Source of the DNA: an uncultured Flavobacteriaceae bacterium
GTDB lineage: Bacteria; Bacteroidota; Bacteroidia; Flavobacteriales; Flavobacteriaceae
Direction of reading: 5' to 3'
DNA length: 64,000 nucleotides
Assembly: GCA_947501845.1 (NCBI GenBank)
Contig: CANMXP010000002.1
Coordinates: 62,001 to 126,000, forward strand
Below the pieces are notes generated by a model. The model was not told the DNA's origin. It did not search any database and saw nothing but the letters and a program-made list of their open reading frames with translations. Shown one piece after another: positions 1-64,000 of the stretch (position 1 is the stretch's first letter; every line of letters starts with the position of its first letter). The translations under genes were made by a program, and so were the position numbers.

Positions 1-337
1 AGCCGACCTGTTTACTCCAGATAAGCTTCATTTTACTTCAGTTATTGAGAGCAATATATTTAGTAACATAAACATGCAGGAATTGGCTTTTATTTGTAAC
101 AAAAGCTTATCTTCTTTTAAACGCGAGTTTAAAAGAATTTACAACGACACACCTTCTCATTATATTAAAAACAAGCGATTAGAGCATGCAGCTGTACTTT
201 TGTGTTCAACACAAAAAATGATATCTAATATTGCTTTTGAAGTAGGTTTTCAAGATATCACCACATTTTCTGCTTCTTTTAGACAAAAATTCAATGACTC
301 TCCTACCAATTATCGTTTGAGCCAAAACAGAAAATAG
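1..337 (+). CDS. AraC-family transcriptional regulator, C-terminal part (5' end outside window)
   Basis: The reading frame is open from the first bases of the window, so this is the 3' end of a longer gene; the ATG at 74 is internal. The visible 111 or so residues hold a typical double helix-turn-helix DNA-binding domain of the AraC/XylS family. The first helix-turn-helix region reads LAFICNKSLSSFKREFKRIY, and the second carries the family signature ending GFQDITTFSASFRQKF. The N-terminal sensing domain is not visible, so the effector is unknown. The frame ends at TAG 335-337, and the same frame continues without another stop into the next gene. A 17-bp direct repeat spans the stop codon and may be its own operator. 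The neighbouring SRPBCC gene is the obvious candidate target. Confidence 0.9.
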   Translation, partial: ADLFTPDKLHFTSVIESNIFSNINMQELAFICNKSLSSFKREFKRIYNDTPSHYIKNKRLEHAAVLLCSTQKMISNIAFEVGFQDITTFSASFRQKFNDSPTNYRLSQNRK

Positions 338-354
338 TTGAGCCAAAACAGAAA
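317..354 (+). promoter_or_regulatory. 17-bp direct repeat with 21-bp period (candidate AraC operator)
   Basis: The sequence TTGAGCCAAAACAGAAA occurs at 317-333 and again, identically, at 338-354. Two 17-bp half-sites separated by 4 bp is the arrangement known for AraC binding to araI1-araI2. The repeat follows directly on an AraC-family gene and lies 53 bp before the start codon of the next gene, so it could be an activator site. It overlaps the AraC stop codon and also encodes LSQNRK twice, so a simple tandem duplication is the alternative. Confidence 0.45.
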
Positions 355-406
355 GTCGTTCTTTGTCTCTTTTCCAACCTTTGTACTATCATATAAACAT
401 TTAATC

Positions 407-1000
407 ATGAATAAAACAATAGGGTTGATACTAATTTCAATCATGTTTAATTTAACAGTTATGGCACAGAAAAAAAAGTACAAAGAAATTAAAATAACAA
501 ATACAAGTGAGATCATTAATGTATCTGCAGATTCGCTTTGGAGTATTGTCAGAGAATTTCAAGATGTTGGTGTTTGGCTTACAGGTATAGATAAGGCCAT
601 GGGTTTTGGAGAGCCAGAATTTGAAGGTGCTTCATGTAGCAAAAGAACTTGCCATGTTAATGTTAAAGGATACAACGAGCTACAAGAAAAATTAACACTA
701 TTTAATGATGACAAAAGAGAACTTGCTTACGAATTAACAGATGGAGGTCCTAGTTTTCTTTTATTTGCTAGCAACCACTGGACCGTTACCAAAATTGGCC
801 CTAATCAATCCGTATTAAGAATGGATGCCACCATGCACCTTAAAGGATTTATGGGGTTTTTGTTTGGAGGTAAAATAAGAAGAACCGTTGCAAACGGTCT
901 TCCAGAAGCTTTAAACGAAATAAAAATATATGCTGAAACAGGTCATGTTTCCGAAGAAAAAAAAGCACGTATGGAAAAACTAAAGAAAAAACGGAAATAA
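407..1000 (+). CDS. Secreted SRPBCC (polyketide cyclase-like) family protein
   Basis: This 197-residue protein starts with a signal peptide (MNKTIGLILISIMFNLTVMA, then QKKK). The mature part fits the START/SRPBCC helix-grip fold: an early strand and helix around VSADSLWSIVREFQDVGVWL, central strands including CSKRTCHVNVKG, and a late long helix before a very basic tail (EEKKARMEKLKKKRK). Such proteins bind hydrophobic ligands, and here the location should be periplasmic. I chose the ATG at 407 because it begins the signal peptide. The same frame is open back to the AraC stop codon at 337, but that stretch contains the direct repeat and has no better start. The upstream AraC gene probably controls it. 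No specific function can be assigned. Confidence 0.75.
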   Translation: MNKTIGLILISIMFNLTVMAQKKKYKEIKITNTSEIINVSADSLWSIVREFQDVGVWLTGIDKAMGFGEPEFEGASCSKRTCHVNVKGYNELQEKLTLFNDDKRELAYELTDGGPSFLLFASNHWTVTKIGPNQSVLRMDATMHLKGFMGFLFGGKIRRTVANGLPEALNEIKIYAETGHVSEEKKARMEKLKKKRK

Positions 1001-1018
1001 CAAGACTAACTCTAAATA

Positions 1019-1056
1019 ATAGCGATTTGGAAGAAAACCTGAATCGCTATTTTTAT
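1019..1056 (+). terminator. Rho-independent terminator after the SRPBCC gene
   Basis: ATAGCGATT (1019-1027) pairs perfectly with AATCGCTAT (1042-1050) around a 14-nt loop, followed by TTTTATT. It lies 19 bp after the stop codon and before the convergent gene on the other strand. Confidence 0.8.
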
Positions 1057-1120
1057 TGATTACCGTTACTATTAATCAATAAAAAAGAATAAACATTTGC
1101 ATATAACCATATTAATTTTT

Positions 1121-3625
1121 TTAAAAATAAAACCCGAAAGTACCTGTAATACCAAATTTTCTTGCATCTGGATTTTGAACTTCATCCAAATAATTCCCTC
1201 TAAAATTAAAATCTATTCTAAAGACTTTAAAAATATTGCCAATCCCTAAACTGTATTCATAATACATTTTATCAGACGGTGCCACCAAAGGAATCTCATT
1301 AGGGTTACCTGTTGTGTTCAATAAAATATTTTCATCAGAGATCTCTCCCCATACACCACGTATACTTACAATCTCGCGAAGATTAAATTTCCTTAAAAAT
1401 GGAATTCTTGAAAATAAGCGTCCGTTAAAATTATGTTCTAAATGTAATGAGGTATAGGTATCGGACACAAACTCGTAAAAATCCAATTGAGAAAAAGTAT
1501 TATAAATAGAAAAATAAGATTGATTTCCTGGGATCACACTTAACAATCCAAGAGGCACTTCCCCAAAAGTTTTCCCTGCCTCTATAGTGGTGGTTAACCT
1601 ACCAAAACCACCTACTTGCCATGGTTGCACATAAGACAACTGTAATTTTGTATAATCGAAATCACTATCTAATATGCTTTTATCTCCCCTACTGACCTGA
1701 GCAAATATACGTGCAAAGCCATCATTAGCTTCACGACGCTCAACGCCAAAACCTGTCATTTTCCGCTTTGGAAAGACAGACACAGATAAGGAAGTTTCAA
1801 ACTGTTTAATTGAAGATTCTACGCCTGTAGGTGTATTATAATCTAAACTAAAAGTAGATGATGCCGACTCTAAAGTCCTATAATTTCCGCCCAATCTAAA
1901 AATAACATTACGCCAGGGTTCTGCTTCAATCGCTAAACTGGTTAAATTTATAGACGTTAATTTGTCATTAGCACTGGTTCCAACAACAGATGAAGATGCT
2001 AAACTTCGCCCTAAAACATCTGTAGAGGTTGTTAAACTTGCTCCTATCTGCTCAACATCACGCCGATTTCCTCCAGATATAATAAGTCTACTCTTTTTAT
2101 CCAACAACCATTTCCCTGAAATACCGTATTTAAATTTATCATCGTTAAAGCCGTAAGCTATAAACCCTTCTAATCTCCAAAGGTCGTTTCTCCCAAAATA
2201 AGTACGTCCACCCGTACGTATACGTAAACCTTCTACTTCATTAAATCCAAAGGTTGAAAATATAGGTCCATAATCTAATGGCAACCTATTAAATTCAATA
2301 TAGCCCGATGCCAAAATACTCCCTAAATTATAAAGCTGTTTAAACTTTTTAACTGTTTTTAAGGTATCTAGCATTTTGTAAATACCTTTTTCGTCTTTAT
2401 TCAAAGATTCTAAACGATTCTCTGCCCAAAAAGCATCGTCTCTATCGTAAACATCCTTATCGTAGTTATAGACTTCCTGATCGTAGAATTTTTTATCTAA
2501 TTCTTTATCAAACTTGTAATTATCGTATAATGTGGTACGTTTTCCATAGACACCACGCGATTTCTCTTTTTTATTCAAAGCAAAATCAGACATCATATAA
2601 TCGCGCTTCACAAGAAATAAAGAATCATTTAATACTTCAAATTCCTGCTCTATATAGATTTCTTTTACCCAGTTTATATTAGCACTTTTTGATGCTTGCA
2701 GATTAATCTCTTTAATAGCATATGTACTATCAGCTACCCAAAAATCACCTTTAAAAGTCAACTCATTTTTACGCCTTGGGTAATATATAATATTGTAACA
2801 CCATTTATTATCAATAAAAGCACTATCAGACAGCACATAATTGTATGTACTAATTCCTGTTTTAGATAAAGGGCTTACAAAACTTTTGTCGAAAAACTTT
2901 AAGTAATTATCGTATACATTATAATCGGAATACAAATCATCAACAAAGTCAATAATTACCTGATTATCACTAAACCCAGAATTTTTATTCCCTTCTAATA
3001 CTTCCTTTTGCTTATTAAGGATATTATCACCATAAACTCTTGAAACTGCCTCGTTTATAAACATTGGTAAATATGTTTTACCTGTTACCCGCGATGTATC
3101 AACTTCATTAAAGACAAACTCCATACCCCTAAAAAGCTTACTTTTAATAAGGGCACTGTCTATAGTATTAATATCAAATTCTACTTTCTCGTACTTATCG
3201 TATTCGTATTGCTTATATAGGTTTAAACCATTTTTACGTTTGTGCTCCCAAATTTTTCTAAGCAAATCAATCGCTGGATTATTCTTTTTTGATTGTTTTC
3301 CTGTTGTTATTACAACCTGGTCTAATTCTGCATTTTCTTCTTTTAGAACAAACTTTAAATTATAATTTACCTTTTTATTTAAAGGAACATTTAAAAGTTC
3401 ATAACCAATAAATGAAATCGTTAATGCATTCCAGCTTTCGTCAGATTCTAGATAAAATTTCCCATTTTCATTGGTTATGGTTCCAATGGTAGACCCTTTA
3501 AAAATAACGTTTGCAAACGCTACAGGTTCGTTAAACTCGTCAAACACATAACCACTAACTTTAGTTTGTGCTATTGTGGAAATAATTCCGAAGAAAAAAA
3601 ATGTAAAAAGTAATCTTATCCTCAT
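1121..3625 (-). CDS. DUF5686 / carboxypeptidase-regulatory-like outer-membrane protein
   Basis: A protein of about 834 residues with a signal peptide (MRIRLLFTFFFFGIISTIAQ). A carboxypeptidase-D regulatory-like beta-sandwich follows at about 22-100, with the usual VSGYVFDEFNEPVAFANV and ISFIGYELL segments. The remainder matches the DUF5686 family, ending in strand-rich sequence with alternating aromatic residues and a C-terminal FGFYF, as in outer-membrane beta-barrels. Two further ATGs upstream in frame (3643, 3649) are possible, but the one at 3625 gives the best signal peptide. It lies about 60 bp downstream of pdhB on the same strand and may be co-transcribed. I recall this pair side by side in many flavobacteria. 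The function of DUF5686 proteins is not established; a role in outer-membrane transport or assembly is inference. Confidence 0.8.
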   Translation of the reverse strand: MRIRLLFTFFFFGIISTIAQTKVSGYVFDEFNEPVAFANVIFKGSTIGTITNENGKFYLESDESWNALTISFIGYELLNVPLNKKVNYNLKFVLKEENAELDQVVITTGKQSKKNNPAIDLLRKIWEHKRKNGLNLYKQYEYDKYEKVEFDINTIDSALIKSKLFRGMEFVFNEVDTSRVTGKTYLPMFINEAVSRVYGDNILNKQKEVLEGNKNSGFSDNQVIIDFVDDLYSDYNVYDNYLKFFDKSFVSPLSKTGISTYNYVLSDSAFIDNKWCYNIIYYPRRKNELTFKGDFWVADSTYAIKEINLQASKSANINWVKEIYIEQEFEVLNDSLFLVKRDYMMSDFALNKKEKSRGVYGKRTTLYDNYKFDKELDKKFYDQEVYNYDKDVYDRDDAFWAENRLESLNKDEKGIYKMLDTLKTVKKFKQLYNLGSILASGYIEFNRLPLDYGPIFSTFGFNEVEGLRIRTGGRTYFGRNDLWRLEGFIAYGFNDDKFKYGISGKWLLDKKSRLIISGGNRRDVEQIGASLTTSTDVLGRSLASSSVVGTSANDKLTSINLTSLAIEAEPWRNVIFRLGGNYRTLESASSTFSLDYNTPTGVESSIKQFETSLSVSVFPKRKMTGFGVERREANDGFARIFAQVSRGDKSILDSDFDYTKLQLSYVQPWQVGGFGRLTTTIEAGKTFGEVPLGLLSVIPGNQSYFSIYNTFSQLDFYEFVSDTYTSLHLEHNFNGRLFSRIPFLRKFNLREIVSIRGVWGEISDENILLNTTGNPNEIPLVAPSDKMYYEYSLGIGNIFKVFRIDFNFRGNYLDEVQNPDARKFGITGTFGFYF

Positions 3626-3688
3626 AATACAAAAAAACTTCATCAACAATCGTGCTAATGAAGTTTATATAACGTAAAAAATATTAAT

Positions 3689-4666
3689 TTATTTGTACAA
3701 TACTTTTTTTACTGCTTTAATAACATCGTTACTGTTTGGCAACCATTCTGCTAATAAAACAGGGGAATACGGTGCAGGTGTATCTGCTGTATTAATTTTT
3801 ACAATAGGTGCATCTAAATAATCAAATGCCTCACTCTGCACTAAATATGTAATTTCGGTAGCTACATTTCCAAAAGGCCATGCTTCTTCTAAAATGACTA
3901 GTCTATTGGTTTTTTTAACCGATTCTACAATCGCTTTTCTATCCATTGGGCGCACAGTTCGCAAGTCAATAATTTCACAAGAAATATTTTCCTTAGCTAA
4001 TTCATCGGCTGCTTTATAAGCTTCTTTAATTATTTTTCCAAAAGACACAATTGTTACATCGGTTCCTTCTCGCTTAATATCTGCAACACCTAAAGGTAAT
4101 ACATATTCACCTTCTGGCACTTCTCCCTTATCTCCATACATCTGTTCACTTTCCATAAAAATAACTGGATCATCATCACGAATTGCTGCTTTTAACAAAC
4201 CTTTAGCATCATATGGATTAGATGGTACTACGACTTTTAAACCTGGTGTATTAGCAAACCAATTTTCAAATGCCTGCGAGTGGGTTGCTCCTAATTGTCC
4301 AGCTGAAGCGGTAGGACCACGAAAAACAATGGGACACTTAAATTGTCCGCCAGACATTTGTCTAATCTTTGCAGCATTATTAATAATTTGATCAATTCCA
4401 ACTAAAGAGAAGTTAAACGTCATATACTCAACTATTGGTCTATTACCTGTCATTGTAGAACCAATAGCAATCCCAGCAAAACCAAGTTCTGCAATAGGTG
4501 TATCAATAACACGTTTAGCTCCAAATTCATCCAGCATGCCTTTCGATGCTTTATAAGCACCATTATATTCTGCTACTTCTTCACCCATTAAATAAATGCT
4601 TTCATCTCTACGCATCTCTTCACTCATGGCTTCACAAATAGCTTCTCTAAATTGAATTGTCTTCAT
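3689..4666 (-). CDS. pdhB: Pyruvate dehydrogenase complex E1 component, beta subunit
   Basis: At 325 residues this is the normal length for an E1-beta subunit, which with E1-alpha and thiamine diphosphate decarboxylates pyruvate and passes the acetyl group to the E2 lipoyl domain. The N-terminal pyrimidine-binding transketolase domain (about 1-190) shows DTPIAELGFAGIAIG with the cofactor-activating glutamate, plus GATHSQAFENWFANTPGLKV. The C-terminal transketolase domain follows, with DLRTVRPMDRKAIVESVKKT. The closely related branched-chain ketoacid E1-beta is the alternative. The E1-alpha and E2 genes are not adjacent upstream, because the next gene there is the divergent etfB. A TATTTTTG -7-like box on the minus strand (4697-4690) lies close to the start codon. 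Confidence 0.93.
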   Translation of the reverse strand: MKTIQFREAICEAMSEEMRRDESIYLMGEEVAEYNGAYKASKGMLDEFGAKRVIDTPIAELGFAGIAIGSTMTGNRPIVEYMTFNFSLVGIDQIINNAAKIRQMSGGQFKCPIVFRGPTASAGQLGATHSQAFENWFANTPGLKVVVPSNPYDAKGLLKAAIRDDDPVIFMESEQMYGDKGEVPEGEYVLPLGVADIKREGTDVTIVSFGKIIKEAYKAADELAKENISCEIIDLRTVRPMDRKAIVESVKKTNRLVILEEAWPFGNVATEITYLVQSEAFDYLDAPIVKINTADTPAPYSPVLLAEWLPNSNDVIKAVKKVLYK

Positions 4667-5000
4667 TAACTTATTTTTAATTCGAGTTGCAAAAATAGGA
4701 ATTATAGATTATAATTTGATATAAAAATCAACAGTAAAATTATCCTCAAAAAAAAATTATTAATTTTACAGAAATAGTATACGAATAATGAAGATTTGTT
4801 ACTTTAAATGAGTTCTAATTCTTTTTATTTATTCCTCAATTAACCAATCAAAGGTTTATAAATTCTTAAAGAAATATTAATAATTATACATTTTTTGATA
4901 ATTATTCCGAATATTTACTATGCATGCATAGTAAATATTCGGAATAAAATAATTAACTTCGTAGCCTCAAAAAACTAAACTCAATTAATATATAAATATT
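4667..5000. other. Intergenic region between divergent pdhB and etfB
   Basis: This 334-bp AT-rich gap holds promoters for both directions. The minus-strand TATTTTTG box (4697-4690) is near pdhB. The palindrome (4902-4947) and the TAACTTCG box (4954-4961) serve etfB. The stretch 4730-4900 shows no convincing gene or RNA structure. Confidence 0.6.
4902..4947. promoter_or_regulatory. Perfect 46-bp palindrome upstream of etfBA
   Basis: The 23 bases 4902-4924 are the exact reverse complement of 4925-4947, with no loop; the centre is TACTATGCA/TGCATAGTA. A TAACTTCG box that resembles the Bacteroidota -7 element (TAnnTTTG) follows at 4954-4961, so the palindrome covers the place where the -33 element would sit. 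This position suits an operator for a dimeric repressor of etfBA. The regulator is not in the window. Other readings are a cruciform, or a double operator with both MarR/TetR-sized sites nested. Confidence 0.75.
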
Positions 5001-5747
5001 ATGAAAATATTAGTGTGCATTAGTCATGTTCCTGATACGACATCTAAAATTAATTTTAGCGAAGGTGACACAAAATTCGACACCAATGGTGTACAATTTG
5101 TTATTAACCCAAATGATGAATTTGGTTTAACCCGTGCTATGTGGTTTAAAGAAAAACAAGGCGCTCAGGTTACTGTTGTAAATGTTGGTGGTGCAGAAAC
5201 AGAGCCCACACTTCGTAAAGCTTTGGCTATTGGTGCCGATGCAGCTATTAGAGTTAATACTGTGGCCTCGGATGGCTTTTCGGTAGCTAAACAACTAGCC
5301 CATGTTGTTAAAGATGGTGCTTACGATTTAGTTATAGCTGGTCGTGAATCTATAGATTATAATGGTGGAATGGTTCCTGGTATGATTGCTGGATTAACCA
5401 ACGCTAACTTTGTAAATAACTGTATTGGTTTAGAAATAGATGGTACTGCCGCTAAAGCAATAAGAGAAATTGACGGTGGTAAAGAAACAGTTTCTACTAC
5501 ACTTCCATTAGTTATTGGCGGACAAAAGGGGTTGGTTGAAGAAAGCGATCTTAGAATACCAAATATGAGAGGTATTATGATGGCGCGCCAAAAACCTTTA
5601 ACAGTAGTTGATCCTACTGAAGCTAGTGCAGAGACAACATCTATTAAATTTGAAAAACCTGCACCTAAAGGCGCTGTAAAATTGGTTTCGGCAGATAACT
5701 TAGATGAATTAGTAAATCTACTTCATAACGAAGCTAAGGTTATTTAA
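5001..5747 (+). CDS. etfB: Electron transfer flavoprotein, beta subunit
   Basis: A 248-residue EtfB, the usual length. It begins MKILVCISHVPDTTSKINF, includes the AMP-binding-type segment AIGADAAIRVN, and contains the loop LVIAGRESIDYNGGMVPGMIA that contacts partner dehydrogenases and the nucleotide. The EtfAB heterodimer carries electrons from acyl-CoA dehydrogenases to the quinone pool through ETF-quinone oxidoreductase. etfA follows after 103 bp. The promoter region has a perfect palindrome, so the operon is probably regulated, perhaps with fatty-acid degradation (inference). Confidence 0.95.
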   Translation: MKILVCISHVPDTTSKINFSEGDTKFDTNGVQFVINPNDEFGLTRAMWFKEKQGAQVTVVNVGGAETEPTLRKALAIGADAAIRVNTVASDGFSVAKQLAHVVKDGAYDLVIAGRESIDYNGGMVPGMIAGLTNANFVNNCIGLEIDGTAAKAIREIDGGKETVSTTLPLVIGGQKGLVEESDLRIPNMRGIMMARQKPLTVVDPTEASAETTSIKFEKPAPKGAVKLVSADNLDELVNLLHNEAKVI

Positions 5748-5761
5748 TCTGAGATTAAATA

Positions 5762-5835
5762 ATTCTGAATTTATTTCAGAATCTTAACAAAAGAAAATAA
5801 TATTAATGAGATCCTGAAACAAGTTCAGGATGACA
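5762..5835. repeat. Two adjacent REP-like hairpins in the etfB-etfA gap
   Basis: The first hairpin is ATTCTGAA (5762-5769) with TTCAGAAT (5775-5782). The second is ATCCTGAA (5811-5818) with TTCAGGAT (5824-5831), set in the context GAGATCCTGAA...TTCAGGATGACA. The latter matches a palindrome I recall as dispersed between genes in many flavobacterial genomes. It creates an ATG (5830) that looks like an etfA start but is probably not used. It could affect the etfB/etfA mRNA ratio. Confidence 0.65.
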
Positions 5836-5850
5836 AAAAGTAAAGTTTTT

Positions 5851-6810
5851 ATGTCAGTTTTAGTATATACAGAATCAGAGCAAGGAGCATTTAAAAAAAC
5901 CGCTTTAGAAGTTGCTTCTTATGCCAAAGCAGTAGCAGATCAATTAGGAACAACTGTTACAGCCATTACTATAAATGTAGATGATGCATCTGCATTAGGA
6001 AACTATGGTGTTGATAAAATCTTAAATGTGTCGAATGCACAATTACAATCTTTTAGTGCCAATGGTTATGCAGAAGCAATTAAACAAGCAGCAGAAAAAG
6101 AAGCTTCAAAAGTTATAGTGGTAAGCTCTAGTGCAGATAGTAAATATTTAGCACCACTTCTAGCTGTTGGTTTAAATGCAGGATATGCTTCTAATGTTAT
6201 TGAAGCTCCTGCCAGTACATCTCCATTTACAGTGAAGCGTACCGCTTTTACCAATAAAGCTTTCGAAATATCTCAAATTAATACCGATGTAAAAATCATA
6301 GGTGTTTCCAATAACTCATTTGGATTGATAGAAAATAGTAGAAACGCTTCCGCGGAAGAATTCTCGCCTTCAATTTCAGATTCAGGAGTCAAAGTAGAGG
6401 CTGTTGATAAAGCAACAGATAAAGTTACTATTGCCGATGCCGAGATTGTTGTATCTGCTGGTCGTGGACTAAAAGGTCCTGAAAATTGGGGTATGGTAGA
6501 AGAATTAGCAGATGTATTAGGTGCAGCAACGGCATGCTCTAAACCTGTTTCAGATTTAGGATGGAGACCTCACAGCGAACACGTTGGTCAAACGGGTAAA
6601 CCTGTAGCATCAAATTTATATATAGCCATTGGTATTTCTGGAGCTATTCAACATTTAGCAGGAATTAATGCCTCTAAAGTAAAAGTGGTAATCAATACAG
6701 ATGCTGAAGCGCCTTTCTTTAAAGCTGCAGACTATGGCGTTGTTGGAGATGCTTTCGAAGTTGTTCCTCAACTTATAGATAAATTAAAAGCTTTTAAAGC
6801 GCAACAATAA
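5851..6810 (+). CDS. etfA: Electron transfer flavoprotein, alpha subunit
   Basis: 319 residues from the ATG at 5851 (MSVLVYTESEQGAFKKTALE), matching the normal EtfA N-terminus. The ATG seven codons upstream lies inside a palindromic repeat and is unlikely to be used. The C-terminal FAD-binding domain (from about 195) shows VSAGRGLKGPENWGMVEELA, then CSKPVSDLGWRPHSEHVGQT and IAIGISGAIQHLAG, the conserved FAD-binding loops of this family. It forms the heterodimer with EtfB and holds the redox-active FAD. No obvious terminator follows before the next gene. Confidence 0.95.
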   Translation: MSVLVYTESEQGAFKKTALEVASYAKAVADQLGTTVTAITINVDDASALGNYGVDKILNVSNAQLQSFSANGYAEAIKQAAEKEASKVIVVSSSADSKYLAPLLAVGLNAGYASNVIEAPASTSPFTVKRTAFTNKAFEISQINTDVKIIGVSNNSFGLIENSRNASAEEFSPSISDSGVKVEAVDKATDKVTIADAEIVVSAGRGLKGPENWGMVEELADVLGAATACSKPVSDLGWRPHSEHVGQTGKPVASNLYIAIGISGAIQHLAGINASKVKVVINTDAEAPFFKAADYGVVGDAFEVVPQLIDKLKAFKAQQ

Positions 6811-6932
6811 ATAATTTTTTATAAATTGTATAGTCGTTTAGAACTGCTTAAATTAGCACTAAATACTTAAATCTGTCTTAGTCAGTTGGTAAAGTCCTAA
6901 TTTAAACGGTTCTTTGCGTTTTTATAAATTAT

Positions 6933-7547
6933 ATGAGTTTAGTAAGATTAAATATAAAAGGCATATCCTATAGCCAAACCCAAAACGGTGCTTACGCATT
7001 GATTTTAAACGAATTAGACGGCGATCGCAAACTCCCAATCGTTATTGGTGCTTTTGAAGCGCAGTCTATTGCTATTGCTTTAGAAAAAGAAATCAGACCT
7101 CCCAGACCGTTAACACACGATCTATTTAAAAATTTCGCAGATCGTTTTGATGTTGTTGTAAAGCAAGTCATCATTCATAAACTGGTCGACGGAGTTTTTT
7201 ATTCTAGTTTAATATGCGAACGTGATAAGATCGAAGAGATTATTGATGCCAGAACCAGCGATGCCATAGCTTTGGCACTTCGTTTTGACGCACCAATTTT
7301 TACTTACAAAAATATTCTTGACAAAGCTGGTATATACTTAAAAGTGAATCCGAAAGAAGAGGGTGAAAATGAAGACAGTATTCTGGTAGATGATATAATT
7401 TCAAGTGAGTTAGAACCAGAAGCGCCTCGTGAAAACCTTAAAGGAAAAACACTTGAAGAATTACATAGCTTATTGGAAGAAGCTGTTTCTAGTGAAGATT
7501 ATGAAAAAGCAGCTCATATTCGTGATGAAATCTCAAAACGAGAATAA
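6933..7547 (+). CDS. Bifunctional nuclease (DUF151) family protein with UVR domain
   Basis: 204 residues. The N-terminal DUF151/BFN domain (about 1-135) includes ILNELDGDRKLPIVIGAFEA, the conserved PPRPLTHDLF, and the ARTSDAIALALRFDAPIF segment. The C-terminus carries a UVR-type motif (KTLEELHSLLEEAVSSEDYE followed by KAAHIRDEISKRE), the short helical hairpin found in UvrB/UvrC. The combination is common in Bacteroidota and points to a nucleic-acid-related role, but its biochemical activity is uncertain. The gene lies between etfA and the transporter, 15 bp before the latter, so a small operon with the CNT transporter is plausible. Confidence 0.85.
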   Translation: MSLVRLNIKGISYSQTQNGAYALILNELDGDRKLPIVIGAFEAQSIAIALEKEIRPPRPLTHDLFKNFADRFDVVVKQVIIHKLVDGVFYSSLICERDKIEEIIDARTSDAIALALRFDAPIFTYKNILDKAGIYLKVNPKEEGENEDSILVDDIISSELEPEAPRENLKGKTLEELHSLLEEAVSSEDYEKAAHIRDEISKRE

Positions 7548-7562
7548 TTTTTACTTCTTTAT

Positions 7563-9353
7563 ATGAAACAGTTGTCTTTGTTTATTGTCGCTATTTTTTT
7601 CTTATTGACGTCATCAACTATAGCACAAGAGACAAATGAAAAAAATGACAGTTTATATGTTTCAAATAAAGAAATTACATTAAATCTGACTAATGATATC
7701 AGGGTTAACAATTGGCAACTTTTTGAGCATATTGTCTATAAAGAATATCCTGATAGTATCCAATCAAGAATAGAATTCATTAAAGGGAAAGAATTTCTAA
7801 ATTTATTTGAAAATGGTGAATACATATCTATACTAAACAATAAATTTAGTAAGGGAATTTGGCTACAAAACAATAATCTCATTGTTTTCAAACAAAAGGT
7901 TCCCACTACCGTAGATATTTATTATGAAGTCATTGCTCAAAAAAATGATTTATTAAAACTTAAGAAAGAAAATACTGTTTTAACTTATGGTTCCAATGCG
8001 CATCCAGATTTTTTAGTTCAAGAAGCATCAATAGATACTATCATTAAAAGTCAAGGTTTTTCTTTTACTAGTTTTTGGAGAGGTGTTTTAGGTATGATTT
8101 CTCTTATTTTGATAGCGTTCTTATTTAGTAGTAACAGGAAAGTTATCAATTGGAAAACTGTTGGTTTAGGTCTTTCCTTTCAATTAATTATTGCTTTCGG
8201 AGTTTTAAAAATCGATTTTATCAAAGGTGTTTTTGAAAGCATAGGTCAGGTATTTATAAACATTTTAAATTTCACTAGAGCTGGAAGTGAATTTTTGTTT
8301 AGCGGGGTTATGGATGTAAATTCCTATGGTTTTATATTTGCATTTCAAGTATTACCTACTATTCTTTTCTTTTCAGCCTTGACTTCAGTTTTATTTTATT
8401 TGGGTATCATTCAAAAGGTGGTAAAAGCCATGGCTTGGTTACTTTCTAAAGCCTTAAAAATTTCAGGAGCAGAAAGTTTGAGCGTTGCAGGTAACATCTT
8501 TTTAGGTCAAACAGAAGCTCCCCTTTTAATAAAGGCTTATTTGGAAAAGATGAATAAATCTGAAATACTCTTAGTCATGATTGGTGGTATGGCAACCGTT
8601 GCAGGAGCTGTTTTAGCAGCTTACATTGGTTTTTTAGGAGGTGAAGATGAAATGTTAAGATTATTTTATGCTAAGCATCTTTTAGCTGCATCTGTCATGG
8701 CAGCCCCTGGAGCTATAGTCATTTCAAAAATTTTGTACCCGCAAACGGAAAATATTAATACCGATGTTAAAGTCTCTCAAGAAAAAATTGGAGCTAATTT
8801 TTTAGACGCCATTGCTAATGGAACTACTGAAGGCTTAAAACTTGCAGTCAATGTTGGTGCTATGCTTCTCGTGTTTGTTGCCTTTATCGCCATGTTTAAT
8901 GGCATACTGGATTGGATTGGCGATATATCTTCAATCAATACGTGGGTCGTTAACAATACACCATACGCAAGCTTATCACTTGAATTAATTTTAGGCTATG
9001 TGTTCGCGCCACTTATGTGGCTTATTGGTGTTGCTAAAGAGGATATGGCTTTAATGGGACAGCTATTAGGCATTAAATTAGCTGCTAGTGAGTTTATAGG
9101 CTATATACAATTAGCTGATTTAAAAAACCCAGCGAATGCTATTCATCTTAACTATGAAAAATCCATAATCATGGCAACCTACATGCTCTGCGGCTTTGCT
9201 AATTTTGCATCAATAGGTATCCAAATTGGCGGTATTGGTTCTTTAGCTCCAGGAAAACGAAAATTACTATCGCAATTTGGAATGAAAGCTCTAATTGGCG
9301 GTACCATCGCCTCTTTAATCTCTGCTACTATTGCAGGTATGATTATTGGATAA
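7563..9353 (+). CDS. CNT-family (NupC-type) nucleoside transporter with periplasmic N-terminal extension
   Basis: A 596-residue protein. Residues 1-22 look like a signal peptide (MKQLSLFIVAIFFLLTSSTI). About 150 mostly soluble residues follow, likely exposed to the periplasm. From about residue 175 a typical concentrative nucleoside transporter begins, with the conserved LGQTEAPLLIKAYLEKMNKS in the first re-entrant region, GGMATVAGAVLAAYIG, and late segments ANFASIGIQIGGIGSLAPGK. CNT proteins import nucleosides with H+ or Na+. The next gene is thyA, which fits a nucleotide-metabolism context. The N-terminal extension is lineage-specific and has no function I can name. Confidence 0.9.
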   Translation: MKQLSLFIVAIFFLLTSSTIAQETNEKNDSLYVSNKEITLNLTNDIRVNNWQLFEHIVYKEYPDSIQSRIEFIKGKEFLNLFENGEYISILNNKFSKGIWLQNNNLIVFKQKVPTTVDIYYEVIAQKNDLLKLKKENTVLTYGSNAHPDFLVQEASIDTIIKSQGFSFTSFWRGVLGMISLILIAFLFSSNRKVINWKTVGLGLSFQLIIAFGVLKIDFIKGVFESIGQVFINILNFTRAGSEFLFSGVMDVNSYGFIFAFQVLPTILFFSALTSVLFYLGIIQKVVKAMAWLLSKALKISGAESLSVAGNIFLGQTEAPLLIKAYLEKMNKSEILLVMIGGMATVAGAVLAAYIGFLGGEDEMLRLFYAKHLLAASVMAAPGAIVISKILYPQTENINTDVKVSQEKIGANFLDAIANGTTEGLKLAVNVGAMLLVFVAFIAMFNGILDWIGDISSINTWVVNNTPYASLSLELILGYVFAPLMWLIGVAKEDMALMGQLLGIKLAASEFIGYIQLADLKNPANAIHLNYEKSIIMATYMLCGFANFASIGIQIGGIGSLAPGKRKLLSQFGMKALIGGTIASLISATIAGMIIG

Positions 9354-9478
9354 TCCTAAAATTTTCCTTAGAAGATAAAAATTGCCGTTTTCATAGTTAA
9401 TAACTTTATAATATATATTAAGGTTTTAGATATCTAAGCTTCGTGCTTTTTTTTATTTTTATCCTCGAATATCATGTC

Positions 9479-9556
9479 ATACTTCACGCAGTTGAAGTAT
9501 CTTAATGAAGATTTTCATTTTATTTTTTAATTTAAAGAGATTCCCACCTTCGTGGG
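9479..9556. repeat. Two REP-like hairpins directly upstream of thyA
   Basis: ATACTTCA (9479-9486) pairs with TGAAGTAT (9493-9500) around CGCAGT. CCCAC (9543-9547) pairs with GTGGG (9552-9556) around CTTC, in the context GAGATTCCCACCTTCGTGGG. Both resemble dispersed palindromes that I recall from flavobacterial genomes. The second ends only 7 bp before the thyA ATG and could hinder initiation when folded. Confidence 0.6.
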
Positions 9557-9563
9557 GCATGTT

Positions 9564-10418
9564 ATGCAACAATATCACGACCTAGTAAAACACGTTTTAG
9601 AAAACGGAAACGAAAAAGGAGACCGTACTGGCACTGGTACCAAAAGTGTTTTCGGATACCAAATGCGATTTGATTTAAGTGAAGGGTTTCCTATGGTTAC
9701 CACTAAAAAACTACACCTTAAGTCTATTATTTACGAATTGCTTTGGTTCTTAAAAGGGGATACCAATACAAAGTATCTCACAGAAAATGGAGTACGTATT
9801 TGGAATGAATGGGCAGATGCCAATGGTGATCTGGGGCCTGTTTATGGACATCAGTGGCGCAACTGGAACAGCGATGAAATCGACCAAATCAAAGAGGTTA
9901 TCCACACTTTAAAAAACAATCCTAATAGCCGAAGAATGCTGGTTTCTGCATGGAATCCATCTGTGCTGCCAGACACTTCAAAATCGTTTGATGAAAATGT
10001 GGCCAATGGTAAAGCAGCATTGCCGCCTTGCCATGCGTTTTTTCAATTTTATGTAAGCCCCCCAACCCCCAAAGGGGGCGTGAATGCTAGGCCTCGATTA
10101 TCTTTACAACTTTATCAACGCAGTGCAGATATCTTTTTAGGAGTACCTTTTAATATTGCATCCTATGCCTTATTCACAATGATGATGGCCCAAGTTTGCG
10201 GTTATGAAGCTGGTGAATTTATCCATACATTTGGAGATGCTCATATTTATAGCAATCATTATGAGCAATTGGAACTGCAATTATCCAGAGTGCCAAAACC
10301 ACTGCCAAAAATGATACTAAATCCTGAGATAAAAGATATTTTTGACTTTACTTTTGATGATTTTACTCTAGTAGATTACGATCCACATCCGCATATAAAG
10401 GGTGCAGTAGCTATATAA
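9564..10418 (+). CDS. thyA: Thymidylate synthase with an in-frame insertion
   Basis: Converts dUMP to dTMP with methylene-tetrahydrofolate. From the ATG at 9564 ([20 protein letters not shown]) the protein has 284 residues. A GTG 12 bp upstream is in frame but sits inside a palindromic repeat. All key motifs are present: [18 protein letters not shown], the catalytic cysteine in [10 protein letters not shown] (about residue 156), [20 protein letters not shown], and [20 protein letters not shown]. Between QFYV and LSLQL, where relatives have about four residues such as ADGK, this protein has [14 protein letters not shown], encoded by a C5-AAA-G5 palindrome. This adds about ten residues next to the active-site strand. 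The frame is kept, so the enzyme may still work. Confidence 0.95.
10057..10080. repeat. C-rich/G-rich palindromic repeat inserted in thyA
   Basis: CCCCC (10066-10070), AAA, GGGGG (10074-10078), preceded by GCCCCCCAA. This is by far the most GC-rich short stretch in the surrounding AT-rich gene. It codes for the additional residues SPPTPKGGV. The CCCCCAAAGGGGG core is a motif I recall as a common dispersed repeat in flavobacteria. Confidence 0.7.
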
Positions 10419-10445
10419 AAAAGTTATAAGAGTACGCTCAATGCC

Positions 10446-10499
10446 TGTTCGAATGCAGTCGTGAACTTTATTTATAATCTCGACTGCGCTCGATGTGAC
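10446..10499. repeat. REP-like inverted repeat between thyA and the isoamylase-like gene
   Basis: TCTCGACTGCGCTCGA (10478-10493) is followed by TGTGAC and preceded by a degenerate opposite copy, TTCGAATGCAGTCGTGAAC (10448-10466). The same 16-mer with one change occurs at 16928-16943, so this is a dispersed family with at least two loci in this window. No clear U-tract makes it a standard terminator, although it lies between convergent genes. Confidence 0.65.
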
Positions 10500-10555
10500 A
10501 CTTTAGAAAGTTTTTTATTAAATAGCTTTTCTTAAAATGTTAAGATTGTATCTAA

Positions 10556-10852
10556 TTAAACGTTCAATACACCGTTTTCTGCCGATGCATAATCGTTCCA
10601 AGTATAAGCATCTGCTTGATCATCATTAATGTAAGTACCATCAACAACATATCTAAACTCATAAGAGTTATCTTTTTCTAAATCTACTGTACCTTTAAAA
10701 GTACCGTTTTTAAGTTTTTTAAGAGTTGTTGATTTTGTGTTCCATTCGTTGAAAGTTCCAACAACAGTAACTTCATTTGCTTCTTTAGCTGGTACCGAAA
10801 AAGTAACTTTGCAAACTGGTTTGCTTTTTAAATATTGTTTTGTAATCGCCAT
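10556..10852 (-). CDS. Isoamylase early-set (AMPK-type glycogen-binding-like) domain protein
   Basis: 98 residues from MAITKQYLKSKPVCKVTFSV; a longer start 16 codons upstream lacks support. The whole protein is one early-set beta-sandwich with the characteristic VTVVGTFNEWN and, later, YEFRYVVDGTYINDDQAD, as in the CBM48/AMPK-beta type domain. Such stand-alone proteins are frequent in Bacteroidota. By analogy they may bind alpha-glucan, but no enzyme of glycogen metabolism is adjacent, so the role is open. It is convergent with thyA and divergent from the DHFR gene. No signal peptide is seen, so it should be cytoplasmic. Confidence 0.8.
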   Translation of the reverse strand: MAITKQYLKSKPVCKVTFSVPAKEANEVTVVGTFNEWNTKSTTLKKLKNGTFKGTVDLEKDNSYEFRYVVDGTYINDDQADAYTWNDYASAENGVLNV

Positions 10853-11133
10853 AGGTAAAATGTTTTTTGTGTTGTTTAATACTACAAATTTATAAAACAA
10901 TGCCCTATGCTTTCATATATAATTTGGCAAACTAAAAAGAATTATCAATTTGATAAGTATTAGTTTACATTTATTTAAACTACATAAAATATCCATATCA
11001 TATTTATGAGATTGCCAAATCCACATTTATGTTTTTACCTGATTTTCAGTGGTTTTAAAACAAAAACGATTTCATCTTAAACCATAAAAAATTCAACAAA
11101 ATATTATAACTTTACATCTCTTATTAGATACTC

Positions 11134-12048
11134 ATGTTTGGAAAAAAGAAAGAACAACCTCAAATAGATACAGAACAGTTAGAATTGATTCAAAATGCTC
11201 AAAAACGTATTAAACAGAAGAAACGTTTATACATCCATTTTGTTCTTTTTTTAATTGGTTCTGTATTTATAATTCTTGCCAATACAGTTCTGAATATAGG
11301 TAAAGATTTCACTCTATTTGGAAAAGAATGGTTTTTATTTGCCATCCTTATTTGGCTATTCTTTTTAATTTACCATGTATTCAATGTATTTGTCACACAT
11401 AAGTTTATGGGAAAAGCTTGGGAGAAGAAACAGTTGGACAAGCTCGTAACCCAGCAAAAAATAAGAATAGAAAAGCTGAAAAACGAACTCAAAAGAGAAG
11501 CACCTCTTATTGCCGAAAGCGAACATTATAACGAATCTTTAAATAAAAAAGAAAATACACCTGAACTTACTATTATTGTCGCTGCTGCTGAAAATGACGC
11601 CATTGGTAAAGACAATAAGCTCATTTGGCATTTAAGTGACGATTTGAAACGCTTTAAAAACCTTACCAATGGCCACTATATTATTATGGGAAGAAAAACA
11701 TTTGAAAGTTTCCCAAAGCCATTACCCAACAGAACACATGTTGTTATTACAAGACAAAGTGATTATCAAGTACCCGAAGGTGTTATAGTTGTTAATAGTT
11801 TAGAAGAAGCTATTAATGCTACCAAAAGCGACCCACAACCTTTTATTATTGGCGGTGGAGAAATATACAAACAAGCTCTACCTTTAGCTAATAAAATTGA
11901 ATTAACGCGTGTACATGAAAATTTTGAAGCCGATGCTTTCTTTCCCGAAATAGACAATTCTATCTGGAAAGAAACAGCTAATACTTTTCACACCAAAGAT
12001 GATAAACATGAACATGAGTTTTCTTTTTTGACTTACGAGAGGAAATAA
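11134..12048 (+). CDS. folA: 2TM-domain / dihydrofolate reductase fusion protein
   Basis: 304 residues. The N-terminal part has a charged start, two hydrophobic segments (about 33-53 and 63-85, for example YIHFVLFLIGSVFIILANTV) and a cytoplasmic coiled region: the 2TM domain. From about residue 142 a complete dihydrofolate reductase follows: LTIIVAAAENDAIGKDNKLI, WHLSDDLKRFK with the acidic active-site residue, IIMGRKTFESF, FIIGGGEIYKQAL and the final strands to FLTYERK. DHFR makes tetrahydrofolate from the dihydrofolate released by ThyA, encoded about 700 bp upstream. The fusion should tether the enzyme to the inner membrane. A TAACTTTA box at about 11106 may be its -7 element. Confidence 0.9.
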   Translation: MFGKKKEQPQIDTEQLELIQNAQKRIKQKKRLYIHFVLFLIGSVFIILANTVLNIGKDFTLFGKEWFLFAILIWLFFLIYHVFNVFVTHKFMGKAWEKKQLDKLVTQQKIRIEKLKNELKREAPLIAESEHYNESLNKKENTPELTIIVAAAENDAIGKDNKLIWHLSDDLKRFKNLTNGHYIIMGRKTFESFPKPLPNRTHVVITRQSDYQVPEGVIVVNSLEEAINATKSDPQPFIIGGGEIYKQALPLANKIELTRVHENFEADAFFPEIDNSIWKETANTFHTKDDKHEHEFSFLTYERK

Positions 12049-12066
12049 TTAAACAATCTCACGAAT

Positions 12067-12669
12067 TTGAACGCCTCTGGAATACAACATGTCATAGATT
12101 ACTTCGAAAATTATTGGCCTATTGAAGACACAGCAATTAAAATTCTGGATGCATGTATCATTGAAAGAAAAATTAAGAGAAAGGAAAACATCTTAATAGA
12201 AGGTGAACTCTGTAATTATTTAAACTTTGTAGTTAAAGGAATTTTAAAGCTTTTTTATACCGATAAGAGTGGCAACCAACATAATCTTCAGTTTGCTTCC
12301 GAAGGTAAATGGTTAACAGATTTTAGTAGCTTATACAATAATACCCCAAGTGAACTTTGTATTCAGGCACTAGAATCTTCTACTTTATTACAAATTAAAA
12401 AGGAAGATATTTTTAATTTGTATGACAACTCTCCTCTTTTTGATAGAAATATGAGAATTATTACAGAAAATGCATTCATGGAACAACAAAAAAGAGTCCT
12501 CCAACATATAAGTTCTACGGCACATGAAAGGTATCTTTACTTCCTAAAAAAATATCCGAATTTATCAAACCGTATATCTAGCGTACAAATTGCATCTTAT
12601 ATTGGTGTTACTCCCGAATTTCTGAGTACAATACGAAAAAAAATAGCTTCAGAAAGACCATTTTCTTAA
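12067..12669 (+). CDS. Crp/Fnr-family transcriptional regulator
   Basis: About 200 residues with a cyclic-nucleotide-binding-type beta-roll (about 25-125, including IEGELCNYLNFVVKGILKLF and LQFASEGKWLTDFSSLYNN) and a C-terminal winged helix-turn-helix (VQIASYIGVTPEFLSTIRKK). In this frame there is no ATG near the 5' end. TTG at 12067 is the likely start, 19 bp after the DHFR stop codon. No cysteine cluster of the FNR type is present. In Bacteroidota such proteins usually respond to unknown small molecules. The next gene encodes a small stress-type protein, with a short inverted repeat between them that may be the target. Confidence 0.85.
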   Translation: MNASGIQHVIDYFENYWPIEDTAIKILDACIIERKIKRKENILIEGELCNYLNFVVKGILKLFYTDKSGNQHNLQFASEGKWLTDFSSLYNNTPSELCIQALESSTLLQIKKEDIFNLYDNSPLFDRNMRIITENAFMEQQKRVLQHISSTAHERYLYFLKKYPNLSNRISSVQIASYIGVTPEFLSTIRKKIASERPFS

Positions 12670-12695
12670 ACTATCTTATTGTTCTACATAAAAAT

Positions 12696-12707
12696 ACCTA
12701 AGTAGGT
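12696..12707. promoter_or_regulatory. Short inverted repeat upstream of the 101-residue gene
   Basis: ACCTA-AG-TAGGT lies 32 bp before the start codon at 12740 and 27 bp after the Crp/Fnr gene. Position and symmetry suit a regulator site, but five-base arms can occur by chance. Confidence 0.25.
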
Positions 12708-12739
12708 TTGCCAGTAACAATTCTAAATAAACGGCAAAA

Positions 12740-13045
12740 ATGATAATAGAAATCACGACTTACAAATCTGCAGAAAACATAAGTAATGAAGCAATTTTGT
12801 TAGCTTCTGAAACATTTAATAAAGACTATTGCTCTAGATGCAAAGGGCTTATTAGTAGACAATTTTTAAAAACAGATGATGGTTATATGGATATTTTTCT
12901 TTGGAAAAGTAAAGGAGATGTAGAGAATGTTCAAAGGACATTTATGCAAGACGAAGATGCTCTTAAATTTGCAAAAATGATTGACTCAACTCGTTTAACA
13001 ATGAAAAATTATGAAGTGATTAAAACTTACAGCTTCAATAAATAA
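12740..13045 (+). CDS. Small protein of ABM/ferredoxin-like-fold type, function unknown
   Basis: 101 residues without signal peptide or membrane segment. The pattern (strand IIEITTYKS, helix ISNEAILLASETFNKDY, strand LISRQFLKTDDGYMDIFLWK, helix DVENVQRTFMQDEDALKFAK, strand YEVIKTYSF) fits the dimeric alpha-beta barrel of antibiotic-biosynthesis-monooxygenase-like proteins. A CSRC motif (about 31-34) is notable. It follows the Crp/Fnr regulator by 70 bp and is probably its target. The fold is inferred from the pattern only; a catalytic role cannot be claimed. Confidence 0.6.
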   Translation: MIIEITTYKSAENISNEAILLASETFNKDYCSRCKGLISRQFLKTDDGYMDIFLWKSKGDVENVQRTFMQDEDALKFAKMIDSTRLTMKNYEVIKTYSFNK

Positions 13046-13130
13046 ACCCATTTAATACATTATGTAAACAAATAGGTGGTGCTTGTGGCAAAAAATTTTA
13101 CGTCAATACATTCGGTGAAATTACTTAAAT

Positions 13131-13170
13131 GAGCAAAAAAAATACACGCATTAAGTTTTGCTCTTTTTTA
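13131..13170 (+). terminator. Rho-independent terminator after the small ABM-like gene
   Basis: GAGCAAAA (13131-13138) pairs with TTTTGCTC (13156-13163), followed by TTTTTT. Confidence 0.8.
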
Positions 13171-13256
13171 TTACTTTAGCTTTAATAATAACAATTTAGT
13201 GACTTAACTCGCTTTTTTCATTATACAGATTGTTGGTAAATACAGGTAAAAGACAC

Positions 13257-13841
13257 ATGGAAATAGAAAAACAATTTGAAGATAGAATACAACTACCTTT
13301 TACGTTCGATGTAGAAAAAATGCAAGCAGAAGCACATGCTCTAAAACAAGAACATTACGAGTATTATAAAGTTATTCCGTTGCGGTCTCCAGCCCATCTA
13401 GTTGATGCATCATTGCCTTTTCCTCCTCCAGCAGACAATTATGCAGACGGTTCTTGGACTAATTGGATGAACACGCCTAATCTGGAAAAATCCCCCTATT
13501 TAAAAAGTGTGATCGATACATTTAATCAATACACAACCGTAAATTTGGTTCGACTATTATTTTTAGCGCCAAATGCTATTGTAAAAGAGCATACAGATCC
13601 AACTCTAGCTCTAGAAGAAGAAAAATCAATGATTCGGCTTACAGTACCTATCGATAACAATGAAGATGTCGATTTTTTCTTAAATGATACATTGGTCCCC
13701 ATGAAAGTTGGAGAATGTTGGTATTTACGTTTATCCGATCCGCATCGCGTTATTAACAGCGGAGCTACCGACCGCATTAACCTGACCATAGATGTCATAC
13801 CTAATAGCAAAATCACCGAAATCATAAATAACGCTCGTTAA
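13257..13841 (+). CDS. Aspartyl/asparaginyl beta-hydroxylase-like protein (Fe/2-oxoglutarate type)
   Basis: 194 residues from ATG 13257 (MEIEKQFEDRIQLPFTFDVE). A TTG nine codons upstream is possible but unsupported. The C-terminal half shows the double-stranded beta-helix pattern of the Asp/Asn hydroxylase family: the metal motif HTD in VKEHTDPTLALEEE, the distal histidine in LSDPHRVINSG, and the 2-oxoglutarate-binding arginine in TDRINLTIDV. The expected reaction is hydroxylation of an Asp or Asn side chain or of a small molecule with Fe(II), O2 and 2-oxoglutarate. The substrate is unknown. No signal peptide is present. The gene is convergent with the MocR gene. Confidence 0.8.
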   Translation: MEIEKQFEDRIQLPFTFDVEKMQAEAHALKQEHYEYYKVIPLRSPAHLVDASLPFPPPADNYADGSWTNWMNTPNLEKSPYLKSVIDTFNQYTTVNLVRLLFLAPNAIVKEHTDPTLALEEEKSMIRLTVPIDNNEDVDFFLNDTLVPMKVGECWYLRLSDPHRVINSGATDRINLTIDVIPNSKITEIINNAR

Positions 13842-13949
13842 AAATTTTAAGCAGATTTTATTTAAGTCCACGCAAGGAAACATCCTTTTTATTTCACTAT
13901 TGAGGTTAAACCAACTGAATCACTCAACAGTAAATACTTCAATAAAAAA

Positions 13950-15434
13950 TTACAACTTATCTATAATTTGCATCGTTTTTTTAAACCGATTAACAAACTC
14001 CCTTGCTTCGATGTCGTTATAACATGAAAAACCCATTCTTATAGCATTGTGTTTAATATTAGCTACATCATAACGCTGCCATTCTGAAATGATTAGCTTT
14101 TGTTGTTTTGCAATCTCTGTAACCGTATTCCACGAATAATTTTTATTTAAAGTTACCCAAAGTGCCATGCCTCCTTTGGGAATTTCAAAAGATAAATAAT
14201 CACTTAATTCTTCTTTAAGAAGCTTACAAAATAAATCTCGTCGAGCTTTATATATTTTAACCACTTTTTTAATATGTCTATCTAAATCCCCTCCTTTAAT
14301 AAAATTAGAAAATGTCAATTCTAAAATAGCATCGCCTTGTCTATCAATAAAACGTCTCAACTTTGCACATTCATCTACAAAAACTTTTGAAGCAATTAAG
14401 TAACCAACCCTATAAACAGGAGCTACTGTTTTACAAACCGAACCTATATAAATAACATTGCCATGCTTATCATGGCTTGCCAAAGGCAAAATAGGAGCAT
14501 GGTTATAATGAAAATCGTAATCGTAATCATCCTCAAGAATAGCAAAATGATACGTTTTAGCTAAATTCAATAAATGCATTCGGCGTTTTGCAGATAATGT
14601 AACCGTAGTTGGATGATGGTGATGTGGTGTTGTATAAACAGCCTTAACAGGATACTTTTTGCATAATTTCCCTATAGCTTTAGTATCCAATCCGTTTTCG
14701 TCAATTTTTACTCTTAATAACTTCGCGTTGGCAAATTCAAATGTCGTATCTGTAGAACTATAATTAGTTTCTCCCACTATGACATAATCTTGGTTTTCAA
14801 TTAATAATTGAGCCGTTAAGAACATACCCATCTGGCTTCCTCTAGTTATAATAATATTATCTTTAGTAATATTTAATCCTCTGGTTTCATTCAAATAACC
14901 AACTAAGGTCTCTCTTAATTCTAAATTACCATAAGTCGTTCCATAATTCAAATATTTAAGCGTACGTTTTTTATTTGCAACCTTTCTATAGATAATTGAT
15001 AATTCTTTAATTGGTGACAATCGTTCATCCGGAACACCATCATTTACATACATATAATCATCTGCATAATCTTGCGGAAATTTTCGCTCTAAAATAGAAT
15101 TTCTATTAAATGGAAAACCTGTCTTATCATCACTTCTTTTAACTTCATTTTCAGTCCACTTTTGTTGTTGTAATATTGGAATATCCTTTTGAACAAAAGT
15201 GCCCTTTTTGGGTATACTTTCAATCCATCCCTGTAATAAAAGTTCCTCATAACAAGCTATCACTGTTTTTCTGTGCAGACCAATTAAATCTGATAATGTT
15301 CTGGTTCCAGGCAATTTTGCCTGTGGGGGTAAGGTTCGCTCTTTAATTAAGCCTATAAATTGATTGGTAAGCTGAATATAAATTGGCTGCTTACTAGCTC
15401 TATCTATTTTAATGATGGTTTTATAAGGAATCAT
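13950..15434 (-). CDS. MocR/PdxR-type regulator (GntR helix-turn-helix fused to aminotransferase domain)
   Basis: 494 residues. An N-terminal GntR winged helix-turn-helix (about 10-80) contains PIYIQLTNQFIGLIKERTLP and LSDLIGLHRKTVIACYEELL. A fold-type I aminotransferase-like domain occupies about 120-490, with YTTPHHHHPTTVTLSAKRRM, ILEDDYDYDF, and the PLP-binding lysine in YIGSVCKTVAPVYRVGYLIA. Proteins of this family bind PLP and regulate vitamin B6 or GABA genes, usually a divergent neighbour. Here the divergent neighbour is a PNPOx-fold protein. Two CTGGAC direct repeats lie right at its start codon, suggesting autoregulation. Confidence 0.92.
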   Translation of the reverse strand: MIPYKTIIKIDRASKQPIYIQLTNQFIGLIKERTLPPQAKLPGTRTLSDLIGLHRKTVIACYEELLLQGWIESIPKKGTFVQKDIPILQQQKWTENEVKRSDDKTGFPFNRNSILERKFPQDYADDYMYVNDGVPDERLSPIKELSIIYRKVANKKRTLKYLNYGTTYGNLELRETLVGYLNETRGLNITKDNIIITRGSQMGMFLTAQLLIENQDYVIVGETNYSSTDTTFEFANAKLLRVKIDENGLDTKAIGKLCKKYPVKAVYTTPHHHHPTTVTLSAKRRMHLLNLAKTYHFAILEDDYDYDFHYNHAPILPLASHDKHGNVIYIGSVCKTVAPVYRVGYLIASKVFVDECAKLRRFIDRQGDAILELTFSNFIKGGDLDRHIKKVVKIYKARRDLFCKLLKEELSDYLSFEIPKGGMALWVTLNKNYSWNTVTEIAKQQKLIISEWQRYDVANIKHNAIRMGFSCYNDIEAREFVNRFKKTMQIIDKL

Positions 15435-15436
15435 AA

Positions 15437-15480
15437 CTGGACTATTTAAAAAATGATTTCTGGACGAACTGAATAATCCA
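15437..15480. promoter_or_regulatory. Candidate MocR operator: CTGGAC direct repeat
   Basis: CTGGAC occurs at 15437-15442 and 15460-15465 (23-bp spacing), with an opposite TCCA at 15477-15480. The first copy reads TGGACTA, similar to the TGGWCTA core described for PdxR sites in Gram-positive bacteria. It lies between the divergent mocR and PNPOx-like genes, just upstream of a TAATTTTG -7 box (15490-15497) on the plus strand. Confidence 0.5.
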
Positions 15481-15489
15481 TAAATCTAC

Positions 15490-15497
15490 TAATTTTG
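15490..15497 (+). promoter_or_regulatory. -7 promoter box for the PNPOx-like/DinB unit
   Basis: TAATTTTG matches the Bacteroidota -7 consensus TAnnTTTG. It is 90 bp before the start codon at 15587. A clear TTTG -33 element is missing, which would suit an activator-dependent promoter. Confidence 0.4.
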
Positions 15498-15586
15498 CTT
15501 TAATATCAAATGAAGTTTAAAATGATTGATAATAAATTTGAAGTTTAATTGGTATAAAAAATAAACATCAATCAAATCGAACAGTT

Positions 15587-16249
15587 ATGTCAACTTATAC
15601 AATATCGGAATTAAACCAAGTAAAAAGAGGGCCTAAAAGGGCTACTTACGATGTAGAACAAATAAACAACATTCTAGATGCAGGGTTTGTAGGGTATGTA
15701 AGCTACAATTATAAAGGAAAAGCTATTTGCTTGCCCATGGCTTATGGAAGAATCGATAATAAGGTATATTTACACGGATCCTTAAAAAACAGAATGCTAT
15801 TAGCACTTTTAGAGGCCAAAGAGGCCAGCATGACTATTATGCATTTAGATGCACTCGTACTAGCTCGCTCTGGATTTCACCATTCTGTGAATTATAGGTC
15901 TGCCACACTATTTACCAGCATTGCTAAAGTAGAAGATCCAGAAGAAAAAAAAGCTGCTTTAAAATGTGTTGTAAACCATATGATTCCTGATCGATGGAAC
16001 ACTTTAAGACCTATGAATTCGAAAGAATTTAAGAGTACACTTGTTATAGAAATGGAAATACAAACTGCATCGGCTAAAATTAGAGATGTTGGTGTTCTTG
16101 ATGAAAAAGATGATTTAGAACTCCCCATTTGGGCAGGCATTATACCATTAAAACAAGTGGCAAAACTTCCTGTTAGAGATTCTTTATTACCAAAACAGTT
16201 AAAAACGCCCAAACATGTCGTGCAATATTATAAAAAAAACAAAACCTAA
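15587..16249 (+). CDS. Pyridoxamine 5'-phosphate oxidase family (flavin-binding split-barrel) protein
   Basis: 220 residues of the flavin-nucleotide-binding type: VEQINNILDAGFVGYVSYNY, CLPMAYGRIDNKVYLHGSLK and the following helix-strand region, with SGFHHSVNYRSATLFTSIAK in the middle. The fold binds FMN, F420 or heme in relatives, but members of this group are not true PdxH. It is divergent from a MocR regulator, a common pairing, and is followed by dinB after 4 bp, so the two form an operon. A detoxification or B6-related role is possible but not shown. Confidence 0.85.
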   Translation: MSTYTISELNQVKRGPKRATYDVEQINNILDAGFVGYVSYNYKGKAICLPMAYGRIDNKVYLHGSLKNRMLLALLEAKEASMTIMHLDALVLARSGFHHSVNYRSATLFTSIAKVEDPEEKKAALKCVVNHMIPDRWNTLRPMNSKEFKSTLVIEMEIQTASAKIRDVGVLDEKDDLELPIWAGIIPLKQVAKLPVRDSLLPKQLKTPKHVVQYYKKNKT

Positions 16250-16253
16250 AAGA

Positions 16254-16769
16254 ATGAAAAAATCCGACTTAAAATTTATTCCAAACTTTTATGATAGATA
16301 TATAAAACTAGTCAATAATGATATTGATTTAATAGATGGCTTAAAGCATAATGAAACTATTTTTAAAGACCTTACTAAAAAATTAATTCAACACCAAGAA
16401 TATAGATACGAGCCAAGCAAATGGACCCCTAAAGAATTGCTTCAGCACGTTATTGATACCGAAAGAATACTTGCTTACAGGGCGTTATGCATTGCTAGAT
16501 TGGAACCCAAGGCTTTGTTGGGCTTTGATGAGAATATTTATGTCGAAAATTCAAATGCTAATAATAGAAGCATTGAAGATTTACTAAAAGAATTTAGCCT
16601 AGCAAGGCAATCAACCATTCCATTATTTGAGAGCTTTAACAATGAAACGCTCCATCGGGCAGGTATTAGTTTTGAAACAAAAATAAGCGTCCTAGCTCTT
16701 GGATTTACTATTATTGGGCATGCAAAGCACCATTTTAATATTTTAAATGAGCGCTATTTAATAGCTTGA
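16254..16769 (+). CDS. DinB-family four-helix-bundle protein
   Basis: 171 residues from ATG 16254 (MKKSDLKFIPNFYDRYIKLV), four bases after the stop of the PNPOx-like gene; a longer start overlapping that gene is less likely. The DinB/YfiT pattern is clear: WTPKELLQHVIDTERILAYR provides the first metal-binding histidine, and GHAKHHFNIL near the end provides the other two. Relatives are metal-dependent thiol transferases or DNA-damage-induced proteins of unknown function. Co-transcription with the PNPOx-like protein under MocR control is the main clue to its role. Confidence 0.88.
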   Translation: MKKSDLKFIPNFYDRYIKLVNNDIDLIDGLKHNETIFKDLTKKLIQHQEYRYEPSKWTPKELLQHVIDTERILAYRALCIARLEPKALLGFDENIYVENSNANNRSIEDLLKEFSLARQSTIPLFESFNNETLHRAGISFETKISVLALGFTIIGHAKHHFNILNERYLIA

Positions 16770-16841
16770 TTTTATTATAATCCGCTAATTATACCAAAAT
16801 AAACCCATTGTGTATTTTAAACCTAAAATATTTTGAATAAA

Positions 16842-16980
16842 AAAGGGCTATCTAAAAAGTATTAGAAACTAAAAATTGTCCCATCGAGCGCAGTCGAGAT
16901 ATCTTCAAAATCAAGACATTTAAAAGTTCTCGACTGTGCTCGAACGGGCATCTAAGTATTTTTTAGACAACCCCTTTTAA
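16842..16980. repeat. Nested inverted repeats between dinB and the FAD oxidoreductase gene
   Basis: The inner pair is TCGAGCGCAGTCGAGA (about 16884-16899) with TCTCGACTGTGCTCGA (16928-16943), flanked by CCCA and CGGG. The outer, imperfect pair is AAAAGGGCTATCTAAAAA (from about 16842) with TTTTTAGACAACCCCTTTT (ending about 16979). The outer pair could act as a terminator stem, with the inner element inserted in its loop. The inner 16-mer also occurs at 10478-10493, so it is a dispersed family. Confidence 0.65.
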
Positions 16981-17031
16981 GCATAAAACTCTTTTTCAAA
17001 ATCTTCTCTTAAATTTGAGTAATTTTGCGCT

Positions 17032-18588
17032 ATGGTAAAAGAGATTCAACTTCGTATTTCACTTAAAGACGAAGAACGCCGTGATATTTTAATAATAAAA
17101 TCGGCACATGTTTTAGATATTGACAAAGAAGACATTACTGGCATTAAAGTACTACGTAAATCTATTGATGCTCGAAAACCAAAAATTATTTTCAATTATA
17201 AAGTTGCGGTTTATATTAGAGAGGCATTGCCTAAAACGTCTGAATATACTTTTGATTATAAAGATGTTTCAAAAGCAAAACCTATTCATATTATTGGCTT
17301 TGGTCCTGCAGGAATGTATGCTGCTTTACGTTGTATTGAGTTAGGTTATAAGCCTGTAGTATTAGAACGTGGTAAAAACGTTCAGGACAGACGACGCGAC
17401 CTTAAGGCCATAAACCAGGATCACCATGTTAATGAAGACTCCAACTATTGTTTTGGAGAAGGCGGTGCAGGTACTTACAGTGATGGAAAATTATACACAC
17501 GAAGTTTAAAACGAGGTGATGTACGTCGAATTTTCGAAAACTTGGTGTTTCATGGAGCTACCGACCAAATTCTGGTGGATGCTCACCCACATATTGGAAC
17601 CAATAAGTTACCCAAAGTCGTTCAAAACATACGGGAAACCATTTTAAATTATGGTGGTGAAATTCATTTTGAAACCAGAGTTGTCGACTTCATCATAAAA
17701 ACCAACAAAATACAAGCCCTACAACTCCAAAATGGAGAAGAAATAACCGCTAATAGGGTTATTTTAGCTACTGGTCATTCGGCTCGAGATATCTTTTATT
17801 TATTGCATAAAAAGAACATCGCATTAGAAGCAAAATCCTTTGCCATGGGAGTACGAGTAGAACACCCACAACACATTATAGATGGCATACAATACCATTG
17901 CCATGGTGAACGACACGAATTACTTCCTGCTGCGTCTTACAGTTTGGTGAACCAAGTAAACAACCGAGGTGTATACTCTTTCTGCATGTGCCCTGGTGGA
18001 TTTATAGTCCCTGCAGCTACAGCAAACGGGGAAGTCGTAGTAAATGGCATGTCTCCTTCTAAGCGAAATAATTTATATGCAAACTCAGGTATTGTTGTTG
18101 AAATTAATGCTGGTGCCGATTTACATAAATATGAAAAATTTGGTGTTTTAAAAGGTTTAGAATATCAGAAGGATTTAGAAAAACTGGCCTTTACAGCTGG
18201 TGGTAGAAGTCAGGTAGCCCCCGCACAAAGGCTAACCGATTTTGTTGAAGGAAAACTATCGAGTAATTTAAACCCGACCTCTTATCAACCAGGATTAAAA
18301 TCGGCACCTTTACATTCCCTATTACCCAAATTAATAGGTAGTAGACTTAGAAAAGGATTTCAAGCTTTCGGAAAAAAAATGAAAGGTTATTACACCTCTG
18401 AAGCTAATATTGTTGGTGTAGAATCCAGAACCTCATCGCCAGTTTGTATTCCTAGAAATGAACAATTAGCACATCCTGAAGTCTCTAATTTATTTCCATG
18501 TGGTGAAGGTGGTGGCTACGCAGGAGGAATTATATCTGCCGCTATGGATGGTGAACGCTGTGCAGAAGCTGCGATAGTAAACTTGTAA
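17032..18588 (+). CDS. NAD(P)/FAD-dependent oxidoreductase (COG2509-like)
   Basis: 518 residues. An N-terminal domain of about 85 residues (IQLRISLKDEERRDILIIKS) precedes the FAD-binding Rossmann motif IIGFGPAGMYAALRCIELGY (from about 90) and VVLERG. Further family marks are NYCFGEGGAGTYSDGKLYTR, ATGHSARDIFYLLHKK and, at the C-terminus, FPCGEGGGYAGGIISAAMDG. The length and the N-terminal domain fit the uncharacterised FAD-dependent dehydrogenase group found across bacteria. The substrate is unknown. A TAATTTTG box lies at 17020-17027, only five bases before the ATG, which would give a leaderless or nearly leaderless mRNA if used. Confidence 0.85.
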   Translation: MVKEIQLRISLKDEERRDILIIKSAHVLDIDKEDITGIKVLRKSIDARKPKIIFNYKVAVYIREALPKTSEYTFDYKDVSKAKPIHIIGFGPAGMYAALRCIELGYKPVVLERGKNVQDRRRDLKAINQDHHVNEDSNYCFGEGGAGTYSDGKLYTRSLKRGDVRRIFENLVFHGATDQILVDAHPHIGTNKLPKVVQNIRETILNYGGEIHFETRVVDFIIKTNKIQALQLQNGEEITANRVILATGHSARDIFYLLHKKNIALEAKSFAMGVRVEHPQHIIDGIQYHCHGERHELLPAASYSLVNQVNNRGVYSFCMCPGGFIVPAATANGEVVVNGMSPSKRNNLYANSGIVVEINAGADLHKYEKFGVLKGLEYQKDLEKLAFTAGGRSQVAPAQRLTDFVEGKLSSNLNPTSYQPGLKSAPLHSLLPKLIGSRLRKGFQAFGKKMKGYYTSEANIVGVESRTSSPVCIPRNEQLAHPEVSNLFPCGEGGGYAGGIISAAMDGERCAEAAIVNL

Positions 18589-18615
18589 AAATGAATTGAA
18601 ACGTAAATAAGTATT

Positions 18616-18642
18616 AAGTACAAAGAATCAAGTACAAAGAAT
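18616..18642 (+). repeat. Tandem 14-bp repeat upstream of fabD promoter
   Basis: AAGTACAAAGAAT is present at 18616-18628 and 18630-18642, separated by one base. It lies just before a TACTTTTG -7 box (18661-18668), where a regulator or the -33 contact would bind. Confidence 0.5.
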
Positions 18643-18660
18643 TTCTAAAAAAATTATTTA

Positions 18661-18668
18661 TACTTTTG
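18661..18668 (+). promoter_or_regulatory. -7 promoter box of the fabD-lspA operon
   Basis: TACTTTTG fits TAnnTTTG exactly and is followed by CAGC, as often seen in flavobacterial promoters. The leader to fabD would be about 120 bases. It contains a hairpin (GTCA..CTACT-ATA-AGTAGTGAC, 18744-18767) followed by TTTTT, which might attenuate transcription. Confidence 0.45.
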
Positions 18669-18793
18669 CAGCACTAAAAAACAAACTAACATAAAACTAT
18701 TTATAACTAGATTTTCTGTATCTCAGAAAACCGTTAAACACATGTCATAACTACTATAAGTAGTGACTTTTTAAAAACTACAATTAAATACAC

Positions 18794-19684
18794 ATGAAAG
18801 CATATATATTTCCAGGTCAAGGCGCACAATTTTCGGGAATGGGTTTAGACTTATATGAAAACTCACCTTTGGCTCAAGAGTTATTTGAACAAGCAAATGA
18901 TATTCTTGGCTTCAATATCACCGACATCATGTTTGAAGGCTCTGCCGATGACCTTAAAGAAACCAAGGTAACACAACCTGCTATATTTTTGCACTCGGTT
19001 ATTTTGGCAAAAACCTTAGGAGATACTTTTAAACCAGAAATGGTTGCAGGGCATTCTCTTGGTGAATTTTCTGCATTAGTAGCTAATGGGTCTTTAAATT
19101 TTGAGGATGGACTGAAGTTGGTCTCTCAACGTGCTTTAGCCATGCAAAAAGCTTGCGAGTTACAACCAAGTACCATGGCTGCCGTTTTAGGTCTAGATGA
19201 TGCTATTGTTGAAAAAATATGCTCGGTAACTGATGGTGTTGTTGTTGCAGCAAATTATAATTGCCCAGGACAATTAGTAATCTCGGGAGAGGTTGATGCT
19301 ATAAACAAAGCTTGCGAATCTTTAAAGGACGCTGGCGCACGTCGTGCACTAGTATTACCTGTTGGTGGCGCTTTCCATTCTCCATTAATGGAACCTGCCC
19401 GTGAAGAGTTAGCTGCTGCTATCGAAAATACAACTTTTAGTAAACCTAACTGTCCCATTTATCAAAACGTAACAGCTAATGCTGTTATTGATGAAACGGC
19501 TATAAAAAACAATTTAATTTCTCAATTAACAGCCCCTGTACGTTGGACACAATCTGTACAACAAATGATTGCAGATGGCGCTACTTTATTTACCGAAGTT
19601 GGTCCTGGTAAAGTTTTGCAAGGCTTGGTAAAGAAAATTAATAGAGAAGCTCAAACTGTTTCGGCCACTTTTGAAACTAACTAA
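18794..19684 (+). CDS. fabD: Malonyl-CoA:ACP transacylase
   Basis: 296 residues. Transfers malonate from CoA to acyl carrier protein at the start of fatty-acid synthesis in the cytoplasm. The N-terminal KAYIFPGQGAQFSGMGLDLY, the catalytic serine in VAGHSLGEFSALVANGSLNF, the basic residue of the QRALAMQKAC segment, and the histidine in VGGAFHSPLMEPA are all present, so it should be active. It directly abuts lspA (TAAATG, no gap), which is co-transcribed. The promoter region has an unusual 14-bp tandem repeat. Confidence 0.95.
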   Translation: MKAYIFPGQGAQFSGMGLDLYENSPLAQELFEQANDILGFNITDIMFEGSADDLKETKVTQPAIFLHSVILAKTLGDTFKPEMVAGHSLGEFSALVANGSLNFEDGLKLVSQRALAMQKACELQPSTMAAVLGLDDAIVEKICSVTDGVVVAANYNCPGQLVISGEVDAINKACESLKDAGARRALVLPVGGAFHSPLMEPAREELAAAIENTTFSKPNCPIYQNVTANAVIDETAIKNNLISQLTAPVRWTQSVQQMIADGATLFTEVGPGKVLQGLVKKINREAQTVSATFETN

Positions 19685-20206
19685 ATGAAATTATCTAAAC
19701 GCTCTATATACATTATTTTAGTTATTGTTTTAACTATTGCAGTCGATCAAATTTCTAAAGTACTCGTTAGATCCAATATTGACCTACGAACAGATATTAA
19801 CCCTGGCGAACGCATTTCTTTAATAGGCGATGCCTTTTTAATGATGAATGTTGAGAACGCTGGAGCTTTTTTGGGTATGGGTAGCGATTTAAATCCCACG
19901 CTTAGAATTATCTTATTGCTTATTTTACCTATTGTAGTACTCGGTTTTGTGCTACGTTATGTTTTCAAAGACAAAAGTCTAGATAATTTATCGCTTTTTG
20001 CCTTTGCAAGCATTATTGGTGGTGGTTTTGCTAATGTTTACGACCGTATAGTTTATGGAAAAGTTACCGATTTCTTATTTATTGATCTAGGAGGTGTTTT
20101 TAAAACGGGGATTTTTAATATGGCCGATCTATCAGTATCCACAGGAATCATAATTTTAGCTATATTTAGTTTTAAGAAGAAAAAATCTTCAGATTTACAA
20201 GATTAA
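19685..20206 (+). CDS. lspA: Signal peptidase II (lipoprotein signal peptidase)
   Basis: 173 residues with four membrane segments. It cleaves the signal peptide of diacylglyceryl-modified prolipoproteins, of which this window encodes many (SusD proteins, the UnbV pair, GH3). The two catalytic aspartates are in GGGFANVYDRIVYGKVTDFL and FNMADLSVSTGI. The conserved VDQISKVLVR of the first membrane helix and NVENAGAFLGMG are also present. It starts immediately after the fabD stop codon. A good terminator follows at 20239. Confidence 0.95.
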   Translation: MKLSKRSIYIILVIVLTIAVDQISKVLVRSNIDLRTDINPGERISLIGDAFLMMNVENAGAFLGMGSDLNPTLRIILLLILPIVVLGFVLRYVFKDKSLDNLSLFAFASIIGGGFANVYDRIVYGKVTDFLFIDLGGVFKTGIFNMADLSVSTGIIILAIFSFKKKKSSDLQD

Positions 20207-20238
20207 GATTAGTTAAATATTAAAGTTTATTTGATATT

Positions 20239-20262
20239 GACTCAAGAGTTTTGAGTCTTTTT
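20239..20262 (+). terminator. Rho-independent terminator after lspA
   Basis: GACTCAA (20239-20245) pairs with TTGAGTC (20251-20257) around a 5-base loop, followed by TTTTT. Confidence 0.8.
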
Positions 20263-20334
20263 GCCAACAGAAGACATCACACGAAGACGATATTTTATCT
20301 TAATTGTATCTTTTTATATTGAATTCTGTTAAAA

Positions 20335-21610
20335 TTATTCTTTATAAATACTCCCCTCTTTCATAACAAAAGTAACATCCTCCATAGTTGAAATATTCTG
20401 GATAGGGTCGTCATTAGTCGCTATAATATCCGCTATAAACCCTACTTTAATCTGACCAATTTTATTTTCCATTTCCAAAATCTTAGCATTGGTGATCGTT
20501 GCACTTTGAATAGCTTCTATTGCTGGCATTCCAGATTCAACCATAAAACCAAACTCTTTTCCATTATCTCCATGTTTAAAAACGCCTGCATCGGTTCCAA
20601 AAGCAATCCCAACTCCCTTTTCATAAGCTTTAGCAAATGTTTTTTGAATTTGAGGGCCTATAGCTAATGCCTTGGGTACAACTATATCTGGATAGAAACC
20701 CTTTATTTTGGCCTTTCCTTCAACTTCTTTTCCTGCGGTAATGGTTGGTACATAATAAGCATCATGTTTTTTCATTAGTTCCATAGTTTCTTCACTCATC
20801 AAAGTACCATGCTCTATGGTTTTTACACCTCCTAATATGGCTCTCTGCATGCCTTCATCTCCATGCGCATGAGCTGCGACGTGCATGCCATAATCTTTTG
20901 CTGTTTCACAAATGGCTTTAATTTCTTCAATTGTAAACTGCGGATTTGTACCACTTTTTGCTACACTTAAAACACCTCCTGTAGCTGTGATCTTGATACA
21001 ATCTGCTCCATTTTTATAGCGCTGCCTAACTGCTTTCTTTGCATCTTCAACACCGTTTACAACACCTTCCTTGGGCCCAGGATCCCCCATTAACTCCTTA
21101 CGATTTCCATTGGTAGGGTCGGCGTGACCTCCCGTAGTTGCTAAAGATTTTCCTGCGGTAAATAGCCTAGGGCCATCAACTTTTCCTGAATTAATCGCAT
21201 TTCTAAGTGAAATATTTACTCCAGACCCTCCTAAATCCCTAACAGTCGTAAATCCAGCATTTAGAGTAGCCCTAGCAAACTGTAAAGAATTAAAAGCAAT
21301 CTGCATCATTTAAGGTATATTTCTGTAAGTAACGTTTTGGATTGGTTTCATGCTCTATATGCACATGCATATCGATAAGTCCAGGCATGACCGTTTTTGT
21401 TTTTAAATCAATAACAATATCTTCAGGGTTTTGCACAGAGACATACCCTTTCTGTACAGATACTATTTTATCGTTAGAAACAACAACTGTCATTTCTTTT
21501 AAGACCTTCCCCTTCTGTGTATCAATTAATTTACCGCAATACAAATATGTACTTTGTGAGAAGCCTCCAAAAGAAAGTAATAATAGAAATACAAGGATTG
21601 ACTTTTTCAT
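20335..21610 (-). pseudogene. Secreted amidohydrolase, broken by a frameshift
   Basis: Two overlapping frames together make one imidazolonepropionase/prolidase-like amidohydrolase of about 425 residues. The first (21610-21290) has a signal peptide (MKKSILVFLLLLSFGGFSQS) and the metal motif in LIDMHVHIEH, and ends NDADCF. The second (from about 21309 to 20335) continues with [20 protein letters not shown], the lysine in CIKITATGG, the histidines in [12 protein letters not shown] and TIEHGT, and the aspartate in [17 protein letters not shown]. One surplus base, or two missing bases, near 21295-21310 explains the break. All catalytic residues are otherwise intact, so the mutation is recent or a sequencing error. 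Relatives hydrolyse dipeptides or other amides in the periplasm. Confidence 0.85.
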
Positions 21611-21679
21611 ATCTAGAGTTTAAAATAGTTATACTCTAAATATACATATTCTCTTCTTAAGAAAATGATGGTAGAATAA

Positions 21680-21705
21680 TTTAAACCGGGAAACTAAATT
21701 CCCGG
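21680..21705 (-). terminator. Terminator of the susCD-lipoprotein operon
   Basis: On the minus strand CCGGGAA (21705-21699) pairs with TTCCCGG (21692-21686) around a 6-base loop, followed by TTTAAATT. It lies 28 bp after the lipoprotein stop codon. Confidence 0.7.
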
Positions 21706-21732
21706 CTCAAATTAATAGTTAAGTTAGTTTAG

Positions 21733-22443
21733 TTAATTATTTATTTGAAATGTTATTTCTTCACCAAAACCATGATCTCCATCTCCAGTAACTAATACAT
21801 TACCGTTGTTAGTGATAGTATAAGGACCGCCGCCGTCACCAAAAACATCACCCATTAAAATTTTATACGTTCCATTTTCTAAACAAAATGTTCTACTGAA
21901 TTCTGTCTGATCTGAATATGGACCACCTTCAAATAACAAAACATCGTTAGAATCATACAATTCCCAAAATTGTTCGTCAGGGAAGTCATCAAACGTAATA
22001 TCTAATTGAGTTTCTGGATATGGGCAAATCTGTTTAATGTTAAGCACTATAGGATCACCTATAAACAAACCAGCTTCATTAGTTAAAGAAATCACCAATA
22101 TTTCTCCGTCTGGCCCAATATTTAAATCTGATATGTTTACTGTAAAAGCACCTACATTAGTATTGGCAGGTACAGAAACAGAAGTTGGAACGGTATAGGA
22201 AGCTGGATCGGCTGTTGACAGATCTGTTTCAATATTAATATTAAACACTCTTTCTACATTAGAAATTAAGGTTGTGTAAACTTTAATATCGTTAGAGTTA
22301 CTACTTTGTAAATCTACTCCAAAATTAAAAGATGTAGATTCAAAAGACACATAATTAATCGTGATTTGATCTTGGTCATCACTATCACAGCTATAAAAAA
22401 CCAATAGTGATATTGCTAAAAATAAAAAGATTGTTTTTTTCAT
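21733..22443 (-). CDS. SusCD-associated lipoprotein with C-terminal beta-sandwich domain
   Basis: 236 residues with a lipoprotein signal (MKKTIFLFLAISLLVFYSC, lipobox cysteine at 19) followed by DSDDQDQ, an acidic spacer of the kind linked to surface export in Bacteroidota. The middle (about 30-140) is a beta-sandwich-like region resembling DUF4843/Calx-beta-type modules in SusCD operons. The C-terminal part (about 145-236), with FWELYDSNDVLLFEGGPYSD, FCLENGTYKILMGDVFGDGG and a final FGEEITFQI, resembles the accessory domain repeated in secreted flavobacterial proteases. It follows susD by 15 bp and probably acts as a surface binding partner of this SusCD pair. The ligand is unknown. Confidence 0.65.
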   Translation of the reverse strand: MKKTIFLFLAISLLVFYSCDSDDQDQITINYVSFESTSFNFGVDLQSSNSNDIKVYTTLISNVERVFNINIETDLSTADPASYTVPTSVSVPANTNVGAFTVNISDLNIGPDGEILVISLTNEAGLFIGDPIVLNIKQICPYPETQLDITFDDFPDEQFWELYDSNDVLLFEGGPYSDQTEFSRTFCLENGTYKILMGDVFGDGGGPYTITNNGNVLVTGDGDHGFGEEITFQINN

Positions 22444-22458
22444 AATTATGCTTATTTA

Positions 22459-23934
22459 TTATTGATTTAAACTTTCATTCATATTAGGATTGGCATCTAT
22501 TTCTGATTGCGGAATATTTAGATAAAATAATTCGCTATCGGCAGGAACATTGACAACCACTCTATGTACAGCATCTCTATTAATAGGCATTCTTAATCTT
22601 TTAGCATCAAACCATTCTACCCCTATTTCACCATAAAGTTCTTTTCGTCTTTCTAACAAGATCTCATTCATAAGCGCATTTCCAGAATTAGTAGATAACG
22701 TAGCGTTGGGGTCTCTATCTTTCTGTAAGGCAAAAAGTAAATTTCTGGCTTCAGGCTCGTTGCCCAAGTTATATTGTGCTTCGGCATCGATGAGTACCAT
22801 TTCAGACTTTCGCATTAAAGGCACATCTGATGCGAATGTAAATACAAACTTGCTCGTAATAAATTCTCTGTAAGGGGTTGACGAATTATAAAGATCTTGA
22901 AACAGTTTTCTAACATCGGTATCTGAAAACTCATCTCTAAAATTGGTGTTTATATAGGTCGCTTGAAAAGATACTGATAAATGGTCTAGAAAAACATGAG
23001 GCGCCATCCAAAAGAAATTGGTTTCGTTTGTACCATTTTGAAAATGTCCCCAAAGCCAATCTTGATCAGTTAAATCGCTAAAACCGTTGCCCCAATTCGT
23101 AGAAACTACGGCAGATGTTGCATTGCCACCATAGGCTGCCTTTGCTGCCGAAGAAGCCAAATCCCAATCATCTTGAGTTACCAATAATACACGTGCTAAA
23201 ATCCCATTGGCTACCGACTTGTTAATATAGCTTTTACCTAGTCTTTCTTCTGGCAAATCTGGAATGGCTTCTTTTAAATCTGATAGAATTAAATCGTATA
23301 CATCTGTTAGAGGACTTGGTGCATTTCCTTCTGAAGCTCCAGTGGCTGGTTCTAAATAAATAGGAATTCTAGTGCTATTTGGGTCGCTATTATAATTGGG
23401 CGCAAATTCTAGTGCTATTTGAAAATAATGGAAGGCTCTTATAGCCTTACCTATTGCCATAAACTCTTTTTTGGTTGGTTCGTCTAAATCTGGACTTTTA
23501 TCAACACCATTAATTAATACGTTTGCATAGTTTATTATTTCAAAGTTAAAGGTCCATGTAAAACTTGTTCTTCTAAAAGTAGGGCCTCTATTTTCATGGG
23601 CATAATCGAACAAAAACCATGATGGTGCATGTATTAAATCATTCCCTTTAATGGTTCTTGCAAAATACATGGCATATAATCCGCCTGTATCTGGATCGGA
23701 ATCGTTTACGCCATTTGCTAAATCGTCATCCCATTGCCCTTTATACCTATCGTATATTCCCGTAATAAAAGATTGTACAATCTCTTTATCTGAAAAAACC
23801 ACAGGTTCTGGAAGACCTGCTGTATTTTGAGGCTCATCTAAAAACTCTTTTGAGCAACTAGACAAAAAAGTAACTACTAAAATTAGCAGCAACTTTATAC
23901 TAAGTTTATTATATGTTATTTTCATTTTCTTCAA
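22459..23934 (-). CDS. SusD/RagB-family surface lipoprotein
   Basis: 491 residues. A lipoprotein signal ends in VVTFLSSC and is followed by SKEFLDEPQ, the typical start of mature SusD proteins. The family's helical repeats follow (GKAIRAFHYFQIALEFAPNY, ANGILARVLLVTQDDWDLAS), and the C-terminal RagB domain has LMNEILLERRKELYGEIGVE and WFDAKRLRMPINR. SusD caps the SusC barrel and delivers ligand. It lies 10 bp after susC, in one operon. No glycoside hydrolase, lyase or sulfatase is adjacent, so the ligand could be something other than polysaccharide. Confidence 0.92.
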   Translation of the reverse strand: MKKMKITYNKLSIKLLLILVVTFLSSCSKEFLDEPQNTAGLPEPVVFSDKEIVQSFITGIYDRYKGQWDDDLANGVNDSDPDTGGLYAMYFARTIKGNDLIHAPSWFLFDYAHENRGPTFRRTSFTWTFNFEIINYANVLINGVDKSPDLDEPTKKEFMAIGKAIRAFHYFQIALEFAPNYNSDPNSTRIPIYLEPATGASEGNAPSPLTDVYDLILSDLKEAIPDLPEERLGKSYINKSVANGILARVLLVTQDDWDLASSAAKAAYGGNATSAVVSTNWGNGFSDLTDQDWLWGHFQNGTNETNFFWMAPHVFLDHLSVSFQATYINTNFRDEFSDTDVRKLFQDLYNSSTPYREFITSKFVFTFASDVPLMRKSEMVLIDAEAQYNLGNEPEARNLLFALQKDRDPNATLSTNSGNALMNEILLERRKELYGEIGVEWFDAKRLRMPINRDAVHRVVVNVPADSELFYLNIPQSEIDANPNMNESLNQ

Positions 23935-23944
23935 TTTTTTGGTT

Positions 23945-26900
23945 TTAAAATTCTAAAAGAATCCCTGAGGTGATAGTTTTTGATAATGGCGATCGATTAG
24001 TTGTAATACCATTAAATGCCTGCTCTGGGTCAATGCCTTTATGAGATTGCCAAGTAAAAATATTATCCGCCTGTAAAAACAGCCTTAACTTGCTTAATCC
24101 TATTCTTTCAATTACTGCTTCTGGAAGATTATACCCAAACGTCAAACTTTTTAATCTTATATAATCATTTTTAAATAAGAATCGGGTTGAACGTGATGCG
24201 TGGTCGTTATTACTAGCCAATAGCAATGGGAAATTGGTAATATCTCCAGGGTTTTGCCAAGCATTAAAATTATCGGGATGCGCACTTCCACCAGGGTTTT
24301 CAAAAGGGTTTATAAGTGTAGAATAGTCAGAATCTAACAAATAAGCTCCAAAACTAAAATTGAATAATACATTTAAATCAAACTGTTTATATCTAATAAA
24401 AGAAGTAAATCCACCTTCTATATCTGGTAATGACGATTTCCCTTGCTCGTATCTTGTTGCGTCATCGTAGCTTTTCGTTGTTACTTTATCAATAACGTCT
24501 CCATTATTATCTAATACATCCATAAACCACATACCGCGTCCATCTGCAGGATCTACACCTGCCCATTCTCTAATAAAAAAGTCAAAAATAGAACCTCCAA
24601 CTCTGTAACGTTTGGACCCACTTAAAATCTCATCCTGAGGTAACTTAGTCCATTCGTTTTTGTTTAAGGCAAAATTTATACCTGTGGTCCAGGTAAAATC
24701 ATCGGTACTAAAATTAACCGATCTTAAAGAGGCTTCCCATCCAAAATTTTTGATCGACCCAATATTTGTAACAATTTTATTAACGCCTAAAGATCGTGGT
24801 AATGGTTTATCTAAAATAAGGTCTACAGATTCTTTATTATAATATTCTAAAGTTCCTGTAATTTTACCATTAAATAATTCGAAATCCGCTCCAATATTTA
24901 AAGATTCTACTTTTTCCCATCTTAAATTGATATCCGATACGCCTTCTAATAAGATTCCTGAATTACCTTCATTAACAAAGCCTGTTTGAAATACAGATTG
25001 AAAAGGGAAACGACTCGTGGTTCTATTATTTCCTAATTCTCCATAGGACCCTCTAAGCTTTAAAGATGTAAGCGTATTATTGTCTCTTAGAAAATTCTCT
25101 TTAGAAACAATCCAACTCACACCACCAGCCAAGAAGTTACCCCATCTGGTATCTTCATTAAAACGTGTAGACCCATCTCTTCTTATTGAAAACTCCCCGT
25201 AATATTTTTCATTGAAATTATAGTTTACTCTACCTAAGTAACTATTAATTCTTGATGTAATCATATTACCTCCAACAGTTTCTGGAGTTGTACTCCCATT
25301 TAAATTTTCTACTCCAGGTAAAAAGCCAGTACCTTGAGATAGTAAATCGTCTTGGGTATTCGTATAGGCCTCTGTAATTGCATCAATAGAGATACTATGG
25401 TCTCCAAAGCTGTTTTTATAATTTAACGATTGAATTGCATTTAGAGTTGTTGTTAAATCTCGATTCTGTGACACACGACCTCTTACATCATCTGCGGATG
25501 CTATACCAATCTTATCGTCATCAAAACTGAAAGAATCGAACAAATAATTCTCGTAACTTAATCGTGTTTTAAATGTTAGACCTTTAGAAAGGTTTATCTC
25601 CGCAAAAGCATTTGCCAAATAATTGGTTCGTATCCTTTTTTCTTTTCCTAAAGTTAAACTAGCTAAAAGGTTTTCACCGTTAAAGACTGGTCTGGTGCTA
25701 TTTACTGCTTGACCTGTTACAAGTCCATTTCCTAAATCGAAAATACGGTCTCCAGCTGCATCTCTAATTAAAACACCGTTAGCATCTCGGGCATATATGG
25801 GATAAATACTTGACAAACCATAAATCCATGAAATTGTCTGAATTGTACTTCCACTGGTTTGATCTGGGTTATTAGAATTAGAACGCGAAAAACTGGTATT
25901 AAGCCCTACCTTAAACCAATCATTTACCTGAGTTTCTAAATTTAATCTTGTGGCAACTCTTTCAAAATCAGAAGGTGTTACCGGACCTTCTTCATCTAAA
26001 TAGTCAAAAGACATAAAATATCTTGTTTTATCACTTCCTCCAGATATACTAAGGTTATGATTTACTCTAAGGTAATCCTCTCTAATAACTTCTTCTTCCC
26101 AATTAGAGTTCCATAATAAGTTAGCGCCAGCCACTAAATTACCATTAGTATCTATTGGGGTTGCAGCACTATATGGGTTATATCCTAAATAATCTATTAA
26201 TCCATTGGTGGCGTTTTGGGCAGCCTCGGCAGCTGTTTGACCATTTTCATATTGATTTGTATTTCTTAAAGCCTGCCATGTAAATTTTAAATAATCTTCT
26301 GGTGCAGCTAAATTGTGAATCCCAATAGTTGGGTTTGAAATTCCTATTTGAGATCTTAAGGTCACTTTTGGAGCTGCTCCTATATATCCTCTTTTGGTCG
26401 TAATTAATATAACACCTCCTGAAGCTCTCGATCCATACAAAGCTGATGAAGATGCATCTTTTAATACAGAAACAGATTCAATCTGGTCTTGACTTATTGT
26501 ACTAAGATTACCATTAAATGGTGCGCCATCTACAACAATTAGAGGCCCTCTTGCCAAACTTTCACTCGATATCCCTCTAATCCTAATAATAGGATTATTT
26601 CCTGGTTGACCACCAGCCGTTAATAAACTCAAACCTGGAACGGCTCCTTGTAATGCTCTTAATGGAGATGTTACTTGTTGTGTTTCTATCGTGGCACTTG
26701 AAACAACTCCAACCGCTCCAACAATAGACTCTCTTGTTTGTGACCCATAAGCCACAACAACAACCTCTTCAAGAGTTGTTGTATCTTCTTGTAAAGTCAC
26801 ATTTATAGTATTTGAAGTACCAACAGTAACTTCTTGATTTAGGTACCCAACAAAGCTGAATACTAAAATGTCTCCTTGGTTTACTTTAATTGAGTAATTT

Positions 26901-27076
26901 CCATCGAAATCTGTAGAAGCTCCTTTTGTAGAATTCTTAACTAGAATTGTGGCTCCTGGCAATGGTAAATTGTCTGCATCTGCGACTTTACCAGAAATAG
27001 TCCTCTCTTGTGCAAATGTTGATACAATACCAAACACAAAACACACTAGTACTAAATAGTAGTTTCTTACTTTCAT
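23945..27076 (-). CDS. SusC/RagA-family TonB-dependent outer-membrane transporter
   Basis: 1043 residues: a signal peptide (MKVRNYYLVLVCFVFGIVST), a carboxypeptidase-D regulatory-like domain (about 26-105, ISGKVADADNLPLPGATILV), a TonB-box-like EEVVVVAYGSQ, a plug domain with RIRGISSESLARGPLIVVDG and VLKDASSSALYGSRASGGVI, and then the beta-barrel to the C-terminus. It forms the outer-membrane channel of the SusCD pair. The 250 bp upstream contain two copies each of two short motifs, and the gene before that is a membrane-bound AraC regulator on the same strand, its likely controller. Confidence 0.95.
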   Translation of the reverse strand: MKVRNYYLVLVCFVFGIVSTFAQERTISGKVADADNLPLPGATILVKNSTKGASTDFDGNYSIKVNQGDILVFSFVGYLNQEVTVGTSNTINVTLQEDTTTLEEVVVVAYGSQTRESIVGAVGVVSSATIETQQVTSPLRALQGAVPGLSLLTAGGQPGNNPIIRIRGISSESLARGPLIVVDGAPFNGNLSTISQDQIESVSVLKDASSSALYGSRASGGVILITTKRGYIGAAPKVTLRSQIGISNPTIGIHNLAAPEDYLKFTWQALRNTNQYENGQTAAEAAQNATNGLIDYLGYNPYSAATPIDTNGNLVAGANLLWNSNWEEEVIREDYLRVNHNLSISGGSDKTRYFMSFDYLDEEGPVTPSDFERVATRLNLETQVNDWFKVGLNTSFSRSNSNNPDQTSGSTIQTISWIYGLSSIYPIYARDANGVLIRDAAGDRIFDLGNGLVTGQAVNSTRPVFNGENLLASLTLGKEKRIRTNYLANAFAEINLSKGLTFKTRLSYENYLFDSFSFDDDKIGIASADDVRGRVSQNRDLTTTLNAIQSLNYKNSFGDHSISIDAITEAYTNTQDDLLSQGTGFLPGVENLNGSTTPETVGGNMITSRINSYLGRVNYNFNEKYYGEFSIRRDGSTRFNEDTRWGNFLAGGVSWIVSKENFLRDNNTLTSLKLRGSYGELGNNRTTSRFPFQSVFQTGFVNEGNSGILLEGVSDINLRWEKVESLNIGADFELFNGKITGTLEYYNKESVDLILDKPLPRSLGVNKIVTNIGSIKNFGWEASLRSVNFSTDDFTWTTGINFALNKNEWTKLPQDEILSGSKRYRVGGSIFDFFIREWAGVDPADGRGMWFMDVLDNNGDVIDKVTTKSYDDATRYEQGKSSLPDIEGGFTSFIRYKQFDLNVLFNFSFGAYLLDSDYSTLINPFENPGGSAHPDNFNAWQNPGDITNFPLLLASNNDHASRSTRFLFKNDYIRLKSLTFGYNLPEAVIERIGLSKLRLFLQADNIFTWQSHKGIDPEQAFNGITTNRSPLSKTITSGILLEF

Positions 27077-27184
27077 AAATTAAAATGTTTATTTGAATTA
27101 GTCAGCGCAGATTGAAAATAAGGTAGGCAGTAAAGATTTTTTTAAGTGACTAATTCAAAAAATTATACTCTACGTAATGAATTT

Positions 27185-27307
27185 AAAGCTTAGAAGAATC
27201 TAATATATTTAGTAAAGCTCTATACCACCTTACCTTATTACAATTGCAATGATAAAAGAAAGAATAAAGCTTAGATTTGGAGGTAATTCTTATAATACCT
27301 TACCTTA
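27185..27307. promoter_or_regulatory. Duplicated motif pair upstream of susC (candidate regulator sites)
   Basis: AAAGCTTAGA occurs at 27185-27194 and 27266-27275, and ACCTTACCTTA at 27227-27237 and 27297-27307, in alternating order. Read towards susC, the order is TAAGGTAAGGT, TCTAAGCTTT, TAAGGTAAGGT, TCTAAGCTTT. Further half-sites (ACCTTACC extended at 27302-27309, TTTACCTTG near 27319) lie next to the second copy. This is the upstream region of the susCD operon and probably binds the neighbouring AraC-type regulator. Confidence 0.55.
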
Positions 27308-27329
27308 CCGAAGATAGTTTACCTTGTGT

Positions 27330-28874
27330 TTACTCGTATATATTATTTTTAAGCTGAGAGTTTATAAACTCTGAAGGTGTTAACGAAGTCTCTTTTTTAA
27401 ATGCTTTATTAAATGTAACCTTATTATTATAACCAACTTCATAAGCGATATCAATAATGTTAAGGCTTCCATGAACATCTTCTTTAAGAATAGTAATAGC
27501 TTCTTTAATTCTAAATTTATTTATAAGTTCAAAAAAATTTATATTAAAATGCTCATTTATTATTTGGGATGTGTTATGCCTCGTAGTGTTTAACCTTTGA
27601 GATAGTGCCTCTAGATTTATATTGTTTTCTTTATATATTTTATCTTCAACAAACAACCTAATTAAGTTTTCTTTAAGTTCTTGTGATAAAGCATCTGTAA
27701 GCCCCGATTTTTGATATTTTTCTAAAAACGCCTCATCCTTTGATGCTAAGCTTTTATTTTCAAATATACTTGGTCTCACATAGGCCATAAACGCTATATA
27801 AATAATCATAATCGTCATGACTCCTATTTGGGCATGATAAATAAAACTTGAAATGTTACCCAATGCCCCAAATGCAGATATTCCATAAATTAAATAGGAA
27901 ACAATGTAGGCTATATGAATTCTGTAAATAATTCTTTTCCATTTATCTTGTTGCTGTAAGTTAACCTCTTTGGCTTCATTATTCTCTTGTTGTTTCTTGA
28001 ACTTAAGGAGCCTAGAAATAAGAAATGCATAAACAATTAACGAGCTAATTTTTGAAATAAAAATTATGGCACCATGACTTTTATAAGGGATATATATAGA
28101 CAACAACATCTTAACCTTTTCTTGTGAAGACAATGAATATACTGGAAGCAGACATATAAATAAGGCTAATGTTGGCAAGAAGTGAAGTAAATCAATCCAC
28201 CCAAATTTGTAATTTTGTGTGATACTTTTAAAATAAAAATATAATAATGGTCCATACAACACTGAAAAAGCAGACGACATTCTATATGTATGCGGAAATT
28301 CATATTGTATATTAGATATGTACAAAACAAATTCAAGAATAAATAAAGAATGTACTCCAACGAAACTACCTATAAATATTTTAGCATTCCTATTAGCCCC
28401 TTTAGTAAAATTTATTATTACCATAAAGAAAAAGCCTATTAAGGCCGCATAAAAATACATAAACACTAATGGTGTCACCTTAAACAAATACCTATTATTG
28501 AGATATTTATATTCTTTTGTATCTTTAATCACCTCGTAAGCTCGATCATTTAAAATTGAAAAATCTAAGGAATTCTCAATATACTTTGTTGTAAAAAGTA
28601 GTGCATCTTCTGGTTGACCAAGGTCTGCATTAAGTATTGCTAAGTTCTTGAATATTTTGATTGAATCTGAGTGCTTTTCATTTATAGCATCATGATAAAG
28701 TATCAATAATTCTAATTGCGTCATATCATTACTGATATTTTTCTGCTTTATTAGACTGTCTATTTGTGTTAAGGGTAAATTACGAGCTGTATTTAATTTT
28801 GGAGCAGCAACCAATTTGTTAGGCATAACAAACAAGCATAAAACAAAAAGTAATATTTTTGAGTTATAAGACAT
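27330..28874 (-). CDS. Membrane-anchored AraC-family regulator with periplasmic N-terminal domain
   Basis: 514 residues. A signal-peptide-like start (MSYNSKILLFVLCLFVMPNK) and a soluble, probably periplasmic helical region (to about 130) are followed by about seven membrane segments (for example TPLVFMYFYAALIGFFFMVI and IAYIVSYLIYGISAFGALG). A cytoplasmic AraC double helix-turn-helix closes the protein, with LEALSQRLNTTRHNTSQIIN and, ending the family signature, AYEVGYNNKVTFNKAFKKET. It looks like a one-protein signal transducer with sensor, membrane and DNA-binding parts. The gene lies upstream of the susCD-lipoprotein operon on the same strand, with operator-like repeats in between. The ligand is unknown. 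Confidence 0.85.
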   Translation of the reverse strand: MSYNSKILLFVLCLFVMPNKLVAAPKLNTARNLPLTQIDSLIKQKNISNDMTQLELLILYHDAINEKHSDSIKIFKNLAILNADLGQPEDALLFTTKYIENSLDFSILNDRAYEVIKDTKEYKYLNNRYLFKVTPLVFMYFYAALIGFFFMVIINFTKGANRNAKIFIGSFVGVHSLFILEFVLYISNIQYEFPHTYRMSSAFSVLYGPLLYFYFKSITQNYKFGWIDLLHFLPTLALFICLLPVYSLSSQEKVKMLLSIYIPYKSHGAIIFISKISSLIVYAFLISRLLKFKKQQENNEAKEVNLQQQDKWKRIIYRIHIAYIVSYLIYGISAFGALGNISSFIYHAQIGVMTIMIIYIAFMAYVRPSIFENKSLASKDEAFLEKYQKSGLTDALSQELKENLIRLFVEDKIYKENNINLEALSQRLNTTRHNTSQIINEHFNINFFELINKFRIKEAITILKEDVHGSLNIIDIAYEVGYNNKVTFNKAFKKETSLTPSEFINSQLKNNIYE

Positions 28875-29087
28875 AAAATGGGTTGATTGAAATAGCTACT
28901 GCAATGCTTATTAAGCAACATACTATGAAATATATAAATAAAGGAGGTTATACTTCTTAAAAAAACCTTAAAAAAGTAACTCCCGATAATAATATACCTC
29001 AAAAAAAGGCGTTTTGTAGCTTGTTTTTTACAAAAATTTGCAAAAAACTATACTAATCCTTTAAATATAAATTTTGGTAACAACTAA

Positions 29088-30116
29088 TTATTTGGCTTCT
29101 TCCCTAACCTTTTGCTCCCATTGCCATGCAGAACGCATAGCATCATCTAATGATAATTGAGTTTTCCAACCTAATTCATCATTTGCTTTATTGGTATCTG
29201 CATAAGCAGAAATAATATCACCTTCTCTCCTATCTACAATTTTATAATTTAGTTTTACTCCAGAAACACGTTCAAAAGACTGAACAACTTCCAGAACCGA
29301 ACTTCCCTTTCCTGTTCCTAAATTAAAGGTTTCATAATTAGATTTGTTTTTATTTTGAAGCAAACGGTCTAAAGCAACAACATGAGCTTTTGCTAAATCT
29401 ACTACATGAATATAATCTCGAATACAGGTACCATCAGACGTAGGATAATCATCACCAAAAACAGATAATTCTTTACGTATACCTATGGCTGTTTGTGTAA
29501 TAAAAGGCACTAAATTTTGTGGAACCCCGATTGGTAATTCTCCAATCATAGTTGATTCATGGGCTCCAACTGGATTAAAATAACGTAATGCAATCGCTTT
29601 TAAATTAGAAGTCACTTTACAGGTATCTCTAATTATTTCTTCTCCAATTTGCTTCGTATTTCCATAAGGAGACTCTGCTTGCTTTACTGGAGCATTTTCT
29701 GTTATTGGTAACTCATCAGCTTGTCCATATACAGTACAAGACGAACTAAAGATAAAACTTGCTGATGGTAATTTTTGTAATTCTTTTAAAATATAAACTA
29801 AAGTCCCTAAATTGTTTTCGTAATACAATAAAGGTTCTTTTACACTTTCACCTACTGCTTTACTAGCTGCAAAATGTATAACTCCTTTTACATCATTATG
29901 TTTTTCAAAAAAAGCTTCAACACCTACTTTATTTTTTAAGTCTAATTTTTCAAAAAGTGGTGCTTTACCTGTTATAGCTTTAATGCCATCTAAAACCTTA
30001 ATAGTAGAATTTGACAAATCATCAATTATTACAACTTCGTAACCCTTATTTTGTAATTCAACTACGGTGTGCGATCCTATGAACCCTAATCCTCCAGTAA
30101 CTAATATTTTATCCAT
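29088..30116 (-). CDS. galE: UDP-glucose 4-epimerase
   Basis: 342 residues of the extended SDR family. It interconverts UDP-glucose and UDP-galactose (or their N-acetyl forms) with tightly bound NAD. The NAD motif is ILVTGGLGFIGSHTVVELQN, and the catalytic residues lie in FSSSCTVYGQ and SPYGNTKQIGEEI (YxxxK). ALRYFNPVGAHESTMIGE and GTCIRDYIHVVDLAKAHVVA are typical GalE segments. The start codon overlaps the end of the aminotransferase gene by 8 bp (ATGGATAA), indicating translational coupling and a joint role in nucleotide-sugar supply for surface polysaccharide. Confidence 0.93.
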   Translation of the reverse strand: MDKILVTGGLGFIGSHTVVELQNKGYEVVIIDDLSNSTIKVLDGIKAITGKAPLFEKLDLKNKVGVEAFFEKHNDVKGVIHFAASKAVGESVKEPLLYYENNLGTLVYILKELQKLPSASFIFSSSCTVYGQADELPITENAPVKQAESPYGNTKQIGEEIIRDTCKVTSNLKAIALRYFNPVGAHESTMIGELPIGVPQNLVPFITQTAIGIRKELSVFGDDYPTSDGTCIRDYIHVVDLAKAHVVALDRLLQNKNKSNYETFNLGTGKGSSVLEVVQSFERVSGVKLNYKIVDRREGDIISAYADTNKANDELGWKTQLSLDDAMRSAWQWEQKVREEAK

Positions 30117-31263
30117 TTATAAATTTAATAATTGTTGATGTAATATATTCTATTTGTTCGTTATCTAACTCTGTATGCATTGGTAAAGAAACAACCTCTT
30201 TAACTAATTGATTTGTTATATTAAAATCATCTTCTTTATACCTTTCATCCTTATATGCTTTTTGATTATGAAGCGGAATTGGATAATATACACCACAAGG
30301 TATGTCATGTGCATTTAGATGTTTTACCAATGCATCTCTATCTATACCTTTTATTCTTAGTGTATATTGATGAAAAACATGACAATCGCAAGTATCACAA
30401 GTATCTTGACAACCATTTGACACTATTGGTGTTATTACATTCTCGTGAGTTTTAAATGCTTCATCATATTTTTTTGCTGCATTTTGCCGGGCTTTATTAT
30501 AAGTATCCAAATGCGGTAATTTAGCATCTAAAACTGCTGCCTGGATACTATCCAAACGCGAATTCACACCTACAACATCATGGTGATAGCGTTCATACAT
30601 ACCATGGTTTACAATACCTCTAATGGTATGTGCTAAATCATCATCATTGGTGAATATAGCCCCTCCGTCTCCATAACAACCTAAATTTTTAGATGGAAAA
30701 AAGGAAGTAGAAGCCACATGCCCAATAGTTCCTGCTTTCGCTTTACTACCGTCTTTATAGGTATAAGATGCTCCAATAGCTTGTGCATTGTCTTCAATTA
30801 CAAACAAATTATGTTCTTGGGCAATTTCCATGATAGCTTCCATATTAGCACACTGGCCAAATAAATGTACTGGTACAATGGCTTTTGTTTTAGGCGTTAT
30901 AACTTTTTTAATGGCTTCAATATTTATATTGAAATCGTCTTCATTAACATCTACTAAAACTGGTGTTAATTGTAATAATGCGATGACCTCAACGGTTGCA
31001 GCGAAAGTAAAATCGGCAGTTATAATCTCATCACCTGGCTTTAGCCCCAAACCCATCATTGCTATTTGCAAGGCATCTGTCCCATTGGCACAAGGAATAA
31101 CATGCTTAACTCCTAAATATTGCTCTAAATTCTTTTGAAATTCATGAACCTTAGGTCCATTTATAAATGTGGTATTTTCTAAAACTTCTTGGATAGAAGG
31201 GTTAACAACATCTCTAATGTCATTATACTGACCTTTAAGATCAACCATTTGAATTTTCTTCAT
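30109..31263 (-). CDS. DegT/DnrJ/EryC1/StrS-family sugar aminotransferase
   Basis: 384 residues, PLP-dependent. It probably transfers an amino group from glutamate to a nucleotide-linked keto-sugar. Motifs: VIPCANGTDALQIAMMGLGL, GDEIITADFTFAATVEVIAL, the PLP aspartate segment LFVIEDNAQAIGASY, the lysine in SFFPSKNLGCYGDGGAIFTN, and LDSIQAAVLDAKLPHL. An unusual insertion, CQDTCDTCDCHVFHQY near residue 285, packs four cysteines in nine residues next to the substrate-binding loop. The gene overlaps galE and is divergent from waaA, so it belongs to LPS or capsule sugar synthesis. Confidence 0.9.
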   Translation of the reverse strand: MKKIQMVDLKGQYNDIRDVVNPSIQEVLENTTFINGPKVHEFQKNLEQYLGVKHVIPCANGTDALQIAMMGLGLKPGDEIITADFTFAATVEVIALLQLTPVLVDVNEDDFNINIEAIKKVITPKTKAIVPVHLFGQCANMEAIMEIAQEHNLFVIEDNAQAIGASYTYKDGSKAKAGTIGHVASTSFFPSKNLGCYGDGGAIFTNDDDLAHTIRGIVNHGMYERYHHDVVGVNSRLDSIQAAVLDAKLPHLDTYNKARQNAAKKYDEAFKTHENVITPIVSNGCQDTCDTCDCHVFHQYTLRIKGIDRDALVKHLNAHDIPCGVYYPIPLHNQKAYKDERYKEDDFNITNQLVKEVVSLPMHTELDNEQIEYITSTIIKFING

Positions 31264-31427
31264 CTAAAAAAAATTGCAGTCTTTTTTATTATTTCAAACA
31301 AAACACTAAAGACTTATTTTTATGAACACCCATATGTGGGGTTAACTGCCCACAAAATTACAAAATTCATTTACGCTAACCAATGAATTTGTTTTAAAGA
31401 AATGTATTTTAGCAGCAAAGAAAAGAA

Positions 31428-32663
31428 TTGAGTTTTATTTATAACATAGGTATACATATCCTGCATTTTGGATTAAAATGTGCTTCCCTATTTAATGAGA
31501 AAATTAAGAAGGGCGTAGTCGGTCGTCAAAACACATTTAAGGTTCTTGAAAGTCATTTAAATTCTAGCGACAAAACCTTATGGTTTCATTGTGCTTCTTT
31601 AGGTGAATACGAGCAAGGGCTTCCCGTTTTTAAAGAACTAAGAAAACAATATAAAGCGCATAAAATTGTGCTTAGCTTCTTTTCCCCTTCTGGTTATGAA
31701 ATTCGTAAAAACTCACCTGTTGCAGACATTATTGTTTACTTGCCTTTAGACAGCAAGAGCCTTGCAAAACGATTTGTAAATATTGTTAATCCTGAACTTA
31801 CCATTTTTGTTAAATACGATATTTGGCCCAATTTTTTAAATGAATTAAAAAGAAGACAGCTACGTGCTATTTTAATTTCGGCTGCATTTAGGAGGAATCA
31901 ATCTTATTTTAAGTTTTATGGTACAGAATTAAAACGTGCCTTATTTACTTTTGAACACATTTTTACTCAAAATGAGACTTCAAAAGCTTTGCTTCAATCG
32001 ATAAACTACAACAAGGTAACTGTTAGCGGAGACACACGTTTTGATCGTGTTTTCAGTCAACTGGAATTGGACAACAGCTTAAGTTTTATAGAGACTTTTA
32101 AAGACAACAAACCATGCATAGTTGCTGGTAGTACATGGCCTGAAGATGAAAATTTATTGATTAATTACATTAACACCTGCAACCATGATCATGTAAAATT
32201 TATTATAGCTCCTCATAATATAAAAGCATCACAAATAAATAACATTCAAGACAAACTGAACGTCGAATCCATATTGTATTCCAAAAAAAATGACAAACAG
32301 TTAAATAATGCTCGGGTTTTTATAATAGATACTATTGGAATTCTCTCAAAAATTTACAGTTATGCAGATATTGCTTATGTTGGTGGCGCCATGGGGCATA
32401 CTGGCTTACATAATACTTTAGAGCCTGCTGTATTTGCCTTGCCTATTATTATAGGTTCCAATCACAAAAAATTCCCTGAAGCAAAAGCCATGATAGATAT
32501 AAATGGCATGTTTTCTGTTTCCAATCAAAAAGATTTTAATACTATTTTAAACGAATTGATTCAAAATAAGGAAAAACGAATGTCTTCAGGAAAAAATAAT
32601 GGTGATTATATTAAAAAAAACAGGGGAGCTGTCATCCAAATACTAGATTATCTGCGTATATAA
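31428..32663 (+). CDS. waaA: 3-deoxy-D-manno-octulosonic acid (Kdo) transferase
   Basis: 411 residues. Adds Kdo from CMP-Kdo to lipid A at the inner membrane. An N-terminal hydrophobic anchor is followed by the catalytic acidic motif in LWFHCASLGEYEQGLPVFKE, FSPSGYEIR, the IWPNFLNELKRRQ segment, and the C-terminal nucleotide-binding region CIVAGSTWPEDENLLINYIN with GGAMGHTGLHNTLEPAVFAL. The only plausible start is TTG at 31428, because an in-frame stop lies just upstream and no ATG is near. It is divergent from the aminotransferase-galE pair, forming an envelope-sugar locus. Confidence 0.93.
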   Translation: MSFIYNIGIHILHFGLKCASLFNEKIKKGVVGRQNTFKVLESHLNSSDKTLWFHCASLGEYEQGLPVFKELRKQYKAHKIVLSFFSPSGYEIRKNSPVADIIVYLPLDSKSLAKRFVNIVNPELTIFVKYDIWPNFLNELKRRQLRAILISAAFRRNQSYFKFYGTELKRALFTFEHIFTQNETSKALLQSINYNKVTVSGDTRFDRVFSQLELDNSLSFIETFKDNKPCIVAGSTWPEDENLLINYINTCNHDHVKFIIAPHNIKASQINNIQDKLNVESILYSKKNDKQLNNARVFIIDTIGILSKIYSYADIAYVGGAMGHTGLHNTLEPAVFALPIIIGSNHKKFPEAKAMIDINGMFSVSNQKDFNTILNELIQNKEKRMSSGKNNGDYIKKNRGAVIQILDYLRI

Positions 32664-32811
32664 GGTATTTTACCGATTAAATGTTAAAAAAATTAACACA
32701 AAACTCTTAGAATATACTAAAAGTTATTAAATTCGTCATTAGCATTTTAATACTCGATTAGTAATCAGTATTTTAATGCTCAAAAATAATTAACACTAAA
32801 AACAAAGAACA

Positions 32812-33153
32812 ATGAAAAAATTATTATTAAGTACCGCTTTATTACTAGTACTAAGTTTATCTTTTACTTCTTGTAGAGATACTAAAAAAGCTGAAGAAGC
32901 CGCTGATGCTGCTGTAGAAGCTGCTGCTGACGCTACTGAAGCTGCTGCTGATGCTGCTGGCGAGGCTGTTGAGGCTGCTGCCGATACTGTAGAAGAAGCT
33001 GCTGGCGATGCTGTTGAGGCTGCTGGTGAAGCTGTTGATGCCGCTGCTGATGCTGCAGAAGGTGCTGCTGATGCTGCTGGCGAAGCCGTTGACAAAGCTG
33101 CTGATGCTGCAAAAAGCAAAATTGACGAAGTAAAGAAAGAAGCTGGTCACTAA
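32812..33153 (+). CDS. Alanine/glutamate-rich helical-repeat lipoprotein
   Basis: 113 residues. The lipoprotein signal (MKKLLLSTALLLVLSLSFTS, cysteine at 21) is followed by about 75 residues made almost only of A, E, D, V and G in repeating units such as AADAAGEAVEAAADTVEEAA, then a basic end (KSKIDEVKKEAGH). The pattern is that of a long amphipathic helix like LEA or apolipoprotein repeats, probably lying on or spanning from a membrane. The DNA is an internal GCTGCTGATGCTGCTGG-type repeat, so copy number may vary between strains. Reverse-strand and shifted frames here are by-products of this composition. A strong terminator follows. Function unknown. Confidence 0.8.
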   Translation: MKKLLLSTALLLVLSLSFTSCRDTKKAEEAADAAVEAAADATEAAADAAGEAVEAAADTVEEAAGDAVEAAGEAVDAAADAAEGAADAAGEAVDKAADAAKSKIDEVKKEAGH

Positions 33154-33173
33154 ATACCAAGATATCTTTTAAA

Positions 33174-33206
33174 CAAAAAAGACCGCCATATGGCGGTCTT
33201 TTTTAT
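33174..33206 (+). terminator. Strong terminator after the Ala-rich lipoprotein gene
   Basis: GACCGCCATATGGCGGTC (33181-33198) is a perfect palindrome flanked by A6 and T6, so it can work in both directions. Confidence 0.9.
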
Positions 33207-33290
33207 TAATATGTATTTTGTTTGAGTAATATTAATGTTCAATCATCTCCTTCTATTTTTACGGTATTTCCTTTTAATACTGCACTGCTA

Positions 33291-36200
33291 TTAATACTTT
33301 AACAGCTTTAAGTAACTGTTATTTACACCTATTAATATAGCATTATTTTCATCACTTGTATTTCCTAATCTAATAGGTTTTAATGCCTTTACATTTTCAG
33401 GTAAAAATATACCGCTATAATTTACAAGCCTTGGCTTAAATTCAAAATTATTTTGGCCCTCCATTAATAAACCTAAAGATGCATCTGCTCGAGTTGTTTC
33501 TATTTCAACATTAAGCTTATTTCCTGCAAGCAGAATGTCATTTATACCATCTTTATTAAAATCATTTATTACGATATTCTGAACTGTAGAATATTGTGCT
33601 GGACCTGGAAGCCTTTCAATTCTAAAAGACCCCTCATTATTAATTAAAAATATTGATTGAAACATATAAACTTCATGCTTTTGGGACGTGAGGGCTTTAT
33701 CATCTAATATAGTTCCTATATCTGCAGTTGCAAAAGCATTATAGGTTGAGAATTTTTTAGATAAGCTTGGCAATTGCTCAGTTGAACACTCTTTGCCGCG
33801 TACTGGGACAATTTTATTTTTATAACCTCTAGCCAGAAAAACATCGTTTGTACCATTTTCATCATAATCTGAAGCAAAAACGTAAAATGGTTTATCCTCA
33901 TTAGCTTTAAATTTATAATTCTCACCAAGGTTTCCCAATACAAAATCCACATCACCATCAAGATCAATATCTTTTGCCTCAATAGTATTCCACCAACCAT
34001 TTGTTTTATTAAATACTGGTAGATCTTTCTTTTCAAATACACCTTCTTTTATTTCAAATAAACTAATAGGCATCCATTCTCCAACCACCAATAATTCATT
34101 TTTAGAGTCGCCATCTATATCTTGCCAAGCTGCATCTGTTACCATACCCACAAGTTCCAAATCTTTAGCAAATTTAGACGTAACATCTGTAAAAAGACCT
34201 GAGTTGTTTTGTAACAAATAACTTTTTGGAGAAGCTGGATAACGATTAGGAACCAACCGCCCACCAACAAACAAATCTAAGTCGCCATCATCATCATAAT
34301 CCAAAGGCACTACACAACCACCACTGGATACTATTTTCGGAAAATCATTCGTCTTAATAAAATACCCTTTTCCGTCATTTAAATATAACCTATCTTGGTA
34401 TTCTGGAGCGTTTTCAGGAAATTCACTACCACCACTAACTACAAATAAATCTGCAAAACCATCGCTATTTGCATCAAAAAATACCGAAGCGACATCTTCT
34501 AAATTTTTATCTTTAAAAAAACTTGACTGTTTACTCTCAATAAAGGTCTCATTTTTTCTTTGAAGAAACAGTTTACCGCTTTGATTTACCGCGCCTCCAA
34601 TATAAAAATCCTCAAGTCCGTCATTATTAATATCTGAAACCGAAATACAAGGCCCTTCGGTTGAAAGTTTATGAGGCAACAATATTTGAGTATTAAAATC
34701 GTTAAAATCGTTTTCTTTATGAACAACCGACTTTCCTAAAAAAGCACGTTTGGCAATGTCTTTAAAAATAGGGGTATATTTCATTTCACCCACCTCTACA
34801 ATCATGGCCTCGTTGTGATCTATAGTTGCAATTGTATTGGCCTTTAAGTTAGTTACCAGATTCACTTTTTTATCTGGCCAAACAACTTTTATAGAATCTA
34901 TAGCTGTTATTTCACCTAAGCCAAAATGTGCTATGGGGTCTACTGAGGACAGGTAACCACGTACATTCTTTAATTCGTGATATTGGATGCCATTATTATG
35001 AAACACTGTGATTTTTGCACCCAATCCCAATGTGTTGTTTTTTGGACCTTTTAATTTTACTTTCAGAAAATTATTTCCAGATTTCTCAGAGTTATTCTCA
35101 TAAACGAAAGCATTATCATTAATGTTATTTACAATTAAATCTAAATCGCCATCATTATCCAAATCACCAACAGCAGCACCATTTGAGAAACTAATAGCCT
35201 CTAAGCCCCATTCTTTTACTTTATCGAAAAACTTTAAACCTCCATCATTTTTATAAATATAATTATGGATTTTATTTTCGTTAAAAAGGTTTACTATATA
35301 ATCTACATTTTCGCTTTTAGACCGCTGCTTCTTTTCTTTTGATTCTATATACTTTGAAAATTTATTGGTAGCATCTTTATCAAAAATATCCCGTCTAAAA
35401 CCATTGGAAACAAACAAATCCCGTAATCCGTCGTTATCAAAATCACTACCAATACAAGACCAACTCCAATCGGTTTTATCGATACCTGCAAACTGACTTA
35501 TTTCACTAAAAAAACCATTCCCATTATTAATTTGAAGCATATTATGCATATACTGATAATGATTACCTGCTTCTAAAATGCGATTGTAACCATCAATATT
35601 CATTGTGGCCATGGTTGTTTTTGCCCGCACATGATCGGATGATGTCATATCCAACTCCACTAGATCCTCATAACCATCGTTATTAAAATCTACCACATCT
35701 ACCCCCATACCGTAAAACGCTACATGGTTGGTCAAAGATTGAATATTTTGTAAAAAAGTTTTATCACCCTTGTTTTCAAAAAAATAGTCACTCTCAAAAT
35801 AATCGTTAGCAACGTATACATCACTAAATCCATCATTATTTAAATCGGACGTTGCTAAACCTAGTCCGTAAGCATAGGTTTGGTTTATTCCCGACTTTAG
35901 GCCGATTTCATGATAAACACCACCTACATTTTCGTAAAGCTTATCCCTATATAAAGGGCTTTGTTCTTCTTTACCTTTTTTAATAGCTTCATGAGAAAGA
36001 AAAAAACGTTTTGGTCGATTAATTAAGTACATGTCTAAATCATTATCATTATCCATGTCAAAAAAGGAAGCCATCATAGAAAATCCTGAGTCTGCAATAC
36101 GATATTGTTTTGCTTGCTCTGAAAATGTATTGTCGCCGTTATTAACATAAAGCAGGTTGGCTCGCTCTTTGTCCGTACCTCGCCAACCACCCTTACAAAT

Positions 36201-36623
36201 GTATATATCCAAGAAGCTGTCACCATTTATATCTACCATAACGACCCCATTATCCCAACCACTTCCACCACCAACACCTGCCGATGCTGTAATATCCTCA
36301 AATTGAAAATTTCCTTTATTTAAATACAACTTATTCTCAACTTGATTGCCTGTAAAATATACATCTGAAAGTCCGTCGTTATTTATATCCCCAATAGCAA
36401 CTCCTCCGCCATTGTAAGCATAATTATAAACTATAAAGAAATTACCAGGATTTTCTTGTATGGTATTATTAAAGTCTATTCCTGTCTTTTTTGAAGACAA
36501 GCTTTTAAATAATGTTTCCTTTTCCGCAATAACAAACTCTTTTTTAACTTGTTCTTTTTTGCATGCAAAAAGTAAACATAAACCTAGTATACAAAACCAA
36601 TATTTTTTATAACAAGTAGTCAT
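33291..36623 (-). CDS. FG-GAP/VCBS-repeat and ASPIC/UnbV-domain surface lipoprotein (paralogue 1)
   Basis: About 1110 residues. The lipoprotein signal is MTTCYKKYWFCILGLCLLFA with cysteine at 21; an ATG three codons upstream is possible. The body has many FG-GAP/VCBS blade motifs with calcium-binding acidic loops (DINNDGLSDVYFTGN, DNDNDLDMYL, DYDDDGDLDLFVGG), enough for two beta-propellers. An ASPIC/UnbV module lies between them (LGLGAKITVFHNNGIQYHEL, PIAHFGLGEI, SIKVVWPDKK). It follows paralogue 2 by about 22 bp in a susC-susD-2-1 operon. I infer a cell-surface binding role, like the surface glycan-binding proteins in other polysaccharide loci. No enzyme motif is recognised. Confidence 0.85.
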   Translation of the reverse strand: MTTCYKKYWFCILGLCLLFACKKEQVKKEFVIAEKETLFKSLSSKKTGIDFNNTIQENPGNFFIVYNYAYNGGGVAIGDINNDGLSDVYFTGNQVENKLYLNKGNFQFEDITASAGVGGGSGWDNGVVMVDINGDSFLDIYICKGGWRGTDKERANLLYVNNGDNTFSEQAKQYRIADSGFSMMASFFDMDNDNDLDMYLINRPKRFFLSHEAIKKGKEEQSPLYRDKLYENVGGVYHEIGLKSGINQTYAYGLGLATSDLNNDGFSDVYVANDYFESDYFFENKGDKTFLQNIQSLTNHVAFYGMGVDVVDFNNDGYEDLVELDMTSSDHVRAKTTMATMNIDGYNRILEAGNHYQYMHNMLQINNGNGFFSEISQFAGIDKTDWSWSCIGSDFDNDGLRDLFVSNGFRRDIFDKDATNKFSKYIESKEKKQRSKSENVDYIVNLFNENKIHNYIYKNDGGLKFFDKVKEWGLEAISFSNGAAVGDLDNDGDLDLIVNNINDNAFVYENNSEKSGNNFLKVKLKGPKNNTLGLGAKITVFHNNGIQYHELKNVRGYLSSVDPIAHFGLGEITAIDSIKVVWPDKKVNLVTNLKANTIATIDHNEAMIVEVGEMKYTPIFKDIAKRAFLGKSVVHKENDFNDFNTQILLPHKLSTEGPCISVSDINNDGLEDFYIGGAVNQSGKLFLQRKNETFIESKQSSFFKDKNLEDVASVFFDANSDGFADLFVVSGGSEFPENAPEYQDRLYLNDGKGYFIKTNDFPKIVSSGGCVVPLDYDDDGDLDLFVGGRLVPNRYPASPKSYLLQNNSGLFTDVTSKFAKDLELVGMVTDAAWQDIDGDSKNELLVVGEWMPISLFEIKEGVFEKKDLPVFNKTNGWWNTIEAKDIDLDGDVDFVLGNLGENYKFKANEDKPFYVFASDYDENGTNDVFLARGYKNKIVPVRGKECSTEQLPSLSKKFSTYNAFATADIGTILDDKALTSQKHEVYMFQSIFLINNEGSFRIERLPGPAQYSTVQNIVINDFNKDGINDILLAGNKLNVEIETTRADASLGLLMEGQNNFEFKPRLVNYSGIFLPENVKALKPIRLGNTSDENNAILIGVNNSYLKLLKY

Positions 36624-36645
36624 AAGGATCATCGTTTATACAGCC

Positions 36646-39600
36646 TTAATTGGATTTAACTTCAATAAATTTGAGGATATCGTTATTATTTGAAACGATT
36701 ATCATCTGCTTATCTCCAACTTTTATTAAGGCTAAATCTTTAACATCTTTAGGAACATAAAACCCACTTTCTTGAATTGAATATGATGCAAATGCTCCTT
36801 GCCCATTGCCTGCTAAAAACACGCCCGTACCAGCATCATTCCTAGGTGTTTCAATCTCAGATCCATATAAATTCCCTGCTGTTACAAGATCTAGATTCCC
36901 ATCATTATTAAAGTCTTTTACCAATATCTGGTTAATATTAGATAATTGCACTTCGTTTGGTAACTTATGCAAAACAAATGCATCTCCTTTATTTTCAATA
37001 TATGAAGTCGCAAATGTATTTACCTGATAGTGCAATGATGCTTCTAATTCTTCCTCTCCATACACATCAACCAGTGTTGCTTCGGCAAATTCATTGTAGG
37101 TTTTAAATTTTTCTTTAATTTCTTTAACCTGAGACGACGAACAGGAACGTCCCCTAACTGGATATTTCTCTCCTTCGTTATAGTAACTTAAAACGATATC
37201 CTTTTTATTATTATCATCGAAATCATTGAAATAAATATCGAAAGTTTCATCTTCAAATGATTTATATTTATAATTAAGCCCTAGGTTCCCAGCCACAAAA
37301 TCGATATCACCATCATTATCAAAATCACCACTGGCAATACTAAACCACCAACCTGTTGTATCTTTTAATCCTAAATTTTCTGAAATTTCTGTAAAGTTCT
37401 TTCCTTGATTATTTTTAAAGACACGTATTGGCATCCATTCGCCTACCACAACAATATCATCCCAGCCATCTTTATCTATATCTTCGATACTTGCCGATGT
37501 AGCTAAACCTAGTTTATCGAATTCTGAGATTAAAGCATCTGTGACATCTAGAAATTTAATGTTTTGAGGTATGCTAACATTTTCCAAGATGTATGTTTTT
37601 GCTGGTGACGGATAATTACCAGGGACTAATCGTCCGCAAACAAGTAAATCCTGATCGCCATCTTTATCGTAATCAAAATTATAAACACGAGATCCACTGG
37701 CCACTATTTCTGGAAGTGCCTCCTTAGTTACTGATAAATTGCCAAAACCATCATTTTTATAAAGCCTGTCTTGAAGCCCCTTAGAATACGGTTCAAATTC
37801 ATTCCCTCCACTAACAACATATAAATCTAAATCGCCATCATTATCGGCATCAAATATTAAAGAGCCCATATCTTCATGAATGGCATCATCATTAAAAATA
37901 AATTCTTTTTTATCAAATAGCCCCTCCTTATTTTGATAGAATAATCCACCTATTTGTCCCGAAGCACCACTAACATAAAAATCATCTAGCCCATCTTTAT
38001 TTAAATCGCCTACAGATACATAAGGTCCAAAAGTGGATGTTTTATGTGGTAACAATATTTCTTTTGCATAGTCGTCATATTTATTTTCAATATGCGCAAA
38101 CAAAGAGTCTAATATTTTATTTTCCGAATTAAAAAACGATTCTTTTTTTTGTGTTTTTTTATCATCATTTAAAGCTGCATCGGCATAATTAAGTACTAAT
38201 GTCTTGTTAACTAGAATCTGGATCATGGTTTGTGTTTTACCATTTTGCCATTCAACATTTAAAGTATCTATTAGCGTTTCTTTCCCCATTCCAAAATGAA
38301 GCAACGGAGCCATGGAAGAAATATAGCCATGTTCTAAGCTTAGTTCTTGAAATTGCTTCTTTCCATTTGCTATAATTGTACATTTTGTACCTATTCCTTT
38401 AGGGTTTAAAGACTCTCCTTTAAATTGGATTGTAATATAATTATTGTTTTCTCTATTGTTATTCTCAAATATGACCGCTTTGTCATCAATGTTATTTAAT
38501 ATAATTTCAAGATCACCGTCATTGTCTAAATCTGCATAAGCAACTCCGTTAGAAAACCCTTCAAACTCCAATCCCCATACTTTATTTATTTTTTCGAACG
38601 TTAAATCTTTCGAGTTTCTAAAAACAAAATTATCTGTTTTCTCTGATGGCATTTTTAACGAGTTTTCAAGGCCATCAATCTTTTGCTTTCCTCCAAAAGC
38701 GTTAGTTGTCTTTTTAATGGCATTAAAAAAATCGGTGTTATTAATTTCTCTTCGGGTTCCATTAGACACATATAAATCTTTCCACCCATCATTATCTAAG
38801 TCGGCAAAAACAGGCCCCCAACTCCAATCGGTACTTGAGGTGTTTGAAATTCTAGAAATATTATTAAACTGGGGCGTTTTATCATTATTTAAAACACCTG
38901 TATTTAGCTGCATACAATTATGCATATATTGGTAATACAAACCAGAATTGTAAGTATCCCAGAATACCTGAGGGTTCATGCTTGCCATGTTTGCTTTTGA
39001 TCGCTTATTTGTAGATGCATCCATATCGGCTTGGAAAATATCTAAAAAGCCATCGTTATTAAAATCGGCTATATCTGCTCCCATACCATACAAAGCGGTA
39101 TGTTTCACAGATTGCTCGATTGTATTTCTAAATGTACCATCTCCATTATTTATATAGCAAAAATCTGCACTGGCAAAATCGTTACTAACATAAATATCTT
39201 TATAACCATCATTATTTAAATCACTTACACTAGCACTTAAAGTCAAGCTATACGACAGAACGCCCGCCTCTTTTGTCACATCTATAAACACCCCATTTCC
39301 ATTATTTTTATATAAATGGTTAGAATGTTTTGATGACGCATGCCTTATGTGCTGCTTAAAAGTTTCTGGTTTTGTTTTAAAGGGTGTTATAGGGTAATTG
39401 GCTACATACAAATCCAGATCACCATCGTTATCATAATCAAAAAAAGTGCTCTGTGTACTATGCCCTTTATCAGCAATACCATATTTTTCAGCTTCTTCCT
39501 TAAACGTTACGTAGCCTTCATCATTCAGCCCTTGATTTATTAATAACTTATTTGGACATGTTTCTTTTTTACCAGACACGCTTAAATAGATATCTAGCCA

Positions 39601-39969
39601 GCCATCATTATTAATATCTATCGTGGTTGCACCTAAAAACCAATCGGTATTAGACAAGCCTGCATTTGCTTTTTCGGTAACATCTTCAAAAGTTAGTCCA
39701 TTTTTATTAAGATAAAGTCTGTTACTAACCATATTACCTGTGAAGTACAAGTCTTGTAAATTATCATTATTAAAATCTCCAACTGCTATACCTCCTCCCA
39801 TATAAATATATGGGTAGTTGAAATAATTTAAAGTATCTGATTCTGTTAATGTATTTTCAAAATCAATTCCTGACTCTTTAGAGCTTAATAATGTAAACTG
39901 TTTTTTATTAATATCTTTTGAGCAGGAAACTACAATAATGAGAAGGAAAAGACTCTTAAACAATTTCAT
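36646..39969 (-). CDS. FG-GAP/VCBS-repeat and ASPIC/UnbV-domain surface lipoprotein (paralogue 2)
   Basis: About 1107 residues from ATG 39969 (MKLFKSLFLLIIVVSC, lipobox cysteine at 16); the open frame extends further upstream without a signal sequence. Same architecture as the following paralogue: N-terminal propeller with DFNNDNLQDLYFTGN and DINNDGWLDIYLSVSG, a central ASPIC/UnbV module (PKGIGTKCTIIANGKKQFQE, PLLHFGMGKE, LNVEWQNGKTQ), and a second propeller with DLNKDGLDDFYVSGASG and DADNDGDLDLYVVSGG. It lies about 110 bp after susD, with a terminator-like hairpin between them. Sequence identity with its neighbour is visible but moderate, so the duplication is old. It probably acts with the SusCD pair at the surface. 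Confidence 0.85.
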   Translation of the reverse strand: MKLFKSLFLLIIVVSCSKDINKKQFTLLSSKESGIDFENTLTESDTLNYFNYPYIYMGGGIAVGDFNNDNLQDLYFTGNMVSNRLYLNKNGLTFEDVTEKANAGLSNTDWFLGATTIDINNDGWLDIYLSVSGKKETCPNKLLINQGLNDEGYVTFKEEAEKYGIADKGHSTQSTFFDYDNDGDLDLYVANYPITPFKTKPETFKQHIRHASSKHSNHLYKNNGNGVFIDVTKEAGVLSYSLTLSASVSDLNNDGYKDIYVSNDFASADFCYINNGDGTFRNTIEQSVKHTALYGMGADIADFNNDGFLDIFQADMDASTNKRSKANMASMNPQVFWDTYNSGLYYQYMHNCMQLNTGVLNNDKTPQFNNISRISNTSSTDWSWGPVFADLDNDGWKDLYVSNGTRREINNTDFFNAIKKTTNAFGGKQKIDGLENSLKMPSEKTDNFVFRNSKDLTFEKINKVWGLEFEGFSNGVAYADLDNDGDLEIILNNIDDKAVIFENNNRENNNYITIQFKGESLNPKGIGTKCTIIANGKKQFQELSLEHGYISSMAPLLHFGMGKETLIDTLNVEWQNGKTQTMIQILVNKTLVLNYADAALNDDKKTQKKESFFNSENKILDSLFAHIENKYDDYAKEILLPHKTSTFGPYVSVGDLNKDGLDDFYVSGASGQIGGLFYQNKEGLFDKKEFIFNDDAIHEDMGSLIFDADNDGDLDLYVVSGGNEFEPYSKGLQDRLYKNDGFGNLSVTKEALPEIVASGSRVYNFDYDKDGDQDLLVCGRLVPGNYPSPAKTYILENVSIPQNIKFLDVTDALISEFDKLGLATSASIEDIDKDGWDDIVVVGEWMPIRVFKNNQGKNFTEISENLGLKDTTGWWFSIASGDFDNDGDIDFVAGNLGLNYKYKSFEDETFDIYFNDFDDNNKKDIVLSYYNEGEKYPVRGRSCSSSQVKEIKEKFKTYNEFAEATLVDVYGEEELEASLHYQVNTFATSYIENKGDAFVLHKLPNEVQLSNINQILVKDFNNDGNLDLVTAGNLYGSEIETPRNDAGTGVFLAGNGQGAFASYSIQESGFYVPKDVKDLALIKVGDKQMIIVSNNNDILKFIEVKSN

Positions 39970-40004
39970 AATGAAACTAATTTTTAGGGGATAAACAAAT
40001 ATAG

Positions 40005-40035
40005 AAAATCCTGTATAGCAAGGATACAGGGTTTT
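40005..40035 (-). terminator. Hairpin between susD and the UnbV lipoprotein genes (partial terminator or processing site)
   Basis: AAAATCCTGTAT (40005-40016) pairs with ATACAGGGTTTT (40024-40035), 12 bp with one wobble. On the minus-strand transcript it ends in UUUUC. It could end most susCD transcripts and lower expression of the two large genes behind it. Confidence 0.6.
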
Positions 40036-40077
40036 CTGATAAATCAAATTAATAAAAAACTAAACTAACAAATCTTC

Positions 40078-41493
40078 TTATAAATTTGTGTTACCCTGTA
40101 ATTCTATGTTCGGTATTGGCAACAAATAGGTATCATTATCAAATCTCTGTAGATCCAACCATCTAGATTGTTCACCTGCCAATTCTACCCACCTCTCATG
40201 CTTAATAGCATCTAAGATTGCAGCGGACCCAGACACAGAAACATCTGGCAAAGAGACCGATGCTCTCGATCGTACTTCATTTAAAAAACCTAAAGCTACA
40301 GTTTCAGAGCCTCCTGAGCGTATTTCTGCTTCTGCCTGCATTAGCAATACATCTGCATAACGAAGTACTCTAGCATTGATACCACTATCTGTAGTCTCTG
40401 AACCTCTGTCATCTAAATTTTGATATTTTCTCCACGCTGGGTTATCGTCTGGGCCTATTGTACCAGCTGTAAATGTGCTCGTACCATTGTTATATGTATT
40501 TGTCATCGTACCATTATCATCAGCATCAATGGAATAGAAATTATCTGCATAACGAGTATCACCGTCTTCATATTCATCTAAAAGTGCCTGACTTGGCTTT
40601 ACGTTGTACCATCCAGAGTATTCCATGGCTCTAAAAGATGTTTCTGAGTTCCCAAGACCATTCTGATTCCAAGAATCTCCAGCTCCTGTAGACTCATCGT
40701 AAAGCACTTCGAATATAGACTCATCATTATGTTCTCCTGCTACAGTAAAATTATCTCTGTAATTATCTACTAAGCTATACCCTGTTACATTTGTCAAAGC
40801 CGATTTTGCTCCTGTTGCGTCACCATTTTGCAATAATACTTTCCCTAATAATGCCCAAGCTGCCCCAGAAGTTGGTCTTCCAACCTCCTGTGTTCCTTTT
40901 GCTGGCAAATTAGTCGTCGCAAACTGTAAATCTGTAACAATAGCATTGTATACATCTGCTACTGATGATTTTGATCTACCCCCTTGTACTGTTTCTAAAT
41001 CTAAAACCAAAGGTATTTCACCATATTTATTCACCAAATTGAAGTAAAAAAGCGCTCTTAAAAAACGCACCTCTCCTAATCTTGATGCTATTTCGGCGGT
41101 AGGTATGTTTTCAAAATTTTCTTCATTTACAATAACAAAATTACAACGTCCTATACCTTGATAATTATGTTGCCAAAATTGATTGTTTCCGTTATTTGCT
41201 TCATCTACATCTCGATTGATCATTTGTACCTTATCTGCTTCTAAATTACCTGCAGCATAATTTTCTCCAGCCACATTATCGTTAATGTAATATTGATATC
41301 TTGCGTAGTTACCTGTCTCTTGAAGGTAAGTATACGCTGCTGTTACTGCCGATTCAAGTTGTGCGCTGGACTTAAAAAATGTTTCAGCCGATAATTGATT
41401 CGGATTTGACAACTCTATATCTGATTTATCGCAGGAAATTAGAATTCCAATAACTACTGCGATACCAGTAAAAAAGATTTTAATTTTTTTCAT
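40078..41493 (-). CDS. SusD/RagB-family surface lipoprotein
   Basis: 471 residues. The lipoprotein signal (IKIFFTGIAVVIGILISC) is followed by DKSDIELSNPNQLSAETFFK. SusD helical repeats include RFLRALFYFNLVNKYGEIPL, and AWALLGKVLLQNGDATGAKS is TPR-like. The C-terminal part has VLRYADVLLMQAEAEIRSGG and LDAIKHERWVELAGEQSRWL. It is the surface lid for the SusC barrel encoded 24 bp upstream. The second and third partners are the UnbV lipoproteins. A GH3 beta-glucosidase nearby suggests a glucan or other beta-linked oligosaccharide, but this is inference. Confidence 0.92.
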   Translation of the reverse strand: MKKIKIFFTGIAVVIGILISCDKSDIELSNPNQLSAETFFKSSAQLESAVTAAYTYLQETGNYARYQYYINDNVAGENYAAGNLEADKVQMINRDVDEANNGNNQFWQHNYQGIGRCNFVIVNEENFENIPTAEIASRLGEVRFLRALFYFNLVNKYGEIPLVLDLETVQGGRSKSSVADVYNAIVTDLQFATTNLPAKGTQEVGRPTSGAAWALLGKVLLQNGDATGAKSALTNVTGYSLVDNYRDNFTVAGEHNDESIFEVLYDESTGAGDSWNQNGLGNSETSFRAMEYSGWYNVKPSQALLDEYEDGDTRYADNFYSIDADDNGTMTNTYNNGTSTFTAGTIGPDDNPAWRKYQNLDDRGSETTDSGINARVLRYADVLLMQAEAEIRSGGSETVALGFLNEVRSRASVSLPDVSVSGSAAILDAIKHERWVELAGEQSRWLDLQRFDNDTYLLPIPNIELQGNTNL

Positions 41494-41517
41494 GTTTTTT
41501 ATATTGTAATTAATATA

Positions 41518-44500
41518 TTAAAATGCTAATTGAACCCCGAAAATAAACGATCTAGGTTGCGGATATACCCCTCTATCTATACCAACACCTGCCGCTGCAG
41601 ACTGTTGTCCTGGAGTCACCGTAGAACTTCCACCAATTTCTGGATCGTAACCAGAATAGTTTGTTATTGTAAATAGGTTTTGCCCAGTTGCATACACTCT
41701 AAATTTAGTAAAGGCTCCATTAGCCAAAGAAGCCAATGCAGATTGCGGCAAACTATATCCAATCGTTAAATTTCTAAGTTTGGCATAAGATCCATCTTCT
41801 ATAAAACGGTCTGAACGGTTCACATTATCAGAATGATCTGCCGTAAACCTTGGTACCGTTGTATTTGTATTTGTTGGTGTCCACCTGTTCAACACAGCAG
41901 TTCCTGCATTAAACAAACGTGTCATCCCTTCAAGGTCATATAGATTCGTATTATAAATATCGTTGCCACTTACACCGCTAAAAAATAAAGTTGCATCGAA
42001 GTTTTTATAATTAGCTGTTAAGTTTAAACCATATGTAAATTCTGGAAACGGATTCCCTATTTTCACATTATCATTACTATCAATAACCCCATCACTGTTT
42101 TGATCTACAAAACGAATATCACCTGCTGCTGCATTTGGCTGCGCACTAGTATCATCACCCTCTTGAAACAGACCATCTGTTTGAAGTCCATAAAAGTAGA
42201 ATAATGATTCGCCTTCTGTTATTCTGGATAAATTTTCACCTTCAAAAACAGAACTTTCTATAAAGGATAAATCGTCACTAAGTTTTGTCGCTTTATTCTT
42301 AGACGTACCAAGGTTTAAGTTTGCAGACCAATTAAAATCTTCCCCTCTATGGTTATAGCCAATATTAAACTCAAATCCTTTTGTATTTGTTGACGCACCA
42401 TTACGTTGGGTAAAAGCAGCCCCTAAACCATCTGATGTTACATTAGGAATTGGCACAATAACATCATCTATATCATTATTATAATACTCAAAAGATAATG
42501 TAAGTGCATTGTTTAAAAGCCCTAAATCGAAACCTATGTTGGTCATTGTTGCCTCTTCCCATTTCAAATCTGGGTTCGCACTACCAAAATTAGAAACACC
42601 AACATTGTTATTTAATCCAACATAGCCATAAGTAGATATTAATCCAGATTCAAAAACGTAATCAGCAGATCCATCATTACCAGTTTTACCCCAAGACCCT
42701 CTAAGCTTCAAATTACTAATCGTATTAGAATCTTTCAAGAAGTTTTCCTCACTTAGTATCCATCCTAAAGACACTGCTGGGAAAGTTCCCCATCTGTTGT
42801 TTTTTCCAAATCGAGAAGATCCGTCACGACGAATTGATGCTGATAGCAAATATTTACCATCATAATTGTAATTAACTCTACCGATGTAAGAAATCAGACC
42901 ATATTCAAAAAGTTGATTAGTAATCTGTCCATTCCCTTGAATTACTGGTACGGCATCTGTCAATGGATTTGAAGCCTGAGAACGATTGTTTCGAGCTGTG
43001 GTTTCGAATTTTTCTGCAACTGCCAATAAATCTAAATTATGAACCTCATTAAAAACAGTTGAATACGTTAATGAATTCGTATAAGTATCTGAATTAAATG
43101 TATTTGCTCTTTGATCTAGTTCTGCTGCTGTACGCTCATTTATACCTTCATCAAAAGAAGGACGATGAATATTTGTAGACAGCGATGTTCTCTCAAAACC
43201 ATATTGAAACTTATAATCTAAGCCATTAATAATTTCGTAAGAGGCATAAAGTGATCCTAATATTTTAGTAATATCAGTGACATTACTACTTATGGTTTGA
43301 AGTCTCACTGGATTTTCCGCATCCGAACCATTATCTAAAGTAGTATCGGTTCCACCAAAACCACCTGGGTTATTCGCATTAAAGACTGGTGTATAAGGCA
43401 ATGATTTAATCATGTGCTCTAACAATGTTCTATCTCCATTCTGTTCTTCGTTTTTCATTTCAGAATCCGCAATAGCCAAGGTCTCTCCTATTTTAAACTT
43501 ATCACCTATTTTAAACTCACTATTGGCTCTTAAAGACGATCTATTAAACCCTGTATTAATAATAATTCCTTCCTGATCAATAAAACCAGCAGATATATTA
43601 AATACCGCTGTATCACTTCCTCCAGAAACACCTAAATTAGTATTATGCACAAAAGCAGTTTGAAATACTTCATCTTGCCAATCGGTGTTAAGTCTTGTAG
43701 ATGCTTCGTCTGTAGTGTACCTATTAGGCAAACCATACGTTTCACTTGCAAATTGTCTAAATTGATTGGTGTCTAATAAATCTAAGGTCTTTGGAACACT
43801 TTGAGAAGACAAATAGGAATCTAGGGTTACTTTCGTTTTTCCAGATCTACCTTTTTTTGTGGTAATAATTACGACACCATTAGATGCTCTAGACCCATAA
43901 ATAGCTGCAGTTGATGCATCTTTTAATACATCCATAGTTTCTATATCATTAGGATTAATTTCATTAATCCCCCCAGACACTATACCATCTATAACATATA
44001 ATGGTTGACTATTACCAAAAGTTCCTAAACCACGTATTTGAACTTGTGGAGCTGTCCCTGGAGACCCTCCATTAATAACCGTAACACCAGGCGCTTGACC
44101 TTGCAAAGCTTGATCTGCCGATGTAACTGGCGTCCTATTAATATCCTCCGATTTCACTGAGGAAATAGCTCCAGTTACCAAACGTCTAGACGTTTTCCCG
44201 TAACCTACTACGACGACCTCACTTAAAGCGCTAGTGTCTTCAACAAGAACCGCATTAATAACCGTTTTTCCATCTACAGCTATTTCTAGTGTCTCATATC
44301 CGACATAGCTAAAAACTAATATAGCATTGGCATCTACATTAGTGAGACTATACTTTCCGTCAAAATCTGCTCCAGCTCCGTTAGAAGTTCCTTTCACTAT
44401 TACATTAGCACCAGGCAAAGGACCACTAGAGTCAGAAATAGTACCAGTGATGTTTTGAGAATGCATAGAGATTCCCAAAACAAAAACTGCTAGAAAAAGT

Positions 44501-44526
44501 AGTTTTTTAAATAATTTTTTTTTCAT
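41518..44526 (-). CDS. SusC/RagA-family TonB-dependent outer-membrane transporter
   Basis: 1002 residues. After the signal peptide (LFLAVFVLGISMHSQ) come a regulatory-like beta-sandwich (ITGTISDSSGPLPGANVIVK, about 25-100), the TonB-box region LSEVVVVGYGKTSRRLVTGA, a plug with QIRGLGTFGNSQPLYVIDGI and VLKDASTAAIYGSRASNGVV, and the barrel ending IFGVQLAF. It imports the ligand captured by the following SusD. The gene is divergent from a cupin-AraC regulator, and the 214-bp gap holds two inverted TTTGTGATA motifs. Confidence 0.95.
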   Translation of the reverse strand: MKKKLFKKLLFLAVFVLGISMHSQNITGTISDSSGPLPGANVIVKGTSNGAGADFDGKYSLTNVDANAILVFSYVGYETLEIAVDGKTVINAVLVEDTSALSEVVVVGYGKTSRRLVTGAISSVKSEDINRTPVTSADQALQGQAPGVTVINGGSPGTAPQVQIRGLGTFGNSQPLYVIDGIVSGGINEINPNDIETMDVLKDASTAAIYGSRASNGVVIITTKKGRSGKTKVTLDSYLSSQSVPKTLDLLDTNQFRQFASETYGLPNRYTTDEASTRLNTDWQDEVFQTAFVHNTNLGVSGGSDTAVFNISAGFIDQEGIIINTGFNRSSLRANSEFKIGDKFKIGETLAIADSEMKNEEQNGDRTLLEHMIKSLPYTPVFNANNPGGFGGTDTTLDNGSDAENPVRLQTISSNVTDITKILGSLYASYEIINGLDYKFQYGFERTSLSTNIHRPSFDEGINERTAAELDQRANTFNSDTYTNSLTYSTVFNEVHNLDLLAVAEKFETTARNNRSQASNPLTDAVPVIQGNGQITNQLFEYGLISYIGRVNYNYDGKYLLSASIRRDGSSRFGKNNRWGTFPAVSLGWILSEENFLKDSNTISNLKLRGSWGKTGNDGSADYVFESGLISTYGYVGLNNNVGVSNFGSANPDLKWEEATMTNIGFDLGLLNNALTLSFEYYNNDIDDVIVPIPNVTSDGLGAAFTQRNGASTNTKGFEFNIGYNHRGEDFNWSANLNLGTSKNKATKLSDDLSFIESSVFEGENLSRITEGESLFYFYGLQTDGLFQEGDDTSAQPNAAAGDIRFVDQNSDGVIDSNDNVKIGNPFPEFTYGLNLTANYKNFDATLFFSGVSGNDIYNTNLYDLEGMTRLFNAGTAVLNRWTPTNTNTTVPRFTADHSDNVNRSDRFIEDGSYAKLRNLTIGYSLPQSALASLANGAFTKFRVYATGQNLFTITNYSGYDPEIGGSSTVTPGQQSAAAGVGIDRGVYPQPRSFIFGVQLAF

Positions 44527-44643
44527 AAATCATTGTGAATTAGTTTATTAAAAAATAATTTTTAATAATTTCATTAAATAAAGTAGATTTGTAATGAACA
44601 AAAATTATAACCTATTATTATTTAATGAATAGTTAACATTTAG

Positions 44644-44730
44644 TTTGTGATACAAATTTAACATCAAAATAAACATTCATATAATATGATTTTATCAAAT
44701 AATAATATATATTTTTCACAATATCACAAA
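44644..44730. promoter_or_regulatory. Inverted TTTGTGATA motifs between susC and divergent araC-type gene
   Basis: TTTGTGATA lies at 44644-44652 on the plus strand, where it is part of TTTGTGATACAAA, a palindrome by itself. It occurs again on the minus strand at 44730-44722. They flank about 70 bp in the divergent promoter region and are candidates for binding of the AraC regulator encoded at 44741. Confidence 0.4.
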
Positions 44731-44740
44731 AACACACCTA

Positions 44741-45616
44741 ATGCTAGATAACATACACAGAGAAATAACCCAGCTAACACCTGAAGATAGTTTTTTAGTG
44801 TTTGACCGGGTAAAAGACGATTTTGACTTCCCTATTCACTTTCATCCTGAATACGAATTAAACTTTATACAAAACGGAAAAGGCGTAAGAAGAATAGCTG
44901 GAGACAGCATTGAAGAAATAGATGATATCGAGCTTGTTTTTGTTGGCTCCAATCTAGTTCACGGGTGGGAACTACACAAATGTCAGAGCAAAAAAATTCA
45001 CGAAATTACTATACATATTAATTACGACTTGCTTGATGAAAAACTATTAGCAAGAAACATATTTAAACCTATAAAGGATATGTTTGAAAAAGCCTCTCAT
45101 GGCATTTTGTTTTCAAGAAAAGTTTCCTTGGATATGGCTCCACGGCTTATAAAACTTAGTAAAACTGATGGTATAGACTATTATTTGGAGTTTATATCTA
45201 TATTATATGATTTAGCAAACTCGAGAAACCAACGTATGCTATCTAATTCTGCGACACAAAAAAAGGACTTTGAAAACAGTTCGAAAATAAAAAAGGTTTA
45301 CGACTATATTCAAAATAATTTTGACAAAAAAATATCCTTAGATGAAATATCATCTTTAGTAAACATGACCCCAGTCTCCTTCAATCGATTTATTAAAAAG
45401 CGAACAGGAAAAACCTTTGTTGTCTACGTAAATAGCACCCGTATAAGCCATGCCAGCAAACTGCTTCTAGAAACAGATTTAAGTATTGCAGAAATAAGCT
45501 TTAAATGCGGATTTAACAACATAGCAAATTTCAATCGTATTTTCAAAAAAGAAAAAAACGGCACCCCTAGTGAGTTTAGGGAAGATTTCAATGCATGCAT
45601 TAAACGTGTTCTATAA
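44741..45616 (+). CDS. Cupin-type AraC-family transcriptional regulator
   Basis: 291 residues, soluble. The N-terminal cupin (about 15-110) has FDFPIHFHPEYELNFIQNGK and FVGSNLVHGWELH, the sugar-sensor arrangement seen in many AraC proteins. The C-terminal double helix-turn-helix has ISLDEISSLVNMTPVSFNRF and the signature from LSIAEISFKCGFNNIANFNR to the end. It is divergent from the susCD-UnbV operon and upstream of the GH3 gene, so it probably regulates both. No terminator is evident. Confidence 0.9.
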   Translation: MLDNIHREITQLTPEDSFLVFDRVKDDFDFPIHFHPEYELNFIQNGKGVRRIAGDSIEEIDDIELVFVGSNLVHGWELHKCQSKKIHEITIHINYDLLDEKLLARNIFKPIKDMFEKASHGILFSRKVSLDMAPRLIKLSKTDGIDYYLEFISILYDLANSRNQRMLSNSATQKKDFENSSKIKKVYDYIQNNFDKKISLDEISSLVNMTPVSFNRFIKKRTGKTFVVYVNSTRISHASKLLLETDLSIAEISFKCGFNNIANFNRIFKKEKNGTPSEFREDFNACIKRVL

Positions 45617-46024
45617 AACTTACCCTACTTCATTTGCTTATTTAAAAATTCCATAAACGACATGCATGCTATTTTTAAATAAAAAATAGTATCATTAATT
45701 GATTATAAAAGACAATTTAATACGTATCAATACCTATATTTTTGTAGAGTATATTCGTAAAAAGAATTATTTCAGCTTTTATTTTTAAAATAAAAAAGCG
45801 TTTAGCCCAATATATCAGAGAGAATAGCAAGATTCCATATGTTACATCACAGAACACAGGGATTAAGTTAAATTATATTGAGATACGACAAAATTTGTTC
45901 ACAAATATGAATAAATAGTATTATTAAAGTATAAAATTTAAACACACCTATTTTGGTTTAATAACATCTCTAAAAAATATAAAAATCTGATTATTAAAAA
46001 TTTAAACAAAACAACATCTTTATT
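45617..46024. other. Intergenic region between the AraC gene and the GH3 gene
   Basis: 408 AT-rich bases. Visible are two A/T-only hairpins (CTATTTTT-AAAT-AAAAAATAG near 45669-45689; GCTTTT..AAAAGC near 45775-45800) and a TATTTTTG box matching TAnnTTTG at 45737-45744. The latter would give a 5' leader of about 270 bases. No small open frame with a credible start was recognised. Confidence 0.5.
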
Positions 46025-48328
46025 ATGAATATAAAATTTAAACTTATTCAATATATAATAGTAATAATAATGTTTATGGCTTGCACCGATAATCACAATG
46101 AAAAAACTATAACTTATTCTAAGATAGATTCGATCAATGAAAAAGTAGACTCCCTTATTAAAATAATGACTCTAAAAGAAAAAATTGGTCAGATGAACCA
46201 ATATAATGGTTTTTGGGATGTCACAGGTCCTGTACCCGACAATGGTGATGCAGAGATAAAATATGAACATTTAAAAAATGGACTCGTTGGTTCCATGCTT
46301 TCCGTAAGAGGAACTAAAGCTGTTAGAGCGGTACAAAAAATTGCTATTGAAGAATCCAGACTTGGAATTCCATTAATTATTGGTTTTGATGTTATTCACG
46401 GTTACAAAACATTAAGTCCCATTCCATTAGCAGAAGCCGCTAGCTGGGATTTGGAAGCCATAGAAAAATCTGCTCAAGTAGCCGCCGCAGAAGCATCTGC
46501 AGCTGGTATAAATTGGACATTTGCCCCTATGGTAGATATATCCAGAGACCCGCGATGGGGACGCGTTATGGAAGGCGCTGGAGAGGATCCTTTTTTAGGA
46601 AGTAAAATCGCAGTGGCAAGGGTCAAGGGGTTTCAAGGAGATGATTTATCTGCCGTCAATACCATAGCTGCTTGCGCCAAACATTTTGCCGCCTACGGAT
46701 TTTCTGAAGCAGGAAAAGAATACAACACGGTAGACATAGGAAACTCAACATTACACAATATTGTACTACCTCCATTTAAGGCAGCTGTAAATGCAGATGT
46801 AAAAACTTTAATGAATGCATTTAACGAACATGATGGAGTTCCTGCTACTGGAAACGAATATCTGTTAAGAAATATTTTAAAAGATAAATGGGACTTTAAA
46901 GGCTTTGTAATTACCGATTGGGCATCAATAAAAGAAATGGTTGTTTGGGGATACACAAAAGACAAAAGAGATGCTGCGAAAATGGCTGCATTAGCTGGTT
47001 CTGATATGGATATGGAATCACATATTTACGTATCCGAATTAGAACAATTAGTAAAAGATGGGGTAATTGACGAAAAGATTATAGATGAGGCTGCCAGTAG
47101 AATTTTGGCTGTAAAATTTGAATTGGGCTTATTTGACGATCCATATAGATATTGTGATGAAGCAAGAGAAAAGGAAGTTGTAAATAATCCAGAACATTTA
47201 GATGCCGTCCTAGATATGGCAAAAAAATCTATTGTTTTACTAAAAAATGAAAATGATTTATTGCCATTAAAAAAAGAAGGACAAAATATTGTTCTGATTG
47301 GTGCTTTAGCAAATGAAAAAAACAGTCCGCTTGGAAGCTGGCGAATTGCATCGAAAGATAATACTGGTGTCTCTGTACTGGAAGGCATGCAAAACTACAA
47401 AGGCAATAATTTAGTTTACAAAAAAGGTGCTGATGTAACTGTTGGTGACACTCAATTTGTCGACGAGCTTACAATAAACACCACTGACAAAAGCGAATTC
47501 AAAGACGCAATAGATGCCGCCAAAAAAGCAGATGTAGTTGTTATGGTTCTGGGAGAACATGGTTTTCAAAGTGGTGAAGCCAGAAGTAGAACAGATATTG
47601 ATCTACCTGGAGTTCAACAAGAACTGTTAGAAGAAGTCTATAAAATAAATAAAAATATAGTTTTAGTATTAAATAACGGCAGACCCCTATCTATTACTTG
47701 GGCAGATAAGCACATCCCAGCCATTCTCGAAACATGGCAGCTTGGAACACAAGCAGGGCATGCCGTAGCACAGGTACTATATGGCGACTACAACCCTAGT
47801 GGTAAGCTCCCTATGACCTTCCCTAGAAATGTTGGTCAAATCCCTATATATTACAATCATAAAAATACGGGAAGACCTGTTAGAGACGCTTATAATCCCG
47901 ACTTAGTTTTTTGGTCTCATTATAGCGATGTGGAAAACACACCTCTTTACCCTTTTGGTTATGGTTTAAGCTATACTACTTTTAAATATGAGAATTTAGC
48001 ACTCGAAAAAACAGTATTTAGTATAAATGAAAATATCAATCTTTCTATTGATATAACCAATACAGGAAAAATGACGGGCAAAGAAGTCGTACAACTTTAC
48101 ATTAGAGATCTGGTTGCAAGTACAACACGGCCTGTAAAAGAATTAAAAGGGTTTGAATTAATTGAACTGCAAGTTGGTGAAACCAAAACTGTAAACTTTG
48201 TTTTAAACAAAGCCAGTTTAGGATTTTATAGCAATCAAGGGGATTTTATTACAGAACCTGGAGAATTCGAAATATTTGTTGGAGGAAACTCAAATACAAC
48301 TTTAAATACGCGTTTTGAATTAAAGTAA
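46025..48328 (+). CDS. bglX: Glycoside hydrolase family 3 beta-glucosidase, lipoprotein
   Basis: 767 residues, BglX-like. The N-terminus is a lipoprotein signal ending FMAC. The TIM-barrel domain shows GRDP-type sequence SRDPRWGRVMEGAGEDPFLG, CAKHFAAYG, and the nucleophile aspartate in GFVITDWASIKEM (about residue 298). The second domain carries the probable acid/base glutamate in GEHGFQSGEARSR (about residue 518). A C-terminal fibronectin III-like domain follows (VFSINENINLSIDITNTGKM). It releases terminal beta-D-glucose (or xylose) from oligosaccharides, here probably in the periplasm. It is the only carbohydrate-active enzyme in the window and the best clue to the island's substrate. A strong terminator follows. 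Confidence 0.92.
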   Translation: MNIKFKLIQYIIVIIMFMACTDNHNEKTITYSKIDSINEKVDSLIKIMTLKEKIGQMNQYNGFWDVTGPVPDNGDAEIKYEHLKNGLVGSMLSVRGTKAVRAVQKIAIEESRLGIPLIIGFDVIHGYKTLSPIPLAEAASWDLEAIEKSAQVAAAEASAAGINWTFAPMVDISRDPRWGRVMEGAGEDPFLGSKIAVARVKGFQGDDLSAVNTIAACAKHFAAYGFSEAGKEYNTVDIGNSTLHNIVLPPFKAAVNADVKTLMNAFNEHDGVPATGNEYLLRNILKDKWDFKGFVITDWASIKEMVVWGYTKDKRDAAKMAALAGSDMDMESHIYVSELEQLVKDGVIDEKIIDEAASRILAVKFELGLFDDPYRYCDEAREKEVVNNPEHLDAVLDMAKKSIVLLKNENDLLPLKKEGQNIVLIGALANEKNSPLGSWRIASKDNTGVSVLEGMQNYKGNNLVYKKGADVTVGDTQFVDELTINTTDKSEFKDAIDAAKKADVVVMVLGEHGFQSGEARSRTDIDLPGVQQELLEEVYKINKNIVLVLNNGRPLSITWADKHIPAILETWQLGTQAGHAVAQVLYGDYNPSGKLPMTFPRNVGQIPIYYNHKNTGRPVRDAYNPDLVFWSHYSDVENTPLYPFGYGLSYTTFKYENLALEKTVFSINENINLSIDITNTGKMTGKEVVQLYIRDLVASTTRPVKELKGFELIELQVGETKTVNFVLNKASLGFYSNQGDFITEPGEFEIFVGGNSNTTLNTRFELK

Positions 48329-48349
48329 TCTTACCTTAAATACAATTGC

Positions 48350-48394
48350 AAAAGAAAAGAGTTACTTCGTATAAGCAACTCTTTTCTTTTTATA
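48350..48394 (+). terminator. Strong terminator after the GH3 gene
   Basis: AAAAGAAAAGAGTT (48350-48363) pairs perfectly with AACTCTTTTCTTTT (48377-48390) around a 13-base loop. The IS element begins immediately after it. Confidence 0.85.
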
Positions 48395-48439
48395 ATAATG
48401 TCTCGTCCTGAAATAGCGTTACACTAAATTTTAAGTGTA

Positions 48440-48826
48440 ATGAAAAACGACTATGTAAAGCGCACGCAGAGGGACTATACGATGTCCTTTAAACTAAAAG
48501 TAGTATCTGAGATTGAGTTTGGAGAACTCACAAAAAGTCAGGCAAAATCCAAGTATGGCATTCAAGGCGATTCCACAATTGGCAACTGGCTCAAAAAATA
48601 TGGTAACTTTGATTGGGAGAATCAAAGTTACCAATCTATGTTTAAAACTCCAGAACAACGTATCCTAGAGCTTGAAGAGAAAATCAAGTTGTTAGAGAAG
48701 CAAAAGGCCCGAGCAGAACATCTGGCAGAACGGGCGGATAAGAAAGCAATCCTGTTTGATATGATGATCGATCTGGCAGAAAAAGAGTTTAATATCGCTA
48801 TTAGAAAAAACTCCAAGCCCAAGTAA
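48440..48826 (+). CDS. IS3-family transposase OrfA
   Basis: 128 residues. A helix-turn-helix of the transposase type (FKLKVVSEIEFGELTKSQAK, then YGIQGDSTIGNWLKKYGNFD) is followed by a leucine-zipper-like coiled coil (ILELEEKIKLLEKQKARAEH). It binds the IS ends. Near the 3' end its codons AGA AAA AAC form the slippery heptamer A AAA AAC (48805-48811). There a -1 shift would yield the OrfAB transposase, while normal reading stops at 48826. Confidence 0.92.
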   Translation: MKNDYVKRTQRDYTMSFKLKVVSEIEFGELTKSQAKSKYGIQGDSTIGNWLKKYGNFDWENQSYQSMFKTPEQRILELEEKIKLLEKQKARAEHLAERADKKAILFDMMIDLAEKEFNIAIRKNSKPK

Positions 48827-49707
48827 TCGATATATATAGAGCAAACTATCAAGAGAGTATCTCATCGACCTGTGAGTTACTTGGGTTCAGCAGGCAGGTA
48901 TATTACAGGTCTATCAGATCCAGACAAAAACGGCAGATCATCTCGGGCAAGGTTATAGAACTGGTACGATCGGTCCGTATGGAACAGCCACGAATCGGTA
49001 CTAGAAAACTATACCATATTCTGCATGAACCTTTACAGGGATTAGGTGTCGGCAGAGATCGCTTATTTACTATTCTCAAAGCCAACAGGATGCTGGTTAA
49101 ACCAAAGCGAAGTTACCATATCACTACCAACTCGCACCATAGGTTTAGAAAGCATAAAAACCTAATCGAAGACCAGCTTACAACAAGACCTGAACAAGTA
49201 TGGGTAGCGGACATTACCTATGTGGGAAATCGACAGAACCCTATGTACCTATCCTAGATAACGGATGCATACTCAAAAAAAATAGTAGGCTATCACCTAG
49301 ATAATACTCTCGCGGTTAAAGCTTCGCTAAAAGCCCTAAAACATCCTATCAAAAACAGATGGTACCCAAATTATAAGCTTATCCATCACTCGGATAGAGG
49401 ACTGCAATACTGTAGCGATGCCTATCAAGAGGAACTTAGTAAAAATAACATCCAATGCAGTATGACCGAGTCCTACGATCCGTACCAAAACGCAATAGCC
49501 GAACGTATCAATGGCCTCTTAAAGCAAGAGTTCCTGCTCAAAGCCAAAAAAACGGATCTATTTATTATGAAGAAAATAGTCAAGCAAAGCATTGACATCT
49601 ACAACTCTAAAAGACCCCATTTATCATGTAATATGCCAACACCCGAACAAATGCATAAACAAAGTGAAATCAAACCTAAAACATATAAAAAGAAAATCAT
49701 AAAATAA
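48805..49707 (+). pseudogene. IS3-family transposase OrfB (integrase core), interrupted by an amber codon
   Basis: The -1 frame runs from the slippery site to 49707 and encodes the DDE integrase: GFSRQVYYRSIRSRQKRQII, IGTRKLYHILHEPLQGLGVG, the first D in VWVADITYVGNRQNPMYLS, the second in HHSDRGLQYCSDAY, and the E in QNAIAERINGLLKQEFLL. A TAG at 49255-49257 interrupts it right after PMYLS. The same frame continues with ITDAYSKKIVGYHLDNTLAV. Relatives have a leucine at this place, so one T-to-A change (TTG to TAG) explains it. The catalytic residues are all present, but full-length transposase cannot be made without suppression. Confidence 0.9.
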
Positions 49708-49740
49708 CAATTTAAAACAATTAACAATGACCTAAAACAA

Positions 49741-51342
49741 CTATTCGGATGCTCTTCTGGTATTTAACTCTAAAGTTATTTCGTTTAATTTCTTTTGATT
49801 TAATGGATAGAAAAACATAAAGCCTGCCGCAATTAAAGATATTATTGCAGGAATCCAGCTCATCAACATCACTATTCCAGGAATGGCACCACTAATAGCA
49901 ACGGCATCTTGACCATCATAATTAAAGTTTGCCAAAACAAAACCAATAATGGCACCTGCTATACCGCCTCCAAACTTTGTAGCAAACGACCCAGCCGAGT
50001 ATATAAGACCTGTGGCTCTTCGACCGTTTTTAAACTCAGAATAATCAGCTGCATCTCCTAACATTACAAAAAACAACGTTGGAAAAATCGCTGCCAAAAA
50101 TTCTGAAACTATACCAATGGTAAAAATTGCCCCTACATTATCGGGACCACAAAAAACAAGTAATGCATTCACTAATCCCGATAAAATCAATGCATAAATA
50201 AACAGATTTCGCTTACCTAGTTTCTTCCCTAAAGGTGCCGTTATTATAGCACCTGCAATCGATGCCAGCATTAATCCAACCAAAAAGCTTGCTGCCAATA
50301 ATTGGTTGTTTAAATAATGGGTAAAATAGATAACAACAATGCCTTGTTTTATTGAGTTATAAACATTGAACAATAAACCCACAGCTAATAAAACCAACCA
50401 CGGTCTATTAGATATTAAATCCTTTAAATCTTTCCCTAAATTACTTTTTTGATCTTTAGGTGGCGCAACCCTTTCTTTAGTTGTATAAAATGTTATGAAC
50501 ATAAAAATAGCCAAGAACACCGAAAGCAAATAAATCGAGTTACTATAACCTTGTTTTTGATCTATAATAGAGATTTTATCAGCGTCAATATTTGTTTCTC
50601 CGCTCACAATAAACGTATAGGGTTTATCAGCTTCTATAGAAAAACTTTTAGCATGTGTAGGCGTGTTCTCTTCCGCACTCATAGTTTTATCATCCCATGT
50701 AAATAAAGCGATACCAGCTTCTGTTTTTATATTGACATTAGGCACATCCGACGGTGAAGATACCTCAACTTTAAACTTCTCTTCACTTAGTTTATCTACT
50801 TTAATAGCAGGGTTAATATTTCCAAAATAAGCAACTAAAAAAAGTAATACACCTTGTACAAGCATACCTCCTCCAAAAGCCCCAACCATTCTAAAAGACC
50901 CTATACTTGTTCGCACTTTATCATCTCCTGTCATAACCGCCATTAATGCGCCATAGGGTATATTATTAGCAGTATAAATGAGCGTAAATAAAATATATGT
51001 AATATAGGCATATAAAACTTTTCCAGAATCACTTAAATCTGGGCTTGTAAAGAGTAATGAAAGAATAGTTGCCAACGGAATTGCTGTCCACAAAATCCAA
51101 GGACGAAATTTTCCATATTTAGACTTCGTTCTATCACCTACAACCCCCATCACCACATCACTAATACCATCACTAAATCGAGCTACTAAGAACAAGACCC
51201 CTACAGTTGCGGGGCTTAACCCAAACACATCTGTATAAAAAATGAACAAGAATGTAGCCACCCCTCTCCAAGCTATATTTGCAGCCCCATCTCCTAAAGC
51301 ATATCCTATTTTTTCGGTTATCGAAACTCTATTTTTTATCAT
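49741..51342 (-). CDS. GPH-family sugar:cation symporter (MFS) with periplasmic insertion
   Basis: 533 residues with 12 predicted membrane segments. GPH/MelB-type marks are EKIGYALGDGAANIAWRGVA, RFSDGISDVVMGVVGDRTKS, KYGKFRPWILWTAIP and RMVGAFGGGM. The family imports glycosides, pentosides or hexuronides with Na+ or H+. Between membrane segments 5 and 6 (about residues 178-265) there is a hydrophilic insertion of some 85 residues (TEAGIALFTWDDKTMSAEEN and neighbours), which should lie in the periplasm. Standard GPH proteins have only a short loop there. The stop codon is directly at the IS junction. It is divergent from a membrane AraC regulator. Confidence 0.9.
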   Translation of the reverse strand: MIKNRVSITEKIGYALGDGAANIAWRGVATFLFIFYTDVFGLSPATVGVLFLVARFSDGISDVVMGVVGDRTKSKYGKFRPWILWTAIPLATILSLLFTSPDLSDSGKVLYAYITYILFTLIYTANNIPYGALMAVMTGDDKVRTSIGSFRMVGAFGGGMLVQGVLLFLVAYFGNINPAIKVDKLSEEKFKVEVSSPSDVPNVNIKTEAGIALFTWDDKTMSAEENTPTHAKSFSIEADKPYTFIVSGETNIDADKISIIDQKQGYSNSIYLLSVFLAIFMFITFYTTKERVAPPKDQKSNLGKDLKDLISNRPWLVLLAVGLLFNVYNSIKQGIVVIYFTHYLNNQLLAASFLVGLMLASIAGAIITAPLGKKLGKRNLFIYALILSGLVNALLVFCGPDNVGAIFTIGIVSEFLAAIFPTLFFVMLGDAADYSEFKNGRRATGLIYSAGSFATKFGGGIAGAIIGFVLANFNYDGQDAVAISGAIPGIVMLMSWIPAIISLIAAGFMFFYPLNQKKLNEITLELNTRRASE

Positions 51343-51621
51343 AAATATTGATTATATATTGTACTTATTACAAGCTTAAAGAAGACTGATTAGTCCCTAT
51401 TTTTAATCAATTAATTTCAGGTTAAATTAACTATTCCATGGCTTGAATTCAAATACTTTTTCTTTCAAATCCGATATTATTCTTTCATTTAATCCTTTAC
51501 TGTTCTAGACTAGGCACAAATACCCTCAAATTCAAATATACCAAACTACACTTCACGATTCTTTTCTAGATTAAATAATTATATTAAATTCAGCACTTCA
51601 ATCTAAATCCAGATTATAAGA
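51343..51621. other. Divergent promoter region of the GPH transporter and membrane AraC genes
   Basis: 279 AT-rich bases between two divergent start codons. I see no clear long repeat, TAnnTTTG box or RNA structure. Confidence 0.4.
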
Positions 51622-52737
51622 ATGTCCCATTTATTATTAGAAATACTAAAGCATTACCATATTTTCGGACTGCTTAATTTATTTCTTTTATATATTTTAC
51701 TCCTCTCCTATTCTGACAAAAAACTAACACTTTGGTACAGCACATTTGTATTATCCATTGTTTTAGATTTATTTAATTATGTTGGTTTATTCAATCTGTT
51801 TTTTTATTCTCCAAATTTTACACTAGCTTATCTTCCCTGGTCCGCATTCACACCAATTGCCCTTTATAAGTTCACCTTAATCTCACACAATATAAAGGAG
51901 GCATTTCACAAGAGCATATTTCAATTACTATTCTTATCCTTTAGTATCATGTTTTGTTATTTTTTTATAAAATCGTATTACATCTTATTGGGAGATTTAA
52001 CTTTAAGAAACCGCTATTTCCTTACCGAAAACCCCTTTGCCCTTATAGAATATTGGATTATAAAAATATTCATAGTTAGCACTCAGATTATAGGGCTAAC
52101 ACTAAGTTATTCCATTATAAAAAAATCATCAATAAAGCCTAACAAAGACGTCTACTATCTATTTATCACACTTAGTACTATTGCATTTTTATCTATTATA
52201 CAAATTGTCCAGGACTTATATTGGCAGCCTAATCGTATTTTGTCAGCTCCAAACAATCTGTATCTAACTATAATTACGACTGGAGGTCTAATAATTGCAT
52301 ATCGAAAAATCATCGGGATTGATTCTTCAAAAAGAAAAAATAGTCAAACAACGACCAACGGTAAATCATATGAGCTAGATTTTGAACGTCTTAAAAATAT
52401 TGAAGAGAAAATAATCTCTGCAATGGAAGAAAAGCAATTATATAAAAATAGAAAATTACAGCTAAAAGACCTGAGCAGGGAAGTTTCAACTCCAGAAAAT
52501 TACGTTTCAGAAGTTTTATCAAAACAACTTCAAACTAACTATTATGATTTTATAAATAGCTACAGGGTTCTTGAAGTAAAAAGGTTAATGAATTCTGAAA
52601 AACACAAAGATTACAAATTAATGGTCATAGCCATGGAAGCAGGTTTTAACTCAAAAACTACTTTTAATGCTGCTTTTAAAAAGAATACTGGACAGACACC
52701 TTCTGAATACAAAAAAAGTGTTTTTACAAAAAATTAA
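51622..52737 (+). CDS. Membrane-embedded AraC-family regulator
   Basis: 371 residues. The first 230 or so form about seven hydrophobic segments (for example LLNLFLLYILLLSYSDKKLT and FQLLFLSFSIMFCYFFIKSY). The cytoplasmic C-terminus is an AraC double helix-turn-helix (LKDLSREVSTPENYVSEVLS, then the signature ending AGFNSKTTFNAAFKKNTGQT). Unlike the regulator at 27330 it has no periplasmic domain before the membrane part. It lies between the GPH and SSS transporter genes, divergent from the former and 118 bp before the latter, and probably controls one or both. The ligand is unknown. Confidence 0.85.
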   Translation: MSHLLLEILKHYHIFGLLNLFLLYILLLSYSDKKLTLWYSTFVLSIVLDLFNYVGLFNLFFYSPNFTLAYLPWSAFTPIALYKFTLISHNIKEAFHKSIFQLLFLSFSIMFCYFFIKSYYILLGDLTLRNRYFLTENPFALIEYWIIKIFIVSTQIIGLTLSYSIIKKSSIKPNKDVYYLFITLSTIAFLSIIQIVQDLYWQPNRILSAPNNLYLTIITTGGLIIAYRKIIGIDSSKRKNSQTTTNGKSYELDFERLKNIEEKIISAMEEKQLYKNRKLQLKDLSREVSTPENYVSEVLSKQLQTNYYDFINSYRVLEVKRLMNSEKHKDYKLMVIAMEAGFNSKTTFNAAFKKNTGQTPSEYKKSVFTKN

Positions 52738-52825
52738 TCCGTACGGCTAAGCCAAAACGAACGTTTATATTACCAAACCATACCTCTACTAACTATTTGG
52801 TTCGCCAATAACACTTTCGCCTTTA

Positions 52826-52833
52826 TACTTTTG
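52826..52833 (+). promoter_or_regulatory. -7 promoter box of the SSS symporter gene
   Basis: TACTTTTG fits TAnnTTTG and lies 22 bp before the start codon. TTCG at 52801-52804, 21 bp upstream, may serve as a weak -33 contact. Confidence 0.45.
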
Positions 52834-52855
52834 AGGCTAACCTAATTAGTAAATC

Positions 52856-54592
52856 ATGTTTTTGTCGAATCTAGATCTTATAGTATTATTTGTTTATTTA
52901 TTTGGAATCATAGGATACGGGCTATGGATGTCTCGAGCTAAATATAAAAATGCCTCAGATTATTTTTTAGCCAGTAAATCTTTACCATGGTGGATTGTTG
53001 GAGGTTCTTTAATTGCTTCTAATATTTCTGCCGAGCAAATTTTAGGAACAAACGGATCTGGTTATGCTATAGGTTTAGCTATTGGTGGTTACGAGCTCAT
53101 GTCTGCTTTGACTTTAATTTTAGTAGCAAAATACCTTTTGCCTGTTTTTCTTGAGAAAAAGATTTACTCGATCCCTCAATTTCTAAAAAACAGATTTGAT
53201 AATCGCGTACGGATATGCTTTAGTTTTATCTTAATCATCCTCTATGTTTTTATTAATATCTCTTCCATTTTTTATCTAGGTGGTTTGGCTATTGAAAATT
53301 TAACAGGACTCCCAATTCTTATTGGCGTTCTTGGCCTGGTTATATATTCGGCCTCTTTTTCCATTTTTGGAGGGTTAAAAGCTGTTGTATGGACAGACGT
53401 TATACAAGCTGTCGTATTATTAATAGGCGGATTGATTGCTGCTGGAGTTGCTCTATATGCACTTGGAGATGGTAGTGTTTTTAGCGGCGTTTCTAATTTA
53501 TACAAATTTGCCCCCGAAAGATTCGACATGATTTTAGAAAAAGGTCATAAATATTTTAATAGTGTTCCTGGTATTAGTGTTTTAGTTGGCGGTATGTGGA
53601 TTACCAACTTATATTATTGGGGTGGTAATCAATTTATTATTCAACGCGCCCTAGCTGCAAAAAATATAAAAGAAGCTCAAAAAGGAGTCGCTTCTGCTGC
53701 TTTATTAAAAATTTTAATGCCAGTAATAGCCGTTATACCTGGAATGGCTGCTTATGCGTTACAAGCAGACATAGGAAAACCAGATGAAGCATTCCCTTGG
53801 GTACTTAGTCAACTCGTACCAATAGGCATAAAAGGATTGGTTTTTGCCGCTTTAGTAGCTGCTATTGGGAGCTCTATTAGCTCGTTGGTTAATAGTGTAT
53901 CAACTATTGCTACCCTTGATCTGTACAAACCTATATTTAAGAAAAATGCTTCTGAAAAACATCTGGTTAAAGTTGGAAAAATAACGGCCGCCGCCGCTCT
54001 GTTAGTTGGTATGTTAGTTGCTCCACTTTTAAGCATGCTTGAACTCGACCAGGCATTTCAATTCATTCAAGAGTTTACAGGCTTTATAAGCCCAGGTGCT
54101 TTTGTCGCCATTATATTTGGTATGTTTTGGAAACGAACCAGCCCAAGGGCAGCATTATGGGTCGCTTTATTATGTGTTCCTTTATCTTTAGGGTTATTTA
54201 TAATGACTGATATACCGTTTTTTTACCGTATGACTATTTCGTTTGTTGTACTATCTACATTAACAGTATGCCTGTCTTATCTTGACAAACCTTATAACAT
54301 CAATAAAAAAACAGATTCTAAATCTGCATTTGTGATTCTTGGAGCCATGCTATTAACGTCCATACCATTCACGTTTAGAATTTTTGTAAATGACATTCTA
54401 CTTCCTACTTGGGTTGGTGCCATATTTTTATTTATGAATGTTATTTGTTTATATTTTATTTTCACAAATAAAACCAATAATCAAAAAGCTATTACCCTTG
54501 GTTCACAAATTTTTAAAACTGATAAATCTTTTAACACGATAGCCTTTATAATTATAATTATCCTTTCTTCTATCTACGGGTTTTTATGGTAA
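52856..54592 (+). CDS. Sodium:solute symporter (SSS/SGLT family)
   Basis: 578 residues, about 14 membrane segments, related to the bacterial sodium/galactose transporter vSGLT. Seen: ASDYFLASKSLPWWIVGGSL, SNISAEQILGTNGSGYAIGL, the SSS signature region FGGLKAVVWTDVIQAVVLLI, WITNLYYWGGNQFIIQRALA, and the sodium-site serine region VAAIGSSISSLVNSVSTIAT. It imports a sugar or similar solute with Na+ across the inner membrane. Placed between an AraC regulator and a SusCD pair, it is the likely inner-membrane step for the ligand taken up by them. Confidence 0.92.
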   Translation: MFLSNLDLIVLFVYLFGIIGYGLWMSRAKYKNASDYFLASKSLPWWIVGGSLIASNISAEQILGTNGSGYAIGLAIGGYELMSALTLILVAKYLLPVFLEKKIYSIPQFLKNRFDNRVRICFSFILIILYVFINISSIFYLGGLAIENLTGLPILIGVLGLVIYSASFSIFGGLKAVVWTDVIQAVVLLIGGLIAAGVALYALGDGSVFSGVSNLYKFAPERFDMILEKGHKYFNSVPGISVLVGGMWITNLYYWGGNQFIIQRALAAKNIKEAQKGVASAALLKILMPVIAVIPGMAAYALQADIGKPDEAFPWVLSQLVPIGIKGLVFAALVAAIGSSISSLVNSVSTIATLDLYKPIFKKNASEKHLVKVGKITAAAALLVGMLVAPLLSMLELDQAFQFIQEFTGFISPGAFVAIIFGMFWKRTSPRAALWVALLCVPLSLGLFIMTDIPFFYRMTISFVVLSTLTVCLSYLDKPYNINKKTDSKSAFVILGAMLLTSIPFTFRIFVNDILLPTWVGAIFLFMNVICLYFIFTNKTNNQKAITLGSQIFKTDKSFNTIAFIIIIILSSIYGFLW

Positions 54593-55193
54593 AAATCTGA
54601 ACAAAAAATACAACAAGACCTTTTTTTTATTCATATATTATTCTAACTGCCTTTTATTCAAGCCGTAGACTTTATTGTATAAATTTATAAACATTTGATA
54701 CGCTATTGTAAATTATATCTTGTCTATCAATTGTACTTTTACCTTCTCAAAAACAAAATAGGCTCCTTACAATATGCAAACCGAATTGTATAGGCCTTAC
54801 ACCTGTAATCGTAATATTCATAGAGTTTCAGACCTGACATTTTCTCTATAAATTATGGCATTACTAAATCTTTAACACTTATCTTGGTATTTATACAACC
54901 AAAAACAATATACTTTATAAATTCACAAGTATTTGATACGCTATTATAAATTATATCCATCGAAGTAAAATAACTTTACATATCATAAACCATACAAATT
55001 ATCTCAAATTAAAATAATTAACAATAACTAAAACTTTGATAAAATATGAGGAAATAAATTACTAAACAGAAGGTATTATAAATTTTGTCAATAGCTATTA
55101 TAAGAGTACCTAAACAGAAAGTTAGAAAACACTTCAACTGTATTGCAAAAGGCAAATTTAATGAACAACTAATATTAACTTAAAAGTATCTAA
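54593..55193. other. Long intergenic region upstream of the third susC
   Basis: 601 AT-rich bases without a credible gene. It contains a 42-bp direct repeat (separate entry). Near-match -7 boxes AAACTTTG (about 55031) and AAATTTTG (about 55080) are visible. The gap is long for this window and probably holds the control region for susCD. Confidence 0.6.
54678..54957. repeat. 42-bp direct repeat, two copies, upstream of susC
   Basis: Copies at 54678-54719 and 54916-54957, offset 238 bp. Both begin TATAAATT and contain ATTTGATACGCTATT and TAAATTATATC. They differ at five positions, all transitions. They are candidates for two regulator sites (hybrid two-component or AraC type) or the remains of a local duplication. 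Confidence 0.7.
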
Positions 55194-58100
55194 ATGAAAA
55201 AAACAAATAACCAAAAGACACATGGTTTTAACATACTTCTGTTATTACTTTTGTCTATATTTTCCTTTTTAGGAAATGCCCAGACCTCTGGATTTACTGT
55301 AACAGGAACAATAACAGATGGATCTGGAGTTCCTTTACTAGGCGCCAGCGTAATTGAAAAGGGAACTTCAAACGGTGTTCAAACAGATTTTGATGCTGGT
55401 TTTTCCATAACTGTATCAAATAATAATTCGACTTTAGAAATTTCATTTATTGGATTTAAAACTGTAGAGGTTCCCATAAATGGACAATCAAATTTAAGTA
55501 TTACGCTTAAAGAAGACACTACTGGACTTGATGCCGTAGTGGTTGTTGGATATGGTACACAAAGAAGAAAAGACTTAACAGGTGCTATTACCAGCATAAA
55601 TGCTGATGATATAGCGCAAAGAGGTGTTACCAATGTTAGCGAAGCATTAAGAGGTCGTATTGCAGGACTCTCTACAACAGTTAGTAATTCACCTTCTGGG
55701 GGTACTAATTTTCTTGTTCGTGGAGACACCTCTTTATCTGGAGGTACAGCACCCCTAATTGTCTTAGACGGCGTGATTTATTACGGTAGTCTTTCAGATA
55801 TCAATGCCAATGATGTGCAAAGTATCGATGTACTTAAAGATGCTAGTTCTGCTGCAATTTTTGGGGCACGTTCATCCAATGGGGTTATTATTGTAACGAC
55901 TAAAAAAGGAAGAGGCAAATCTGTTATCAACTTCAGTTCATCTGTTGGTATTTCCAAATTAACAAATCATCCTAAATTTAGAGGACCTCAAGAATACTTA
56001 GATTTTAAAGTCGCTGCTTATGAGACTAATAACCCTGGCACTTCAGGGCCTAACCCTCAATTTTACAGAAACCCTACAGAATTGGATGGTATAGATATTA
56101 ATACTTGGAGAAACTATGGTGCTGCAAACCCTGTTGACCCCAATACAACAAACAATGAAATTTGGTTTAACAGACTAGGAATGAGTGCCATTGAGCTTGA
56201 AAATTATGAAACTGGCAGAACTACTGATTGGTTTGACGAAGTTACTAGAACTGGTATTCGTAGAGAAAATTCGATAAGTATTTCTGGTGGTAATGAAAAA
56301 ACATCACACTACTTCTCTTTAGGAAATGTAGAGAATGAAGGCTATATTTTAAACGACAAATTTGAAAGTATACGAGCTAGGGTTAACTTAGAAACTAAAG
56401 TAAGGTCTTTTTTCAAAATAGGTGTTAACGCACAATTTTCGAGAGACAACGGTCGGGGGTCTGACAATACAACCACAGCCAATGGCGAACCTTCTCCTAG
56501 TTTTTCACGTGCTGTAGTACAAAGTCCTTATGGTGCTAAATTTAATGACGACGGCACTATTCGTTTGGAACCCTTTAATGATGCATCTGGGATTAATCCT
56601 TTTTTCACCTCTACCTATAGTAAAAGAGATATAGAAGATGATAATTTAATAGCAAACATCTTCGCAGAACTCGAATTACCCTATAACATTAAATATCGTA
56701 TTAATTGGGTAAATAGTTTTGGTTGGACACAAGATTCTTTCTTTAACCGAACGAGTCCTGAACGTCAAGGGTCTGGCGGCTGGAGAAGAACCGACAGACG
56801 TTATACTTGGAATATCGATAATATTTTTAGTTGGGAAAAGCAATTTGGAGAAAACCATAAACTGGATGCCACTATTGTTATTAATGCGGAAAAACGTGAA
56901 AGCTCAGGTCATGGGTCTACCAACTCTCAATTTGTGCCTAGCGAAATTTTGGGCTATAGTAACTTGGGCATAGGAAGTGACCCTAGGGTTAGCAGTTACG
57001 ACAATGGTTATAGTGCAGATGGGTTATTAGGAAGGTTGAATTACGGATACAAAAGTCGATATCTTTTAACAGGCTCTATACGTAGAGATGGGTATTCTGT
57101 ATTAGGCGCCAATAATAGAAGAGCTACTTTCTTAGCTGGTGCATTTGCATGGAACATTTCTGAAGAAGCCTTTTTAAATAATGTAACATGGATTGACAAC
57201 TTAAAACTAAGAGTTTCTTATGGACAAAATGGTAATAGAAGTGATCTTGCATTATATAGCTCATTGGCATTGCTTAGCCCAGTTAATTATATTTATAGCG
57301 ATAATGGAGCAGACAGCCCAGTAACAGGTCTTTCATCTACTAGATTAGGAGACTCCAACTTAAAATGGGAGAGTACAGAATCCTTTAACATAGGTACAGA
57401 TTTTTCTATTTTTAATGGCAAAATTTTTGGTTCTTTAGAATATTACAGAGCAAAAACTACAGACCTTATTGTAAATAGAGCATTGCCTAGAATTACAGGA
57501 TATAGCTCAATTTCCACAAACCTAGGACGATTAGACAATACAGGGTTTGAGGCGTCTTTAAATGCTACTATAGTAGACAAACCTGATTTTGCTTGGAATT
57601 CTTCATTAAACTACTCCACAAATAGAAATGAAATCGTGGAACTATACGGAGATATTGAAGATGTATTAGATGATAACGGGAACGTTATAGGACAACGATT
57701 GGCAGATGACCGTGCCAACAACTGGTTTATTGGTGAGTCTAAGGACATAAATTATGGCTTTGAAATAAATGGGGTCTATACCACAGATGAAGTCGATGAA
57801 GCCGCCGTTTATGGAAGACAACCTGGTGATTTTAGAGTAGTAGACCAAAACGGAGACGGTGTTATAGAGTCTATAGTAGACCAAAAGATTTTAGGGCAAA
57901 GAATTCCTAAACACCGTATTAACTGGACCAATGATTTCACGTTATTTAAAAACTTCAATCTTTCAATCTCTTTAGATAGTCAATTAGGTCACGAAGATGC
58001 CTATAGTGGTCACTTTGGTGGTGGTTTAGGGCCTAGTATTTCATGGCAAGCACAACGTCTTAATGGTTACAGCTTCCCTTATTGGACTCCTGAGAACCAA

Positions 58101-58388
58101 TTAAACGATTGGGCGCGATTAGGTTCCAGAGCCAATGGTGAGCAATATTACGAAAGCAAATCTTTTGTAAGAATTCAAAATATAACACTTGGGTACACCT
58201 TCCCTAGCTCTATTACAGATTTACTTCATATAGATGCTTTAAGGCTTTCTGTTGATTTAAACAACGTAGCTATTTTTACAAATTGGGAATATTTCGACCC
58301 TGAAACGTATCGCTCTGGAGGCTATGGCCAGCCAACAGCAAGACCCGTACCTTTTATTGGGACAGCAAGATTATTAATAACATTATAA
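55194..58388 (+). CDS. SusC/RagA-family TonB-dependent outer-membrane transporter
   Basis: 1064 residues. The signal peptide is unusually long at the front (MKKTNNQKTHGFNILLLLLL). A regulatory-like domain follows (VTGTITDGSGVPLLGASVIE, about 33-110), then LDAVVVVGYGTQRRKDLTGA, plug motifs FLVRGDTSLSGGTAPLIVLD and VLKDASSAAIFGARSSNGVI, and the barrel to RLLITL. It is the outer-membrane channel of the second pair in the island. The susD partner follows after 4 bp. Upstream it has a 600-bp control region with a direct repeat. Confidence 0.95.
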   Translation: MKKTNNQKTHGFNILLLLLLSIFSFLGNAQTSGFTVTGTITDGSGVPLLGASVIEKGTSNGVQTDFDAGFSITVSNNNSTLEISFIGFKTVEVPINGQSNLSITLKEDTTGLDAVVVVGYGTQRRKDLTGAITSINADDIAQRGVTNVSEALRGRIAGLSTTVSNSPSGGTNFLVRGDTSLSGGTAPLIVLDGVIYYGSLSDINANDVQSIDVLKDASSAAIFGARSSNGVIIVTTKKGRGKSVINFSSSVGISKLTNHPKFRGPQEYLDFKVAAYETNNPGTSGPNPQFYRNPTELDGIDINTWRNYGAANPVDPNTTNNEIWFNRLGMSAIELENYETGRTTDWFDEVTRTGIRRENSISISGGNEKTSHYFSLGNVENEGYILNDKFESIRARVNLETKVRSFFKIGVNAQFSRDNGRGSDNTTTANGEPSPSFSRAVVQSPYGAKFNDDGTIRLEPFNDASGINPFFTSTYSKRDIEDDNLIANIFAELELPYNIKYRINWVNSFGWTQDSFFNRTSPERQGSGGWRRTDRRYTWNIDNIFSWEKQFGENHKLDATIVINAEKRESSGHGSTNSQFVPSEILGYSNLGIGSDPRVSSYDNGYSADGLLGRLNYGYKSRYLLTGSIRRDGYSVLGANNRRATFLAGAFAWNISEEAFLNNVTWIDNLKLRVSYGQNGNRSDLALYSSLALLSPVNYIYSDNGADSPVTGLSSTRLGDSNLKWESTESFNIGTDFSIFNGKIFGSLEYYRAKTTDLIVNRALPRITGYSSISTNLGRLDNTGFEASLNATIVDKPDFAWNSSLNYSTNRNEIVELYGDIEDVLDDNGNVIGQRLADDRANNWFIGESKDINYGFEINGVYTTDEVDEAAVYGRQPGDFRVVDQNGDGVIESIVDQKILGQRIPKHRINWTNDFTLFKNFNLSISLDSQLGHEDAYSGHFGGGLGPSISWQAQRLNGYSFPYWTPENQLNDWARLGSRANGEQYYESKSFVRIQNITLGYTFPSSITDLLHIDALRLSVDLNNVAIFTNWEYFDPETYRSGGYGQPTARPVPFIGTARLLITL

Positions 58389-58392
58389 AAAA

Positions 58393-60159
58393 ATGATCAT
58401 GAAAAAATACAATAGTTTAATGTGTTGCATTTTGATGCTCTTAGTTGCTTCATCATGCTCGGAAAAATTTTTAGACGATACCGCAGATCCTCTTTCAGCC
58501 TTTTCGCCAAATAATGCTTATAACACACCCGAAGGTCTAGATGCTGGTCTTGTATCTTCCCGAAGATGGTTAAGAGATGGTGATTATAGTTCCATTCCTA
58601 AAATACGTACAGAGTATTTCTGGACAGATATTTCATATTCAAGCCTTCAAAACTCGGGTACAGCACGTGATGCCATTCTCACTTTAACACCATTCCGTAG
58701 TCCTTCACAAGGTGATACACGTTCTTACTTTCGTGGTCCTTATGCTATTTTCAAGGATATTAACACCGTTATAAATCGCATTGATGACCCTGAATACGAA
58801 AGTGAAGCACAGAGAAATGAAATTTTAGGTCAGGCCTATTTTCATAGAGCTTATTGGTATTACAGGTTAGTACATCTTTTTGGAGATGTTCCTTGGACAG
58901 GGCAAGAACTAACAGAACCTAGATTGGATTATGAGACCTTTACAGTAGAGGCTATTTTAACTAAGATAAAGGCCGATATGGAGTTTGCTGTACAGTGGCT
59001 TCCTGAAACCACCTTAAATGGAAAAGTAAACAAAGCTGCGGGCAATCATCTTTTAACTAAAATCTATCTGTCCTTAGGAGAATTTGATAACGCCATTGCT
59101 TCGTCTAGCGCCGTTATTAATGATGGAAAATACGCCTTAATGACCCAGCGTTTTGGCAACGGTCCTTTTGCTAACGATCCCGATTATGACGTTTTATGGG
59201 ATTTACACCAAAGAGAGAATATGGACTTAAATGCAAATACAGAAGCCATATTACTAGCTATGGATGAAGTTGATGTTCAAGGATCATCATCATCTGGAAG
59301 TGGATCAGACCGTTATTGGCAACCTTTATGGTGGTTAATTCCTGGTTGTGAATACAACTTAAGCAATGGCGAAGATGAGTTTGAAGAAAAACTCGGTAGA
59401 GGTGTGAGTTGGGCAAGACCTAACAACCATTTTAACTACACTATGAAAAGTGAAGACCCAAATGATCGTCGATATAGTGATACCAATTGGTGGGGACTTG
59501 AAGATTTTTTCTACAACAAACCTACGGATGCTAGATTTGGACAACAAATTCAAATCGAGGATGTAGAAATAGACTCTATTAGTAGAATGTTTGAATTTCC
59601 ACGTTACAAAACACACACACCTAGGTCACGTCCTGGCAACAATAATGGTGGGTTTAGACATTTTTATGTGTTTAGATTGGCAGAAACTTACTTATTAAGG
59701 GCCGAGGCATATTGGTGGAAAGGTGATATGCAAAGCGCTGCTAATGATGTAAATGTTGTACGCGCAAGAGCTGGAGCTAGTCAAAAAACTGCAGCAGATA
59801 TAAGTATAGATTATATTATGGATGAACGTGCTAGAGAGTTATATACTGAAGAACCTAGAAAAACCGAGTTATCCCGTGTATCTTATATTTTTGCCAGCCA
59901 AAATAGAGACGGGTATTCTTTAGCAAACATTAGTGAAAAAAATTACTATTATGACAAGATGCAAAGAACCGCACCTGAGTTGTTCAGTAATTTACAATAC
60001 AAAGATCAGGTATATCAAGTAGCTCCTTATCATATTTATTGGCCAATTCCTCAAGATGCGATTGATGCCAATTCATTGGCCCGTATTAATCAAAACATAG
60101 GTTATGTTGGAGCCGATAAAAATGTAACTCCTAGAACAGAGGTAACTGATGAGGATTAA
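58393..60159 (+). CDS. SusD/RagB-family surface lipoprotein
   Basis: 588 residues, on the long side for the family. The lipoprotein signal ends LLVASSC and is followed by SEKFLDDTADPLSAFSPNNA. An ATG two codons downstream (58399) is an equal start. SusD features: GQAYFHRAYWYYRLVHLFGD, VNKAAGNHLLTKIYLSLGEF, FRLAETYLLRAEAYWWKGDM, and the C-terminal MDERARELYTEEPRKTELSR. The middle part (about 270-400) is rich in tryptophan and aromatic residues (DRYWQPLWWLIPG, RGVSWARPNNHFNY), which fits stacking on sugar rings. It is co-transcribed with the preceding susC and ends in a good terminator. Confidence 0.92.
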   Translation: MIMKKYNSLMCCILMLLVASSCSEKFLDDTADPLSAFSPNNAYNTPEGLDAGLVSSRRWLRDGDYSSIPKIRTEYFWTDISYSSLQNSGTARDAILTLTPFRSPSQGDTRSYFRGPYAIFKDINTVINRIDDPEYESEAQRNEILGQAYFHRAYWYYRLVHLFGDVPWTGQELTEPRLDYETFTVEAILTKIKADMEFAVQWLPETTLNGKVNKAAGNHLLTKIYLSLGEFDNAIASSSAVINDGKYALMTQRFGNGPFANDPDYDVLWDLHQRENMDLNANTEAILLAMDEVDVQGSSSSGSGSDRYWQPLWWLIPGCEYNLSNGEDEFEEKLGRGVSWARPNNHFNYTMKSEDPNDRRYSDTNWWGLEDFFYNKPTDARFGQQIQIEDVEIDSISRMFEFPRYKTHTPRSRPGNNNGGFRHFYVFRLAETYLLRAEAYWWKGDMQSAANDVNVVRARAGASQKTAADISIDYIMDERARELYTEEPRKTELSRVSYIFASQNRDGYSLANISEKNYYYDKMQRTAPELFSNLQYKDQVYQVAPYHIYWPIPQDAIDANSLARINQNIGYVGADKNVTPRTEVTDED

Positions 60160-60507
60160 AATTATTTCACATTTTTCATTATAAATTTAGTTTAGTTTAG
60201 TTTTTCAAATTCCGTTGTCTCTTCTCATTAATAAGAAGAGGCAACGTTTTTTTATGAAATATCCCAAGTGTGTTAGACAAGATTGTTTAGTTCAACCTAA
60301 ATCGACAAACTACAATCTGATAATAAAACATTAATTGTTTTTAATAAAGAGAAACTAAATCATCTTAGTTGAAATGAAATCACTTAGCCAAGGCTAACGG
60401 GTTCCTTATTTACTAGTAGGTAGACAGGAAATTAATAGCACTAAAAAACTTTTACTTTTTGAATTCTATCCTGTCAAAAATAGCTTTTTAGAACTTATAT
60501 TTTCTTC
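60160..60507. other. Intergenic region between convergent susD and the hybrid sensor kinase gene
   Basis: 348 bases containing the susD terminator (60213-60253) and a short TTTAG x3 run just before it. No other structure was recognised. Confidence 0.6.
60213..60253 (+). terminator. Rho-independent terminator after the third susD
   Basis: CGTTGTCTCTTCT (60213-60225) pairs with AGAAGAGGCAACG (60234-60246), with one wobble pair, followed by T7. Confidence 0.85.
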
Positions 60508-63500
60508 TCAATGATGCGTTTTTTTATATGCTTTAGGGCTGCATCCAAAAGTTTCTTTAAAACATCTGGAAAAATAGCTAGCTTCTGCAAATCCAGAAAG
60601 AAAAGCGACTTCTGTAATTTGAAATTTTTCATCATCTAAAAGTTGAGCAGCATATTTTAAACGTATCGACTTTATAAAATTATTTGGAGTAAGCCCTGTT
60701 AAAGCCTTTACTTTTCTAAATAACTGGGCTCTACTAATACCAACTTCTGTAGCCAACATATCTAGAGTAAGCTCAGTATTCTGAATATTATCTTCTACGA
60801 GTTCTTTTAATTTCATAATAAGCTTTTCATCTATAGAAGTCACCGTAACTTTTGAAGGCTCCAATATTTTCGAGTTTTGAAAGATTAAACGGAGCTTTTC
60901 CCTATTTTTTATAAGGTTATTAATCTTAGCAATTAATATTTCCTTATTAAAAGGCTTGGTTATATAGGCATCTGCCCCCAAGTTAATACCTTCTATAATT
61001 TGATTATCGAAAGCCCTTGCTGTTAACAAAATAACAGGAATGTGGCTAGTTTCAAAATTTTCTTTAATTCTTTTACATAACTCCGAACCATCAATTTCTG
61101 GCATTACAATATCACTTATTATAATATCTGGAGACTCTTCATTAATTAAATCTAAACCCTCTAAGCCATTATTAGCAGTAAACACATTATAATGATCTCC
61201 TAAGATTTTTTTTAGATACATTCGCAGCTCATCATTATCCTCAACAACAACTACAGTATATCTTTTTTCCGTTATTGGTAACAAAACTTCTTCTGTAACG
61301 AGAATACTGTCTGTTTTTTTATTAGCCAGATTTGAAACAACGCTTTTTTTATCTCTTAAAGTATCATGGTATAGATCATCATTTTTTGGTAAAACAATTA
61401 CGAAAGAAGTTCCTTTTCCTATTTTACTTTTTATAAAGATAGAGCCAAAATGCATCTCTGTAAATTGCTTGACCATATACAGGCCTATTCCTGTTCCAGA
61501 TTCAACACTATCACCTTGATAAAATCGGGTAAATATATGTTCTAAGTTTTTATTAGAAATTCCTGTACCATTATCTTTAACTTTAATATAGATATGATTT
61601 GTAAAACTCATATTTGTTTTTTCTCCAGAAATTTGTTTATAATTTCTCCTCCTAAAAGTTTTTTCCCGGTTATTAAATTCATTAACAGAAATAGACACAT
61701 TGCCTCCACTGGTTACCGATTTAAATGCATTGGATAACAAGTTATATAGTATTTTCTCAATACTATCTGGGTCATAAAACATGGATATGGGCTTATCAGG
61801 CAACTTTATATCATAATAAACATTTTTCAACTTCGAATGGTGAATAAATGAAGCGCTTATTGTTGAAATGGTAGACACTATATCGCCTTGAATAATCTTC
61901 AATGAAAGTTTCCCATATTCAAACTTTCTAAAATCCATAATCTGATCGATAAGCTTTCTTAAACGATTAACATTATTCTTAATAATATCAAACAGATCTT
62001 TATTTTTATTATAAAACTCTTCTTGAAGCATTAAGCTTTGAAACGGGTCTAAAATTAGTGATAATGGCGTTCTAAACTCGTGAGATAAATTCGTAAAAAA
62101 GACCAATTTAGACTCATAAATTTCTTGGATCTTATCATTCTCTATTTCCTTAAATCTTAAAGAATTAGCATTATCTCTATTTTTTAATAAAATCCAAATA
62201 AAGGCTGTTATTACAAACAAAGTGGTAAAACACCATATTAGTATCATCCACCAAGTCTTATACCATACAGGCAAAACTTCAAGTTCGAAATTTAATTCTT
62301 GAGAATTCCAGACTCCGTCGTTATTAGTCCCCATCAATTTGAATGCATAGGTCCCTTTGGAGAGGTTAGCATAATTAATAGATCTTTTATGTCCTAAATA
62401 AATCCAATCATCATCTATTCCCGTTAATTTACATTTATAAAGATTATTTGATGAGTAAGGCAAATGCTGCGAGGAAAATTCAAAGCCAATATTATTTTTA
62501 TCTGCAGCTAATTTTATTTTTTTCGCATAAGCTATATTCGTATTAAAACCCTCTAAAGTATCACCCATGCCTACTTCTTCTCCATTAATAATTAGTTTCG
62601 TTAATACCAATTTAGGCTCGAATTTACTTTCTTCTATGGATTGAGTCGTCTTTAAAACATTTATTCCATTAGCTCCTCCAAAGAAAAATGTTTTATTTAT
62701 ATTTTTATGAATACTATTTCCATTAAACTCTAAAGACTGTAAGCCATCCTCTAAGGTGTATTGTTTTTCTTCTTTAGTGCTGAAATCATAGGAAAGAATG
62801 CCTTTATTAGAACTAGCCCACAATACATTATTTATATCATCATAAAGCAACCCATAAACATAACTAGACTGAAGTTTTAAACTATTTGATAAAGGCTCTG
62901 AATTAAAATACGGCATTAATTGACGCTTTTCACTATCGATCTTACATAACCCGAAATTTGTTCCAATCATGATATCATGATCACTTACCTCTACTATTGA
63001 ATAAGTATAATAATTTGCATAAAACCTCTGCCACTTTGAAGCAATATCAATAGAATGAAAACGAATAGCTTTTAAATGATTGGAAAGCGATAAGTCTTTA
63101 TTTTTATAATCTTCTGGGTTTACATACACTACTAATTCGTTTGAAGTTCCCAACCAAACCCGATTGAAACTATCTAACATCATTGTATATATTATTTTAT
63201 TTTTTAAAAGAGAACCATTTGGCAAATCACTTAATTTGCTTAAATGCTTATTTGCAGAATATAAATACAAACCGCTTGCAGCACTAATCCACTTGTTAGA
63301 ATCATTATCTTCTAAAATTTCATATATATACTCATTTGGTAAAATATCTGGGATACTATTTTTAAATTCTTTCGCTATATTGTCTAAACTTCTATCAGAA
63401 TCTTTAATAATAAAAATTCCTTTTTGCGTACCAATCCATATTCGGTTTTGTTTGTCTTGAATAATGGATGGAACGTAGTCTAAAGCATTACTTTTTGTAT

Positions 63501-64000
63501 CTACAATATGTATTTGCTCTTTTTTATTTTCTGATATAATAAAAATCCCTCTTCCTCGGGTGCCAATCCATAAATTTTTATTTTGGTCCTCTAAAACGGC
63601 ATGCGCATTTACAATCTCTTCCTCCTCCTCTGTATTTGCCTTAATACTATTTATAAGCTCAAATCTCTTTTTTTGAGTGTTTAAAATATTAACTCCTGCA
63701 TAAGTTCCTATAACTATTACACCAGATTTATCTAGATAGAGTGACCTTATAAAATCATTTTTTATTGCGTTTTCAGAATTTCTTTCATGCTTATAGTTCT
63801 GCCAATCTTCAAATTTTCTATTGTATATAAAAAGCCCATTTCCCTGTGTTCCAATAATTATATTTCCATTTCTATCCTCTAAAAAATTATTTATCTTTTT
63901 TATAGGAGGCCAATTTGTATACAGCTGCGAAAGTGGAAAAGCAACATGTTTCAAGTTAGTTTTTAATGGGTTTTGTCCTAAATTCAAATAAAAAATAGCT
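60508..64000 (-). CDS. Hybrid two-component system protein (sensor kinase / response regulator / AraC), 5' end outside window
   Basis: At least 1160 residues; the frame is open to the window edge, so the start and signal peptide are missing. Order: periplasmic propeller repeats (WIGTRGRGIFII, IWIGTQKGIFII, VLWASSNKGILSY), a Y_Y_Y domain (LPYSSNNLYKCKLTGIDDDW), one membrane helix, HisKA with the histidine in FTNLSHEFRTPLSL (about 636 from the last visible start), HATPase (NLLSNAFKSV, DNGTGISNKN, GTGIGLYMVK), a receiver with the aspartate in DIIISDIVMPEIDG, and a C-terminal AraC domain (VGISRAQLFRKVKALTGLTP). It senses an oligosaccharide in the periplasm and activates nearby genes, probably the susCD upstream. 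Confidence 0.95.
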   Translation of the reverse strand, partial: AIFYLNLGQNPLKTNLKHVAFPLSQLYTNWPPIKKINNFLEDRNGNIIIGTQGNGLFIYNRKFEDWQNYKHERNSENAIKNDFIRSLYLDKSGVIVIGTYAGVNILNTQKKRFELINSIKANTEEEEEIVNAHAVLEDQNKNLWIGTRGRGIFIISENKKEQIHIVDTKSNALDYVPSIIQDKQNRIWIGTQKGIFIIKDSDRSLDNIAKEFKNSIPDILPNEYIYEILEDNDSNKWISAASGLYLYSANKHLSKLSDLPNGSLLKNKIIYTMMLDSFNRVWLGTSNELVVYVNPEDYKNKDLSLSNHLKAIRFHSIDIASKWQRFYANYYTYSIVEVSDHDIMIGTNFGLCKIDSEKRQLMPYFNSEPLSNSLKLQSSYVYGLLYDDINNVLWASSNKGILSYDFSTKEEKQYTLEDGLQSLEFNGNSIHKNINKTFFFGGANGINVLKTTQSIEESKFEPKLVLTKLIINGEEVGMGDTLEGFNTNIAYAKKIKLAADKNNIGFEFSSQHLPYSSNNLYKCKLTGIDDDWIYLGHKRSINYANLSKGTYAFKLMGTNNDGVWNSQELNFELEVLPVWYKTWWMILIWCFTTLFVITAFIWILLKNRDNANSLRFKEIENDKIQEIYESKLVFFTNLSHEFRTPLSLILDPFQSLMLQEEFYNKNKDLFDIIKNNVNRLRKLIDQIMDFRKFEYGKLSLKIIQGDIVSTISTISASFIHHSKLKNVYYDIKLPDKPISMFYDPDSIEKILYNLLSNAFKSVTSGGNVSISVNEFNNREKTFRRRNYKQISGEKTNMSFTNHIYIKVKDNGTGISNKNLEHIFTRFYQGDSVESGTGIGLYMVKQFTEMHFGSIFIKSKIGKGTSFVIVLPKNDDLYHDTLRDKKSVVSNLANKKTDSILVTEEVLLPITEKRYTVVVVEDNDELRMYLKKILGDHYNVFTANNGLEGLDLINEESPDIIISDIVMPEIDGSELCKRIKENFETSHIPVILLTARAFDNQIIEGINLGADAYITKPFNKEILIAKINNLIKNREKLRLIFQNSKILEPSKVTVTSIDEKLIMKLKELVEDNIQNTELTLDMLATEVGISRAQLFRKVKALTGLTPNNFIKSIRLKYAAQLLDDEKFQITEVAFLSGFAEASYFSRCFKETFGCSPKAYKKTHH

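What the first reader, a model, noticed from the sequence alone, without database searches (positions are those of the whole stretch)
33291..39969. Pair of 1100-residue UnbV/FG-GAP lipoproteins as part of a SusCD system
Two tandem paralogues with two propellers and an UnbV module each follow susC-susD in the same direction and carry lipoprotein signals. They account for over half of the operon's coding length, yet no function is known for them. I propose that they form a large surface complex with SusCD, a new class of ligand-binding or scaffold partner, possibly calcium dependent. This is the strongest candidate for an undescribed system in the window.
Basis: partly seen in the sequence, partly recalled or inferred. 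Interest (0 to 1): 0.7.

Follow-up and report, generated by a model that had tools for sequence, protein, structure and literature searches.

The report
Double-propeller lipoproteins beside SusCD importers
Two large propeller-shaped lipoproteins with calcium-type motifs are encoded right behind a sugar importer, a pairing seen in many Bacteroidota for which I found no described function.

Summary
33291-39969 (-) encodes two tandem lipoproteins (1107 and 1113 aa) with FG-GAP repeats and one UnbV domain each, 108 bp behind susD. Confident AlphaFold models show propeller, UnbV module, second propeller; the only solved relative with an UnbV module, CRTAC1, covers the first propeller and the module. 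Regulator-susC-susD-A-B recurs in related Flavobacteriaceae, in several beside GH9, GH3, GH94, GH1 or a GPH symporter: probably a beta-glucan locus with the pair in the susE/susF slot. New here: a terminator-like hairpin between susD and the UnbV gene (77 of 79 junctions; 9 of 18 where another gene follows susD), so the lipoproteins may be made at lower dose than SusCD. Best reading: a widespread accessory surface lipoprotein of SusCD, undescribed in the papers searched. Complex formation, surface exposure, glycan binding and calcium dependence are not shown; 18 of 48 full-length genes lack susD upstream within 8.5 kb, so SusCD is not an obligate neighbour.

The parts
41518..44526 (-). susC (SusC/RagA TonB-dependent importer), first gene of the block
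   Evidence: TIGR04056 845 bits
40078..41493 (-). susD (SusD_RagB lipoprotein), 24 bp behind susC
   Evidence: PF07980 and PF14322 over cut-off; gap
40003..40037 (-). terminator-like stem-loop between susD and UnbV-A, ending 33 nt before the UnbV-A ATG
   Evidence: z -2.3 in the window, -2.3 to -5.6 over the 10 loci folded; 77 of 79 susD-UnbV junctions at -12 kcal/mol or better; compensated changes in 11 of 14 pairs over 10 loci; distance. The consensus scan lists it (40030-40010), but finds 4 such sites in 12 kb where shuffles give 5.2, so that listing alone proves nothing
36646..39969 (-). UnbV-A, 1107 aa lipoprotein: propeller 1 (about 25-503), UnbV module (about 510-594), propeller 2 (about 651-1104)
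   Evidence: Pfam; pLDDT 92.5, pTM 0.92
33291..36632 (-). UnbV-B, 1113 aa lipoprotein of the same architecture, 40% identical to A
   Evidence: (pLDDT 92.3, pTM 0.91); identity
44741..45616 (+). divergent AraC-type regulator, likely regulator of the block
   Evidence: HTH_18; orthologue in 7 of 11 related loci, an HTCS in the other 4; regulation itself not tested
46025..48328 (+). GH3 beta-glucosidase (BglX-like), probable member of the same locus
   Evidence: a homologue in 4 of 11 related loci, 67 and 72% identical in two and 30 and 31% in two
49741..51342 (-). GPH-type sugar symporter, possible member of the locus
   Evidence: TIGR00792 354 bits; homologue (78 and 66%) in 2 of 11 related loci

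Best explanation
UnbV-A and UnbV-B are outer-membrane lipoproteins with two calcium-blade propellers joined by an UnbV module. They take the place of the surface glycan-binding lipoproteins (susE/susF position, recalled) in a beta-glucan utilisation locus and work with SusCD. Most likely they stand on the cell surface, bind the polysaccharide or hold surface enzymes near the importer, and so feed SusCD. Read-through past a hairpin behind susD probably makes them at lower dose than SusCD. Shown: gene order and its recurrence, architecture (predicted with high confidence), lipid Cys, calcium-type motifs, hairpin, glucanase neighbours in related loci. Inferred: surface exposure, glycan or enzyme binding, contact with SusCD, the dose effect, the substrate.
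For: 30 of 48 full-length genes (14 of 16 genomes that have any) have susD upstream on the same strand within 8.5 kb; 0 of 54 UnbV of other architecture do (Fisher 1.2e-13 taking genes as independent, which relatives are not; about 0.42 expected by a rough density estimate). Own genome: 8 of 11 full-length in a susD chain. In the 80 loci plus the window, picked by likeness to UnbV-B, 89 of 117 have susD upstream. In the 11 related loci chosen, susC, susD and B are in 11 and A in 10, with an AraC orthologue in 7 and an HTCS in 4. GH9, GH3, GH94 or GH1 lie in several of them; GH16, GH10, sulfatase and PKD/CBM4_9 genes in other UnbV loci. A and B fall in separate orthologous clades. Cys in 167 of 172. 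Calcium-blade propellers include a lectin (PMC3123361, passages).
Against: 18 of 48 full-length genes have no susD upstream within 8.5 kb. No clear-cut motif marks susD-linked members: most residues at 90% or more in the 122 linked rows are also high in the 39 unlinked (exceptions such as K325 0.99 against 0.79; the largest difference is F472, 0.89 against 0.46). SusCD pairs with UnbV do not form one clade, though SusC labels cluster. Deep co-divergence is weak. PKD/CBM4_9 proteins, likely classical glycan binders, occur in some of the same operons, so UnbV is not always a replacement. No known carbohydrate-binding module in the pair. Among 55 downstream genes scanned, TPR proteins are the commonest family match (9), not enzymes of one pathway.
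Confidence: 0.52

Rival explanations
1. Cell-surface adhesins or matrix proteins: co-regulated with the locus and attaching cells to polysaccharide particles, but not part of the importer.
For: Two papers class FG-GAP or UnbV proteins under adhesion (PMC2668756 and PMC9957290, passages); 18 of 48 full-length genes lie away from susD; CRTAC1, the nearest solved relative, is extracellular (recalled).
Against: The place downstream of susD in 14 of 16 genomes and in loci for varied glycans is tighter than co-regulation alone needs (inference).
Confidence: 0.22
2. Surface enzymes: calcium-blade propellers that cleave the polysaccharide (lyase or hydrolase), as rhamnogalacturonan lyase does on a related fold.
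For: Calcium blades occur in rhamnogalacturonan lyase (PMC3123361, passages); W382, W384 and Q1008 are invariant and H626, K325 and W875 nearly so in linked rows and could form a site.
Against: No enzyme family in Pfam or NCBIfam at E 0.01; no lyase among the 50 rows listed of 956 fold matches; several loci already hold GH enzymes.
Confidence: 0.13
3. A fixed, stoichiometric third and fourth subunit of this SusCD importer.
For: Close gene linkage; orthologous A and B each kept in the cassette; overall distance correlation with SusD 0.79, none of 2000 permutations as high (confounded by species descent).
Against: Hairpin between susD and UnbV-A; one related locus (L021) lacks A; about 10 of the 30 susCD pairs listed in the own genome have a UnbV near (my count); weak deep co-divergence.
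Confidence: 0.1

Closest known systems
CRTAC1 (cartilage acidic protein 1), PDB 9etn
   Same: FG-GAP propeller followed by an UnbV module; best profile match in the PDB copy (E 3.6e-32) and best fold match (E 1.2e-29, TMt 0.73); its significant stretches fall on residues 177-315 and 448-581 of UnbV-A
   Different: 551-586 residues with no second propeller (TMq 0.38); animal protein without lipid anchor or SusCD (recalled)
SusE/SusF and other surface glycan-binding lipoproteins of SusCD loci (recalled)
   Same: Tandem lipoproteins encoded directly behind susD in a polysaccharide utilisation locus
   Different: Only FG-GAP and UnbV families found in the pair at E 0.01; size and fold differ; binding untested
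Calcium-blade propellers: fungal lectin, rhamnogalacturonan lyase, PilY1, integrin alpha (PMC3123361, passages)
   Same: Dx[DN]xDG loops on propeller blades
   Different: Other families; no UnbV module or SusCD link is mentioned in the passages seen
Polysaccharide utilisation loci of Bacteroidota
   Same: susC-susD pair, AraC or HTCS regulator, GH3 and, in related loci, GH9, GH94, GH1; sugar symporter
   Different: The lipoproteins behind susD are UnbV proteins, for which the paper searches made here found no description

Membership tests
UnbV_ASPIC (PF07593) proteins | UnbV_ASPIC domain over the curated cut-off | tested here: met
   57.9 (A) and 74.2 (B) bits against 23.4
CRTAC1 family | FG-GAP propeller plus UnbV module | tested here: met
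   fold match TMt 0.73; stretches 177-315 and 448-581 of A
CRTAC1 family | single-propeller architecture (9etn has 551-586 residues) | tested here: not met
   a second propeller fills about 651-1104 of A (likewise B)
SusE/SusF-type surface glycan-binding proteins | lipoprotein gene behind susD in the same direction | tested here: met
   the lipid anchor is predicted, not measured
SusE/SusF-type surface glycan-binding proteins | SusE/SusF or known SGBP domains | tested here: not met
   only FG-GAP and UnbV families at E 0.01
SusE/SusF-type surface glycan-binding proteins | binds the imported glycan at the cell surface | not testable with these tools
   needs binding and surface-exposure assays
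Polysaccharide utilisation locus | susCD pair with regulator and carbohydrate enzymes | tested here: met
   shared regulation not tested
Propeller polysaccharide lyase (PL11-like) | match to a lyase family | tested here: not met
   no such match or in the 50 rows listed; catalysis itself untested

The most novel reading that the evidence does not exclude
Double-propeller UnbV lipoproteins are a general, phylum-wide accessory class of SusCD import machines that work on gut Bacteroides could not have shown: calcium-loaded surface platforms that catch polymer and dock locus enzymes, kept below the dose of SusCD by a conserved hairpin behind susD.
Probability: 0.33. Interest if true: 0.72.

Novelty: new variant of a known kind. 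Interest (0 to 1): 0.55.

Why it matters
SusCD importers are a main route of glycan uptake in Bacteroidota, and what is known of their surface partners comes mainly from gut Bacteroides (recalled); the UnbV family rang in none of the 14 control genomes, one of which is Bacteroides ihuae. A full-length profile matched in 51 of 148 genomes of the phylum (some matches partial, five candidates scored in most genomes), and where position was checked 30 of 48 full-length genes lay downstream of susD. If they are surface partners of SusCD, much glycan uptake outside the gut uses machinery nobody has assayed. The hairpin gives a simple, testable account of how the parts are dosed.

Tried and rejected
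Chance adjacency: rejected (about 0.42 expected, 30 seen). A trait of all UnbV proteins: rejected, other architectures show 0 of 54 within 8.5 kb; some of these lie 11-30 kb downstream of a susD (G003, G007, G008, G050, G058). UnbV-linked SusCD as one clade: not found in 30 own-genome pairs; linked SusC cluster (5 changes, shuffled mean 7.9, 1 of 500 as low), SusD less (6, 7.9, 32 of 500); one doubtful pair (L106) was left unlabelled. A SusCD-specific motif: none clear. Known RNA family: no Rfam match overlaps 40003-40037 at E 1 in 33000-45000. A separate promoter behind the hairpin: a -33/-7-like pattern (recalled) in 1 of 52 junctions for which a start could be placed, of 66; hairpin-to-ATG distance is 14-208 nt (10th-90th percentile), so some loci have room for one.

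Hairpin as a UnbV-only mark: not shown. susD followed by other genes has it in 9 of 18: 7 of 8 with gaps of 80 bp or more, against 61 of 63 for susD-UnbV; 2 of 10 with shorter gaps against 16 of 16. The short-gap comparison is weak, because ORF starts of UnbV genes are often set too far upstream, as in the window. So it may mark the end of susCD wherever space allows. Unrelated gene pairs with gaps of 80 bp or more: 21 of 59.

First survey (36 of 58 full-length against 3 of 50 other, own genome included, two edge-cut duplicates dropped) used an ORF filter that hid at least one susD (G030); one search replaced it for the 60 other genomes. The same filter was used, whose 28 misses include loci (L040, L062, L092) where one search shows susD two genes up. 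Mirror test: strong overall but confounded by species descent.

Full report
Observation. The block susC-susD-UnbV-A-UnbV-B on the minus strand is as described. UnbV-A is best read from ATG 39969 (1107 aa); the ORF listing starts it at an upstream TTG. Gaps are 24, 108 and 13 bp and the pair makes 60.1% of the four genes. A Cys stands at the lipid column in 167 of 172 full-length relatives aligned, linked or not; at least two of the five exceptions have a nearby Cys out of register (L044, L071). Behind the Cys the commonest letters are K or S at +2 (53 and 37 of 167), K at +3 (53) and E or D at +4 (51); the link of such residues to surface export in Bacteroidota is recalled, not tested.

Architecture. 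AlphaFold models of both are confident (A pLDDT 92.5, pTM 0.92, 82 rows; B 92.3, 0.91, 58 rows). From DSSP I read a propeller (about 25-503 in A), the UnbV beta module (about 510-594) and a second propeller (about 651-1104); blade numbers (about seven, and seven or eight) are my reading of the strand list. Strict calcium-type motifs number 12 and 10 against about 0.13 in shuffles. Fold search: murine CRTAC1 9etn first (E 1.2e-29, TMt 0.73, TMq 0.38); the other 49 rows shown of 956 are DDB1-containing and spliceosome entries with TM at or below 0.29. By sequence, CRTAC1 and integrins alone match the family profile in the PDB copy (8 distinct sequences), and CRTAC1 alone matches UnbV-A itself, its significant stretches on residues 177-315 and 448-581. 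So no solved relative of the whole architecture was found there.

Survey. PF07593 rings in 28 of 61 genomes of the phylum sample and PF07980 in 33 of 61. The SusD list was cut, so positions were counted on fetched DNA. All 105 UnbV places outside the own genome were fetched with about 8.5 kb on each side where contigs allowed (100 stretches). With profiles built here from window seeds, 48 UnbV genes fit the full two-propeller model (16 genomes) and 54 do not (21 genomes). susD upstream on the same strand: under 1 kb 14, under 5 kb 26, under 8.5 kb 30 of 48, in 14 of 16 genomes; 0 of 54 for the others. susD only on another side or strand within 8.5 kb: 1 of 48 and 2 of 54. Expected by chance for the 48: about 0.42, a rough density estimate. 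Own genome, by the earlier method: 8 of 11 full-length. Of the other three, one is divergent from a susCD pair (C7), one has its susD about 14 kb upstream, the ORFs of 150 aa or more shown between them all on its strand (C15), and one lies near a contig start (C4). About 10 of the 30 susCD pairs listed in the own genome have a UnbV near (my count). A wider search with the full-length profile matches at E 1e-30 in 51 of 148 genomes, 35 of 83 genera; only five candidates were scored in most genomes, some matches are partial, and position was not checked there.

Related loci. One search returned 80 loci, chosen by likeness to UnbV-B and so biased. Of 117 full-length genes in them and the window, 58 are first behind susD, 13 follow another UnbV behind susD, 18 have susD further up, 28 have none by that method (8 of these at an edge). 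In 11 loci chosen as orthologous, susC, susD and UnbV-B are present in all 11 and UnbV-A in 10 (L021 lacks it; in L020 it is split in two ORFs). An AraC orthologue is present in 7 of 11 and an HTCS lies upstream in the other 4. GH9 with CelD_N follows UnbV-B in L019, L023 and L028; GH3 lies in L019, L020, L021 and L028, GH94 in L019 and L028, GH1 in L020, a GPH symporter in L020 and L021; not every gene of the 11 loci was scanned (20 sequences, two of them from the window). This points to a beta-glucan; the linkage is not known. Among 55 genes in or behind other susD-UnbV operons, Pfam finds TPR (9 for TPR_12), PKD (4), CBM4_9 (4), sulfatase (3), GH9 (3), GH16 (2), GH10 (1) and others, 25 of 80 families being shown, so the class is not tied to one glycan.

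Evolution. In a tree of 172 full-length proteins, window A groups with first-position and window B mostly with second-position genes of the related loci; susD-linkage needs 19 changes and position 8 (FastTree, midpoint root). Over 54 loci, distances of UnbV correlate with SusD at 0.79 and SusC at 0.78 (SusC-SusD 0.96); among 1053 pairs with UnbV under 50% identical the values are 0.27 and 0.27 against 0.85. So UnbV travels with SusCD over moderate divergence but is not locked to it as SusC is to SusD. Conserved residues are mostly shared by linked (122) and unlinked (39) members.

Hairpin. The 108 nt between susD and UnbV-A fold into a stem-loop at 40003-40037 (z -2.3; nine other loci -2.3 to -5.6; of the 11 related loci L020 and L021 were not folded there). 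A hairpin could be drawn at all 66 junctions read in detail, the weakest -8.0 kcal/mol (L039), with 4.4 T in the next 8 bases on average. Against letter shuffles, z is under -3 in 95% of 66 susD-UnbV junctions, 36% of 39 susD without UnbV next, 13% of 70 UnbV ends and 33% of 70 other gene ends, the last two drawn at random from more. By a fixed threshold (-12 kcal/mol) 77 of 79 susD-UnbV junctions have it, including 13 of 13 examined from the 60-genome sample, against 9 of 18 susD-other, 1 of 10 UnbV-UnbV, 21 of 57 UnbV-other and 33 of 90 other pairs, the last drawn at random; only gaps of 20-500 bp were counted. With gaps of 80 bp or more, susD-other reaches 7 of 8, so the mark may belong to the end of susCD rather than to UnbV. 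Arms differ in sequence but stay largely complementary: 11 of 14 pairs show a compensated change in the 10 loci aligned (window and nine; L020 and L023 left out), while several pairs are broken in one to three rows. Only 33 nt remain to the ATG in the window. The simplest reading is a leaky terminator or stability element that sets UnbV below SusCD; this is inferred.

Literature. UnbV with SusD 0, VCBS with SusD 0, FG-GAP with polysaccharide utilization loci 0, CRTAC1 with TonB-dependent 0, FG-GAP with SusD 2 (one a general mention, one an unrelated horse study by its listing), FG-GAP with TonB-dependent 1 (the same general mention), UnbV with Bacteroidetes 2; of 219 papers with UnbV or ASPIC 30 were listed. 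The library is open-licence only, so a subscription paper or a database note may exist. Seen: search listings, and passages of PMC2668756, PMC9957290, PMC3174227 and PMC3123361.

Verdict. A real, widespread accessory lipoprotein class of SusCD loci, not described in the papers searched, here probably in a beta-glucan locus; the mechanism is inferred from position and architecture.

Noticed in passing
susD-UnbV junctions of L038, L041, L042, L045, L046, L047, L058, L061, L072, L092: 10 of 66 junctions share the arm CGGTAAG behind susD, against 1 of 39 susD without UnbV next, 0 of 132 UnbV ends and 2 of 200 other gene ends.
   Followed up: partly
L077:10436-11125; similar-sized genes between UnbV genes in L063, L074, L075, L081, L084, L085: A 3-keto-disaccharide hydrolase (PF06439, L077) lies between UnbV genes; the gene in that place in L063 and L085 had no Pfam match at E 0.001.
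   Followed up: partly
L020, UnbV-A place (7569 onward): UnbV-A of Polaribacter sp. Hel1_85 is split in two ORFs of 812 and 261 aa.
   Followed up: no
L040, L062, L092: A 491-525 aa protein matching the full-length UnbV profile, without a UnbV domain hit, lies between susD and the full-length UnbV gene.
   Followed up: no
own genome G000 C17, C29, C10: UnbV proteins of other architecture: 630 aa directly behind susD (C17), 1328 aa four genes behind susD (C29), 1340 aa with no susD in the stretch (C10).
   Followed up: partly
window 55194-60159 (+) and 60511-63987 (-); 22459-27076 (-): Two further susCD pairs without UnbV next to them, one beside an HTCS regulator.
   Followed up: no
window 33154-33247, just past the UnbV-B stop: Several Rfam leader and sRNA models match weakly, all well under their cut-offs: perhaps the hairpin that ends the operon.
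   Followed up: no
genomes G021, G025 and G002: 31, 31 and 32 SusD matches but no UnbV match: the class is absent from some SusCD-rich genomes, two in the window's family and one outside it.
   Followed up: no
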